This document shows, piece after piece, positions 1-46,497 of a stretch of DNA of 46,497 bases. A program made the translations under genes and the position numbers. Within the stretch, counting starts at the first letter, position 1. Each line of letters opens with the position of its first letter. The DNA comes from Bifidobacterium pluvialisilvae (lineage in GTDB: Bacteria > Actinomycetota > Actinomycetes > Actinomycetales > Bifidobacteriaceae), in assembly GCF_019331695.1 (NCBI RefSeq), contig NZ_JAHBBI010000015.1:1-46497 (forward strand), read 5' to 3'. The notes beneath the pieces were generated by a model. That model saw only the letters and a list, made by a program, of their open reading frames with translations. It searched no databases and was not told the DNA's origin.

Positions 1-34
1 AACAAGCCAACCCGAAAAGTCAAGCACCCCGCCG

Positions 35-195
35 GATTAACACCCAAAACGTTAATCACACCCCGACACGCAAGACCGGAGAACACCTCACCACGGATTT
101 AAGACCCACGTTTTGACCCTTAACCCGTTAATTCATTGGTATTGCAGTCTTTGGAAAATCTCGAACAATGGGCAAAGGGCTATACAAATGGGGGG
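35..195 (+). promoter_or_regulatory. Upstream region of the giant surface protein gene
   Basis: There is no gene in the first 266 bases. A 7-bp inverted repeat (GATTAAC at 35-41, GTTAATC at 51-57) and a second dyad (TTAA-CCCG-TTAA, 120-131) flank a possible -35 hexamer TTGACC at 113-118. I see no convincing -10 at standard spacing, so the promoter call is weak. A run of six G lies at 190-195, about 70 bases before the start codon; a second G6 run lies upstream of the pilus tip gene. Such tracts can slip during replication, but whether this one varies cannot be told from one sequence. Confidence 0.3.
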
Positions 196-266
196 TGGTA
201 TGGGTAATGTTGGGCCCATAGGTTTCGTATACGACGTCGTAATACGCCGAGAAGAGGAAGATGAAT

Positions 267-3200
267 ATGATGCCGAAGCATGGCAAACGAGCATCGTCGG
301 TCGATAATGCATGGGTGGGGATGGTGCGTCGCGCGCTGGTGCCGGTCGTGGCGGTGCTGGGGGTGCTGTTCGCCGGCACGGTGGCCATGGCGGCGATGGG
401 CGTCAACCCGATTGCGATGATGTCCTCCGCATTCGACGGCGGGACGGCCCAGGTGGCCGACGCCCCCGCGGCCGAGACCACTGCGCCGAGCGGCATCAAG
501 GCGCGTGCCGCCGGACGGAGCTTCGTGGGCTATGACGGCACGGACGCGGCCGATTCCACCGTGAAGGTCACGGTCACGTTGCCGGAAGGGGCGAAGACGC
601 CGGCCGGCACGCTCAAGGCCACGTTCGAGCATGGTTCGGTGACCGATTACCCGAACGTCTACAAATACGTGGGCGAGACGAACGGCGAGATTCAATTGAT
701 GGGCATCTCGTGGAGGAACGGCGACGACGAGACGTGGCTCGACGGCATCGACGGCGTGGACGCCGACCATCCCGCCACCGTGCAGGTCGAATATCTCAAG
801 GATTCCGCCAAGCTGCCGGGCCGGCCGGCCGAGCGCAAGCTCATGGTGCTGGTGGTGGTCGACTCCGAGGTCAAGTCGCCCGAGGCCGTCACCGATGTGC
901 AGGTGGGCGATGACGGCTACAACGGCTTCACGTTCCAGACCGACTCCGGATTCTATGCCTTCGCCAGCAAGAAGGTGTCGCAGGGCTATGTGAAGAGCGC
1001 CGAGATCACCGCCATGCAGGACGGCACCTCGGAATTCGACAAGGACGGCGATCTGAAGGCCGGTTCCGTCGACGCCGGCGGGAACACGGTGGCCGCCGAC
1101 GCCGTCGACGTGCCCGGCAGCGATTCGGGCCGGAACAACCACGTGGTGCGCACCTTCGACACCGTGAAGTACACGGTCGGCCTGAACTTCGGCTCGCGTG
1201 ACACCAGCGTCAAACTGAAGACCGGCAAGGTGTGGGTCGAGACCAGGCTCAAGGCCGATGTGACCGAGGCGGGCTTCGACACCACCCAGATGCTGTGGAT
1301 GGGCAACGCCTACGTGGTCGAATATGTGAACGCCGACGGCAAGGTTGTGCTCGTGCGGGACTCCACCGGCAAGTACTGGAAGGGCGGCGCACTGGACGAG
1401 GTCGACGGCAGCGCGGAACTGGACACCAACCAGAACGGCTCGCTCAGTTGGCATGGCGCCACGCAGACCAGCGTCAACGCCTTCGCCTCCGGCAGCGACA
1501 AGGGGACGGACAGCTACACCACCAAGGGCTCGCTCGGCATCGTCGAACAGCGCATCATCGGCGGCATGACCGTCAACGCCAAAGACGACGAGGGCGGCAG
1601 CTTCCTCAACGGCAACCGCGACGTCTCGGCCGCGGTGCAGGTGCTCAACGCCGGCAACGGCACGGTGGTCACGCCGACGTTCACGGCATGGCTCGACGGC
1701 AACGAAGACAACTACGGCTCCGAGGAGCAGGAATCCGGCAAGCACGAGCCCGCGCCGCGCGTGACCTCCAACACGGTCACGGCCGACGTGAAGAGCGGCC
1801 GGTACGCCGTGGTCTCCGCGGCCGCCAGCTACAACGTGCAGGTGAAGAAGAACGCCAGCACGAGCTACCGTTCCTGGTTCGACTTCACCACCGGCCAGGA
1901 GGTGCCGCACGACAGCACCCTGTGGAAGCGGTTGGAGGAGCTGGCCGCCAAGCCCGCCAACAAGGGCAAGGTCGATCCCGCCCGGTTCGAAGGCGCGACC
2001 GACGCCGAGAAGCAGGAGTTCGGGAACATCCGCTGGGGCCGCATCACCGGCTACGGCATCACCCTGCAGGTGGGCAACAAGTCCGACGGCGACAGCAAGG
2101 ACCTCGCCGCCAACAAGAAGCTGAAGGGCATCTCGCTGCCGGCCGGCACGCTGTCGTTCGACGTGAACCTGTCGTCGCAGCTCGACGGCAAGGCCGACGG
2201 GAACTATGAGACCTACCTATGGGACTACAACGAGAACGTCGACGTCCGGGGCAGCTACTGGCACACCTATGAGGACGGCACCAAGGTGGAGGTCAAAGGC
2301 GACTACAAGGGGCACGGCGATCGCAACTTCTACTGGGGCGGCGAGTACCGTTCCGCCTATGCCAATGGCGCGGCGCCGTTCAACGTGCCGATGGGCCGCA
2401 AGGACGCCAACGGCAACACCATGGACGCGCAGAACGTCTACAAAGGCGGCTCGTGGACGATGACCACCGCCGCCGACTCGCCGACGAGCCACACCGCCGA
2501 CCACTCGTTCAAGGTCAGCGGGTACGACTTCGACTTCGACAATTGGCACTGGCCGTCGAAGGAGGCGGGCTGGACCCCGGTCACCGAGGCATACCTCACG
2601 CACCTGTTCGGCTTCTCCTCGGCGTCGTTGCAGGTGATGAACGCCTACCCCCGCGTGGCCACCGCGGACAACGACTCCAAGACGCTGCGCACCATCGTGA
2701 ACGCGAACGACCTCACCGTCACGTCCCATGACGGGCAGCAGGTGAAGTCCGATCCGAAGGACCCCACCAGGACGCATCAGGAGGCCAACACCGGCGACAA
2801 CGTCTACACGGATGCCATACAGATATACTCCCCGGGCCACATGTCCAAGGGCAACTCGTTCAACAGGCGCGGCGCGGTTAGCGAATCGGACGGCTATCTG
2901 GGCACCCAGTACTGGGACACCTCCTACGACAGCGTGGCGTATGCCAACAGCGACATCACGATGATCGGATACTACGAGATGTCGCCCGGCGCCGACGACC
3001 ACATCCGGGCGGCGAACTACCTGCAGCTGTTCGACAGCCGCGCGATCACCATCAACGGCACCCCCAGGATGCTGTTCGACGACGCCGGCGAGCATCCCGC
3101 CGCCACGATACTGTACGCGGCCGATCCCGATCATCCGGACGGCTACGACACCAACAAGGACGGCATGGTCCAGTACATGAACGGCGTTCGCGAGGAGGAC

Positions 3201-6200
3201 CTCGTATACAGCAAGGACGCGCCGGACGCCCAAGGGTATGTCGTCGTGAACGGCGAGAAGCTCAAGTGCGTCGGCGTATTGGCGGAAAACCGCAACCTCG
3301 ACGTATTCGGCGGCAAATTCCAGCGTCTGCAGATTCCCGTGCACATCAACGGTGACGACGCGGACCTCGTGAACCGCACCGTCGCCACCGTGAACATGGT
3401 GCGCGTCTGGTACCGCGACGGCGCCATGACCCGCGACGACGGCTCGTCCGTCTCCTGGGCCGACGGCAAGTGGGACGCCGCCAAGGGCAGGAACACGCTC
3501 GCCGGCTACCAGACCATCACCAGTTCCAAGGACGAGAACGAGAACAACGGCGAGGACCTGAACAACCGTGACGGCTCGAAGGGCTACGTCAAGACCGAAT
3601 ACCAGAACGGCCAGCTCAAGGAAGGCACGCACAAGGGCGGCGTCTTCTACGGCAACAGCCTGCTCATCGTGTCGTACAAGGCGAGCGTCGTCATCGGCAT
3701 CGACAAGGCCAACGCCCCCGACAACCCGAGCTACGACCTGACGAACGGCGAAACCCAGGTCGACTATCGCATCACGGGCATCAAGACCGAGATCGGCAGC
3801 GACGTCACCAAGCCCTCCACCCAGTTGAAGACCGACCTGGACATCAACGCCGGACTCGACGTCAAACACACCGGCGACCGCGCCCGCGTGACCGTGCAGA
3901 ACGGCTCGTTCATGACGACCGGCTACCAGGTGGGCAAGGACGGCCGGCCGGAAGGCGACGAACGCCAGCTCGCCATCTCCGCCGACTCGCAGCATCCCAC
4001 GACCGTGGGCTACTACGTCAAGGACGCCGCCGACCCCGACGGTCCCGGCACGTTCCACACCTACACGGTCTACGCGCGGGTGGCCGCCGACGGCAGATCG
4101 GTGAGCTTCCACATCGCCGACGCCATCGTGGGCATGAGCCTGCCGGACATCACGTTCAAGGCGAACCTCGCCCCCAACGAGCTCGACAACAACGACATCT
4201 TCACGACGCAGGCCACCATCAGCGGCTCCGGCGACACCCGCGCCTACGACGAGGCCAAGGGCAACATGAGCTCCATCGCCGCCGGCATCGTGAAACTGAG
4301 CGGCGCCACGCTGGTCAAGAGCGTCGACAAGACGCTCGTCGACCAGGACAGGACGGTCACCTACACCGTCACCTACGCCAACACCGGCGACAGCGCCATC
4401 GGCACGATGTACATGTACGACCTGCTGCCCTACAACGGCGACATCCGTGCCTCGGACTTCACCGGCGACGTCATCCTGCGCGCCGTCGACGCCAAGGTCT
4501 CCGGCCTGACGGGCACGGCCGCCGGCACCAGCATCGACGCGTACTATTCCACGCTTCCACAGGATTCGCTGCGCTCCCAGGTCGAAGGCTTCGGCGGCCG
4601 CGACGCGACCAAGGTGGAGGCCCTGCTCGGCAACACCAGGTACTTCAACAAGCTCGGCACCATCGACATGGACCCGAACAGCAGCCGCTACGGCGACCTG
4701 ATCGTCGACCCCGGCATCAAGGACCCGGAGACGACCGCGCGGAAGATCACCGCCGTGTACATCCGCGCGAAGCGACTGCCCGCCGTGTCCACGCTCTCGC
4801 TGTACCTCACCGCCGAAACGGGCGACAACAAGGCCGCCGACATGTACGGCAACGTGGCGCACAGCTGGATCGCCGGCGGATCCGCGCCCATCCAATCCAA
4901 CATGGTGAGCACGGTCGTGGTCTCGCGCGAGATCAACGGCGTCGCATGGTACGACCGCAACGCCAACGGCGTGCGCGACGACGGCGAACGGACGCTCGGC
5001 GGCGTGACCGCCACCCTGTTCAAAAAGCAGGCCGACGGCAGCTACAGGAAACTCGACAACGACATCGCCGGCGACCCGTTCTCCGGCAACGGCAGCACGA
5101 CGACCACCAGGGCCGACGGAGCCTACGACTTCCTCAAAGTCCCCGAAGGCGACTACATCGTGGCGTTCCAAGGCGACCGGCTGGACGACTACATGAAGGC
5201 CACCGCCTATCAGTCATCCGCCGCGACCGACGCCACCAACAACGACGGCGTCGCCGTGGCCGAGCTGAACGCCTCCGGCATCACCGGCTACCCCTACGCC
5301 ATCAAATACTCCGCCAAGTCGAACGACCTCGCCATGTATTCGCCCGAGGACATGGCGAAGCAGGGCATCACGCTCGACAACTACACCCAGCGGTACGCGA
5401 ACAAGGACCTCGGCCTGACGAACACCGGCGACCTCAAGATCGTCAAGACCGTCAAGCGCAACGACGACGCACAGCTCGCCGACGCGCAGAGGAACCAGTC
5501 GTTCGCATTCGACGTGACGCTCGCGCTCGACGGCAAGGCGCTCGCGGGAACCCACGCGGCCGAGACCACGTCCGCGGACGGCAAGCCGACCGAGGGCGAC
5601 GTGACGTTCGACGCGCAGGGCAAGGCCACCGTCACCCTCAGGCACGGCCAGTCCATCACCATCAAGGACCTGCCCACCGGCGCCTCCTACAGCGTGGCGG
5701 AGCGCAGGACCGACGCCTACACGTCCAAGCTCGACAACGCCACCGGCACCATCGGCAAAAGCACGACGGTGACGGCCAACGCCACGAACACCTACACGCC
5801 CACGCCCGCCGACTTCACGCCGCAGGTGACCAAGCAGGCCACCAACGGCGGCAATGTGGCCGACCGGACGTTCACGTTCTCCCTCGCCGGGAAGAGCTTC
5901 GCCCACGATGACGCCGTGACTGGCGCCGACGGCAAGGCATGGAACGGCGACACGGCCACGGTGCGCGGCCTGGCCGGCACCGGCGACACCGTGTCCGGCA
6001 CGGCGAAATTCGGCAAGCTGGTCTTCACCAAGGCCGGCACCTACACCTTCGCCATCACGGAGAACGGCGGGAACGGCGACGGCTGGACGATCGACGACTC
6101 CACATGGACGCTGACCGTGAAGGTCAAGGACGCCGGCGACGGCACGCTCGCCATCGACGACGCCTCCTACACCAAGGACGGCGCCGGCCAGGGCGACGGC

Positions 6201-9200
6201 GACGGCCAGAAGCCGACCTCCGCACGGTTCTCCAACACCTACGCGGCCAAGGGCGAGGTGACGCTCGACGGCACCAAGACCCTCACCGGCCGCGACATGG
6301 CCAAGGGCGAGTTCACGTTCGACGTCAAGGACGCGAAGAACACCGTCGTCGCCACCGGCACGAACGCGGCCGCCAAGGACGGCAAGCCCGCCGCCATCGC
6401 CTTCCCGAAGATCGGATACGACACCGCGTCGCTGCGGAAGGCGGTGGATGACGGCATCGCGCAACGGCAGCCCGACGGTTCCGTCACGTTCGCCTACACG
6501 GTGAGCGAAAGGGCCGACGGACTGGCGAACACCGGCGTCGCCCAGACCGGCACGACGTCGTTCGCCGTGACGGTCAGGGTCGTGGACAACGGTCATGGCG
6601 GTCTCGTCGCCACGCCGACCTATCCCGACGGCGGCATCGCCTTCGCCAACACCTACACGACCAAGGAGAAGCCCGTAAGCGTGGACGACCTGTTCACCAA
6701 GGCCATCGACGGCCGTGACTGGCTGAGTGGGGACTCGTTCGAATTCCACCTCAAGCGGGTCACCAAGGGCGCCCCGATGCCCGCCGAAACCAATGCCGTG
6801 CAGAAGGTCGACGACGACACCGTGAAGACCACGGTGAAATCCGACTCCGCGAAGGACGGCGACAAGGTGAAGTTCGGATTCGGCTCCATCACCTACGATT
6901 TCGACAGCATCAAGGACGGGACGATTAACGCCGCGACCGGCAAACGCACCAAGACGTTCACCTATGAGGTGACCGAGGCCAAGCCGCGGGACGGCGCCAT
7001 CGCCGGCATGACATACAGCACGAACAAGGCCACGCTCACGGTGACCGTCACCGACAACGGCGACGGCACGCTGAGCGCCGGCGGTTCGGCCGTCACCGTG
7101 GAGAACGGCGCGTTCACCAACGTCTACTCCACCGACGCGCGGCTGAACGTCGCGCTGACGAACAAGCTGACCGGCCGCGACATGGTCGCCGGCCAGTACA
7201 GGTTCACCGCCGACCCGCAGGACGTGCCGGCCGCCGACGGGCGTGCCGCCACCACCAAGGACGAGACCGCGAAGAAGCTCGGCCTCGGCGGCGCCGACTC
7301 CTACGTATCGCCCGCCGCCAACAGCGGCGAGGCCACCGGCCGTGTGCCGGTGACCGACGGCGACGCGGCGGCCGCCGGCAGCGACCCCATCGTCTTCACG
7401 CCGAAGGATGCCGGCAGGACCTATCGTTTCAAGCTGGCCGAAAGCACGTATCCGACCACCGAGGCGTCGGACGCCGGCGGCAACGGCTACCGCAACGACA
7501 GGACCGCCCGCGTGGTCGACATCACGCCGTCCTACGACAAGACCACCGGTGTATTGACCGTCACCGCCACATCCACCCGTGAGGGCGCTTCGGCGCCGGA
7601 CGCCGCCGTCACCGTGAAATCCGATGCCGCGGCGGGCGGCGACGATACGCTGGTCGTCCCGTTCGCGAACACGTACCGGGCCTCCGGCGACGCCACCATC
7701 GCCGCGACCAAGACGCTGACCGGACGGCCGCTGAACGCCGACGAATTCACCTTCCAGGTGAAGGACGCCAACGGCAAGGTCATCGCCACCGGGCGGAACG
7801 CGGCCGCCGAGGACGGCAAGCCCGCCGCCATCGACTTCGGCAGGCTGGCCTATGACGTCGACTCCCTCGACGCCGCCGTGGCCGACCACGCCGCCACCAG
7901 GACCGTGGACGCCAAGACCGGCAACGCCACATGGACGCTGCGCTACACCGTGGCCGAATCGACCGACGGTCTTGCGGACGGCTCCATCACACCCGGCGCC
8001 GCGAACTTCACCGTCACGGCGACGGTTACGGACCAGGGCGACGGCAGCCTCAAGGCCACGATCGCCTACCCGCAGGATTCCGACGGCACGCTGGCCTTCA
8101 CCAACACCTACGGCACGAACGAGGTGCCGGTGACCATTGCCGGCACCAAGCAGCTGGACTACGGCCATGACGGATTGACGACCACATGGTCCGACATCAA
8201 GGACGGGTTCGACTTCACGCTCACCGGCGTGGACGCGGCCGATTCCTCCAAGCCAGCCCCGCTGCCCGCCGGCGCGAAGGACGGCAAGGTCATGGTCAAG
8301 GCCGACGACGCCGGAGCCATCGACTTCGGCGCCATCAGCTACCGCCAGCCGCAGGTCATGGACGGCATCACGCCCGACGCCAACGGCGTACGCACCCGCT
8401 CGTTCGTCTACACGATCACCGAAAGCGGCAAGGCCGACGGCGTCACCAACGACGGGGCCGCCACCCGTACGGTCACCGTGAAGCTCACCGAATACACGCA
8501 GGCGTACGACGGCCACGAGGCCGGCGCGCTGGTGGCCGAAACGACCGGCGACACGGTGTTCCGATTCCGGAACACCTACGACGTGCAGCCCGTCGAATCG
8601 TCCATCACCGACCAGCTGAAGGTGCGCAAGACCCTCACCGGCCGCAATATGACGCCGGGCGAATTCAACTTCGACATGGTCGAAGGCGACGGCGACCAGG
8701 CGAAGGTCGTCGCCACCGGGTCCAACGACGCCGACGGCAACGTCACCTTCGGCAAGATCCGCTACGAGCAGCCCGGCGAACACGACTATACCGTGCGCGA
8801 AACAACCGGCGACAAGGGTGGCGTCGACTACGACCACGCCACCTACGTCGTGCACGCCAGCGTGGTCGACAACGGCGACGGGACGATGAGCGTGACGTGG
8901 ACGCGCATCGCAGCCGGCGATGACACGGCGAAGCCCTCGGACGGCATCGCCTTCGCCAACGCCTATACGCCGACCGGCACGTCGGTGACGCTCGGCGCGA
9001 TGAAGCATCTCGAAGGCCGCGATCTCAAGGCCGGCGAATTCACGTTCGCCCTCAAGTCCGCGGACGGCGCCACGCTGCAGACCGAGGCCAACAAGGCCGA
9101 CGGTTCCATCGGATTCAAGCCGATCTCCTACACGGCCGACGACATGGCGGACGCGAAACGGGGCGAGGACGGCCTGCCGTCCAAGACCTTCGCATACACC

Positions 9201-9545
9201 ATCGAGGAGGTCGGGGGAGACGTCGACCACGTCACCTACGACAGGACCGTGCACAAGGTGTCCGTCACCGTCACCGATGACCTCGAAGGCCATCTGCATG
9301 CGACCGTCGCCTACGACGGCAAGACGGCGGATGCCACGCCGACGTTCGTCAACACGTATGACGAGCCGGAGAAGCCCACGCCCGGGGAGCCCGGAAAGCC
9401 CGGGGAACCGGAGCGGATGGCGCGCACGGGCGTGGACATGGGCGCCATGGCGTTCGGCGTCGTGATGCTGGCCGGTCTCGGCGTTCTCCTGGCATGGCGT
9501 CGTCCGTGGGCGGGAGCCCCGTCGGACGCCGATCGGGGACGCTGA
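267..9545 (+). CDS. Giant sortase-type surface adhesin, SdrB-like and pilin-type Ig repeats
   Basis: About 3,090 residues, probably an extended wall-anchored adhesin. A basic N-terminus and hydrophobic stretch (about residues 22-45) form the signal peptide. Roughly 1,350 residues of unrecognised Gly/Asp/Trp-rich sequence follow. Then come a DUF11-like segment (around 1,360, ATLVKSVDKTLV), an SdrD B-like domain (around 1,555, VAWYDRNANGVRDDGE), and from about 1,715 to 3,040 a chain of eight or nine pilin-type Ig domains. Most open with a K-x-L-x-GR(D/N) motif then GEFTF, and close with F-x-NTY, as in Spy0128/FctA-type isopeptide domains. The C-terminus has a Pro/Gly/Glu linker, MARTG, a hydrophobic helix and basic residues: a sorting signal lacking LPxTG. 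Start codons at 261, 267 and 270 are in frame; the GAGGAAG at 254-260 fits 267 or 270 best. No sortase gene is in the window. Ligand unknown. Confidence 0.9.
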   Translation: MMPKHGKRASSVDNAWVGMVRRALVPVVAVLGVLFAGTVAMAAMGVNPIAMMSSAFDGGTAQVADAPAAETTAPSGIKARAAGRSFVGYDGTDAADSTVKVTVTLPEGAKTPAGTLKATFEHGSVTDYPNVYKYVGETNGEIQLMGISWRNGDDETWLDGIDGVDADHPATVQVEYLKDSAKLPGRPAERKLMVLVVVDSEVKSPEAVTDVQVGDDGYNGFTFQTDSGFYAFASKKVSQGYVKSAEITAMQDGTSEFDKDGDLKAGSVDAGGNTVAADAVDVPGSDSGRNNHVVRTFDTVKYTVGLNFGSRDTSVKLKTGKVWVETRLKADVTEAGFDTTQMLWMGNAYVVEYVNADGKVVLVRDSTGKYWKGGALDEVDGSAELDTNQNGSLSWHGATQTSVNAFASGSDKGTDSYTTKGSLGIVEQRIIGGMTVNAKDDEGGSFLNGNRDVSAAVQVLNAGNGTVVTPTFTAWLDGNEDNYGSEEQESGKHEPAPRVTSNTVTADVKSGRYAVVSAAASYNVQVKKNASTSYRSWFDFTTGQEVPHDSTLWKRLEELAAKPANKGKVDPARFEGATDAEKQEFGNIRWGRITGYGITLQVGNKSDGDSKDLAANKKLKGISLPAGTLSFDVNLSSQLDGKADGNYETYLWDYNENVDVRGSYWHTYEDGTKVEVKGDYKGHGDRNFYWGGEYRSAYANGAAPFNVPMGRKDANGNTMDAQNVYKGGSWTMTTAADSPTSHTADHSFKVSGYDFDFDNWHWPSKEAGWTPVTEAYLTHLFGFSSASLQVMNAYPRVATADNDSKTLRTIVNANDLTVTSHDGQQVKSDPKDPTRTHQEANTGDNVYTDAIQIYSPGHMSKGNSFNRRGAVSESDGYLGTQYWDTSYDSVAYANSDITMIGYYEMSPGADDHIRAANYLQLFDSRAITINGTPRMLFDDAGEHPAATILYAADPDHPDGYDTNKDGMVQYMNGVREEDLVYSKDAPDAQGYVVVNGEKLKCVGVLAENRNLDVFGGKFQRLQIPVHINGDDADLVNRTVATVNMVRVWYRDGAMTRDDGSSVSWADGKWDAAKGRNTLAGYQTITSSKDENENNGEDLNNRDGSKGYVKTEYQNGQLKEGTHKGGVFYGNSLLIVSYKASVVIGIDKANAPDNPSYDLTNGETQVDYRITGIKTEIGSDVTKPSTQLKTDLDINAGLDVKHTGDRARVTVQNGSFMTTGYQVGKDGRPEGDERQLAISADSQHPTTVGYYVKDAADPDGPGTFHTYTVYARVAADGRSVSFHIADAIVGMSLPDITFKANLAPNELDNNDIFTTQATISGSGDTRAYDEAKGNMSSIAAGIVKLSGATLVKSVDKTLVDQDRTVTYTVTYANTGDSAIGTMYMYDLLPYNGDIRASDFTGDVILRAVDAKVSGLTGTAAGTSIDAYYSTLPQDSLRSQVEGFGGRDATKVEALLGNTRYFNKLGTIDMDPNSSRYGDLIVDPGIKDPETTARKITAVYIRAKRLPAVSTLSLYLTAETGDNKAADMYGNVAHSWIAGGSAPIQSNMVSTVVVSREINGVAWYDRNANGVRDDGERTLGGVTATLFKKQADGSYRKLDNDIAGDPFSGNGSTTTTRADGAYDFLKVPEGDYIVAFQGDRLDDYMKATAYQSSAATDATNNDGVAVAELNASGITGYPYAIKYSAKSNDLAMYSPEDMAKQGITLDNYTQRYANKDLGLTNTGDLKIVKTVKRNDDAQLADAQRNQSFAFDVTLALDGKALAGTHAAETTSADGKPTEGDVTFDAQGKATVTLRHGQSITIKDLPTGASYSVAERRTDAYTSKLDNATGTIGKSTTVTANATNTYTPTPADFTPQVTKQATNGGNVADRTFTFSLAGKSFAHDDAVTGADGKAWNGDTATVRGLAGTGDTVSGTAKFGKLVFTKAGTYTFAITENGGNGDGWTIDDSTWTLTVKVKDAGDGTLAIDDASYTKDGAGQGDGDGQKPTSARFSNTYAAKGEVTLDGTKTLTGRDMAKGEFTFDVKDAKNTVVATGTNAAAKDGKPAAIAFPKIGYDTASLRKAVDDGIAQRQPDGSVTFAYTVSERADGLANTGVAQTGTTSFAVTVRVVDNGHGGLVATPTYPDGGIAFANTYTTKEKPVSVDDLFTKAIDGRDWLSGDSFEFHLKRVTKGAPMPAETNAVQKVDDDTVKTTVKSDSAKDGDKVKFGFGSITYDFDSIKDGTINAATGKRTKTFTYEVTEAKPRDGAIAGMTYSTNKATLTVTVTDNGDGTLSAGGSAVTVENGAFTNVYSTDARLNVALTNKLTGRDMVAGQYRFTADPQDVPAADGRAATTKDETAKKLGLGGADSYVSPAANSGEATGRVPVTDGDAAAAGSDPIVFTPKDAGRTYRFKLAESTYPTTEASDAGGNGYRNDRTARVVDITPSYDKTTGVLTVTATSTREGASAPDAAVTVKSDAAAGGDDTLVVPFANTYRASGDATIAATKTLTGRPLNADEFTFQVKDANGKVIATGRNAAAEDGKPAAIDFGRLAYDVDSLDAAVADHAATRTVDAKTGNATWTLRYTVAESTDGLADGSITPGAANFTVTATVTDQGDGSLKATIAYPQDSDGTLAFTNTYGTNEVPVTIAGTKQLDYGHDGLTTTWSDIKDGFDFTLTGVDAADSSKPAPLPAGAKDGKVMVKADDAGAIDFGAISYRQPQVMDGITPDANGVRTRSFVYTITESGKADGVTNDGAATRTVTVKLTEYTQAYDGHEAGALVAETTGDTVFRFRNTYDVQPVESSITDQLKVRKTLTGRNMTPGEFNFDMVEGDGDQAKVVATGSNDADGNVTFGKIRYEQPGEHDYTVRETTGDKGGVDYDHATYVVHASVVDNGDGTMSVTWTRIAAGDDTAKPSDGIAFANAYTPTGTSVTLGAMKHLEGRDLKAGEFTFALKSADGATLQTEANKADGSIGFKPISYTADDMADAKRGEDGLPSKTFAYTIEEVGGDVDHVTYDRTVHKVSVTVTDDLEGHLHATVAYDGKTADATPTFVNTYDEPEKPTPGEPGKPGEPERMARTGVDMGAMAFGVVMLAGLGVLLAWRRPWAGAPSDADRGR

Positions 9546-9572
9546 CTAGGACGCTGACCTCCGGTAGTCGGA

Positions 9573-9631
9573 GGACGGCGGTCATCAATCATCGACCGCC
9601 GTCCGCCGGGCGACGTCAACCGTCCGGCGGG
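9573..9631 (+). terminator. Tandem hairpins after the giant gene
   Basis: A perfect 11-bp stem (GGACGGCGGTC at 9573-9583, complement at 9594-9604) is followed directly by a second dyad (CCGCCGG near 9604, CCGGCGG near 9625). Neither has a U-run, but they lie 27 bases after the stop codon and are the likely 3' end of the transcript. Confidence 0.45.
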
Positions 9632-9698
9632 TGACGTCCGACGTCGGTCGATGGCCGCCGGCTGCCACCCGACGGCCGATGAAATATGCACCCGCGCT

Positions 9699-9722
9699 TA
9701 CTATGGATTCCCGTATATACGG
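9699..9722 (+). promoter_or_regulatory. Possible gpsA -10 box and start-site palindrome
   Basis: TACTAT at 9699-9704 is a plausible -10 box. A perfect 12-bp palindrome CCGTATATACGG (9711-9722) would begin at the predicted transcript start and could act as operator or 5' hairpin. No clear -35 is visible, so this is tentative. Confidence 0.3.
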
Positions 9723-9744
9723 CGCGCGCAACGAAGGAGACGCA

Positions 9745-10743
9745 ATGACCAACGTAACGGTACTGGGTTCGGGAGCATGGGGCACCACGTTCGGGCAGGT
9801 TCTTGCCGACGCGGGCAACACGGTGACGATGTGGGCCATCGAGCCGGAGATCGTCGCCGACATCCGTGACAACCGCCGCAACTCGTACCGTCTGCCGAGC
9901 GTCGAACAGCTGCCCGAAGGCATCACCGCCACCGGCGACCGCGCCGAGGCCGTGGCGAGCGCCGAAATCGTCGTCGTGGCAATCGCCGCGCAGTTCGCAC
10001 GCGTGGCGTTGGAGGAGTTCAAGGGGCTGATTCCGCACGACGCGCTCGTCGTCTCGCTGATGAAGGGCATCGAACGCAACACCGGCAAGCGCATGGACGA
10101 GGTCGTGCGCGAGACGCTGGACCTGCCTGAGAACCGGTTCGCCGCCGTCTCCGGGCCGAACCTGAGCAAGGAGATCGCCAAGCGCGAGCCGAGCGCCACC
10201 GTGGTCGCCTCTACGAACCCGTACGCGGCCGCGCGCGTGGCCCAGGCCTGCTCCACGTCGTATTTCCACCCGTTCACCTCCACCGACGTCATCGGCCTCG
10301 AACTGTGCGGATCGTTGAAGAACGTGGTCGCGCTCGCCGTCGGCATGGCCCGCGGCGCCGGCTACGGCGAGAACACGGCCGCCATGATCGAGACGCGCGG
10401 CCTGGCCGAGCTCACCTCGCTCGGCAAGGCGTGCGGCGCCGACCCGAAGACCTTCTCCGGTCTGGCCGGCGTGGGCGACCTCATCGCCACCTGCGGCTCC
10501 CCGCTCTCGCGCAACTACACGTTCGGCTCGAACCTCGGCAAGGGCATGAGCGTGGAGGAGGCCACCAAGGCCAGCGACGGCGTGGCCGAAGGCGTGCCCA
10601 CCACCGCCACCGTGGTAGCGCTCGGCGACAAGCTCGGCGTGCCCACCCCGCTCGCCGCCGCCATGACCCACGTGCTCGAGGACGGCATCTCCTGTGCGCA
10701 GATGCTCTCCGAGCTCTTCGGCACCGAAATCACCAACGAGTAG
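9745..10743 (+). CDS. gpsA: Glycerol-3-phosphate dehydrogenase [NAD(P)+]
   Basis: 332 residues, the usual length for GpsA. This soluble enzyme reduces dihydroxyacetone phosphate to sn-glycerol-3-phosphate, the backbone for phospholipids and lipoteichoic acid. The N-terminal Rossmann motif GSGAWGTTFG, followed by WAIEPEI, is characteristic; the C-terminal helical domain carries the expected conserved segment ELCGSLKNVVALA with the catalytic lysine region and the GLGD-like segment AGVGDLIATC. ATG 9745 is preceded by AAGGAG six bases upstream; an upstream extension of the open frame covers non-coding repeat sequence and is not used. It precedes ddl by about 137 bases in the same direction. Confidence 0.96.
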   Translation: MTNVTVLGSGAWGTTFGQVLADAGNTVTMWAIEPEIVADIRDNRRNSYRLPSVEQLPEGITATGDRAEAVASAEIVVVAIAAQFARVALEEFKGLIPHDALVVSLMKGIERNTGKRMDEVVRETLDLPENRFAAVSGPNLSKEIAKREPSATVVASTNPYAAARVAQACSTSYFHPFTSTDVIGLELCGSLKNVVALAVGMARGAGYGENTAAMIETRGLAELTSLGKACGADPKTFSGLAGVGDLIATCGSPLSRNYTFGSNLGKGMSVEEATKASDGVAEGVPTTATVVALGDKLGVPTPLAAAMTHVLEDGISCAQMLSELFGTEITNE

Positions 10744-10880
10744 GACCAGCGAGGGCCAGCGAGTACGAACGAGTAGGGAATCATCAGCGAGTAGGGTGCC
10801 CTGCGGGGTAGTCTTGCTAACGATATCGTGGACCGACGTCGCGGACGGCGGCCGTTGAACGTACCGGAGGATTGTGGATT

Positions 10881-12017
10881 ATGACCAAGAAGCGCATCGT
10901 GGTGTTGTACGGCGGCAGGGCCGACGAGCATCCGATCTCCTGCATTTCGGCGGCGAGCGTGCTCAACGCCATCGACACCGACCGCTTCGAACCGATTCCC
11001 GTGGGCATCACCAAGGACGGCAAGTGGATCGTGAACGGCGAGGACCCGCGCGGATGGAACCTCGACAGCGGCGTGCTGCCCGAGGTCGAGATCACCGAAA
11101 GCGCGAAGATGGTCGTGCTCGACGTGGCCCTCGGCCAGGACGGGTTCTTCGCGCAGAACGGCAACGAACTCGAATCGCTCGGCCACGTCGACGCCGTGTT
11201 CCCCGTGCTCCACGGCCCCTACGGAGAGGATGGCACCGTGCAGGGTCTGCTTGAGATGATGAACGTGCCGTACGTCGGCTGCGGCGTGCTCGCATCCGCC
11301 GCCTGCATGGACAAGCACTACACCAAGGTGCTGCTCGCCGCCGCCGGCATCCCCGTGGCGCCCGGCATCACCATCGACGCCCGTGAATTCGACGTCGCCT
11401 CCGAATTCGCCGCCAACGGCCCCGAACTGCTCGCCCAGGTGAAGGCCGCCGGCCTCGCATACCCGCTGTTCGTCAAGCCGTCGCGCGCCGGCTCCAGCTT
11501 CGGCGTGACCAAGGTGGAGAACGCCGACAACGCCGACGAACTCGCCGCCGCCGTGTTCGAAGCCTCCAAGCACGATTGGCGCATCCTCATCGAACAGGGC
11601 ATCAACGCCCGCGAAATCGAATGCGCGGTGCTCTGCCCGAAGGCCGGCGGCAAGCCGCAGGTGAGCTGGCCCGGCGAAATCGTGCTCGACTCGCGCAGCA
11701 CCGACGCCGACTCCTTCTACGACTTCGACAGCAAGTACATGGACTCCAGCGCCTCCCACGTGGAAGTGCCCGCCAACCTGCCCGAACCCATGCTGGAGAA
11801 GGTGCGCGAGACCGCGGCCAAGGCGTTCGTGGCCGTGGACGGCGCCGGCCTCAGCCGCGTCGACACGTTCGTGACCGCCGACGGCGAGGTGATGGTCAAC
11901 GAAATCAACACCATGCCCGGATTCACGTCCATCTCCATGTATCCCAAGGCATGGGAGGCCACCGGCATCGCCTACTCCGACCTCATCACCACCCTCATCG
12001 AAGGCGTGCTGCGCTGA
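10881..12017 (+). CDS. ddl: D-alanine--D-alanine ligase
   Basis: 378 residues, an ATP-grasp enzyme that joins two D-alanines for the UDP-MurNAc pentapeptide of peptidoglycan. Visible family features are the N-terminal GGRADEHPIS loop, HGPYGEDGTVQG (substrate and helix-dipole region), the ATP-grasp segment LFVKPSRAGSSFGV, and the C-terminal metal site with SRVDTFV and EINTMPGFT. ATG 10881 follows GGAGG (10866-10870) at ten bases; TTG at 10872 is in frame but too close to that site. It is co-directional with gpsA, possibly one transcript, and is followed by a conserved hairpin element. Confidence 0.96.
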   Translation: MTKKRIVVLYGGRADEHPISCISAASVLNAIDTDRFEPIPVGITKDGKWIVNGEDPRGWNLDSGVLPEVEITESAKMVVLDVALGQDGFFAQNGNELESLGHVDAVFPVLHGPYGEDGTVQGLLEMMNVPYVGCGVLASAACMDKHYTKVLLAAAGIPVAPGITIDAREFDVASEFAANGPELLAQVKAAGLAYPLFVKPSRAGSSFGVTKVENADNADELAAAVFEASKHDWRILIEQGINAREIECAVLCPKAGGKPQVSWPGEIVLDSRSTDADSFYDFDSKYMDSSASHVEVPANLPEPMLEKVRETAAKAFVAVDGAGLSRVDTFVTADGEVMVNEINTMPGFTSISMYPKAWEATGIAYSDLITTLIEGVLR

Positions 12018-12029
12018 AAACGGCACAAT

Positions 12030-12163
12030 GACGGGCCGAAATCGCTGAACAACGGGCAGAAATCCCCGAAATCCCCGATTTATGGTGCCTTTTGGTCGTT
12101 TTTCCTCGTGAAAACGACCAAAAGGCACCGTACATTGCCGGGAACGGGGATTTCGGCCCGTAT
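12030..12163 (+). repeat. Hairpin repeat family H, copy 1 (after ddl)
   Basis: A 22-bp stem (12081-12102 with 12111-12132, one G-U wobble, 8-base loop) carries the words GGTGCC-TTTT-GGTCGTTTT. The tail reads GCCGGGAACGGGGATTTCGG then CCCGTATGT. In this copy the tail also pairs with ACGGGCCGAAAT at 12030-12041, making a nested palindrome. Three more copies lie after the stop codons of genes ending at 40528, 42329 and 44236, all in the same orientation. Position suggests a transcript end or RNA-stabilising element; there is no U-run. Confidence 0.85.
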
Positions 12164-12183
12164 GTCATTTGACTATGTCTGAC

Positions 12184-12202
12184 TACGATGGGGTGGTGAG
12201 GC
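12184..12202 (+). promoter_or_regulatory. -10 box and RBS of the MEMO/AMMECR1 gene
   Basis: TACGAT at 12184-12189 is a good -10 hexamer, giving a start site near 12196 and a very short leader containing GAGG (12198-12201). No clear -35 is seen. Confidence 0.4.
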
Positions 12203-12212
12203 GGTGATTGCC

Positions 12213-14069
12213 ATGACATCCAACGAAGTATCCTCCGAACGCATTCGTCCGGCGGCGGTGGCCGGCGCGTTCTATCCCGACGATCCCCACGCATTGCGAC
12301 GCATGATCGCCGAACAACTCGACTACGCGCGCGGCCTGCTCACCTCCGACGTGCTCGCGCGACTGCCCGAAGGCGCTCCCAAGGCCGTGATCGTGCCCCA
12401 CGCCGGATACGTCTACTCCGGCACGACCGCCGCGCTCGCCTACGCGCTGCTGGAACGCGGCCGGGGGACGATTCGCCGCGCCGTGATCGTGGGTCCGACA
12501 CATCGCGTGGCCGTACGGGGCGTGGCCATGAGCCGTGCCGCCGCGTTCGCCACCCCGCTCGGCATCGCGTCCGTCGACGTGGCCGGCGAGGCCCGCGCGT
12601 TCGGATTCCGTCCGCATCGGGCACCGGACGACGCCCCCGGCGACATTCTGCTGGGCGGATACGCCGACTTCCTGCGGCTGCTGAACGACACCTACGCCGC
12701 GGCCGATGCCGCCGCGCCCGCGCTGCTGCTCAACGACCCGACCCATGCGCGCGAGCACGCCGTCGAAGTGCAGATACCGTTCCTGCAGACCGTGCTCGGC
12801 GAAGACATCGACATCGTGCCGCTCAACGCCGGCTCCGCCACGCCCGACGAGGTCGGCGACGTACTGCGCGCGCTGTGGGGCGGGCCCGAGACGGTGGTCG
12901 TCATCAGCTCCGACCTGTCGCATTATCATCCGAACGCCTACGCGCGGGCGCTCGACGACGAGACCATCGCACGCATCGCCGCGCTCGATTTGCCGATACA
13001 TCCGAACCGGGCGTGCGGCGCGTATCCGGTCAACGGCCTGCTCGACGTCATCCGCAACGGATTGCATACGAGGCATACGACGGACGGCGTGCGGACGCCG
13101 GACGCATCTTCCGCGTCGGCATCGTTGGCCGCATCGGCCGCGAATGGACGATTCGACCTGCGATTCCTCGGATGCTGCACGTCCGGCGATGGCGGCGAGG
13201 CCGCGCTCGCCGACGATCTGACCCGGCCGGGCGAATCGGAGGGCGTCATCCATGCCACGCGTCCCGCCATGGCCAATCCGGACGAGGCCGTCGTCGGCTA
13301 CGCATCGTTCGCCATGTGGGAGCATGACGACGATGACGATAGCGGCGACGATGGCGAACGGCGTGGTTCAGGTGATGAAGCCGAGGACGGTTCCCATCCT
13401 TGGCCCCCTCTGACGAGGGGGCTGTCGGCGCAGCCGACTGGGGGAGAGACGACTGCCGCTCGGCCGGCGGCCAACTCCTCTGCCGGCAAAGGCCCGGTGC
13501 TGCTTGGCCTCGCGCGTACGGCGATTCGTCATTATCTCGGCATCGATGACGGCACCGACGCCACCGCGACCATGGACGCCGTCGTCGACCGACTCGTCGA
13601 CGACCATCCGTGGCTGCGCGAGCCCGGCGCGAGTTTCGTCACGCTCACCGAGGGCGGACGGCTGCGCGGCTGCATCGGCACGTTGGAGGCGTACCGGCCG
13701 CTGGGCCGCGACGTCGCCGAACACGCGGTGGACGCCGCCAGCCGCGACCCGCGCTTCATGCCGGTGACGCCGGCGGAGTATCCGCTGCTGAACGTCGAGG
13801 TGTCGGTGCTGTCGAAACCCGAGCCGATGCGCGCCGCCAGTCGCGACGAGCTCGAATCCGAGCTGCGGCTCGGCGAGGATGGCCTGATTCTCGAGGATGC
13901 GAAGACCGGATGCCGCGCCACGTTCCTGCCGCAGGTGTGGGATGAGCTGCCGCGGCCGCATGATTTCGTCGGCCATCTGCTCGCCAAGGCCGGACTGCCG
14001 AGCGGACTGGACTGGACCGGTCGGCGCATCCGCTGCAGCCGCTACACCGTGACGGCCTACAAGGAGTGA
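12213..14069 (+). CDS. AmmeMemoRadiSam proteins B and A fused (MEMO-AMMECR1)
   Basis: 618 residues. Residues about 10-360 form a MEMO domain, related to extradiol-dioxygenase-like proteins, with metal-site segments PHAGYVYSG, GPTHRV, EHAVEVQIPF, SSDLSHY and LGCCTSG. Residues about 430-615 form an AMMECR1 domain with the diagnostic LRGCIG loop. Between them lies an Asp/Ser/Gly linker (about 369-429) containing a palindromic repeat found elsewhere in intergenic DNA. MEMO, AMMECR1 and a radical SAM enzyme are a conserved three-part system of unsettled biochemical role; here the first two are fused and the third follows directly. ATG 12213 fits the GAGG at 12198; GTG 12204 is the alternative. The downstream gene begins within a few bases of this stop, so the two are co-transcribed and probably translationally coupled. 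Confidence 0.9.
   Translation: MTSNEVSSERIRPAAVAGAFYPDDPHALRRMIAEQLDYARGLLTSDVLARLPEGAPKAVIVPHAGYVYSGTTAALAYALLERGRGTIRRAVIVGPTHRVAVRGVAMSRAAAFATPLGIASVDVAGEARAFGFRPHRAPDDAPGDILLGGYADFLRLLNDTYAAADAAAPALLLNDPTHAREHAVEVQIPFLQTVLGEDIDIVPLNAGSATPDEVGDVLRALWGGPETVVVISSDLSHYHPNAYARALDDETIARIAALDLPIHPNRACGAYPVNGLLDVIRNGLHTRHTTDGVRTPDASSASASLAASAANGRFDLRFLGCCTSGDGGEAALADDLTRPGESEGVIHATRPAMANPDEAVVGYASFAMWEHDDDDDSGDDGERRGSGDEAEDGSHPWPPLTRGLSAQPTGGETTAARPAANSSAGKGPVLLGLARTAIRHYLGIDDGTDATATMDAVVDRLVDDHPWLREPGASFVTLTEGGRLRGCIGTLEAYRPLGRDVAEHAVDAASRDPRFMPVTPAEYPLLNVEVSVLSKPEPMRAASRDELESELRLGEDGLILEDAKTGCRATFLPQVWDELPRPHDFVGHLLAKAGLPSGLDWTGRRIRCSRYTVTAYKE
13401..13447 (+). repeat. Palindromic repeat family G inside a coding linker
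   Basis: Two hairpins lie in tandem: GCCCCCTC-TGAC-GAGGGGGC (13403-13422) and GTCGGC-GCA-GCCGAC (13424-13438), followed by TGGGGGAG. The same order (GGCCCCC dyad, TCGGC-GCA-GCCGA dyad, ACTGGGGG) occurs in reverse orientation in the gap after the amidohydrolase gene (19056-19104). Here it is translated in frame between the MEMO and AMMECR1 domains, giving WPPLTRGLSAQPTGGE. Confidence 0.8.
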
Positions 14070-14074
14070 CGGCG

Positions 14075-15136
14075 ATGGCCTCGTACGATTCCCGCGCCAT
14101 CGGCCGCTGGCAGCATCGCATCGGCCCCGCCGCCGACGGCCGCGTGCAATGCGACCTGTGCCCGCGCGCGTGCAAGCTCAAGCCCGGCCAGCGCGGATTC
14201 TGTTTCGTGCGCAGCAACCACGACGGCGTCATCGTCTGCGACACCTACGGCCGCAGCTCCGGATTCGCCATCGACCCGGTGGAGAAGAAGCCGCTCAACC
14301 ACTTCCATCCCGGTTCGTCGGTGTTGAGCTTCGGCACCGCCGGCTGCAATTCGGGCTGCCGATTCTGCCAGAACTGGGACATTTCCAAGGCCCGTGATTG
14401 GGACCGTCTCGGCGTCGAAGCCAGTCCGGAGAAGATCGCCGACGTCGCGCTGCGATACGGCGCCGAATCCGTGGCGTTCACCTACAACGATCCCATCATC
14501 TTCGCCGAATACGCCATCGACACGGCCGCCGCATGCCGCGAGCGCGGCATCCATCCCATCGCCGTCACCGCCGGATACATGAGCGCGGCCGCCCGTCCGG
14601 AATTCTATGATGCGATGGACGCCGCCAACATCGATCTCAAGGGCTTCACCGAGGACTTCTATTGGAAGGTGACCGGCACGCATCTGCAGGATGTGCTGGA
14701 CACCATCGAATTCGCCGTCAACGAGGCGCGCACGCCCGACGGCGGCCGCGTCTGGGTGGAATTGACGACGCTGCTCATCCCCGGATTCAATGACGACGAC
14801 GCGCAATTGCATGCCGAATGCGCGTGGATCCGCGAGCATTGCGGCCCCGACGTGCCGTTGCATTTCTCCGCGTTCCATCCCGCGTACAAGATGGACGATG
14901 TGCCGCGCACGCCGTTGTCGACGCTGGTGCGCGCGCGGGAGATCGCGCTGGGGGAGGGGCTGCACTACGTCTACACCGGCAATGTGCACAATACCGAGGG
15001 CGATGCCACATACTGCCCGAACCCCGGATGCCGGGCGTTGCTGATTCAGCGCGACTGGTACGAGATACGCGCGAACCGCATCACCGCCGACGGTCGCTGC
15101 CCCGACTGCGGCACCCCAATCGCCGGCCGGTGGTGA
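14075..15136 (+). CDS. AmmeMemoRadiSam system radical SAM enzyme
   Basis: 353 residues. The radical SAM cluster motif is CNSGCRFCQNW (C-x3-C-x2-C), which binds the [4Fe-4S] cluster that cleaves S-adenosylmethionine. An N-terminal cysteine group (CDLCPRACKLKPGQRGFC) and two C-terminal CxxC-like groups (CPNPGC, CPDCG) suggest further metal sites, typical of this subfamily of PflA-like activases. The natural target is not known. ATG 14075 has AAGGAG at 14061-14066; GTG 14066 would overlap the upstream stop but sits on the ribosome site. It is the second gene of a tight operon with the MEMO-AMMECR1 gene. Confidence 0.93.
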   Translation: MASYDSRAIGRWQHRIGPAADGRVQCDLCPRACKLKPGQRGFCFVRSNHDGVIVCDTYGRSSGFAIDPVEKKPLNHFHPGSSVLSFGTAGCNSGCRFCQNWDISKARDWDRLGVEASPEKIADVALRYGAESVAFTYNDPIIFAEYAIDTAAACRERGIHPIAVTAGYMSAAARPEFYDAMDAANIDLKGFTEDFYWKVTGTHLQDVLDTIEFAVNEARTPDGGRVWVELTTLLIPGFNDDDAQLHAECAWIREHCGPDVPLHFSAFHPAYKMDDVPRTPLSTLVRAREIALGEGLHYVYTGNVHNTEGDATYCPNPGCRALLIQRDWYEIRANRITADGRCPDCGTPIAGRW

Positions 15137-15163
15137 GCGGCCCTCCCCTCCGACCGCCTTATT

Positions 15164-15440
15164 GTCATCCTGAGGAGAGCTGTGTTGCTTTGTTGTCATC
15201 CTGAACGAAGCCGTGTCGCTTTGTTGTCTCTTGCGTGGAGCTGTGTTGCTTTGTTGTCATCCTGAGTGGAGCCGTGTTGTTTTGTTGTCTCCTGCGTGGA
15301 GCTGTGTCGCCTTATTGTCATCCTGAGCGGAGGCCGTAGGCCGGAGTCGAAGGATCTTGGACACCACGCATCAAGATCCTTCGACTCGCTTCGCTCGCTC
15401 AGGATGACAGGAGTGTGGTGCTCGCGCAGGATGACAGGGG
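15164..15440. repeat. GTCATCCTGAG repeat cluster A with 30-31-bp tandem array
   Basis: This fills the convergent gap between the radical SAM and GNAT genes. From 15164 to about 15315 five tandem units of 30-31 bases alternate GTCATCCTGAG and GTCTCNTGCG heads with a GCTGTGT-TGCTTTGTT body. A complete palindrome follows (about 15315-15409), with arms GTCATCCTGAGCGG and CAGGATGAC and an inner AAGGATCTT/AAGATCCTT stem. A partial copy runs to about 15440. No gene is seen here. Confidence 0.85.
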
Positions 15441-15523
15441 GCGTGGGGCGACGGCGGCCGGAGCGGTGGTGTTCACTCAGGAACAGAGGTGTGGTGCTCG
15501 CGCAGGTGACGCTCTGCGCGCCC

Positions 15524-16039
15524 CTACAGAATCGTCTCCATGCCGATTTTCTGGGGCTTGAGGCCGCAGTGTTCGTAGAAGGCCATCGCCGAGGGATTGC
15601 ACGACCATACGTTGAGCGTGACGTTGTAGCAGCCGTGTTCGCGCGCGAAACCGAGCACATGCCGGTACAGCGCCTCGCCGACGTGCCGTCCTCGTGCGGA
15701 TTCGTCCACGCATAGGTCGTCGATGTACAGCGTGGTGATGTCGGTGAGCACGTGGCTGCCCTTGTTCCGCTGGAACACGCAGAACGCGTAGCCGATGACG
15801 CCGCCTCCCGCAGCCCCGGTTCCGCCGTCCGTCGCGACCCTGTCGGCCGCATCCCCGTCCTCGTACACGAAGATCGGCCGTTCGTCGTCGGCGATGATTG
15901 CGGCCAACTCCTCGTCGGAGTACTTCTTCGCGCCGCCCCGGAACAGGTCGGGCCGCCCGCGGTGGTGCACCTCGGCCACCTGGTACAGCAGCCGGTCCAA
16001 ATCGGGAATATCCGCTGTCGTCGCACGTCGAATCATCAT
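15524..16039 (-). CDS. GNAT family N-acetyltransferase
   Basis: 171 residues with the GNAT fold. The acetyl-CoA binding loop is ESARGRHVGEALYRHV (Q/R-x-x-G-x-A type) on strand-helix 4, and NPSAMAFYEHCGL near the C-terminus is the usual final strand region. N-terminal MMIRRATTADIPDLDRLL is a typical GNAT opening. It transfers an acetyl group from acetyl-CoA to an amine; the substrate cannot be read from sequence. The start at 16039 has AGGGAG five bases upstream (start 16036 is equally possible); the longer open frame upstream runs through an inverted-repeat element and is rejected. It lies downstream of the mscS-like gene on the same strand, 144 bases away. Confidence 0.85.
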   Translation of the reverse strand: MMIRRATTADIPDLDRLLYQVAEVHHRGRPDLFRGGAKKYSDEELAAIIADDERPIFVYEDGDAADRVATDGGTGAAGGGVIGYAFCVFQRNKGSHVLTDITTLYIDDLCVDESARGRHVGEALYRHVLGFAREHGCYNVTLNVWSCNPSAMAFYEHCGLKPQKIGMETIL

Positions 16040-16066
16040 TTCTTCTCCCTTGTTAGCCCCAATTTG

Positions 16067-16172
16067 CGAGTTGTGAGGCTTGCATCCGGGGAACGGCCTT
16101 GTTCCCAGCCGGATTTTCAACGTTTTCCGCGGTCCGAGACCCTTGTCTCGCCAAACAAAGCCTCACAACTCG
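16067..16172. repeat. Small terminal-inverted-repeat element T, copy 1
   Basis: Perfect 15-bp terminal inverted repeats (CGAGTTGTGAGGCTT at 16067-16081, complement at 16158-16172) bound a 106-base element between the GNAT and MscS genes. Interior landmarks ATCCGG, GGATTTTCAA, CCGCGG and CCAAACAAA recur in the same order in a second element at 33754-33907. The element encodes nothing; it resembles a non-autonomous transposable element or a long hairpin. Confidence 0.75.
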
Positions 16173-16183
16173 AGGTTTCGCCG

Positions 16184-17002
16184 TTATTCCTCCTCCGGAG
16201 CGGCGTTCTGCACGAGGAATCCCTCGCCGGCGATGGCGCGCGCCGCCCTGTCCTGCATCGTGGAGAGCAGTACGCCCGGTTTGGTGAACAGCAGCACCTT
16301 GCCTTCGATGCCGTACGGCGAGAATCCGCTGAACTTCACCAGCGGCGGATTGTCCGGCAGCATGATGTCGGCCGTCGCCGCCTTCACCGCGTCGATGATG
16401 GTCGTCGCTATGGCGTCGGTGTTGGTGTTCCGGTCGCCGCGTGCGGTGAACGCCACGGTCGTCATGGCCTCGTTCGGCACCGGCATCTTCTCCAACGCCG
16501 CTGTGTTGAGCACCGAGTTCGGGATCCACATCTCGTTGCCGGCACGCTCCTCCACGATGGTGTGCCGCCACGTCACGTCCTTGACGACGCCGGTCGCGCC
16601 GTTGATGGACACGAGGTCGCCCGGCTGCACCACCTTGCCGAGCATCAGGCCGAAACCGCCGATGATGTTCGAGATGGTGTCCTTCAGGCCGAACGAGAGG
16701 GCGATGCCGCCGACGCCAAGCGCCGTCATCAGCGACGTCGGATTGATGCCGAACACCGGTTGCAGCACGATGCTGACGGCGAACACCCACAACAGCACGC
16801 GCACGATGTTGATGAAGATGGAGGCGCTGGGAATCTCCGTCTTGTCCAATGCGATGCGCATGCCCTTGGTCACGATTTTGACCACGATGGCCGTGGCGAC
16901 GAGCACGACGATGAGGAAGATTATCTTCGTGGAGTTCGTTTCGAGCCATGCCAACGGGTTCTCGATGAATTCGCGGATTGTGGAGCCTTGAGTAATATCC
17001 AT
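16184..17002 (-). CDS. Small-conductance mechanosensitive channel, MscS family
   Basis: 272 residues, close to the 286 of E. coli MscS. It opens under membrane tension to release solutes during osmotic downshock. Helices at about residues 27-48 and 60-85 precede the pore-lining TM3 (GVGGIALSFGLKDTISNIIGG, about 95-118), followed by the beta domain starting VQPGDLVSINGATGVVKDV. ATG 17002 is chosen because the upstream frame is intergenic repeat. TACGAT ends six bases before this ATG (revcomp of 17009-17014), which suggests a leaderless transcript; AAGGGG abuts the ATG and is too close to serve as a normal RBS. Confidence 0.9.
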   Translation of the reverse strand: MDITQGSTIREFIENPLAWLETNSTKIIFLIVVLVATAIVVKIVTKGMRIALDKTEIPSASIFINIVRVLLWVFAVSIVLQPVFGINPTSLMTALGVGGIALSFGLKDTISNIIGGFGLMLGKVVQPGDLVSINGATGVVKDVTWRHTIVEERAGNEMWIPNSVLNTAALEKMPVPNEAMTTVAFTARGDRNTNTDAIATTIIDAVKAATADIMLPDNPPLVKFSGFSPYGIEGKVLLFTKPGVLLSTMQDRAARAIAGEGFLVQNAAPEEE

Positions 17003-17063
17003 CCCCTTATCGTAAGGGACCGAATCTGTGCGCCACGTAAAGGAACTGTCGGATGTTCCTACG

Positions 17064-17362
17064 GTCATCCTGAGCGAGCGTCCCATCCTTGTCCTTCTGA
17101 GTGAGGGCTCTCGCCCTTGTCATCCTGAGTGAGCGTCCCATCCTTGTCCTCCTGAGTGAGGGCCCCATCCTTGTCATCCTGAGCGAGCGAAGCGAGTCGA
17201 AGGATCTCTACAGGCGTTCAAGATCCTTCGACTCCGGCCTGTGGCCTCCGCTCAGGATGACAGTGGGTGGTGTGCGCCTCCGCTCAGGATGACAGTGGGA
17301 GGTGGGTCGGCCTCCGCTCAGGATGACAGGCGGTGTCCGGCAGCCTCTCTCGGGATGGCAGG
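17064..17362. repeat. GTCATCCTGAG repeat cluster B
   Basis: Occupies the divergent gap between the mscS-like and amidohydrolase genes. Four degenerate half-units on the left lead to a complete palindrome (17172-17262; GTCATCCTGAGCGAGCGAAG arm, GAAGGATCT/AGATCCTTC inner stem), then three half-units on the right spaced 25-36 bases, ending in a decayed copy. No gene is seen. Confidence 0.85.
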
Positions 17363-17448
17363 TGCGCCTACTTGGTTTCCTCTCCGTTGCGCGGCAAAGG
17401 TGGGAACGTTTCCCGCGGCTTGTGCCGGACTGTGGCATGATGGGCGGT

Positions 17449-18996
17449 ATGGGAAATCATGAGACGCGCATCACGAATGCGCGAATTCCGGGGACCGACA
17501 ACATCGTCGACATCGCGGTACTGGACGGCGTCGTCACACGCATCGCGGCCGCGGGGGATGTGCACGGGCGCGACAACGGCGAGGCGTTCGCCAAGCCCGC
17601 CTACACCGCCAATTACACCGAAACCGTGAACGCGGGCGGACGCTGGGTCATACCCGGCCTATGGGACGGTCATACGCATTTCACGCAGTGGGCGGCCACG
17701 TTCGGCCGGCTCGACCTCATCCGGGCGTCGAGCGCGCATCAGGCCATGGAGATGCTGCGCGACTATCTCGATGACCGTCGTGACTCGTTCGCCGGGCTCG
17801 ACCCCGACACGTTCATCGTGGGCATGCGCTTCCGTCATTCATTGTGGGATGACGACCAGCAGCCGTCCTTGGCCGCGATCGACGCCGTCGCCGGAGACCA
17901 GCCGGTTGCGCTTTCCAGCGCCGACATGCATTGCGGCTGGGTGAACACGGCCGCCGCGAAACGCCTCGGCGTGCACGTCGACGATTCCGGCCTGGTCGGC
18001 GAGCTCGAATGGTTCGACGCCTACAGCAAGCTCGACGACGCCACCGGCAAGGAGCAGATGAAGCTCGTCAAGGCCGCCGAACAGGATGCGGCCTCCAAGG
18101 GCATCGTCGGCATCTGCGACTACGAGATGGCCGACACCATCAGCCAATGGCAGAAGCGGTTCGACAAGGGTATCGACAAACTGCGTGTGCGCGTGGGCGT
18201 GTATCCGGAACGCATCGAGGACGCCGTCGCGGCCGGTTGGCATGGCGGTGCGGAGATCGAAGGCAGCGACGGCCTCGGCCGCGTGACCACGATGAAGCTC
18301 ATCTCCGACGGCTCGCTCAACACCCGTTCCGCCTACTGTTCCGAACCGTATTCGTCGATTACGCCGGAGACGCGTGGCGTGCTCAGCTACAGTCCCGAGC
18401 AGATCGAGCACTATATGACCATCGCGCGGGCCAACGGATTCGACGTGGCCTGCCACGCCATCGGCGACGAGGCGAACACCGTGGTGCTGGACGCGTTCGA
18501 GCATACGGGCGCCACCGGCTCCATCGAACACGCGCAGCTGCTCAAGCCCGGCGACGTCGCACGGTTCAAGGAGCTCGGACTCGTGGCCAGCGTGCAGCCG
18601 CAGCATGCCGTGGACGACCGCGACGTCGTCACCCGCTACTGGGCCAACACGTCGGCCATCCCGTTCCCGTACCGCACGCTGTATGACGCCGGCGTGCCGC
18701 TGCGCTTCGGCTCCGACGCGCCCGTCGCCGTGCTCGACCCGTGGGTGGCCATGGCCGCGGCCGTCTACCGCACCGACAGCGAACGCGACCCCTACCAGCC
18801 CGAACAGCGACTCGGCATCCGCACCGCCCTGGAGGCGTCCACCTTCGGCAACGGCACCGAGATAGCGGTCGGCGATCCCGGTGACCTCGTCCTGCTCGAC
18901 AAGGACCCGTACGCCGCCTACTCCGCCGCCGAACTGCGGACCATGCCCGTCGCCGCCACCATGTGCGCCGGCCGCTGGACCCACTTCGCCCTGTAA
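17449..18996 (+). CDS. Amidohydrolase, YtcJ-like (Amidohydro_3) family
   Basis: 515 residues, a metal-dependent hydrolase of the TIM-barrel amidohydrolase superfamily. The first metal motif is DGHTHF; later conserved segments are HCGWVNTAA, KLISDGSLNTRSA, ACHAIGDEANTVVLDAF, SIEHAQLL, QPQHAVDD and RFGSDAPV, which carries the catalytic aspartate. The C-terminal GDPGDLVLLDKDPYA is the usual beta-sandwich ending. Substrate is not predictable. ATG 17449 follows CATGAT by seven bases, with no proper RBS, again suggesting a leaderless message; in-frame ATGs at 17437 and 17440 are alternatives. Upstream open frame is repeat DNA. Confidence 0.88.
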   Translation: MGNHETRITNARIPGTDNIVDIAVLDGVVTRIAAAGDVHGRDNGEAFAKPAYTANYTETVNAGGRWVIPGLWDGHTHFTQWAATFGRLDLIRASSAHQAMEMLRDYLDDRRDSFAGLDPDTFIVGMRFRHSLWDDDQQPSLAAIDAVAGDQPVALSSADMHCGWVNTAAAKRLGVHVDDSGLVGELEWFDAYSKLDDATGKEQMKLVKAAEQDAASKGIVGICDYEMADTISQWQKRFDKGIDKLRVRVGVYPERIEDAVAAGWHGGAEIEGSDGLGRVTTMKLISDGSLNTRSAYCSEPYSSITPETRGVLSYSPEQIEHYMTIARANGFDVACHAIGDEANTVVLDAFEHTGATGSIEHAQLLKPGDVARFKELGLVASVQPQHAVDDRDVVTRYWANTSAIPFPYRTLYDAGVPLRFGSDAPVAVLDPWVAMAAAVYRTDSERDPYQPEQRLGIRTALEASTFGNGTEIAVGDPGDLVLLDKDPYAAYSAAELRTMPVAATMCAGRWTHFAL

Positions 18997-19005
18997 TCAT
19001 GCGCC

Positions 19006-19038
19006 CAACCGGCTCCCCGCTCTGAGGGGAGCCGGTTG
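19006..19038 (+). terminator. Terminator hairpin after the amidohydrolase
   Basis: A perfect 13-bp stem (CAACCGGCTCCCC at 19006-19018, complement at 19026-19038) with a 7-base loop lies nine bases after the stop codon. There is no U-run. Confidence 0.6.
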
Positions 19039-19055
19039 CCGAGATGCGATGTCTC

Positions 19056-19104
19056 ACCACCCCCAGTCTCGGCTGCGCCGAGCCAGCCCCCGCCGGCGGG
19101 GGCC
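19056..19104 (-). repeat. Palindromic repeat family G, intergenic copy
   Basis: Read on the minus strand this gives GGCCCCCGCCGGCGGGGGCT, then a TCGGC-GCA-GCCGA dyad, then ACTGGGGG. It matches the order and spacing of the copy translated inside the MEMO-AMMECR1 linker. Confidence 0.75.
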
Positions 19105-19132
19105 GACCGCTTGAGACGCGTGGTCTTTTCTG

Positions 19133-19409
19133 TTGTCATCCTGAGCGAGCGGTCTCTCGCTTCTGTCATCCTGAGCGAGCGGCTTCCACTGCCAACCCGA
19201 GCGAGCGGTCTCTCGCTTCTGTCATCCTGAGCGAGCGGAGCGAGTCGAAGGATCTCTACGGGCGTTCAAGATCCTTCGACTCCGGCCTACGGCCTTCGCT
19301 CAGGATGACAATAGAGGAGGCGTCCTTCGCTCAGGATGACAATGGGAGGTAATCGGCCTCCGCTCAGGATGACAATGGAAGGTGGCTGGCCTGCCGCTCA
19401 GGATGACAG
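19133..19409. repeat. GTCATCCTGAG repeat cluster C
   Basis: Between the amidohydrolase and nitroreductase genes. Two half-units on the left, the complete palindrome at 19220-19310, and three half-units on the right. No gene lies between 18997 and 19531. Confidence 0.85.
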
Positions 19410-19531
19410 AACTCTTTTCAGCCGAGACGCGTGGTTTCGCATCCGGTGAAGTCGCGGCCGGTCCGCCTACAATGGGCGATAGGTCGGCATCGACGCCGAC
19501 GTTACGCATCCCGAGCATCCAGGAGGTTGCC

Positions 19532-20071
19532 ATGAACATGATGCAGGTGATCAGAACACGTAAGACATGCCGCGAATTCACGGACGAACCGGTGACCCGC
19601 GAGCAGATCCAGACCATTCTCGAAGCGGCCAACGCGGCTCCCATCGGCATGCACGATTATGAGGCCATCGAAATCTCCGTCATCACCGACCGTGCGAAAA
19701 TCGACAAGATCGACGCGCTCGCCGGCCCCAACGCCGGCCGCATGGGCACCGGGCCCACGTACAAGGCGCCCGTGCTCATCCTCCTCTCCGGCGAGGAATC
19801 CGGCATCGAACGCGGCACCGCATACTGCAACGCCGCCGGCATCATCGAGAACATGGCGCTCGCGGCCACGGACCTCGGCCTCGGCAGCGGCTACATCCTC
19901 GGCGTCATCAAGGCGCTGCAGTCGCATCCCGAATTGTTCGCCGAGCTCGGCGTGGACGAGGGCTACGTGCCCGTCTCGGCCATGACGCTCGGCCACGCGT
20001 CCGACGCCACGCTGCTCACCGAGGAGCGCGAGCCCACGACCGCCAACTTCGTCACCCACTTCGTCGGCTAG
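19532..20071 (+). CDS. Nitroreductase family protein
   Basis: 179 residues. The N-terminal segment RTRKTCREFTDEPVTREQI is the FMN-phosphate-binding opening of the nitroreductase fold, followed by LEAANAAPIG (flavin contact). GLGSGYILG near residue 130 matches the glycine-rich region. Such homodimeric FMN enzymes reduce nitro compounds, quinones or flavins with NAD(P)H; the true substrate is unknown. ATG 19532 has AGGAGG at 19521-19526. TACAAT at 19469-19474 is a possible -10 box. It stands alone between two repeat clusters. Confidence 0.88.
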   Translation: MNMMQVIRTRKTCREFTDEPVTREQIQTILEAANAAPIGMHDYEAIEISVITDRAKIDKIDALAGPNAGRMGTGPTYKAPVLILLSGEESGIERGTAYCNAAGIIENMALAATDLGLGSGYILGVIKALQSHPELFAELGVDEGYVPVSAMTLGHASDATLLTEEREPTTANFVTHFVG

Positions 20072-20131
20072 CCGCAGCGGCGACCGGGGCGGATTCCTCC
20101 CGCCGTCGTCCTGGGCGGTCGGTCTTTCTTA

Positions 20132-20283
20132 CTGTCATTCTGGACGAGCGGTTTTTTCCTACTGTCATCCTGAGCGAGCGGAGCGAGTCGAAGGATCTCT
20201 GTGTGCGTTCAGGATCCTTCGACTCCGGCCTCCGGCCTTCGCTCAGGATGACAATGGGAGGCCGGCCTTCGCTCAGGATGACA
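20132..20283. repeat. GTCATCCTGAG repeat cluster D
   Basis: One degenerate half-unit, a complete palindrome (20163-20253) and one trailing half-unit, between the nitroreductase and aspA genes. No gene is present in this gap. Confidence 0.85.
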
Positions 20284-20328
20284 GGAACCGCCCAGCCAAC
20301 CCCCTCCCGCTAAGCTTTCGGCTGATGT

Positions 20329-20358
20329 TTGACGTTTTGTCGAGCAAGCCGCCATGAT
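20329..20358 (+). promoter_or_regulatory. Probable aspA promoter
   Basis: TTGACG (20329-20334) and CATGAT (20353-20358) are 18 bases apart. The predicted start site is near 20365, about 40 bases before the aspA start codon. Confidence 0.55.
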
Positions 20359-20406
20359 AGTGACGGACAGTTTTTCAATGGGAGTTTCAGTGGGAGGGAT
20401 TCCTTC

Positions 20407-21900
20407 ATGGCCAGGCATGCGACGAAAATCACCCGGAAAACCCATCGCGACACCGCCACGCGCACGGAGCACGACTGCATCGGCACGTTCGAGGTGCCGG
20501 CGAAGGCGTATTGGGGCATCCATACCGCGCGTGCCATGGAGAACTTCCAGGTCTCCAACATTCCCGATTCCACGCATCCGCAGCTCATCAAGGCGTATGC
20601 CACGATAAAGAAGGCGTGCGCCACGGCCAACGAGGAGCTTGGTCTCATCCCCGGCGTGCAGGCGGGCGCCATCCGTCAGGCGTGCATGGAGATCGAGAAC
20701 GGGCGTTGGATGGACCAGTTCCCCGTCGACGTGTTCCAGGGCGGGGCCGGCACGAGCACGAACATGAACGTGAACGAGGTGATCGCCAACCGCGCGTTGG
20801 AATTGGCCGGCCATAAGAAAGGCGATTACGAGTTCATCCATCCGAATGATGACGTCAACAAGTCCCAGTCGACGAACGACACGTATCCGGCGGCCTGCCG
20901 CCTGGCGTTGATCGATGTGCTCGGCCCGTTGGCGCAGTCGACCGACAAGCTCGCGCGCGCGTTCCATCGTCTCGCCGACCGTCATATCAATGATGTGACC
21001 GTGGGCCGCACCCAGTTGCAGGATGCGGTGCCGATGACGTATGGTCAGGAGTTCCATGCGTTCGCGAGTTTTCTCAAGTCCGACATCGCCGCGTTCGAGG
21101 CGTTGGTGCCGCGTCTGGCCGTGGTGAATCTTGGTGCGACGGCCATCGGCACGGGTATTTGCGCGAATCCGGAGTTCCGTGCGTCGGCGGTCCGTCATCT
21201 TGCGCAGATGACCGGTCTGCCGATTACGGCGGCGCCGGATCCGGTGGCCGCCGTGACCGATATGAGCGTGTATGTGGCCGTGTCGTCGGCGGTGAAGAAC
21301 CTCGCCATCCATTTGAAGAAGGCGGCCGACGATCTGCGACTGCTGAATTCGGGTCCGAACGCCGGATTCAACGATATTAATGTGCCGGCGCGGCAGGCCG
21401 GGTCGAGCATCATGCCGGGCAAGGTGAATCCGGTGGTGCCCGAATGCGTGAACCAGTGCGTGTTCTCCATTTTCGGCATGGATACGACCGTGCAGTGGGC
21501 GGCTGCGGAGGGGCAGTTGCAGCTCAACGCGTTCGATCCGGTGATCATCCATGCGCTGTTGAGCGGCATGGAGCTGATTTCGCGTGCGATGGACGTGTTC
21601 CGTGAGGAGTGCGTGAACGGCATCACCATCAATGCGGAGATTGGCCGGCATTATGCCGAGTCGACGCCGTCGATCGCCGCGTCGCTGAACGAGGCGTTGG
21701 GATATGAGGACGCGATGACGATTGCGAAGGAGGCCGAGGAGAGCGGCCGTACTGTGCGTGAGGTGGCCGGCGAGCGTACGCGGATTCCCGCCGCCAAGCT
21801 CGACGAATTGCTCGACCCGATTGCGTTGTCGCGTCGTCTTGGCCAGACGTGCCGTGAGCGTACCGACCGCAGCGGTCGTGGACGCGACGGCCGCAGGTAG
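20407..21900 (+). CDS. aspA: Aspartate ammonia-lyase
   Basis: 497 residues, slightly longer than typical AspA (about 470) because of N- and C-terminal basic tails. It converts L-aspartate to fumarate and ammonia. The superfamily signature GSSIMPGKVNP is present, with the N-terminal EVPAKAYWGIHTARAMENF and DDVNKSQSTNDTYP segments favouring aspartase over fumarase. ATG 20407 follows GGGAGGG (20392-20398) at a good distance. Third-position use shifts in the second half (many NNG and NNT codons, as in GATGCGGTGCCGATGACGTA), unlike the C-rich neighbours. It ends in a strong terminator. Confidence 0.92.
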   Translation: MARHATKITRKTHRDTATRTEHDCIGTFEVPAKAYWGIHTARAMENFQVSNIPDSTHPQLIKAYATIKKACATANEELGLIPGVQAGAIRQACMEIENGRWMDQFPVDVFQGGAGTSTNMNVNEVIANRALELAGHKKGDYEFIHPNDDVNKSQSTNDTYPAACRLALIDVLGPLAQSTDKLARAFHRLADRHINDVTVGRTQLQDAVPMTYGQEFHAFASFLKSDIAAFEALVPRLAVVNLGATAIGTGICANPEFRASAVRHLAQMTGLPITAAPDPVAAVTDMSVYVAVSSAVKNLAIHLKKAADDLRLLNSGPNAGFNDINVPARQAGSSIMPGKVNPVVPECVNQCVFSIFGMDTTVQWAAAEGQLQLNAFDPVIIHALLSGMELISRAMDVFREECVNGITINAEIGRHYAESTPSIAASLNEALGYEDAMTIAKEAEESGRTVREVAGERTRIPAAKLDELLDPIALSRRLGQTCRERTDRSGRGRDGRR

Positions 21901-21929
21901 TCGGTCCGCGGTCGCCGCGCGGTTGCGCG

Positions 21930-21958
21930 GCCATGGGGTCTTTTTCGGTCGTTCGCTG
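21930..21958 (+). repeat. 29-bp direct repeat, left copy
   Basis: The sequence ends CTTTTTCGGTCGTTCGCTG. A copy matching at 27 of 29 positions lies at 23119-23147 in the same orientation, on the other side of the HTH/PIN gene pair. Confidence 0.85.
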
Positions 21959-21987
21959 GTGGACCGGTCTGTGTTTATGTGATTTTT

Positions 21988-22038
21988 CGCCGTGGTCCAT
22001 GGGGAAAGGCGATTTTTCCATGGACCACGGCGTTTTTT
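21988..22038 (+). terminator. Rho-independent terminator of aspA
   Basis: A 15-bp core stem (CGCCGTGGTCCATGG at 21988-22002; complement ending 22032) with a GGAAA/TTTTTCC extension and loop is followed by six T at 22033-22038, a classic intrinsic terminator. Its stem word GTCCAT recurs five more times in the next 200 bases. Confidence 0.85.
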
Positions 22039-22163
22039 ATGCGATTCGCGGAGTAGTCCATCGGCGTCTGAATAATGAACCAATCAAAACCGCATGATTG
22101 CAATGATTGTACTTCCCTGACTCATGGTTTGTGATGGACCATGTTGCATTTTTGCCGATAAAT

Positions 22164-22207
22164 CATCGTTGTCCATCCAAATCGTCCAATTGTGATGGAC
22201 AACGATG
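22164..22207. repeat. Hairpin re-using the GTCCAT word
   Basis: Perfect 14-bp inverted repeat (CATCGTTGTCCATC at 22164-22177; complement at 22194-22207), 16-base loop. No U-run on either strand. It lies 79 bases beyond the end of the truncated PIN gene. The gap 21959-22285 contains no gene. Confidence 0.7.
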
Positions 22208-22285
22208 TATTCTGATGCTTTTACCCTGCAGTCCATGGGTATTGGAGCGTTCGATGTCCTGTAGAAGCTCCGCTGGGAGCATGAT

Positions 22286-22489
22286 CTAACAGAAATCATT
22301 GACAATGCCTGTTATGCTGTCGCCTGAACGTTGGGGGTTCTTTCTGCGGAATTCATAGATGACTTCGGCGAATACATCCTCGCTGGAGAACAGTTTGAAT
22401 ACTTGGATCTCGCTAGTGGATAATGCGTATAGCCAATCTCGAACCGTACGAGAATACAGGATATTCGCATCAACGAAAACCCGTTCCAT
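22286..22489 (-). pseudogene. Truncated PIN-domain toxin
   Basis: Only 67 residues, about a third of a PIN protein. The opening MERVFVDANILYSRTVRDWL holds the first catalytic aspartate (VDAN), and SSEDVFAEVIYEFRRKNP the conserved acidic position; the protein ends at GIVNDFC before the remaining acidic metal ligands. Intact PIN toxins are Mg-dependent ribonucleases. The ATG has GGAGG nearby, so the reading frame start looks intact. I find no continuation in another frame downstream, only AT-richer DNA with hairpins, so the 3' end appears lost by deletion. It lies 49 bases downstream of the HTH gene, in the usual antitoxin-toxin order. Confidence 0.7.
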
Positions 22490-22538
22490 ATGTCCTCCGC
22501 TGTTTGAATGCCGTCAATGGCAGCAATGCTACGCGGAC

Positions 22539-22973
22539 TTAGTTCAGCTCGTCGAGAGAATCTCGCATTTGCAGGAACTTCTTGCGCTTGATTCGCTGCT
22601 GCCTAGTGCGGTACTCGAGAATGTCGTTGAGGCGGAAGCGATGATGCGCGCCGACCTTGTATGAGGGAATTTCGCCGTCTCTCACCATTTTGAGCAGAGT
22701 CGGGCGAGAGATGCCGAGCATTTCCGCGGCGGCGGTTGTGCGCAGTTCGCGCGGCGTAGTAGAGATAACGACCCGTGAACCCTTTCCAAGGCTTTCCAGC
22801 ACACTCATCACTATGGAGGAGACATCTTTGGGCAGTTCGATTTTTTCGCCGTGAGCCAGTAAAGCAAGCTCCGAACGAACGTCTTGCACATCATTCACCG
22901 TTTGCGCGACGTTTCTCCGGGTTGCATCGTCTACGAGAATCGTCAACTCCTTATCGCGGTTCAATACTTCCAA
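22539..22973 (-). CDS. Excisionase-like HTH antitoxin of a PIN module
   Basis: About 144 residues. The C-terminal half has a MerR/excisionase-type winged helix: TTAAAEMLGISRPTLLKMVR then GEIPSYKVGAHHRFRLNDIL, ending in a basic tail RTRQQRIKRKKF. The N-terminal half is charged and helical. This architecture is common for antitoxins paired with PIN toxins, and the truncated PIN gene follows on the same strand. TTG 22973 is chosen because GGGGAGG lies about five bases upstream; no ATG has a site that good, though longer in-frame starts exist up to 23117. CACTT-GT-AAGTG at 23021-23032 may be its operator, as such proteins often repress their own promoter. Confidence 0.75.
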   Translation of the reverse strand: MEVLNRDKELTILVDDATRRNVAQTVNDVQDVRSELALLAHGEKIELPKDVSSIVMSVLESLGKGSRVVISTTPRELRTTAAAEMLGISRPTLLKMVRDGEIPSYKVGAHHRFRLNDILEYRTRQQRIKRKKFLQMRDSLDELN

Positions 22974-23010
22974 AATTTCCTCCCCTCGTGTGCGATGGAT
23001 TGTTTTTAAA

Positions 23011-23032
23011 CTAAAACTTTCACTTGTAAGTG
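23011..23032 (-). promoter_or_regulatory. Candidate operator/promoter of the HTH-PIN pair
   Basis: Inverted repeat CACTT-GT-AAGTG (23021-23032) sits about 50 bases upstream of the TTG start in an AT-rich stretch (TTTTAGTTTAAA on the minus strand) that could hold a -10 box. Autoregulation is inferred from family behaviour. Confidence 0.35.
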
Positions 23033-23118
23033 TAACACCTTCTTCGGCATTGGAGAGTCGTCTCCTTGCCGAAGGCATAACTGACGGGGATTGTAGGCCT
23101 ATCAGACGTGATCGCACA

Positions 23119-23147
23119 GCCGTGGGGCCTTTTTCGGTCGTTCGCTG
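23119..23147 (+). repeat. 29-bp direct repeat, right copy
   Basis: Matches 21930-21958 at 27 of 29 positions, same orientation. Its last nine bases double as the outer arm of the hairpin that follows. Confidence 0.85.
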
Positions 23148-23204
23148 ATTTCACCGCGAAACAGGGTGTGCAAGCGCTTGTTTGCGGTGAAACCGGCGAA
23201 CGAC
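23137..23204. repeat. Nested palindrome with TTCACCGC arms
   Basis: Outer arms GTCGTTCGC (23137-23145) and GCGAACGAC (23196-23204); inner arms TTCACCGC (23150-23157) and GCGGTGAA (23184-23191). A third GCGGTGAA is at 23213-23220. It marks the right-hand boundary of the HTH/PIN island. Confidence 0.7.
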
Positions 23205-23313
23205 GTTAATATGCGGTGAACACGGCGAATTATCGTGGGCGGGTGGATCGCATCGGCGCGGTCCGGCCTCGTTCGTGACGCCGTCTCGAATTCGCCGGTA
23301 TCTGCGTATCTGT

Positions 23314-23567
23314 GTATACGTCTGTGTATACGCGATGCATGCACCTATATATACGTGTTGTATACGCGGCCTCGGGGTCTTGGCCGAGTCATGTATGAGG
23401 GGACGGGGCGGTCTCCTTTGCGGACGGTTCGGCCGTCCGGTGATGGCGGGGGATTGATTCCCCTCCTCGGCGTGTTGTCCATGCAGGGGTGAATTCTTGG
23501 GGTAATTCCCCTACTGGGGGGTAGTGGTCTCGATGGGTTGCGAAAAGCGTTTGACTGTGGGTATACG
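23314..23567 (+). promoter_or_regulatory. GTATACG repeats and G-rich leader upstream of the pilus tip gene
   Basis: The 740-base gap before the pilus operon holds no gene. GTATACG occurs four times (23314, 23326, 23360, 23561). From about 23452 three GGGG...ATT...CCCC-like blocks end in a G6 run at 23516-23521. TTGCGA (near 23539) and TATACG (23562) are 18 bases apart and could be a promoter. This looks like a regulated or variable control region, but no regulator is identified. Confidence 0.4.
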
Positions 23568-23625
23568 AGGGGCATCGGTAAACTCTGGAGGGTATCAAAG
23601 GGGCATGTAAAGCCCGCTTTTTCGT

Positions 23626-23634
23626 TGGTATTAT
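23626..23634 (+). promoter_or_regulatory. Extended -10 box before the pilus tip gene
   Basis: TGGTATTAT at 23626-23634 fits an extended -10 (TGn then TATTAT), giving a leader of about 75 bases before ATG 23717. No clear -35 is seen. Confidence 0.4.
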
Positions 23635-23716
23635 GCCGATTCTGTAGGCACTATCGTGTGGTGGAATTACGCATGAGGGGTGCCAGGGAACACAGGCTTG
23701 AGAAAAGAGCGGGATT

Positions 23717-26011
23717 ATGAAACAGCATGACAACCCGAAGCGCAAAGGGGGAATAGTCGCGCGCGTGGCCGCCGCACTGTCTGCGCTCGCGGTCTTGGGC
23801 ACGATGGCGGTGACCGGCACCGCCGTCGCCGCCACGGCGAACGAGGCGCCGACTGCGGAAACCACGTCGACCACACCGGCCCAGACTCCGGACGCCGAGA
23901 CCAAGGGCACTACGGACGCCGCAACGAACAACGGAGCCGCGAAGGATTCGGCCACGTCCGGAACCAACGGATCCTCGACGCCGACGAACGGCACCACCAA
24001 CGAGGCGACGCCGTCCCCGTCCCCGACCCCCGACAAGCAGGTCCGCGCCGTCCCGGCCCCCGCGACCACGCTCGCCGCCCGTGCGGCCGGAAACTGCTCC
24101 TATGCCACTGATGACAGTGGTCTGAAGCATGTGTGCTGGCTGGATATGTCCGGCTTCAACCAGAATGAGGCTGAGTACGGTGGCCAGCAGATGACGGTGC
24201 CGCTGGCCGGTGGTCTGTCGCTGTCCTTCACGGCCACCTACTCGTCTCCGAAGGGTCGCGACGTTGTTGCAGCTGCGGCCCCGGTGTGGGATGACGAGAA
24301 TGGTCATTCCGTCTTCGGCGAGGAACTGTACCCCGGTGTCGGAGGCAAGCCTGTGCTGTACCAGAAGAGCGGTGACAGCGCATACAACGCGACTTCCACC
24401 ATTACGTTGACGAACGTTCAGCTGTTGAGGAACGGCGCACGTGTGACCGACAGTGATTACTCCCTTATCCTCGGCGATGGTGAGAGTACCGCGGTCGGTG
24501 AATCGATCAGCTATGGTTCCAGCGCACCGCTTACCCAGCTGGCCCAGTATCCGGCATCTGCCGGAAATGGATGGGGCCTGTGCACGCCTTCGGGTGTGGG
24601 ATCGACCAGCGTGACCTGCACCGGTAACGGTGAGGATAAGAATACGCTTATGGGCATTCGCCTGTACCAGACGAACAACCCGACTGAGGTGTCCATCACG
24701 CTGAAGGACAATGATCCCGGTTCCCGTCAGGGTGCCGTGTTCGGCGTCATGTTCGCCTCGGCGTTGACCACCGTCAGTGTGGACAACAACGCGAATAATG
24801 CGTTCACTGCCAAGGTGGAGGAAACGAACAACCAGCAGAACCAGGAGTCGACTCAGGCTTCCGCCGGAGAAACCACGACCAGTGGCACCCTTGCCATTCT
24901 GGCCAAAGGCAACGAGTCGAAGGACGTCACGTTCACCCTGAGCGGTGTTTCCAATTGGGATAACTACGATGTGACGTTCTCCTGCGACGGCGCGTGCTCT
25001 AACAATCCTCCGAAGGCTCAGTTGCAGAACGGCGTGTATACCGCTACGACCTCCGTCAAGCCCAACGAATCCGTGCACGGCACGTGGGTTGTCACGCCCA
25101 AGACGATGAAGATCGATGTGAAGAAGGAATGGGCCGATGGTGCCACCAAGGCCAATAGCGTGACCGTCTCCCTGAACAGCTGCACCGACAAGACCTACGC
25201 AACGTGCCAGCCGACTGGTCAGACGAAGACGCTGCAGGCTGATGGCTGGACGGCATCGTTCACCGATCTCAAGGCCGGCTACTACCAGGTGGTCGAAACC
25301 GCGGTCGACGGTGACGCCAGCAAGGTGAAGGAATACAAGGTCACCTATTCACCGGATGGCGGCCATGCCGATCTGAGCGGCTACAAGGACGCCACTGTCA
25401 CCATCACGAACGCCCCGGCTTCAGTCACGTTGCCTGCTGCCGAGTTCTTCAAGGCTCGTGCCGTCATCGTGGGGCGTGAATGGAAGACCAACCCCGCCGA
25501 TTCGTTCACCTACGTGCTCAACGGTAAGGCGTCTGTTACCGGCAAGTCCCGTGCTGCAGGTGATTGCCAGCCCATGCCGGCGGACTACAACATCCCGGAA
25601 TGCAATACTTCCATCATCGTGACGGATAAGAACGCGCATTCGTTCGGCGACATCACCTACTCGGAAGCGGGCACCTACACGTACCGCATCAACGAGTCCG
25701 CGCAGGTGAACCACGATATTACGCGGTCCCAGGCTGTATATCAGGTGGTGGTCACTGTGGCCACCGGTACTGATGGCAACCTCACTGCCACTGCGAAGGT
25801 CAGTCAGGTGAATGACGACAACGGTACCGTCGTCTCGCCCGCGAAACTCATGGCCGACAAAACCGGTGTGTTCACACATTACCTGCTGCTGTCCGCGCTG
25901 CCGGTGACCGGTGGCACGACGGGGCGTGCCTGGCTCATCGCCTCGGGTGTGATGCTGGCGCTGGCCGGTGCCGCCTACACGGTGTGGCGCAGGACCCGGA
26001 TGGAGGTCTGA
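23717..26011 (+). CDS. LPXTG-anchored pilus tip/minor subunit
   Basis: 764 residues. Signal peptide at about 1-40 (basic start, hydrophobic core, AATA end), then a Thr/Ala/Pro-rich spacer to about 120. A globular region follows (130-380), then a Cna_B-like domain (about 455-545, MKIDVKKEWADGATKANSV ... YYQVVETA), an Ig domain of the FctA type (about 560-715, FGDITYSEAGTYTYRINES), the sorting motif LPVTGG at about 728, a hydrophobic helix and RRTRMEV. In two-subunit bifidobacterial and actinomycete fimbriae a large protein of this kind sits upstream of the backbone gene and caps the pilus. ATG 23717 is the only sensible start. No class C sortase gene lies nearby. Confidence 0.88.
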   Translation: MKQHDNPKRKGGIVARVAAALSALAVLGTMAVTGTAVAATANEAPTAETTSTTPAQTPDAETKGTTDAATNNGAAKDSATSGTNGSSTPTNGTTNEATPSPSPTPDKQVRAVPAPATTLAARAAGNCSYATDDSGLKHVCWLDMSGFNQNEAEYGGQQMTVPLAGGLSLSFTATYSSPKGRDVVAAAAPVWDDENGHSVFGEELYPGVGGKPVLYQKSGDSAYNATSTITLTNVQLLRNGARVTDSDYSLILGDGESTAVGESISYGSSAPLTQLAQYPASAGNGWGLCTPSGVGSTSVTCTGNGEDKNTLMGIRLYQTNNPTEVSITLKDNDPGSRQGAVFGVMFASALTTVSVDNNANNAFTAKVEETNNQQNQESTQASAGETTTSGTLAILAKGNESKDVTFTLSGVSNWDNYDVTFSCDGACSNNPPKAQLQNGVYTATTSVKPNESVHGTWVVTPKTMKIDVKKEWADGATKANSVTVSLNSCTDKTYATCQPTGQTKTLQADGWTASFTDLKAGYYQVVETAVDGDASKVKEYKVTYSPDGGHADLSGYKDATVTITNAPASVTLPAAEFFKARAVIVGREWKTNPADSFTYVLNGKASVTGKSRAAGDCQPMPADYNIPECNTSIIVTDKNAHSFGDITYSEAGTYTYRINESAQVNHDITRSQAVYQVVVTVATGTDGNLTATAKVSQVNDDNGTVVSPAKLMADKTGVFTHYLLLSALPVTGGTTGRAWLIASGVMLALAGAAYTVWRRTRMEV

Positions 26012-26018
26012 GGCTTCC

Positions 26019-26160
26019 GGCAGTGGCTTCGGCTCCCCTCATGCGAGGGGACGAAGCCCACTGCCAAGGGCCTGACGGGGAGGTGCCTGATTTGTAGCGC
26101 AGAGCGGCGCCTCCCATAAATCAAGATTTGCGGACTGCGGAAGCCGGTGCGGCTGCCGCT
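26019..26160 (+). promoter_or_regulatory. Three hairpins between pilus tip and backbone genes
   Basis: The 194-base gap contains a stem of GGCAGTGGCTT with AAGCCCACTGCC enclosing CTCCCCTC-ATGC-GAGGGG (26019-26065), a second 10-bp stem GGGAGGTGCC/GGCGCCTCCC (about 26078-26118, one wobble), and a third around GCGGAAGC/GCTTCCGT (about 26135-26167). No U-run is present. Such structures could partly terminate or process the transcript so that backbone protein is made in excess of tip protein; that role is inferred. Confidence 0.5.
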
Positions 26161-26205
26161 TCCGTAGTTGCAGAACAACAGTAATGAAAGGAAGAGGAGT
26201 TTCTT

Positions 26206-27825
26206 ATGAAGTTGAAGAAGCTTTTCGCGGGCGTCGCGGCTGCGGCGACCCTCTTGGGCGGCATGGCCTTCGGCGCCACCGCCAACGCGGCTGATGGTGA
26301 CACACTGGATGTCACCGTGCCGCAGAACATCGAAGTCAAGGGCGATGCTGTCAACGGTCACACGTTCCAGGCCGTGCTCATCGGCGCGTACGACAACGCC
26401 ACTCAGGACGCGAGCGGCAACCTGAAGAACGTTTCCGTGAACACGCCCGACGCTGTTAAGCCCGCCGTCTCCAAGGCGCTGAACGCGACCGACGCCAACT
26501 GGGCGAAGGACGCAGTGTACGCTGACAATCCGGCTGGCTACGTTGCCAAGAACTTCCTTGACAGCGGCAGCGATGCCACTCCGCAGTGGTCTGGCACCCT
26601 GCGCAATTTCGTGACCAACTTGGTCTCCTCCACCAACCCCGACGTGTTCGCCGGCTCCACGCTCACTGCCACGGGTGCGAACGGCGTTGCCACGTTCGAC
26701 AACCTCACGCCTGGTGTTTACGTCATCAAGGACGTGACCGACGGTGCCAAGTCCATTCCGATGCTCGTCGGCACCAAGGTCGCCGGCAAGAGCTTCGCCA
26801 ACGCTGCGCTCGGTGAGGTCGACGTCAAGCCGATCACCCTGCCCGCCCCGGTCAAGACCGCCGACAAGACCGCCGTCTACACCGGCGACACCGTGAAGTT
26901 CACGCTGACCGCCAAGGTTCCGAACACCACCGGTGTGACCGCCTTCGACTACCACATCAAGGACTACACGGCCACCAACGAGAGCCTTGACATTCTCGAT
27001 GACCCGGCTCTGACCGTCACCGCCACCAAGAAGGGTGCCAAGGAAGCAACGGTTCTGACCAAGGGTGCCGACTACACGGTTTCCGGTAACGCCAAGAGCG
27101 AGAATACCCCGCTTGACATCAACCTCTCCAACTCCGTGCTGAACCTTGAAATTGGTTCCACCATCACCGTTACGTACTCCGTGAAGGTTAACTCCTCCAT
27201 CACTAGCGGCTATCAGGTTCAGAACAGCGTCTACGTGCAGCATGACGACGCCAAGGTCGACGGCAACACCGTCACCCTGTACTCTGCCGAATTCCAGTTC
27301 CAGAAGATCGACGCTGATGACAATCCGGTGAATGGCGCTGAATTCGTCGTGAAGAACGCCGACAGCAAGTACCTCAAGGCGGACGGCTTCAACTGGACTT
27401 TCGTCGACAATGAGAGCGATGCCACTAAGTTCGCCTCCGGCGAGTATGGTTCCAATGGTTTCGTCGACATCAAGGGTGTGGCTCCTGGCACGTACACCGT
27501 CATCGAGACCAAGGCCCCCAACGGCTTCCTCCAGAGCGTGAAGCCTACCTTCACCGTCAATGTGCAGAACGATGCCACTCACGACTACAAGAAGGACGTT
27601 TCCTTCACCGAGACCACCAAGTTCGGTCTGGTCAAGGATTCGACTCTGCCCGGCGATAAGGACTTCAAGATTGCCAAGGTGACCAACGTCAAGTCGCTCA
27701 CCGAGCTGCCGAAGACCGGTGCCGCTGGCATCGCGATGTTCGTCGCCTTGGGCGTCGTGCTTGCCGGTGCCGCCGCCGCGGTGTACGGCAAGTCCCGTCG
27801 CGCGGGTTCCGCTCTGCGCGCCTGA
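26206..27825 (+). CDS. Major pilin (fimbrial backbone), LPKTG-anchored
   Basis: 539 residues. Signal peptide to about residue 28 (MAFGATANA). An N-terminal pilin domain to about 205 is followed by the lysine region TLPAPVKTADK (about 211-221), where the sortase-linked pilin lysine is expected, an isopeptide-type middle domain (KFTLTAKVPNTTGVTAFDY), and a SpaA-like domain (QKIDADDNPVNGAEFVVKNA) with the E-box YTVIETKAPNGF at about 432. The anchor is ELPKTG (about 500), a hydrophobic helix and SRRAGSALRA. This is the standard plan of SpaA/FimA backbone pilins polymerised by sortase C. RBS AGAGGAG at 26193-26199. Codons are less GC3-biased than the neighbours (many NNT). Confidence 0.92.
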   Translation: MKLKKLFAGVAAAATLLGGMAFGATANAADGDTLDVTVPQNIEVKGDAVNGHTFQAVLIGAYDNATQDASGNLKNVSVNTPDAVKPAVSKALNATDANWAKDAVYADNPAGYVAKNFLDSGSDATPQWSGTLRNFVTNLVSSTNPDVFAGSTLTATGANGVATFDNLTPGVYVIKDVTDGAKSIPMLVGTKVAGKSFANAALGEVDVKPITLPAPVKTADKTAVYTGDTVKFTLTAKVPNTTGVTAFDYHIKDYTATNESLDILDDPALTVTATKKGAKEATVLTKGADYTVSGNAKSENTPLDINLSNSVLNLEIGSTITVTYSVKVNSSITSGYQVQNSVYVQHDDAKVDGNTVTLYSAEFQFQKIDADDNPVNGAEFVVKNADSKYLKADGFNWTFVDNESDATKFASGEYGSNGFVDIKGVAPGTYTVIETKAPNGFLQSVKPTFTVNVQNDATHDYKKDVSFTETTKFGLVKDSTLPGDKDFKIAKVTNVKSLTELPKTGAAGIAMFVALGVVLAGAAAAVYGKSRRAGSALRA

Positions 27826-27858
27826 GACTGGTCGCAACGGTAATCGTGTGATATAGCA

Positions 27859-27901
27859 AAGCGTGGTGTCGTCCACCGGTATGGTGGAGGGCACCACGCT
27901 T
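27859..27901 (+). terminator. Hairpin ending the pilus operon
   Basis: AAGCGTGGTG (27859-27868) pairs with CACCACGCTT (27892-27901), and GTCCACC/GGTGGAG forms an inner stem. It lies 34 bases after the pilin stop. No strong U-run. Confidence 0.6.
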
Positions 27902-27939
27902 CGTTATCGGCATCGGATATCTGGTACAGGAAGTCAGCT

Positions 27940-28509
27940 ATGACAGACAACGAATTCACAAACGACGAGATCACGTATCTCCGCTCCCTGCGTGCCGTAG
28001 CCCGCGTGTCCAACGGCCGCATCCGCTATACGGAAGCGTTCAAACGCGAGTGCATGAGACGATACGGTGCCGGCGAATCCCCGGCGAAAATCTTCCGCGA
28101 CGCCGGATTGGACTCCTCGCTCATAGGATACAAGCGCATCGAACGATGCATCGCCCGCTGGCGCGGAATGCTGTCTGACGACTCCATCATGCATCCGGAG
28201 AACACACAGCCCTCACGCGTCCCGATGCCCACGCACGGCAAAGGGGAGGAATCCCCGGCCCCCGAGAACCACGCCAATGAGGAGACCGCCGAATCATCGT
28301 TCGCGCCCAAACTGCACGTACGCTCCGGACGCCGCGACCTGCGTGACCTGCTGATCGCCCAGCAGGTGCGACGCATCGAGGAGCTGGAACACGAGGTCAC
28401 CCTGCTCCAGACCGAACTCGAACGCATGCAGCAGGACGACACGGCCGGCAATACCGACGACGACATGGCCACGACCGCATCCGACGCCGACGAATCCAGC
28501 AATCGTTAA
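27940..28509 (+). CDS. IS3-OrfA-like HTH protein with C-terminal coiled coil
   Basis: 189 residues. Residues about 25-70 (RYTEAFKRECMRRYGAGESP ... RIERCIARWR) resemble the helix-turn-helix of IS3-type transposase OrfA. After a charged spacer, residues about 135-168 (QQVRRIEELEHEVTLLQTEL then ERMQQ) form a leucine-zipper-like coiled coil, and the tail is acidic. No orfB-type integrase gene or terminal inverted repeats are nearby, so it looks like a free-standing, perhaps domesticated DNA-binding protein rather than part of a live insertion sequence. RBS AGGAAG lies six bases before the ATG. It sits between the pilus operon and the beta-helix gene; a role controlling either is possible but unsupported. 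Confidence 0.7.
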   Translation: MTDNEFTNDEITYLRSLRAVARVSNGRIRYTEAFKRECMRRYGAGESPAKIFRDAGLDSSLIGYKRIERCIARWRGMLSDDSIMHPENTQPSRVPMPTHGKGEESPAPENHANEETAESSFAPKLHVRSGRRDLRDLLIAQQVRRIEELEHEVTLLQTELERMQQDDTAGNTDDDMATTASDADESSNR

Positions 28510-28618
28510 GGCGACATTCAACAATAATTTCATGAAGACGAAGGCGGTCTTACGGGCCGCCCAAGTCCATGCCATGGTACGCGTCGTTCAATGAGATCAT
28601 CCCGACGAAAGGATGATT

Positions 28619-30229
28619 ATGACGACGCACAGACCGACGCCACGCGCCGCGACACGACCAGCCGCGGCAGGCCCGGGCGTGGCGACGAAAAGACTCGTTG
28701 CCATCGTGGCCGCGGTATCCCTCGCAGGAGGCCTCGGCACCGGAGCGGCCGGCGTAATGCTGCTCGGACGCCTCTCGGGGCCGTCAGCCGCAGGCGGCGC
28801 ACCCGGCGGCGCCGGCGGGGCGAACACCATGAGCTACGACTACAACGGATCGTATTCCGCAACACTCACCGCGGACAGCACCGAAAAAACATCCGGCACG
28901 ACCGTAACCTCCACCAAGGCCGACCAGAACGCGGCGCTCGCGCAAAACGGCGGCACGCTCACCCTCGATGGCGCCACACTCAACAAATCCGGCGACGGCA
29001 GCAACGACGACAACGACAACTTCTACGGCACCAACTCCGTGCTGCTCGCCGTCGGCAAACAATCCAAGGCCATCGTCTCCGGCAGCACGATACGCGCCAC
29101 AAGCTCCGGATCGAACGGCATCTTCGCCACCGACTCCGCCACCGTGCTCGCCAACGACACAACCATCTCCACGACGTCCGACAACTCACGCGCCCTGGAC
29201 GCCACCTACGGCGGCACCATCCTCGCCAACGCCATCGACGCCACCACAGACGGCGACCACAGCGCGACCGTGGCCACAGACCGCGGCGGCGGAACGGTCT
29301 CCCTCACCGGATCCACGCTGAAAACCTCCGGATCGGGGTCGCCGCTGCTCTACTCCACCGGCGACGTGCAGGTCAACGGCGTGAACGGTACCGCGGACGG
29401 CAGCCAGATCGCCGGCATGGAAGGGCTGAACACCATCCTCATCAGCGACTCCACGCTCGAAAGCACCATCACGTCGAAAACCGCATCCGACCCCATCGCC
29501 AACGGCGTGATCATCTACCAGTCCACCTCCGGCGACGCGGAAGCCAGCACCGGCGAGCACGCCACATTCCAAGCCAAAGACTCCACGCTGAAATCCGCCA
29601 TCCAATCCGGATCGATGTTCTACTTCACCAACACGACCGCCGACGTGGTGCTCAGCAACACCACGCTCGACTTCGACACAGCCAAGGCCACGCTCATCAA
29701 CGCGTCCGGCAACGATTCCAACAAGTGGGGGCAGGCCGGATCGAACGGCGCCACCGTGAACTTCACCGGCCGCGGGCAGCAGCTCGAAGGCGACGTGACC
29801 GCCGACACCATATCCACGGTGAACCTGTATCTGCTCGACGGGTCGACGTGGAGCGGGAAAGCGAAGATCGTCGACAATGCCTCGGCGGCTTCGGAGTCCA
29901 CGGGGGCTTCGGGGTCCACGCCCGTGAGCGACGCGCCCATTGCCGTGAACGTGGACGGCACCTCCACATGGACGGTGACCGGCGACACCACCATCTCCAC
30001 ACTCAACGTGGCGTCGGGCGGACGTGTGGTGGACTCCAGCGGACGCAGCGTGACCATCGTGGCCGGCGGCAGAACCGTGGTGACCGGCAGCGGCGGGGTG
30101 ACCGTCACCGTGACAGGCGCGTACTCCACCACCGTGAACGCCGGCAGCGACACGAAACTCTCGGACGACGCGGTCGACAGGTCATCCTTCGACAAGCAGT
30201 TCAACACCACGACCACGTGGGGCATGTAA
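28619..30229 (+). CDS. Membrane-anchored right-handed beta-helix surface protein
   Basis: 536 residues. A short cytoplasmic Arg/Thr/Pro-rich head, one hydrophobic helix (about 22-52, LVAIVAAVSLAGGL), a Gly/Ala linker, then about 450 residues of short degenerate beta-helix turns (for example STIRATSSGSNGIFATDS, TTISTTSDNSRALDAT, STLKTSGSGSPLLYST). The segment DNDNFYGTNSVLLA and the YQSTSGDAEAS region match a large family of secreted beta-helix proteins in gut Firmicutes and actinobacteria that I recall as uncharacterised. The family may bind polysaccharide, but no ligand residues can be named. There is no LPxTG. ATG 28619 fits GAAAGGA six bases upstream; ATG 28613 is in frame. The next gene encodes a protein with a similar helix and Gly-rich linker. 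Confidence 0.75.
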   Translation: MTTHRPTPRAATRPAAAGPGVATKRLVAIVAAVSLAGGLGTGAAGVMLLGRLSGPSAAGGAPGGAGGANTMSYDYNGSYSATLTADSTEKTSGTTVTSTKADQNAALAQNGGTLTLDGATLNKSGDGSNDDNDNFYGTNSVLLAVGKQSKAIVSGSTIRATSSGSNGIFATDSATVLANDTTISTTSDNSRALDATYGGTILANAIDATTDGDHSATVATDRGGGTVSLTGSTLKTSGSGSPLLYSTGDVQVNGVNGTADGSQIAGMEGLNTILISDSTLESTITSKTASDPIANGVIIYQSTSGDAEASTGEHATFQAKDSTLKSAIQSGSMFYFTNTTADVVLSNTTLDFDTAKATLINASGNDSNKWGQAGSNGATVNFTGRGQQLEGDVTADTISTVNLYLLDGSTWSGKAKIVDNASAASESTGASGSTPVSDAPIAVNVDGTSTWTVTGDTTISTLNVASGGRVVDSSGRSVTIVAGGRTVVTGSGGVTVTVTGAYSTTVNAGSDTKLSDDAVDRSSFDKQFNTTTTWGM

Positions 30230-30435
30230 GGGCCACGCGAAACAGGCGACGGTCGCGGGGCCGTCAAGGGCGGTCGTGGGCGGTCGGGTCGGTAGGGCGG
30301 TCGTGAGACGGCCAGACCGCAGCGATTGCAAGAACCACCGGACTATAGGGAACCATCGGACTATAGGGAACGATCAACGATCAGAACAATCAGGTCATAA
30401 CGAACAATCACAGACAATTTGCTAAGGAGACAGCC

Positions 30436-31446
30436 ATGACAACGGCAACCATGAACACGATGACGAACACGGGTACGGCAGCGGTGAGCACGGCCACGGC
30501 GGCTTTGAACGCGATGACGTTCGTGCCCATCAGGCAGGGCAGCATCGGCATGAACGGCAGGACGCTCTCGCTCACGCACATCATGTCGTCGGTGAAACAC
30601 CGGCTCGGAGGATGGGAGTCGGCAGGTGGCTCCGGCTCCGGCGCGGGCTTCGGCTCCGGTTTTGGTGCGAGGGCGCGGGTGACCGGGCGGCACGTGGCCG
30701 GCGAAGATGACGAGGCGATGCGTACGGTGCAGGCGGAGCGGACGTCCGGGACGATGCGGACGGCGCAGTCGACGGGACGTGACTCCACGGCGGTCATGAG
30801 GCAGGAAGGCGGCGGCTCATCCCCGTATGGCTATGGCGGCGGTTCCGGCACGGCGAACGGCGCGGGTGCTGGTGCGGGTGCTGGTGCTGCTGGTGCGGGT
30901 GCGGGGTATGCGGGCGGCGTGACGGTGGCGTTGCCTCCGCGCAAGCCCGATTCCGACACCGGCGACGGCGATGACGGTCGCTCCGGCGGGTTCGGCGAAT
31001 CCGGCGGAAACGGTTCCGGCGGCAGGGGTGACGCCGGCCGGAAGGCGGGGTCGCATCATCATGACGGTATGGGGCGGAACGTCGGCGCCGGTACCGCGGC
31101 CGTCGGCGTCGGGCGACTGTCGGGCAAGACGTGGGGCATCCTCGCCGCGCTGGCGCTCGTATGCGGGCTCGTCGGCGGTGCGGGTGGCGCATTGGCCGTG
31201 ACGCACTTCACGGGCGGCGCCTCGGGCGGCCAGCAGCAGATGCAGCAGGGCGGCGGCAACATGGGCCAGCCGCCGAGCGGCAACGGCCAGGGCGGCCCCG
31301 GCGGCCAGCAGGGCAGCGGTTCGGGCTCGGATTCGGGCAGCAGCTCGAACGGTTCCAGCGGTTCCAGTGGGTCGAACGGGTCTAGTGGGTCCAGCGGTTC
31401 GAACAGCGGCTCGGGCTCCAGCAGTAGCTCCTCCAGCAGCAGCTGA
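30436..31446 (+). CDS. Gly/Ser-rich single-pass membrane protein, unknown function
   Basis: 336 residues, no recognised domain. Residues 1-230 are predicted cytoplasmic and become increasingly Gly/Ala-rich; a hydrophobic helix follows (about 236-260, WGILAALALVCGLVGGAGG), then GGQQQMQQGGGNMGQPPSGN and a tail of Gly-Ser-Asn repeats ending in nine serines at the stop codon. The helix plus Gly/Gln/Met-rich linker resembles the start of the upstream beta-helix protein, so it may be a relative that lost its beta-helix or never had one. RBS AAGGAG lies before ATG 30436. The 206-base gap to the upstream gene contains short CGGACTATAGGGAAC direct repeats (near 30340-30372) and no terminator. Confidence 0.65.
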   Translation: MTTATMNTMTNTGTAAVSTATAALNAMTFVPIRQGSIGMNGRTLSLTHIMSSVKHRLGGWESAGGSGSGAGFGSGFGARARVTGRHVAGEDDEAMRTVQAERTSGTMRTAQSTGRDSTAVMRQEGGGSSPYGYGGGSGTANGAGAGAGAGAAGAGAGYAGGVTVALPPRKPDSDTGDGDDGRSGGFGESGGNGSGGRGDAGRKAGSHHHDGMGRNVGAGTAAVGVGRLSGKTWGILAALALVCGLVGGAGGALAVTHFTGGASGGQQQMQQGGGNMGQPPSGNGQGGPGGQQGSGSGSDSGSSSNGSSGSSGSNGSSGSSGSNSGSGSSSSSSSSS

Positions 31447-31463
31447 GTGAGCGTTCTTCCTTA

Positions 31464-31805
31464 CTGTTATCCTGGGCGAGCGTTTCCCTACTGTCGTCCT
31501 GGGCGGGCGTTTCCCCTACTGTCGTTCTGGGCGAGCGTTCCCCCTATTGTCATCCTGAGCGAGCGCAGCGAGTCGAAGGATCTTATGAACGCCTCGTATG
31601 GAACCGTTCGAGATCCTTCGACTCCGGGCTTCGCCCTCCGCTCAGGATGACAGGGGGAGGTACATGCGCGTCGCCTTGGATGACAGGGGGTGGTGCATGC
31701 GCGTCGCCTTGGATGACAGGGGGAAGTGCATGCGCGTCGTTCTGGATGACGGAGGGACGCATGTCGTCGCCCCTGGATGACGGAGGGGCGCATGCGCGTC
31801 GCTGT
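31464..31805. repeat. GTCATCCTGAG repeat cluster E with 33-bp tandem array
   Basis: Three half-units, a complete palindrome (31548-31652), then five tandem units of about 33 bases from 31646 to about 31805 (GATGACAGGGGG head, CATGCGCGTCG body). No gene is seen between 31447 and 31886. Confidence 0.85.
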
Positions 31806-31886
31806 TCAATCTCACAAAAAAATTCCTAGACAAGCCTGTCGTTCATTGTTAGTGTGGTCGGCGATTAATCACGTATTCATACGGCA

Positions 31887-34800
31887 ATGATGGGATGGAC
31901 GATGTTCGACAAACGACTGTTCGCACTGGCGCCGGGAATCGGCCGTCTGGTCGCGGGCAAGGTGGCGTTGATGTGGGTGAGCCTGCTCGCCAACGTCGTG
32001 TTCATGATCACGGTGACCATGCTGCTGTCCGATGCGGCGGCCGCGTTCTCCGGCGGCGTCACGCTGTTCACCGGCGATCTGCGGCGGCGCGCGGTCATAT
32101 ACGCGGGCGTATTCGTGGCGGTGCTGATTGTGCGGTATGCGGCCACGCGCGCTTCGACACGGCTCGGATTCGAGGCCGCCGAACGGGTGAAGCTCGCGTT
32201 GCGCGAACGCCTCTACCGCAAGATGCTGCGGCTTGGACCGTCGTATTCCAGCCGGGTGAAGACCGCGGACGTGGTGCAGTCGGCCGGCGAGGGCGTCGAA
32301 CAGATCCAAAGCTTCTTCGAACTGTTCCTGCCGCAGCTGTTCTACGCGGTGCTGGCGCCGCTCACCCTGTTCGTGGTGCTGCTGCCGGTGAACTGGCCGG
32401 CGGCCGTGGTGCTGCTCGTCTGCGCTCCGCTCATCGTGGTGATCGTGGGGCTCGTGGCCATGCGCGCCGCCCGCGTGTTCAAGAAATACTGGGGCAAATA
32501 CACCGACATGGGCGCCGCGTTCCTCGATAATCTCCAGGGACTGGAGACGCTCAAGACCTTCGACGCGGACGGGCGTGCCGCACGCGACATGGATGCCAAG
32601 GCCGAGGAGTTCCGCGTGATGACCATGCGCGTGCTCCAAATACAACTGCGCTCGCTCACCGCCATGGACGTGGTGGCATACGGTGGTGCGGCCGCGGGCA
32701 TCGGCATGGCGGTGTGGCAGTCCGCGCACGGGGCGCTGGACTGGGGCGGCTGCCTGCTGATCGTGCTACTCTCCGCCGAGTTCTTCATCCCGCTGCGGCA
32801 GCTCGGCTCCTACTTCCACGTGGCGATGAACGGCATGACCTCCACCAAACGCATCTTCGCGCTGCTGGACGCGCCCGAACCGTCGTATGGCACCGCGGCG
32901 CTGGACGTGGCGGGGGAGACGTGCCTCGGGGTTTCGTTCGGGGACGTCGGGTTCGCGTATGACGATGGTGCTGTGAGCGGCGATGGCGCTGAGGGCGCTG
33001 ATGGCGCTGAGGGCGCGGACGGGGACGGGGATGCCGCCAAGCCCGCGTTGCGGGGCATCTCGTTCACGGCGCTGCCCGGCAGTCTCACCGCCATCGTGGG
33101 AGGCAGCGGCTCGGGCAAGTCGACCGCCGCCGCACTGCTCGCCGGCACGCTCACCGGATACACCGGGTCCATCGAACTGTGCGACGACCACACCGAATAC
33201 GAACTGCGTGACCTGTCCGCGGAATCGCTCACCGCGGCCGTGACGCTGGTCTCCTCGCGCTCGCACCTGTTCATGGGAACCCTTCGCGAGAACCTGCTCA
33301 TGGCCCGCCCCGATGCCACCGACGATGAACTGTGGCAGGCGCTGCATGACGCCCGCATCGACGAATTCGTGGACGCGCAGCCGGACGGGCTCGACATGCG
33401 CATCGAACAGGACGCCGCCAATCTCTCCGGCGGCCAGCGTCAGCGCATTGCCATCGCCCGCGCGCTGCTGCGCAACAGCATGGTCTACATCTTCGACGAG
33501 GCCACCAGCAGCGTCGATGCGGAAAGCGAGGCGCGGATCCTCGCCGTCATCCACGAGCTGGCGAATCGCAGGACCGTCATCATGATCACCCATCGCATGG
33601 CCAACGCGGTGGACGCCGACGCCGTGGCGGTGTTCTCGCACGGCCGGGTGGTCGAACAGGGCACCCACGCCGAGCTCATGGCCGCCGGCGGCGAGTACGC
33701 GGGGCTGTTCCGGGCGCAGGAGGCCATCGAAAACGTCTCCGCAACCGAAAAAGCGCGAGTTGTGGGTGTTCAATCCGGCGAATCGGCCGCCGATGGAGAG
33801 GCGAAGTTGGATGGCGGATTGTCAAAACCGCGGAATATCAACGATGGTGCGGCTGCGGCGACGGCTGCGGACGGGCGGTCTGCCAAAACAAACACCCACA
33901 ACTCGCGTTCTCGGCATGAATCGGTGATTCCACGGCTGCTCAAGGTGGCCAGTCCGCTCTCCGGATTCATGGTGGCGGCGTGCGTGTTCGGCGCGCTCGG
34001 GCATCTGGCGGCCACGTTCCTGCCGGTGTTCGGCATGATGGCGCTGTTCGCCGCGCTCGGGCAGCCCGTGTGGGGCATGGGCGTGGGCGCGTCGGTGGCC
34101 GGCATGGTCGTCTGCGCGCTGATTCGCGGCCTCATGCGCTACGCTGAACAGTTCATGAACCATAACGTGGCGTTCCGTCTGCTCGCGTTGTTCCGGTCGC
34201 GCGCGTTCGCCGCACTGCGCCGACTCGCCCCCGCCAAGCTCGACGCCAAGGGCAAGGGCGATCTCATCGCGCTGATCACCACCGACGTCGAGATGCTGGA
34301 GATCTTCTTCGCGCACACCATCTCGCCGGTGGTCATCGCCGTCAGCACCACCGTGGTGTATGCCGTGGCGTTGCTGCTGCTCAGCCCGCAGATGGCGCTG
34401 CTGCTCGTGTGCGCGCACCTCGTCATAGGGGCGGTGATTCCGGCGCTGTTCGGCCGTGCCGTGCGCGACATCGGCCCTAGGTTGCGCACGGACTCCTCGG
34501 CGCTCGACGACCAGGTGCTTGACGGCCTGCGCGGCGTGGACGAGATTATCCGCTTCGGCAGCGGCGAGACGCGCGTGGCCGACGTGGTCTCCCGCACGCG
34601 TGGCCTGTGGGCGCAGCGGGCGCGGCTCAACCGCATCAACGGGCATTACGCCGGCATCGGCGGCGTGCTCGTGATGGTGTTCACCGCGGCGGCCGTGGCG
34701 CTCGCCTTCTGCGGCATGCTGTTCGGGGGGCAGGCTGCTCCCGAGATGATTGTGGCCACGGTGCTGCTGGCCAGCTCCTTCGGCCCCACGCTGGCGTTGA

Positions 34801-35594
34801 GCGCCCTGCCAGCGAACCTCACCAACACGTTCGCCGCCGCACGCCGCCTGTTCGCGCTCATGGACGAATCGCCGGCCGTGGTGGAGCGCGGCACGCGGCG
34901 CCCGGCCTACACCGGCATGGCCATCGACCAGGCGACGTTCGCCTACCCGGACGCCGACGTCCCCGTGCTCTCCGGCTTCTCGCTCGATGTGCCGCGTTCC
35001 GGCGTACTCGGCATCTAGGGTCCGAGCGGCCGTGGCAAGTCCACCGTGCTCAAACTGCTCATGCGGTACTGGGATCCGCTGTCGGGCGAAGTGCGGTTCT
35101 CCGACGTGCCCCTGCCGGACGTCGACGCGCATCATCGCCGCCGCGTGCAGACCATGATGAGCCAGGAGACCGCCCTGTTCGACGGGACGATTCGCGAGAA
35201 CCTGCTTCTCGCCGTGCCGCAGCCGGAGGGGGCTAGCCAGGGCTCGACCCCGCAAGCGTCGACCGCGACCGACGCCGTACTGCGCGAGGCCTGCCGCAAG
35301 GCATCGGTGCTCGACCTCATCGACTCGCTCCCCGCCGGCCTCGACACCCCCGTCGGCGAACTGGGCGACCGCCTCTCCGAGGGTGAGCGCCAGCGCATCG
35401 GCCTGGCCCGCGTGTTCCTGCGCGACGCGTCACTCGTGCTCTTCGACGAGCCGACGAGTCGTCTCGACGCGCTCAACGAGGCCGTGATCCTCCAGTCCAT
35501 CAACACGCTGGCCTCGGAGCACGACGCCGCCATCGTGCTGGTTTCGCACCGCGCCTCCACCATGCGCATCGCCCACCGCGTCGTGCAGGTGTGA
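31887..35594 (+). pseudogene. Fused double ABC exporter, interrupted by an amber codon
   Basis: Reading through one stop codon gives about 1,235 residues with order TMD-NBD-TMD-NBD, i.e. two exporter half-transporters (CydD/CydC-like arrangement) in one chain. NBD1 has Walker A GGSGSGKST, signature LSGGQRQR and Walker B VYIFDEATSS. The frame stops at TAG 35016-35018, directly before GPSGRGKST, the second Walker A; the same frame continues with Q-loop MMSQETALFDG, signature LSEGERQR and Walker B LVLFDEPTS to 35594. Most likely a Leu codon TTG became TAG. The truncated product keeps both membrane domains but only one ATPase. A GTG at 35046 could restart translation but lacks the P-loop. The linker between halves carries an inverted-repeat element, and NBD1 has a 9-bp-repeat DGAEGA insertion. 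Start 31887 has a poor RBS; 31902 is an alternative. Substrate unknown. Confidence 0.85.
33754..33907. repeat. Small terminal-inverted-repeat element T, copy 2, inside a gene
   Basis: Perfect 17-bp terminal inverted repeats: CGCGAGTTGTGGGTGTT at 33754-33770 and its complement at 33891-33907. Interior landmarks ATCCGGCGAA, GGATTGTCAAAACCGCGGAA and GCCAAAACAAACACC correspond in order to the element at 16067-16172. Here the 154 bases are translated as residues about 623-674 of the ABC protein linker. Confidence 0.75.
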
Positions 35595-35613
35595 CGCGGT
35601 CGCCTTCCCGGCC

Positions 35614-35670
35614 GGGGGGGGGGCTGGAGCATTTCCCCCATTGTCATTCTGAGTAAAGGCACCCCCCCCC
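35614..35670. repeat. G10 and C9 homopolymer tracts
   Basis: Ten consecutive G at 35614-35623 and nine consecutive C at 35662-35670 lie within 60 bases, just after the ABC exporter stop. These are the longest homopolymers in the window. Confidence 0.9.
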
Positions 35671-35962
35671 ATTGTCATCCTGGGTAAAAAGGCATCTACC
35701 CCTTCCTTTGTCATTCTATGTAAAGGCGCCTTCTCCATTGTCATTCTGAGCGAGCGTAGCGAGTCGAAGAATCTCGGCGAGACAGGGGGCAAGATCCTTC
35801 GACTCCGGCCTGCGGCCTTCGCTCAGGATGACAGCAGGAGAGGAGATGCCTCCGCTCACGATGACAGCAGGAGAAGACGCCCTCGTCCACGATGACAACG
35901 GAGGGCAGGTGCCTCTGTTCACGATGACAGCAGGAGAGGAGGTGCCTCCGCTTAGGATGACA
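35642..35962. repeat. GTCATCCTGAG repeat cluster F
   Basis: Three degenerate half-units with GTAAAGGC spacers, a complete but slightly decayed palindrome (35739-35834), then four half-units on the right. It fills the convergent gap between the ABC exporter and the oxidoreductase; no gene is present. Confidence 0.85.
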
Positions 35963-35972
35963 ACGACTACGC

Positions 35973-36494
35973 TCAGTCCGTGAATGCGTCGGCGTATGCC
36001 TTGGCGGCGGCGTCCAGTTCCTCTTCGGTGATGGCCGACGTGTTCTGTACGAGAATCGGCTCGCGCCACGTGAGGTCCACGCGGAACGCGGTCAGCTCGA
36101 ACGGGCTGAGCAGCTCCTTCATCGTGTGCCCGTATTCGCCGTCGGTCTGGTAGCGCGACGCCGGCGACCCGGTCGTCACCACCAGCTGCACGGTCTTGCC
36201 GTCGAGCGCGGTGCCGCCGGCGTACGCCCAGCCGGGCGTCAGCACGGTGTCCTTCCACTGCTGCAGGAGCCTCGGCGCGCTGTACCAGTAGAACGGGAAC
36301 TCCAGCACCAGATGGTCGACCGACTCGACGAATGCCTGTTCGGCGGCCTTGTCCACCTTGAAGTCGGGGTAGAGCGCGTATTCGTCGCGCACGGTCACGT
36401 CGGCGGGATGACGGCTTTCCAACTCGTCGATCAGTCGACGGTTGATTTTCGATGCCGCATAATTCGGATGAAACAGCAGGATTCCGGTGGACAT
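35973..36494 (-). CDS. NAD(P)H-dependent oxidoreductase, flavodoxin-like fold
   Basis: 173 residues of the Flavodoxin_2/KefF-MdaB-like type. LLFHPNYAASKINRRLIDEL is the flavin-phosphate loop region; DHLVLEFPFYWYSAPRLLQQWKD holds the conserved P-x-YWYS-x-P segment, and TTGSPASRY the third loop. Such enzymes reduce quinones with NAD(P)H and some regulate K+ efflux channels; none is adjacent here. ATG 36494 is chosen over 36512 because AAGGGG lies eight bases upstream of it. The gene is divergent from the tRNA cluster, and its promoter should lie in the AT-rich stretch at 36590-36615. Confidence 0.87.
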   Translation of the reverse strand: MSTGILLFHPNYAASKINRRLIDELESRHPADVTVRDEYALYPDFKVDKAAEQAFVESVDHLVLEFPFYWYSAPRLLQQWKDTVLTPGWAYAGGTALDGKTVQLVVTTGSPASRYQTDGEYGHTMKELLSPFELTAFRVDLTWREPILVQNTSAITEEELDAAAKAYADAFTD

Positions 36495-36646
36495 GGGTTC
36501 GTCCCCTTCCATGGGTTGGTTATGGTGTGGTCATGCCGACCGTTTCCCAGTATATTGCCGTATGCCCATAACGTTCGCGACACGCCCGGATTTTTATTAT
36601 AAATACCAGTAATATCAAGCGTTTTCGAGGTTTTATGACGGTTCGG

Positions 36647-36675
36647 TTGGACAAGCTGGAATATTCGTGTATAGT
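36647..36675 (+). promoter_or_regulatory. Promoter of the tRNA cluster
   Basis: TTGGAC (36647-36652) and TATAGT (36670-36675) are exactly 17 bases apart, the best sigma-70-type promoter in the window, about 26 bases before the tRNA-Gly gene. Confidence 0.75.
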
Positions 36676-36701
36676 AGTCATTCGTTGCTTCACGGCGACA
36701 T

Positions 36702-36774
36702 GCGGACATAGCTTAGTTGGTAAAGCGCGACCTTGCCAAGGTCGAGACCGCGGGTTCGAGTCCCGTTGTCCGCT
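36702..36774 (+). tRNA. tRNA-Gly (GCC)
   Basis: 73 bases. Acceptor arms GCGGACA and TGTCCGC pair fully; anticodon loop CTTGCCAAG gives GCC; T arm GCGGGTTCGAGTCCCGT is canonical. CCA is not encoded. First of four tRNAs on one transcript. Confidence 0.96.
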
Positions 36775-36783
36775 CGCAGACCC

Positions 36784-36855
36784 GGGCGGTTGGCGCAGAG
36801 GTAGCGCACTTCCCTGACACGGAAGGGGTCACAAGTTCGAATCTTGTATCGCCCA
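36784..36855 (+). tRNA. tRNA-Val (GAC)
   Basis: 72 bases. Acceptor GGGCGGT with ATCGCCC (one G-U pair), D arm GCGC, anticodon GAC within CCTGACACGG, T arm with GTTCGAATC. No encoded CCA. Confidence 0.95.
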
Positions 36856-36901
36856 CTGAGCCGATTCGTTCGGTGAAACCGATAGCGATATCGGGAGCGT
36901 C

Positions 36902-36974
36902 GGGTGATTGGCGCAGCGGCTAGCGCACTTCCTTCACACGGAAGGGGTCGCAGGTTCGATTCCTGCATCACCCA
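36902..36974 (+). tRNA. tRNA-Val (CAC)
   Basis: 73 bases. Acceptor GGGTGAT with ATCACCC, anticodon CAC within CTTCACACGG, T arm GCAGGTTCGATTCCTGC. It is very similar to the preceding tRNA-Val(GAC), suggesting an old tandem duplication. Confidence 0.95.
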
Positions 36975-37016
36975 CGATGTGTGCAGGTCTTGCATCTGCC
37001 GCAGATAAGTGAATAC

Positions 37017-37089
37017 GGGGCTATGGCGCAGCTGGTAGCGCATCTCCATGGCATGGAGGGGGTCGGGGGTTCGAATCCCCCTAGCTCCA
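37017..37089 (+). tRNA. tRNA-Ala (GGC)
   Basis: 73 bases. Acceptor GGGGCTA with TAGCTCC, anticodon stem TCTCC/GGAGG around loop ATGGCAT (anticodon GGC), T arm GGGGGTTCGAATCCCCC. Last of the cluster. Confidence 0.95.
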
Positions 37090-37095
37090 CAGGGA

Positions 37096-37129
37096 AAATC
37101 CTCCGAGGCTTCGGCTTCGGAGGATTTTT
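37096..37129 (+). terminator. Rho-independent terminator of the tRNA cluster
   Basis: Stem AAATCCTCCGA (37096-37106) with TCGGAGGATTT (37117-37127), CTTCGG-type loop, followed by TTG and a T-rich stretch. It also forms well in reverse. Confidence 0.85.
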
Positions 37130-37180
37130 GTTTATCCCGTTATTCCGGTATCCCGGTCTGGGCCTTATGGCTCTTCCTGC

Positions 37181-37377
37181 ATTGATGACATCCTCCGCTT
37201 TGGCGTCTTTCACCTTGCTGCCATCCTCTATTTTGTCCTTCTCTACTCTTTGTCTTCTGCTATTCTTTGTCTTCCTCTGTTTTGTCGTCCCCTACGGTGT
37301 CGTCTTTCACTTTGTCGTCCCCCACTTTGGCGTCTTTCACTGTGTTGTCTCCGACTGTGCGGTCCACGCTCCGCTTT
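37181..37377. repeat. Degenerate 15-bp tandem array
   Basis: About twelve pyrimidine-rich units of mostly 15 bases with consensus close to YACTTTGTCGTCYYY (for example TTTCACTTTGTCGTC and CCCCACTTTGGCGTC). Units keep the reading frame but no start, RBS or conserved product is evident on either strand. It could be a decayed repeat-protein gene. Confidence 0.65.
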
Positions 37378-37418
37378 GCCCTTGGAATCCGCTATGGCCC
37401 TGTTTTATTTCTGGGTTT

Positions 37419-37557
37419 GTGGGTCCCGCGAGTCGCCGACAACGGAAAGTGAGTCTGAACGATTGCCAAAAACAAAAAGTGGGTCTAGAAGGTTGCAGAG
37501 AACGGAAAGTGGGTCTAAAAGTTTGTCAAAAATGAAAAGTGGGTCTAATGATTCGTG
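37419..37557. repeat. 30-bp tandem array with GTGGGTCTA core
   Basis: Four units start with AAAGTGRGTCT at 37446, 37476, 37506 and 37536, exactly 30 bases apart, with a partial TGTGGGTC at 37419. Their core is the reverse complement of the TAGACCCAC core of the array on the right. On the minus strand the units read as decapeptides of the form LDPLFVFxNR, but there is no convincing gene. Confidence 0.75.
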
Positions 37558-37590
37558 AGGACGAGGTTTTTGAGGTCCTCGTGTATGCCG

Positions 37591-38010
37591 TAGACCCACA
37601 AACCGCTATATGAACGGATTCACCCACTATTAATGAATGAGTGGGACCCACAAACTGGCTAAAATGATTGACCAGACCCACGAATCCAATCGGCTGACCC
37701 ACAAATCCGACCGTTTGGACCCACGAATCCGATTAGCTAGACCCACAAACCGATGAGCGGGCCGATAAGCTGGATACATGATTGGTCAGACCCACGAATC
37801 CAATTGATTAGACCCATAGATTCAATCGGCTAGACCCACAAATCGATGGGCTGACCCACAAATCCGACCGTTTGGATCCGTGAGTCCGATCGGGTAGACC
37901 CACAGATCCGATTGGTCAGGCCGACGAGCGGACCCACAAATCCGATCGGGTAGACCCACAAATCCAATCGGATAGACCCACGAAACCAATGGGCGGGCCT
38001 ACGAACCGGT
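37591..38010. repeat. 22-bp degenerate array with GACCCAC core
   Basis: About seventeen units, most 21-22 bases, with consensus GACCCACRAATCCRATCGG and a TA or CT end; a few are 12-30 bases. Two units are self-complementary variants (CCCACT...AGTGGG near 37630-37650). A small hairpin ACGAGG/CCTCGT (about 37560-37582) separates this array from the inverted one on its left. No gene is found between 37130 and 38221. Confidence 0.8.
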
Positions 38011-38050
38011 GGTGAATGTCTGGGCCTGCGGACCGTGTGCGGCGTTGCTC

Positions 38051-38087
38051 CGTTCACTCTTTTGGCGGGGGCTGGAAAGAGTGAACG
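38051..38087. repeat. Hairpin with TTCACTCTTT arms, first
   Basis: Perfect 12-bp stem CGTTCACTCTTT (38051-38062) with AAAGAGTGAACG (38076-38087). The same ten-base word forms the stem of the next hairpin at 38163-38210. Confidence 0.75.
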
Positions 38088-38162
38088 GGAATGATTCTCA
38101 AGAGAACAGGATTTTCCCGGAAATATGCCGAATGTCATGTACGGGAATGGGAGAAGATGAGC

Positions 38163-38210
38163 GTTTGGGATTCACTCTTTGGCTCCGCTGCAAAAGAGTG
38201 AATCCCAAAC
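38163..38210 (-). terminator. Strong hairpin after the permease gene
   Basis: Perfect 18-bp stem GTTTGGGATTCACTCTTT (38163-38180) with its complement at 38193-38210 and a 12-base loop, 11 bases beyond the permease stop codon. It lacks a U-run but is well placed as the 3' end. Confidence 0.65.
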
Positions 38211-38221
38211 CACCAGCCCCG

Positions 38222-39748
38222 CTACGAGAGCATCACCTCGCGCTTGGGATGCGTTCTGCGCCACCACTGCTGCACAAAATACGCGGCGTAGCAGAACACG
38301 ATGAACACCAGCTCGGCCCCAAGTGCGAACCGCTGCTCCTTGTCGAAGAAGACCAGCAGGAACGAGGCGGTGCACAGGATGAACGCGCCCCACGAGGTCC
38401 ACGGGTGGCCGGGCGTCGCATACTTGAGCTCGCCGACCGTATGACCGGAGGCAATCCAGCGCTTACGGAACACGATCTGGCAGTACGCAATCGCAATCCA
38501 CACCACCACAGCCGACAATCCTGATAGCGCCACCAACACCAGATACACGGTCGACGCCGCCACCACCGACGAGAGCAGCGCGAGCAGGCCGCCGGCCATC
38601 GCCGCGCACAACGCCAGCATCGGCACGCCACTACGGTTCGTCTTGGCGAACCAACGCGGGATCATGCCCTCATGACCCATCGACCACACCATGCGCGTCG
38701 AAGCGTACAGGCCGGAGTTCGAGGCGGACAGCACGGCCGTGAGCACCACGAAGTTCATGATGTCGGCCGCATAGGGAATGCCCACCGAGTTGAGCACAAG
38801 CACGAACGGGCTTTCGCCCACGCCCGCCTGACGCCACGGAATCAGCGCGCTCATCACCACGATCGAACCGATGAAGAAGAGGACCAAGCGCCACAGCGTG
38901 GTGTGGATCGCCTTCGGCACCGCTTTCTCCGGGTTACGCGTCTCACCCGCCGTCACGCCGATGAGCTCGGTGCCGGAGAACGCGAAGTTCACGGTCAGAA
39001 TCGTTGCGAACACGGGCATGAACCCGTTGGGGAAGATGCCGTCCTTGAACAGGTTGTCGAACATCGGCGCATGCGTGTACCCCTTCATAGGGATGAAGCC
39101 GAAAATCGTGAGCGCACCAATCAGGATGAACGCGCAGATCGCGAACACCTTGATCGAGGCGAACCAGAACTCCGCCTCGGCGAAGAACCGCACGGAAAGC
39201 GCGTTCAGCGTGAATATCAGCACGATGCACGCCGCCGACCATATCCACGTGGGCGTGTGCGGGAACCATCGTTGCATAAGCAGTCCCGCCGCCGTGAACT
39301 CCGAGCCGAGTGCCACCGTCCACGTCAGCCAGTATTGGATGGCGACCACGAATCCCGTGCCCGGTCCGATGAACTTCTCCGCATACACGTGGAACGAGCC
39401 CGTCACCGGCATGGCCACCGAAAGCTCGCCCAGCGTGAGCATGACCAGATACACGATCACCGCGCCAATCGCGTACGCCAGAATCGTGCCGATCGGGCCG
39501 GCCTGCTGAATCGTATAGCCGGAACTCAGAAACAGGCCGGTGCCGATGACACCGCCGAGCGAGATCATCTGCAGATGCCGCGCCTCCATGCCGCGCTTGA
39601 GATTCGTGTGCAGGGCGTGCTTCTGGTTGACGGCATGACCGTCGTCGTTGCCGGCGTCGGCGGACGCGTCGTGTTCGGCCGCGTCGTCGGCCGTGACGTC
39701 CGGTGATGCGGATCGAGGCTCCGCAGCCTCGGTATCGGATTGGCTCAT
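38222..39748 (-). CDS. APC-superfamily amino-acid permease
   Basis: 508 residues with about 12 membrane helices after a hydrophilic Asp/Ala-rich N-terminus (about 50 residues). [20 protein letters not shown] then TGLFLSSG is the unwound first helix typical of the amino-acid transporter family; [20 protein letters not shown] is the conserved helix-6 to loop region. It imports amino acids, probably by proton symport; relatives include lysine, proline and S-methylmethionine permeases, and the substrate cannot be fixed here. Start 39748 has AAAGAGAG upstream; the longer frame to 39805 lacks a site. TATACT on the minus strand near 39833 may be its -10 box. A strong hairpin follows the stop. Confidence 0.9.
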
Positions 39749-40018
39749 GGTTCTCTCTTTTGCTGCTGTCGTCAAGTTTTTCAAGGGATTGCGTCCGCCG
39801 CCCATGATGCCGGCGGCGAAAACGACCCCGAACAGTATACGTTTCCAGCCCTACGAGCGGCATCGCCGCCGGAATCGTTATCGGTGCCATGGAATGACGG
39901 CCTATTCTCGTCACATTCGCGGCGCTAGAGTGGAGGTGATGCAGTATTCGCCGCAGTCCGCGACGTTCGTAGCGAACGCGCGGACGGATGCGCGGCGATG
40001 GAGAGAACGGAGCATATG

Positions 40019-40528
40019 ATGACCTCGCCTCAGGCCGGATGGTATCCCGATCCTTCGGGAGATACGACGCGCATGCGTTGGTGGGATGGAATGCAGTGGA
40101 CGCAAAACGTGATGCCGGCGCAGCCGGATTCGCAGCAGCCGCCGTACGGTGGCGGGAACATGGGATATGGGCAGTCTGGGCCGCAGCCGGGCTACGGCCA
40201 GCCGAACCAGCCGGGCTACGGGCAGCAGCCTGGCCAGTCCGGCTACCAGCAGCAGCCGTATGCCGGCGTTGTGACCAATGGCGCGATATATCCGATGACC
40301 GATTCCGACCGCACGTTGCGTATGGTCGCGTTCATCTTCAACATCATCAGCATTGCGGGAACGTGCTGGCTGATCGTCCCACTGGCGTGGATGATTCCGA
40401 TGACGATTCGCAGCTGGGGCATCTATCAGGGCACGAAGCCGAACACGATGGCGTTCGGCATCTGCGATCTGCTGTTCTGCAGTCTGATCGGCGGCATCCT
40501 GCTGCTGATTTCGAATAAGAACGAGTGA
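40019..40528 (+). CDS. DUF2510-containing small membrane protein
   Basis: 169 residues. Residues about 5-35 form a DUF2510 domain (AGWYPDPSGDTTRMRWWDGM then QWTQ), a tryptophan-rich motif common in actinobacterial membrane proteins. A Gly-Tyr-Gln-Pro repeat linker follows (GYGQ units, about 50-85), then two hydrophobic segments (about 100-125 and 143-163) and a lysine-rich end. Function is unknown; such proteins are usually anchored to the membrane with the DUF2510 in the cytoplasm. ATG 40019 fits GGAG six bases upstream; 40016 is in frame. TAGAGT near 39929 could be its -10 box. The 270-base divergent gap to the permease contains no gene. Confidence 0.8.
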   Translation: MTSPQAGWYPDPSGDTTRMRWWDGMQWTQNVMPAQPDSQQPPYGGGNMGYGQSGPQPGYGQPNQPGYGQQPGQSGYQQQPYAGVVTNGAIYPMTDSDRTLRMVAFIFNIISIAGTCWLIVPLAWMIPMTIRSWGIYQGTKPNTMAFGICDLLFCSLIGGILLLISNKNE

Positions 40529-40529
40529 A

Positions 40530-40625
40530 CAGGGCGGATTGACGGTGCCAAATGGTCGTTTTTTTCAGCGAAAAACGACCATTTGGCACCGTCAATCGCC
40601 GATAACGGGATTTTGCGCCCGTCAT
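40530..40625 (+). repeat. Hairpin repeat family H, copy 2
   Basis: Perfect 24-bp stem (40540-40563 with 40571-40594, 7-base loop) with words GGTGCC-AAAT-GGTCGTTTTT, then the tail ATCGCCGATAACGGG and GCCCGT. It starts 11 bases after the DUF2510 gene stop. Confidence 0.85.
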
Positions 40626-40685
40626 TGGCAACGGTGGGGACTAGGATATCCACGGCGAAAGGGAGCGTGACGATAGGAGAACGGC

Positions 40686-42329
40686 ATGACGAAGGCGGCG
40701 AGCACGGGGAAAACCACGTCGGACGATGCCAAGCTGAGTAATGCCGCGTCCAACGATGCCGTGTCGAGCAATGCCGCATCGACCGCGTCGAATAATGCCG
40801 CGTCGAATAACGCTACGTCGACCGATTGGCGGCGGATCGGATGGCTCGTCGTCGCCTCCCTCGTGCTCGGCGCGATCATCGGCGTGGGCGCGGGCCTGCT
40901 CACGCTGCTGCTCTACGGCGTGGAACACGTGATGCTTGGCTATGTCGAAGGGCCGTCGATTCCCGGCCCGTTCGCCGTGCCATGGATTCGCCGGGCCGTA
41001 TCGGTGACGGCCGGCCTGTTCATCGCCGCCGTCATCTGGTATCTCCTCCGCACCAAGACCACGAAGGTGCCATCGGTCAAGAAGGCCGTCGCCGGCGAAC
41101 GGATGCCATGGTGGCAGACCGTCGTGCACGTAGTATTGCAGATCTTCATCGTCGGGTCGGGCGCATCCATCGGCCGCGAGGTCGCGCCGCGCGAACTCGG
41201 CGCCATGCTCGCGCAACGGTTCTGCGACGTCTTCCATCTCGAACGCGCGGACCGGCGCATGGTCGTGGCCGTGGCGGCGGGCGCCGGCCTCGGCGGCGTC
41301 TACGACGCGCCGTTGGCCGGTATGTTCTTCGCGGCGGAGATTTTGCTCGGCAGCATCTCCATCGAGACCATCGCGTTCGGACTGGGCATGTCGGCGACCG
41401 CGGCCTACGTGGCGTCGCTGATCAAAGGCCATCATGCGTTCTACGACATCACGGCCATGCAGCCGGGGGAGACGTCGAGTCTGATGCTGTTCGCGCTGGT
41501 GTGCGGGGCGTTGTGCGGCGCGGCGGGCGCGCTGTTCCGGCGTGGCTCGTCGTGGGCGGAGTCGCATAAGCCGGCCGGAAAGCAGTCACTCGGGCTGCTG
41601 TGGCAGATGCCGTTGGCCGGCGTATTGACCGGCGTGGTCGCCACCGCCGTGCCGCAGGTCATGGGCAACGGGCGCGCCGCCGCGCAACTCGGATTCAGCA
41701 CGTTCGTGGGGGCCCCTGGCGTCGCGTCGTCATCGGGCGCCGTGCAGTCGGTTGTGGCGGCGGCCGCATCGCCGTGGACGCTGCTGGCCAATGGCGACGA
41801 CGCGGTCGGCGGCTGGCTGCGTGGGCTCGGTTTCGGCGGTGCGGCGGGTTCCGGTGCGTCGGGCGGTGCGTCCGTCGTGGCCCCCGGTGCGGCCTCCGTG
41901 CACGTCGTCTCCAGCATCGACCTTCATCACCTCGGTCTCATGCTCGCCATCCTCGCCGTCACGTTCGTCGTGAAGGCCATCGTGACGTTGCTGACCATCC
42001 GGTCGGGCGCGTCCGGCGGCGTGCTGCAGCCCGGCATCGCCCTCGGCGCCACGCTCGGCGCGATGCTCGGCCTGATGTGGACGCTCGCGTTCCCCGCCGA
42101 CTCGATTACGGCATGCGCGCTCATCGGCGCGGCCGCGCTGCTCTCCGCCTCGCAGCAGGCCCCGCTCATGGCCATGTGCCTCGTCATGGAGCTCACCGAG
42201 GCGCCGATCACATTCTTTGTGCCCGTGGGCCTCGCCGTCGCCGCGTCCGCGTTCGTTTCCAGCTGGCTGCTCGGCCGCACCGCCCGCAAGCCGGTCGCCG
42301 CTGCTGACGACGTCCCCGCCGCCGTCTGA
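40686..42329 (+). CDS. ClC-family chloride channel/transporter
   Basis: 547 residues. After a low-complexity Ala/Ser/Asn N-terminus (about 45 residues) come about ten membrane helices. IVGSGASIGREVAPRELGAM corresponds to the GREGP ion-path motif, keeping the gating glutamate but with GREV-AP in place of GREGP; GVYDAPLAGMFFAAEIL and GASGGVLQPGIALGATLGAM match the later conserved helices. Extra hydrophilic, Gly/Ala-rich sequence between about residues 325 and 410 is longer than in the E. coli protein. It moves chloride, possibly in exchange for protons. RBS AGGAG precedes ATG 40686. Confidence 0.88.
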   Translation: MTKAASTGKTTSDDAKLSNAASNDAVSSNAASTASNNAASNNATSTDWRRIGWLVVASLVLGAIIGVGAGLLTLLLYGVEHVMLGYVEGPSIPGPFAVPWIRRAVSVTAGLFIAAVIWYLLRTKTTKVPSVKKAVAGERMPWWQTVVHVVLQIFIVGSGASIGREVAPRELGAMLAQRFCDVFHLERADRRMVVAVAAGAGLGGVYDAPLAGMFFAAEILLGSISIETIAFGLGMSATAAYVASLIKGHHAFYDITAMQPGETSSLMLFALVCGALCGAAGALFRRGSSWAESHKPAGKQSLGLLWQMPLAGVLTGVVATAVPQVMGNGRAAAQLGFSTFVGAPGVASSSGAVQSVVAAAASPWTLLANGDDAVGGWLRGLGFGGAAGSGASGGASVVAPGAASVHVVSSIDLHHLGLMLAILAVTFVVKAIVTLLTIRSGASGGVLQPGIALGATLGAMLGLMWTLAFPADSITACALIGAAALLSASQQAPLMAMCLVMELTEAPITFFVPVGLAVAASAFVSSWLLGRTARKPVAAADDVPAAV

Positions 42330-42343
42330 CTCCCTTGCCGCAA

Positions 42344-42430
42344 TTTACGGTGCCAAAAGGTCGTTTTCGCCGCGAAAAACGACCAAAACGCACCGTAAAT
42401 CGGCGGGAACGGGGTTTTCGGCCCGTATGT
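42344..42430 (+). repeat. Hairpin repeat family H, copy 3
   Basis: Stem arms at about 42344-42368 and 42374-42399, with an unpaired AAAA/AAAA internal loop because both arms carry CCAAAA-type sequence; the tail GGCGGGAACGGGGTTTTCGG and CCCGTATGT follows. It lies 14 bases after the ClC gene, in the convergent gap. Confidence 0.85.
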
Positions 42431-42494
42431 TACCGGTCCACCCGGCCTACCGCGCGGAAATGTTGCCGCACGAGCACGCCGCCTCGCGTCCGTC

Positions 42495-43274
42495 CTACCG
42501 TACGAAAACGTTGCCGCCGTACCGGTCGGTGCCGAAATCAAGGTCGTATCGCGGCGCGATCATCCCGGCGCCGAAACTCAGCGACGGATCCTTGCGCTTC
42601 GTCGCCCAGCCATGCCCATGCCAAACGTCGTACGACACGCCGAAATCGGGGACGAACCGCGCCTGGTCGCCGTATATCTCCACGGTCACGCGCACAATCG
42701 GCCACCCGCCGACCTCGACCCCGGCAATCGGCCGCCGCGCATACACGGAGAACCGTCGCACGCCGTAGGCGTCCGCGCCGCCGTATCCCGCGCATTCACC
42801 GTATCCCGCCGGAACGTTGACTGCCGGGGCCCACATCAGACACGTCGCACGTTCGGTCGTATGAAAGGCCGAGCGCGCTTCGTCGCGGATGACGTAATCC
42901 GGGCAGCGCAGCAGGTCTGCAACGCCCGCCTCCGCGCACATGGCGTCCAGTTCACGCGACCCCATCGAAACCAGACGCGTCAGATTCCGCCGGACCAGCG
43001 TCACGTCGCCGATATCACGGCCGGCGGAGAACCACATGAATATGGCGCAGGCGATCAGTCCGACCTCGATGGCGAGGAAGGTCAGCAGCGTCGCCCGCGG
43101 ATTATGTTCGGCCGGGTACGCCACCGTATAGATGACGAACGCCGTCCAACCGGCGAGGAACACGGCCACCGTGATCATGTCCACCTTGCGATTGTGGCCG
43201 GTCTTCCTGGCGAGCCGTTGCAGATAGCCGGCGTCGACGCCGGGCGACGCGCGATGCCATTGCGATGCAGTCAT
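42495..43274 (-). CDS. Two-helix membrane protein of unknown function
   Basis: 259 residues, not recognised. A basic cytoplasmic start (about 30 residues) leads to two hydrophobic helices (about 34-57, VAVFLAGWTAFVIYTVAYPA; about 66-88, TFLAIEVGLIACAIFMWFSA) and a soluble C-terminal domain of about 165 residues with several cysteines and Gly/Tyr-rich stretches (PAGYGECAGYGGADAYG). ATG 43274 has no RBS, but GATAAT on the minus strand (43281-43286) ends six bases before it, so the message may be leaderless; the longer frame to 43355 runs into the divergent control region. Confidence 0.65.
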   Translation of the reverse strand: MTASQWHRASPGVDAGYLQRLARKTGHNRKVDMITVAVFLAGWTAFVIYTVAYPAEHNPRATLLTFLAIEVGLIACAIFMWFSAGRDIGDVTLVRRNLTRLVSMGSRELDAMCAEAGVADLLRCPDYVIRDEARSAFHTTERATCLMWAPAVNVPAGYGECAGYGGADAYGVRRFSVYARRPIAGVEVGGWPIVRVTVEIYGDQARFVPDFGVSYDVWHGHGWATKRKDPSLSFGAGMIAPRYDLDFGTDRYGGNVFVR

Positions 43275-43408
43275 GCCGTCATTATCCCACCGATGGGATG
43301 GTGCAGGCGATGAACGGTGTGGATGATGCTGGCGATGGACGGCGATGGATGGCACGGGTGATGGACGGTGCGGCGGGGGATTCGTGAACCTGGCCTACTG
43401 TGGGAGTC

Positions 43409-44236
43409 ATGAGCGAGCAGACGTTGTTCCATGGCAAGGCGCAGGCGTACGCCGACGCAAGACCCGACTATCCGGACGCGACGATCGGCTACGTCGGTTC
43501 GATGATTGCGGACGGTGCCGTCGTCGCCGACGTCGGCGCGGGGACAGGCAAGTTCACCGTGCCGATAGCGCGATACGGCGCGCGTCACGGCGGCGGCTCC
43601 GGCGCTGGCTCCTCCGGCTCCGGTCGTGGCTACGAGGTGCGCGCCGTCGAACCGGACGCCGACATGCGCGCCGCGCTGACCGAGGCGACGCGGCCGTACG
43701 CGAACGTCACGGTCGTGGACGGGTCGGCCGAGCATACGAATCTGTCGGATGCGAGCGTCGACGCCGTCGTCTGCGCGCAGGCGCTGCACTGGTTCGACCA
43801 CGACGCGTTCCTCGCCGAATGCCGACGCATCTCCCGTGGTCGGCGGCTTCTGCTGGTTTCGATATACAACGTCACGTCGTTCGATTCGGCGATGACCATC
43901 GGAGGCGGCGAATCCGGCGGCGTCGCCATCCCCGCCGACGGCCTCTCCCCGGAGCAGATGCACGAGGTCGTCGGCGTCAGCGGACGGCATTTCCGCGAGA
44001 CGACGGCCGAATTCTTCCATCATCCGACGATCAAACGATTCCCCAATCCGATTCATTACACGCGCGACGCATGGCGGGCCTATATGGACTCCCATTCGCA
44101 CAGTCCGTTGCCGACGGATCCCATCTATCCGGCGTTCCGCGCGCAGGTCGACGCCATCTTCGACGAACGGTCCGTCGACGGCATCCTGACCGACGACAAC
44201 GTCACCATGGTCGCCAGCGAACTGTTGGACGTCTGA
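43409..44236 (+). CDS. SAM-dependent methyltransferase, class I
   Basis: 275 residues. Motif I is VVADVGAGTGKFT (about 37-50), followed after a Gly/Ser-rich insertion (about 60-75) by motif II VEPDADM, VVDGSAEHTNL and the motif IV region VDAVVCAQALHWFD, typical of the ubiquinone/menaquinone-like methyltransferase group (Methyltransf_11). Substrate is unknown. ATG 43409 is preceded by TACTGT seven bases upstream, suggesting a leaderless message; GTG 43400 is in frame. The gene is divergent from the two-helix protein. Confidence 0.83.
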   Translation: MSEQTLFHGKAQAYADARPDYPDATIGYVGSMIADGAVVADVGAGTGKFTVPIARYGARHGGGSGAGSSGSGRGYEVRAVEPDADMRAALTEATRPYANVTVVDGSAEHTNLSDASVDAVVCAQALHWFDHDAFLAECRRISRGRRLLLVSIYNVTSFDSAMTIGGGESGGVAIPADGLSPEQMHEVVGVSGRHFRETTAEFFHHPTIKRFPNPIHYTRDAWRAYMDSHSHSPLPTDPIYPAFRAQVDAIFDERSVDGILTDDNVTMVASELLDV

Positions 44237-44254
44237 CGCCCCCGGAATCCGGAA

Positions 44255-44340
44255 TTATGGTGCTTTTCCGCCGTTTTCGCCGCGAAAAACGACCGAAACG
44301 CACCGTAAATCGCCGGGAACGGGGGTTTTGGCCCGTATGT
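44255..44340 (+). repeat. Hairpin repeat family H, copy 4
   Basis: Arms at about 44255-44278 and 44284-44308 with several mismatches (GTGC-TTTTCC-GCCG against CGACCGAAACGCAC), then the conserved tail CGCCGGGAACGGGGGTTTTG and GCCCGTATGT. It lies 18 bases after the methyltransferase stop, in a convergent gap. Confidence 0.85.
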
Positions 44341-44388
44341 TGGGGTGGGCGGAACGGTTTGCTGTCGCCGAAGTGTGTTCCGCGCGGT

Positions 44389-45735
44389 TCACGCTTTTCT
44401 CGTCGGGTCCTTTTGGAGGGTGAGGAAGACGAAGGCGACGACGAGGAGGATTGCGATGGACAGCACGCCGAGGCTGGCGTTGCCGGTGAGGGTGGTGGTC
44501 GTGGCGACGAGGAACGTGCCGAGGATCGACGCCGTCTTGCCGAAGATGTCGTAGAGGCCGTAGTACTCGTTCGCGTGGTCCTTGGGGATGATCTTGCCGT
44601 AGTACGAGCGGGAGAGCGCCTGGATGCCGCCCTGGAACATGCCGACGAGGATCGCGAGGATCCAGAACTCCAACGCCTCCTTGAGGAAGAACGTGGCGAA
44701 GAACACGATGCCCATGTACGCCACCACGGCGGCCATGATCATCGGCTTGCAGCCGAAGCGGCCGGCCAAGCGACCGTAGATGATCGCGCACGGGAACGCC
44801 ACGAACTGCGTGACCAGCAGCGCCACCACCAGCTGCGTGGAATCGATGCCCAGCTGCGTGCCGTACGACGTGCTCATCGAGATGACCGTGTTCACCGCGT
44901 CGATGTAGAAGAAGAACGCGACCATGAACATCCACAGCGGCTTGTTGCGTACGAGCTTGCGCAGCGTGCCGGCGAGCTCGGTGAACGTGCCGCGCACGGC
45001 CTCTCGCGTATGCTCGCGGGTGGCGCGGTAGTGGACCTGACGGTAGCTGGTGATGAGCGGGATGGTGAACGCCACCCACCACACGGCCGTGATGATGAAG
45101 CTCGCGCGAGTGCAGGCGACGGTGGACCAGCCGAGCAGCGCCGGACCGCCGAAGATCAGCGCGATGCAGGCGATGAACGGGACGGTGGAGCCCACATAGC
45201 CCCAGCCGTAGCCGTGCGAGGAGACCTTGTCCATGCGCTCGTTGGTGGTGGTGTCGATGAGCATGGAATCGTAGAACGTGAGCGAGCCGTTGAGGCCGAT
45301 GGTGGCGAGCACATACACGATGAGGAACGGCAGCCAGGCGAGCGGCAGCGCCATCGCGCAGCACATGACCGCGCCGGTGCCAAAGAAGCCGAGGAAGAAC
45401 TTGATTTTCATGCCCTGCACGTCGGCGATCGAGCCGAGCAGCGGCATGAGCAGGGCGATGACCAGCGAGGCGATGGTCTGCGCGTAGCCCCAGGCCGAAA
45501 CGATGTTGCCGTCGGCCGGCATCAGCGACTTCGCGTAGATGGGGATCACGGCGGTGGAGAGCAGCACGAACGCGGAATTGCCGACGTCGTAGATAATCCA
45601 CTTCTTTTCGCGTGTGGTGAGGCGGCCGCGCGGGGGAGTCGGGAACTCGCCGCTGGAGAGGGCCTGCGGGGCGTCCTGCCCTTTGATGGTGCCGGCGTGG
45701 TTGGCGGTGTCGGCGGTGGTGGGGTGGTCGGTCAT
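44389..45735 (-). CDS. MFS transporter, UMF1/Atg22-like
   Basis: 448 residues with about 12 membrane helices. WIIYDVGNSAFVLLSTAVIP in helix 1 and the paired motifs PLLGSIADVQGMKIKFF (helix 2-3 loop) and GRLAGRFGCKPMI (helix 8-9 loop) mark the UMF1 subgroup of major facilitators, related to yeast Atg22, an amino-acid effluxer. Substrate in bacteria is unknown. Start 45735 has GAGGAG a few bases upstream (a second GAGGAG lies 14 bases further). It converges on the methyltransferase gene. Confidence 0.9.
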   Translation of the reverse strand: MTDHPTTADTANHAGTIKGQDAPQALSSGEFPTPPRGRLTTREKKWIIYDVGNSAFVLLSTAVIPIYAKSLMPADGNIVSAWGYAQTIASLVIALLMPLLGSIADVQGMKIKFFLGFFGTGAVMCCAMALPLAWLPFLIVYVLATIGLNGSLTFYDSMLIDTTTNERMDKVSSHGYGWGYVGSTVPFIACIALIFGGPALLGWSTVACTRASFIITAVWWVAFTIPLITSYRQVHYRATREHTREAVRGTFTELAGTLRKLVRNKPLWMFMVAFFFYIDAVNTVISMSTSYGTQLGIDSTQLVVALLVTQFVAFPCAIIYGRLAGRFGCKPMIMAAVVAYMGIVFFATFFLKEALEFWILAILVGMFQGGIQALSRSYYGKIIPKDHANEYYGLYDIFGKTASILGTFLVATTTTLTGNASLGVLSIAILLVVAFVFLTLQKDPTRKA

Positions 45736-45977
45736 AATACTCCTCGCATACTCCTCGCTCGCATTCAGCTTTCATGGTAACGGCCGATTTCGGGTGCCGG
45801 AGCCCCCGAAAATGAACGCAGCGTGAATTGCCGAGCGCGGTTCGGTGCCGGAATCGGGCGGTTTCGACGTATCGAGGGGCTCCGGCCGGAGCAAATCGGC
45901 GGTGGAAGCGCTCCGACTGCTAGAGTGGCAGACAGTGAAGTGACGGTGGGTTCACTGGAAAGGTCGGTAGGTCGGCG

Positions 45978-46466
45978 ATGGACGAACGCGGGGATGACGG
46001 GCAGTCGGCCGGACGCCGGGAAGACGGTGTAGGCGCGTGGGCCGTGGGGAACGGCTCGGGAGCCGTGCCGCCCCACGATGGCGCCGGGTCGCCACGCGGC
46101 CGTCACGCGGCGCCCAGACACGCGGCGCGCTCGCCGTACGTTGCCGCCCCGAGCCCGGTGCCGCCCGCACCTGCGCAGCCGACGGCCTCCTATGCGCCGA
46201 ACCCGACGTACCCCACCCAGCCGATGCGGCCCATGCGCCCGGTGCCGCCGGCCTCGGTTCGGCAAGGGCAAACCGCCACGTCGTCTCCGTCTCCATCCCT
46301 GTCATCGGCCACGCCTGCCGCACCGGCCTACCCGTATGCGGCCGCGGCCCCGTCCGCCCCCCGCCCGGTTCCCGGAGCATCCCAAGGCACGGCCACCCAG
46401 CCGCCCTACCCGCAGACGTCCGCATCCCCGCACGCCGCCATCCCGGTTCCCCCGCCCCGACCGTAG
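45978..46466 (+). CDS. Proline/alanine-rich open frame at the window edge, uncertain
   Basis: 162 residues, intrinsically disordered: acidic/basic start, then Pro-Ala-Ser-Thr-Tyr repeats (PNPTYPTQPMRPMRPVPPAS, AYPYAAAAPSAPRPVPG) ending PVPPPRP. No hydrophobic segment or domain is visible. It looks like the disordered N-terminal tail of a larger membrane or secreted protein, with a TAG at 46464-46466 cutting it short of any domain; a frameshift or a genuine short protein are both possible, and the window ends 31 bases later. TAGAGT near 45921, in the context GCTAGAGTGG also found before the DUF2510 gene, may be its -10 box. RBS is weak. Confidence 0.4.
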   Translation: MDERGDDGQSAGRREDGVGAWAVGNGSGAVPPHDGAGSPRGRHAAPRHAARSPYVAAPSPVPPAPAQPTASYAPNPTYPTQPMRPMRPVPPASVRQGQTATSSPSPSLSSATPAAPAYPYAAAAPSAPRPVPGASQGTATQPPYPQTSASPHAAIPVPPPRP

Positions 46467-46497
46467 CCGCCCGCCGCGTCCCAGGCACCCATTCCAC

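Follow-up and report, generated by a model that had tools for sequence, protein, structure and literature searches.

The array and its neighbourhood

The window (the whole stretch of 46,497 nucleotides analysed here) is contig 7 of a 2.66-Mb host genome, called G000 below; the nearest named relatives found for this host are Bifidobacterium primatium (G004) and B. saimiriisciurei (G005). The array that is the subject of this report has a tRNA cluster and a terminator-like hairpin on one side and a converging amino-acid permease gene on the other (Table 1). A preliminary description of this DNA had noted the upstream tRNA cluster, where four tRNAs were confirmed, and had called the region between it and the permease gene gene-free, which is correct by our home-made codon-usage gene call, although unscored open reading frames do exist there.

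Table 1. Features of the array and its flanks, in window coordinates.
Feature	Position	Strand	Remarks
tRNA Gly-Val-Val-Ala cluster, then intrinsic-terminator-like hairpin	36702..37130	+	upstream of array; kept in relatives
Weak 15/30-bp pyrimidine-rich array	37181..37377		detected with TRF
Left satellite array	37419..37538		four 30-bp units beginning with GTGGGTC; the second degenerate, GTGAGTC
Central 61-bp palindrome (37539-37599) and one base on each side	37538..37600		R2 match
Inner palindrome CGTGAGGAC..GTCCTCGTG	37554..37583
Right module	37600..37651		52 bp: a 28-bp unit with ATGAACG, then one of 24 bp with TTAATGAA; both end in a CCCAC core; part of alignment A1
Right satellite array	37652..37981		GACCCAC cores, spacing about 20-30 bp or multiples
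Amino-acid permease gene	38222..39805	-	converges on array

The cores are inverted about a single centre, GTGGGTC to the left of the palindrome and GACCCAC to the right, just as the preliminary description had seen around a central hairpin. Exact GTGGGTC cores begin at 37419, 37479, 37509 and 37539 and the degenerate GTGAGTC at 37449, so that the 30-bp array described is present as five starts (four exact, one degenerate) at 30-bp steps; the fifth start is also that of the left arm of the centre. On the right there are 13 exact GACCCAC cores, one at 37593 that closes the centre and 12 in 37645-37975, as well as one-base variants; the cores expected there were thus found, but the constant spacing of about 22 bp assigned to them was not, as the 28+24 pair is followed by units of mixed length. 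The 15-bp array described at 37181-37377 proved weak and periodic in parts only, with TRF reporting period 17 (88% match) at 37232-37274, period 30 (84%) at 37281-37349 and period 15 (73%) at 37298-37350. Our structured covariance model, R2, has one match in the window at E values up to 1 (59.5 bits, E 1.3e-14), and the R1 match covers 37533-37653.

The window also carries a second repeat family, of GTCATCCTGAGYGGAG units, at 15155-15337, 17064-17329, 19134-19408, 31449-31802 and 35635-35962; four of the five consist of a forward array and then one of its reverse complement, a head-to-head arrangement like that of the array studied here. Two long near-perfect hairpins, GTTCACTCTTT..AAAGAGTGAAC and GGGATTCACTCTTT..AAAGAGTGAATCCC, lie at 38047-38088 and 38168-38207, and sequence similar to them is present in the orthologous B. 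primatium gap (L069). A 3094-aa open frame at 261-9545 contains an SdrD_B-like domain and seven isopeptide stretches of FctA/Spy0128 type, and is probably a giant surface adhesin.

A dispersed family in the host genome

The pattern TAGACCCAC occurs 164 times in the host genome (87+77), against 43 times (22+21) for a reversed-pattern control. When the core was searched for elsewhere in this genome, as the preliminary description had proposed, exact cores facing one another with 42-48 bases between them were found at 40 places, and at none with the reversed-pattern control; overall they always measure 61 or 62 bp. With no constraint on length, the fetched host loci contain 43 facing core pairs within 100 bp, and in 40 of these the distance is 54 or 55 bp, part of these loci having been fetched by the spaced pattern itself. 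All 40 copies lie clear of the genes predicted from codon usage. The window array is one of about 40 host copies of this interspersed palindromic family.

Alignment A1, which took in the 30 of 40 host copies that entered with a recognisable right module and 6 of 10 copies from the named relatives, has 145 model columns and a mean identity of 76%, and comprises a 30-bp unit, the palindrome, a 28-bp ATGAACG unit and a 24-bp TTATTGAA unit; the other ten host copies have no clear right module or were omitted. The number of satellite units varies among copies. Helical phasing of the units is not claimed, because a resultant of 0.58 at period 10.25 is accompanied by one of 0.56 at period 7.5.

Counted by copy (n=40), the flanking genes are convergent in 14 cases, divergent in 1 and co-directional in 22, and 3 copies are at contig ends. 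A hand count by gap, to which the tRNAs and the partner gene (below) were added, gives 13 convergent, 2 divergent, 15 co-directional and 2 at contig ends; 13 convergent against 2 divergent gaps gives p 0.007, some of the neighbouring gene calls in both counts being weak. Pfam names could be given to 29 of 60 flanking genes, among them typA, obgE, rplI, rplQ, argS, glnA and leuA-type genes. The avoidance of predicted genes, the excess of convergent gaps, the housekeeping neighbours and the lack of a strand bias would all fit sites that are useful to the host, at which one of its DNA-binding proteins organises the chromosome or insulates converging genes, and beside which a regulator or defence gene happens to lie. 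We consider this explanation unlikely, on grounds that are given with the comparisons among genomes below; one is that it leaves the linked gene unexplained.

The preliminary description had also pointed to integration next to tRNAs; a tRNA gene adjoins 5 of 31 element-bearing gaps in the host genome and 26 of 31 have no adjacent tRNA, which gives such a link no support. Target-site duplications were seen at 3 of 34 arrays and in 12 of 386 mispaired controls. At host locus L016 (1850-2700), a copy of about 26 bp of the 3' end of the upstream gene is found on both sides of the array and is single in G002 and G004; it is possibly a long duplication from insertion, and is not general across arrays. 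An Rce1-like gene flanks host locus L017. A phage origin of the element was considered and rejected, as there is no DNA match in phages and the element pattern has 0 matches in IMG/VR.

Relatives with the same layout and other core words

The exact-core pattern is found in 3 of 9 genomes of the genus, with 40 copies in the host, 9 in G004 and 5 in G005, a difference among close relatives that counts against sites kept for host use. A half-specific pattern is found in 3 of 189 family genomes, and a sequence-only model gave strong matches only in the host, G004 and G005 and weak ones in 11 other genomes, some of which proved on reading to have the same layout with a different core. At E<=0.001, R2 matched 27 of the 189 family genomes, including 8 of the 9 in the host's own genus (28 candidates scored per genome). 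With both strands summed and 150 candidates scored per genome, there are 73 matches in the host, 45 in G004, 32 in G005, 32 in G002, 73 in G133, 26 in G056, 19 in G061, 9 in G095, 8 in G024, 5 in G097 and 3 in G158. We read copies from 24 of the 27 R2-positive genomes, the others being G028, G065 and G117 with 1, 1 and 2 matches; 23 of the 24 fit, the host included, and G158 is doubtful. A match in a WOR-3 MAG (L063) was set aside as probably due to chance.

These genomes differ in the word that forms the core (Table 2), and we refer to the different words as dialects. Among the host copies GTGGGTC prevails and one ATTTGGTC copy was seen, and G004 and G005 have both GTGGGTC and ACTTGG-type copies; in most genomes the outer core has one spelling among the copies read. 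At the position of the inner palindrome a CAYGAR-like sequence is kept in the other dialects. Three elements are half-and-half chimeras of two dialects (host C21:45388, host C21:125334 and G004 C1:976015), and the first and last of these are orthologous (74% over 653 bp).

Table 2. Core words by genome, from 1-6 copies read per genome, with small variants within each.
Word	Genomes
TCTGGGTAT	G001, G007, G008
ATTTGGTC	G002
ACTTGGCC	G006
AGTGGGGATT	G024
GTGGGCATAG	G026, G031, G068
TCTGGGCAT	G037, G069, G074, G076, G089, G095
GTGTGCAT	G056, G061
TGTGGGTG, one GTGGGCAT copy	G058
AGTGGGYGTT	G097
ACTGGGC	G133

Covariation of the palindrome arms

A palindrome of this kind could act as a folded structure, either a transcribed hairpin such as a terminator or mRNA stabiliser, or a cruciform in DNA, and a structured non-coding RNA had been one of the suggestions made for the window array. 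In the host genome the arms give little sign of this. Among 31 distinct host 61-mers they vary almost independently, and in the comparison of dialects the host group has 296 paired cells against 283 expected (p 0.015). RNAalifold found compensatory change at 0 of 16 pairs. There are 74 G.T and 64 A.C mismatches, near enough to equal that neither strand is favoured. The suggestion finds no support in the host family, and over the window Rfam at its gathering threshold gave no family besides tRNAs. Elements also point either way relative to genes. Other dialects are more favourable to folding: in three of them (13, 16 and 12 copies, with the R2 match L127:2348 left out of the count) several of columns 8-17 covary between the arms, but inner columns 20-25 have no clear covariation in any group. 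In a 64-column alignment of 31 centres across dialects, 87% of cells are paired and 20 of 25 pairs are changed on both sides, against a mean of 14.6 in shuffled controls and 4-12 in slid controls; this cross-dialect covariation is partly circular, because the examples were partly picked as palindromes. We therefore judge a hairpin or cruciform function very unlikely, the least probable of the explanations weighed here. We read the pattern of covariation as two-fold-symmetric recognition of double-stranded DNA, with a hairpin role possible in other species. The protein-binding array that had been proposed for the window receives indirect support from the rigid core spacing, the absence of strand preference and a candidate partner protein (below).

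Turnover at orthologous sites

The gap between the tRNAs and the permease gene contains the full array in the host and, in B. saimiriisciurei, one left unit and the centre followed by another open reading frame. In B. primatium it seems to keep a decayed remnant and in G002 it has no element, all of which agrees with the hypervariable site that had been suspected here. The B. saimiriisciurei locus (L067) has a CPBP-protease-like frame, recognised by eye, between the element and the permease gene, and this frame is absent from the window. Of ten element loci in the named relatives, six align to element-bearing loci of the host, with flanks of 70-94% identity, mostly >81%.

In eleven orthologous pairings (L025 and L050 being used twice, and some arrays being unaligned beyond the centre), 94 of 121 outer-core positions agree, as do 893 of 1436 others; at L046/L116 the relative's cores have decayed. 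The preliminary description had named unconserved cores and random decay of units as results that would count against it, and these were found only in part: the outer cores are kept better than other positions, but L046/L116 is an instance of decay. Better conservation of the cores is also what sites of use to the host would show. Sixteen further host loci were traced in G002, G004 and G005, and six of them (L010, L016, L018, L021, L052 and L053) have no match to the model in any of the three, which counts against such use. At 6 of the 16 an ACTTGG-type element is present in the same gap of at least one relative (L015, L024, L026, L045 with two copies in G004, L046 with a weak one in G004, and L049). 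At L049 the dialects occupy different spots of one gap and G004 has the two together, so that rewriting in place is not proven.

Empty or unmatched orthologous sites, variable unit numbers and decayed copies could also be left by neutral junk, that is, by decaying MITEs of an unrelated, lost transposase whose arrays have grown by slippage. The rigid centre over 40 copies, the conservation of the outer cores above that of other positions, the missing target-site duplications and the fact that one gene recurs beside such palindromes in two classes of bacteria (below) all argue against this, and we regard it as quite improbable.

A gene flanked by the elements

Two host elements 1.9 kb apart on contig 16 enclose an open reading frame of 342 aa (317 aa from the conserved start), which we call the partner gene. 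Its G004 homologue lies between two ACTTGG-type elements. A tblastn search against the fetched loci found the gene in G000, G001, G004, G007, G031, G058 and G068, and wider stretches gave full copies and one additional genome, G002, for a total of eight family genomes. R2 elements flank it on both sides in 7 of the 8 copies and on one side in G007, and the nearest element is 34-321 bp away; the gene was sought in fetched loci, nearly all of them near elements, so that these figures would miss copies elsewhere. Among 21 genomes sampled around element matches, five have the gene where 0.04 would be expected for a randomly placed single-copy gene; the tblastn search had no match in the other 16, among them G002, where the gene was found later in a wider stretch. 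The gene is absent from 14 of 20 wider stretches and from all 20 of a further set (9 genomes). Two other pairs of elements about 1.5 kb apart (L219, L220) enclose open reading frames unrelated to it. In L219 (G058, 1665-3345) the frame between two elements 1.6 kb apart is ATPase-like by eye, and is a possible cargo.

In G000, G001, G002, G004 and G007 an EamA-like gene, rpsJ or both are found no more than about 3.5 kb from the partner gene, and this common neighbourhood indicates that the place of the gene is old; G005 has one weak element and no partner gene between EamA and rpsJ. The partner protein diverges faster than its neighbour: between host and G004 it is 58.5% identical against 92% for EamA, and the contrast is weaker between host and G007 (62% against 80%) and between host and G001 (63% against 74%, from a partial EamA). 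The rpsJ product is 100% identical between the host and G001, G002, G005 and G007. Partner proteins associated with the same dialect are alike (83% for G004 and G002, both ACTTGG-type; 82% for G001 and G007; 92% for G031 and G068), whereas all cross-dialect pairs are 45-64% identical, partner-gene type and dialect being partly confounded with phylogeny in this comparison. G004 has GTGGGTC elements, yet the only partner gene found in it has ACTTGG-type flanks.

The C-terminal part is the most conserved region in all 7 pairs of partner proteins compared, and all 9 proteins share R-V-D, W, E-L-D-G and K-Y (RVD..W..ExDGxxKY type) and, further on, E..RE without variation. We take the invariant D..ExDGxxK residues to resemble those of DUF559/Vsr-like PD-(D/E)XK nucleases; by this motif the protein is a putative nuclease, which may cut DNA. 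Below threshold, Pfam gave AbiEi_4 (E 0.2) in one of seven members and DUF559 (E 0.022) for the Collinsella protein only (see below). There was no match in NCBIfam and no credible match among solved structures. In phages no partner gene was found, and of 24 pattern matches in IMG/VR none was confirmed.

A homologue in Collinsella

In a plasmid collection the partner protein had a single match, at 28% identity, to a hypothetical protein from Collinsella aerofaciens, whose gene has palindromes of about 60 bp on both sides. Within the surrounding 50 kb, palindromes of 57 bp with GTCTCGATCTGTAACA-like arms number 13; none is more than 10 kb from the gene, and six are next to it. Another 50 kb of the same record has none, apart from a single stray half-site, and five shuffled motifs gave 0-1 matches. 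In sequence these palindromes do not resemble the Bifidobacterium words, and their distribution is local, not dispersed. At 22740-41292 of this locus (L236) there are tandem groups of the 57-bp palindromes about 80 bp apart; such groups near the homologue suggest local spreading.

A proposed repeat-spreading system

We think it probable, with moderate confidence, that the window array belongs to a non-coding palindrome family partnered with one protein-coding gene, in an organisation like that of REP/REPIN and RAYT but with an unrelated protein. A fuller version of this reading is more tentative, and we would not give it quite an even chance: an Actinomycetota repeat-spreading system in which a small non-RAYT protein of winged-helix/PD-(D/E)XK type recognises and copies the two-fold-symmetric palindrome and, as its specificity evolves, displaces older dialects by break-induced conversion, making it a second, independent REP/RAYT-like invention that is common to Bifidobacteriaceae and Coriobacteriaceae. 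For the first of these readings we propose that the N-terminal and middle parts of the partner protein, which diverge faster, would bind the half-sites, and that its C-terminal D..ExDGxxK (DUF559/Vsr-like) part may cut or nick at the palindrome. Repair of the break from another copy would then spread the element, lengthen the satellite arrays and displace other dialects, and the core words would follow shifts in the specificity of the protein.

Comparison with known systems

We recognised no description of the element or the partner gene in the open-licence PMC literature (titles and abstract openings). The closest parallel is with REP/REPIN sequences, described in the available text of PMC2817692, PMC3116915 and PMC3733652 as extragenic palindromes in inverted doublets that are species-specific and form ordered clusters, and with RAYT, whose gene is described there as single-copy, fast-evolving and located next to the repeats or between them; types of gene and of repeat evolve jointly in that account. 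Here, likewise, 40 facing core pairs include none in a predicted gene, and the partner gene is flanked by the repeats (on two sides in 7 of 8 and on one side in 1 of 8 copies in the fetched loci) and diverges along with them. Unlike REP, the element has no GTAG/CGTC foot, ending in GTGG, TCTG, ATTT, ACTT and similar in the copies inspected for the dialect table, and it is longer (about 62 bp), with a rigid geometry and satellite arrays. Unlike RAYT, the partner is not a Y1/HUH protein; PF01797 is found in 0 of 8 element-bearing genus genomes and in 1 of the 9 genus genomes overall, G003, which itself has no R2 match.

The BOX element of Streptococcus pneumoniae, in the available part of PMC3049150, is similarly composite, some modules being fixed and a tandem part varying, and is intergenic and enriched between converging genes. 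The layout differs: BOX has the order boxA-boxB(n)-boxC with a variable tandem middle, while here a head-to-head palindrome has its satellites outside, in the order satellites, palindrome, right module, satellites. That part of PMC3049150 names no partner gene for BOX, and the element here has a candidate one. ERIC, BIME and Correia-type repeats and MITEs are also small, non-coding and intergenic in the same partial account (PMC3049150), and the terminal inverted repeats GTGGGTC...GACCCAC are MITE-like, but we found no target-site duplication above controls at our arrays, and a dedicated gene is a candidate here. The dialects recall those of the Neisseriaceae DNA uptake sequence, a short word, not the same in all relatives, for which there is a recognition protein according to the parts of PMC3630211 and PMC3868556 available; unlike a word spread genome-wide, ours occurs in tens of clustered copies within a fixed palindrome.

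The mode of copying of REP/RAYT and the reason for its retention are left open in the available text of PMC3116915 and PMC3733652. If the same organisation exists with an unrelated protein, its essentials (a palindrome, a linked gene and matched evolution) can be separated from the accident of the HUH family, and the series of dialects, the chimeras and the other-dialect copies in the same gaps are a natural experiment on how specificity and target change together. The fast-diverging, nuclease-like gene next to copies of the element in eight genomes hints that short repeats may be spread here by a system not recognised before.
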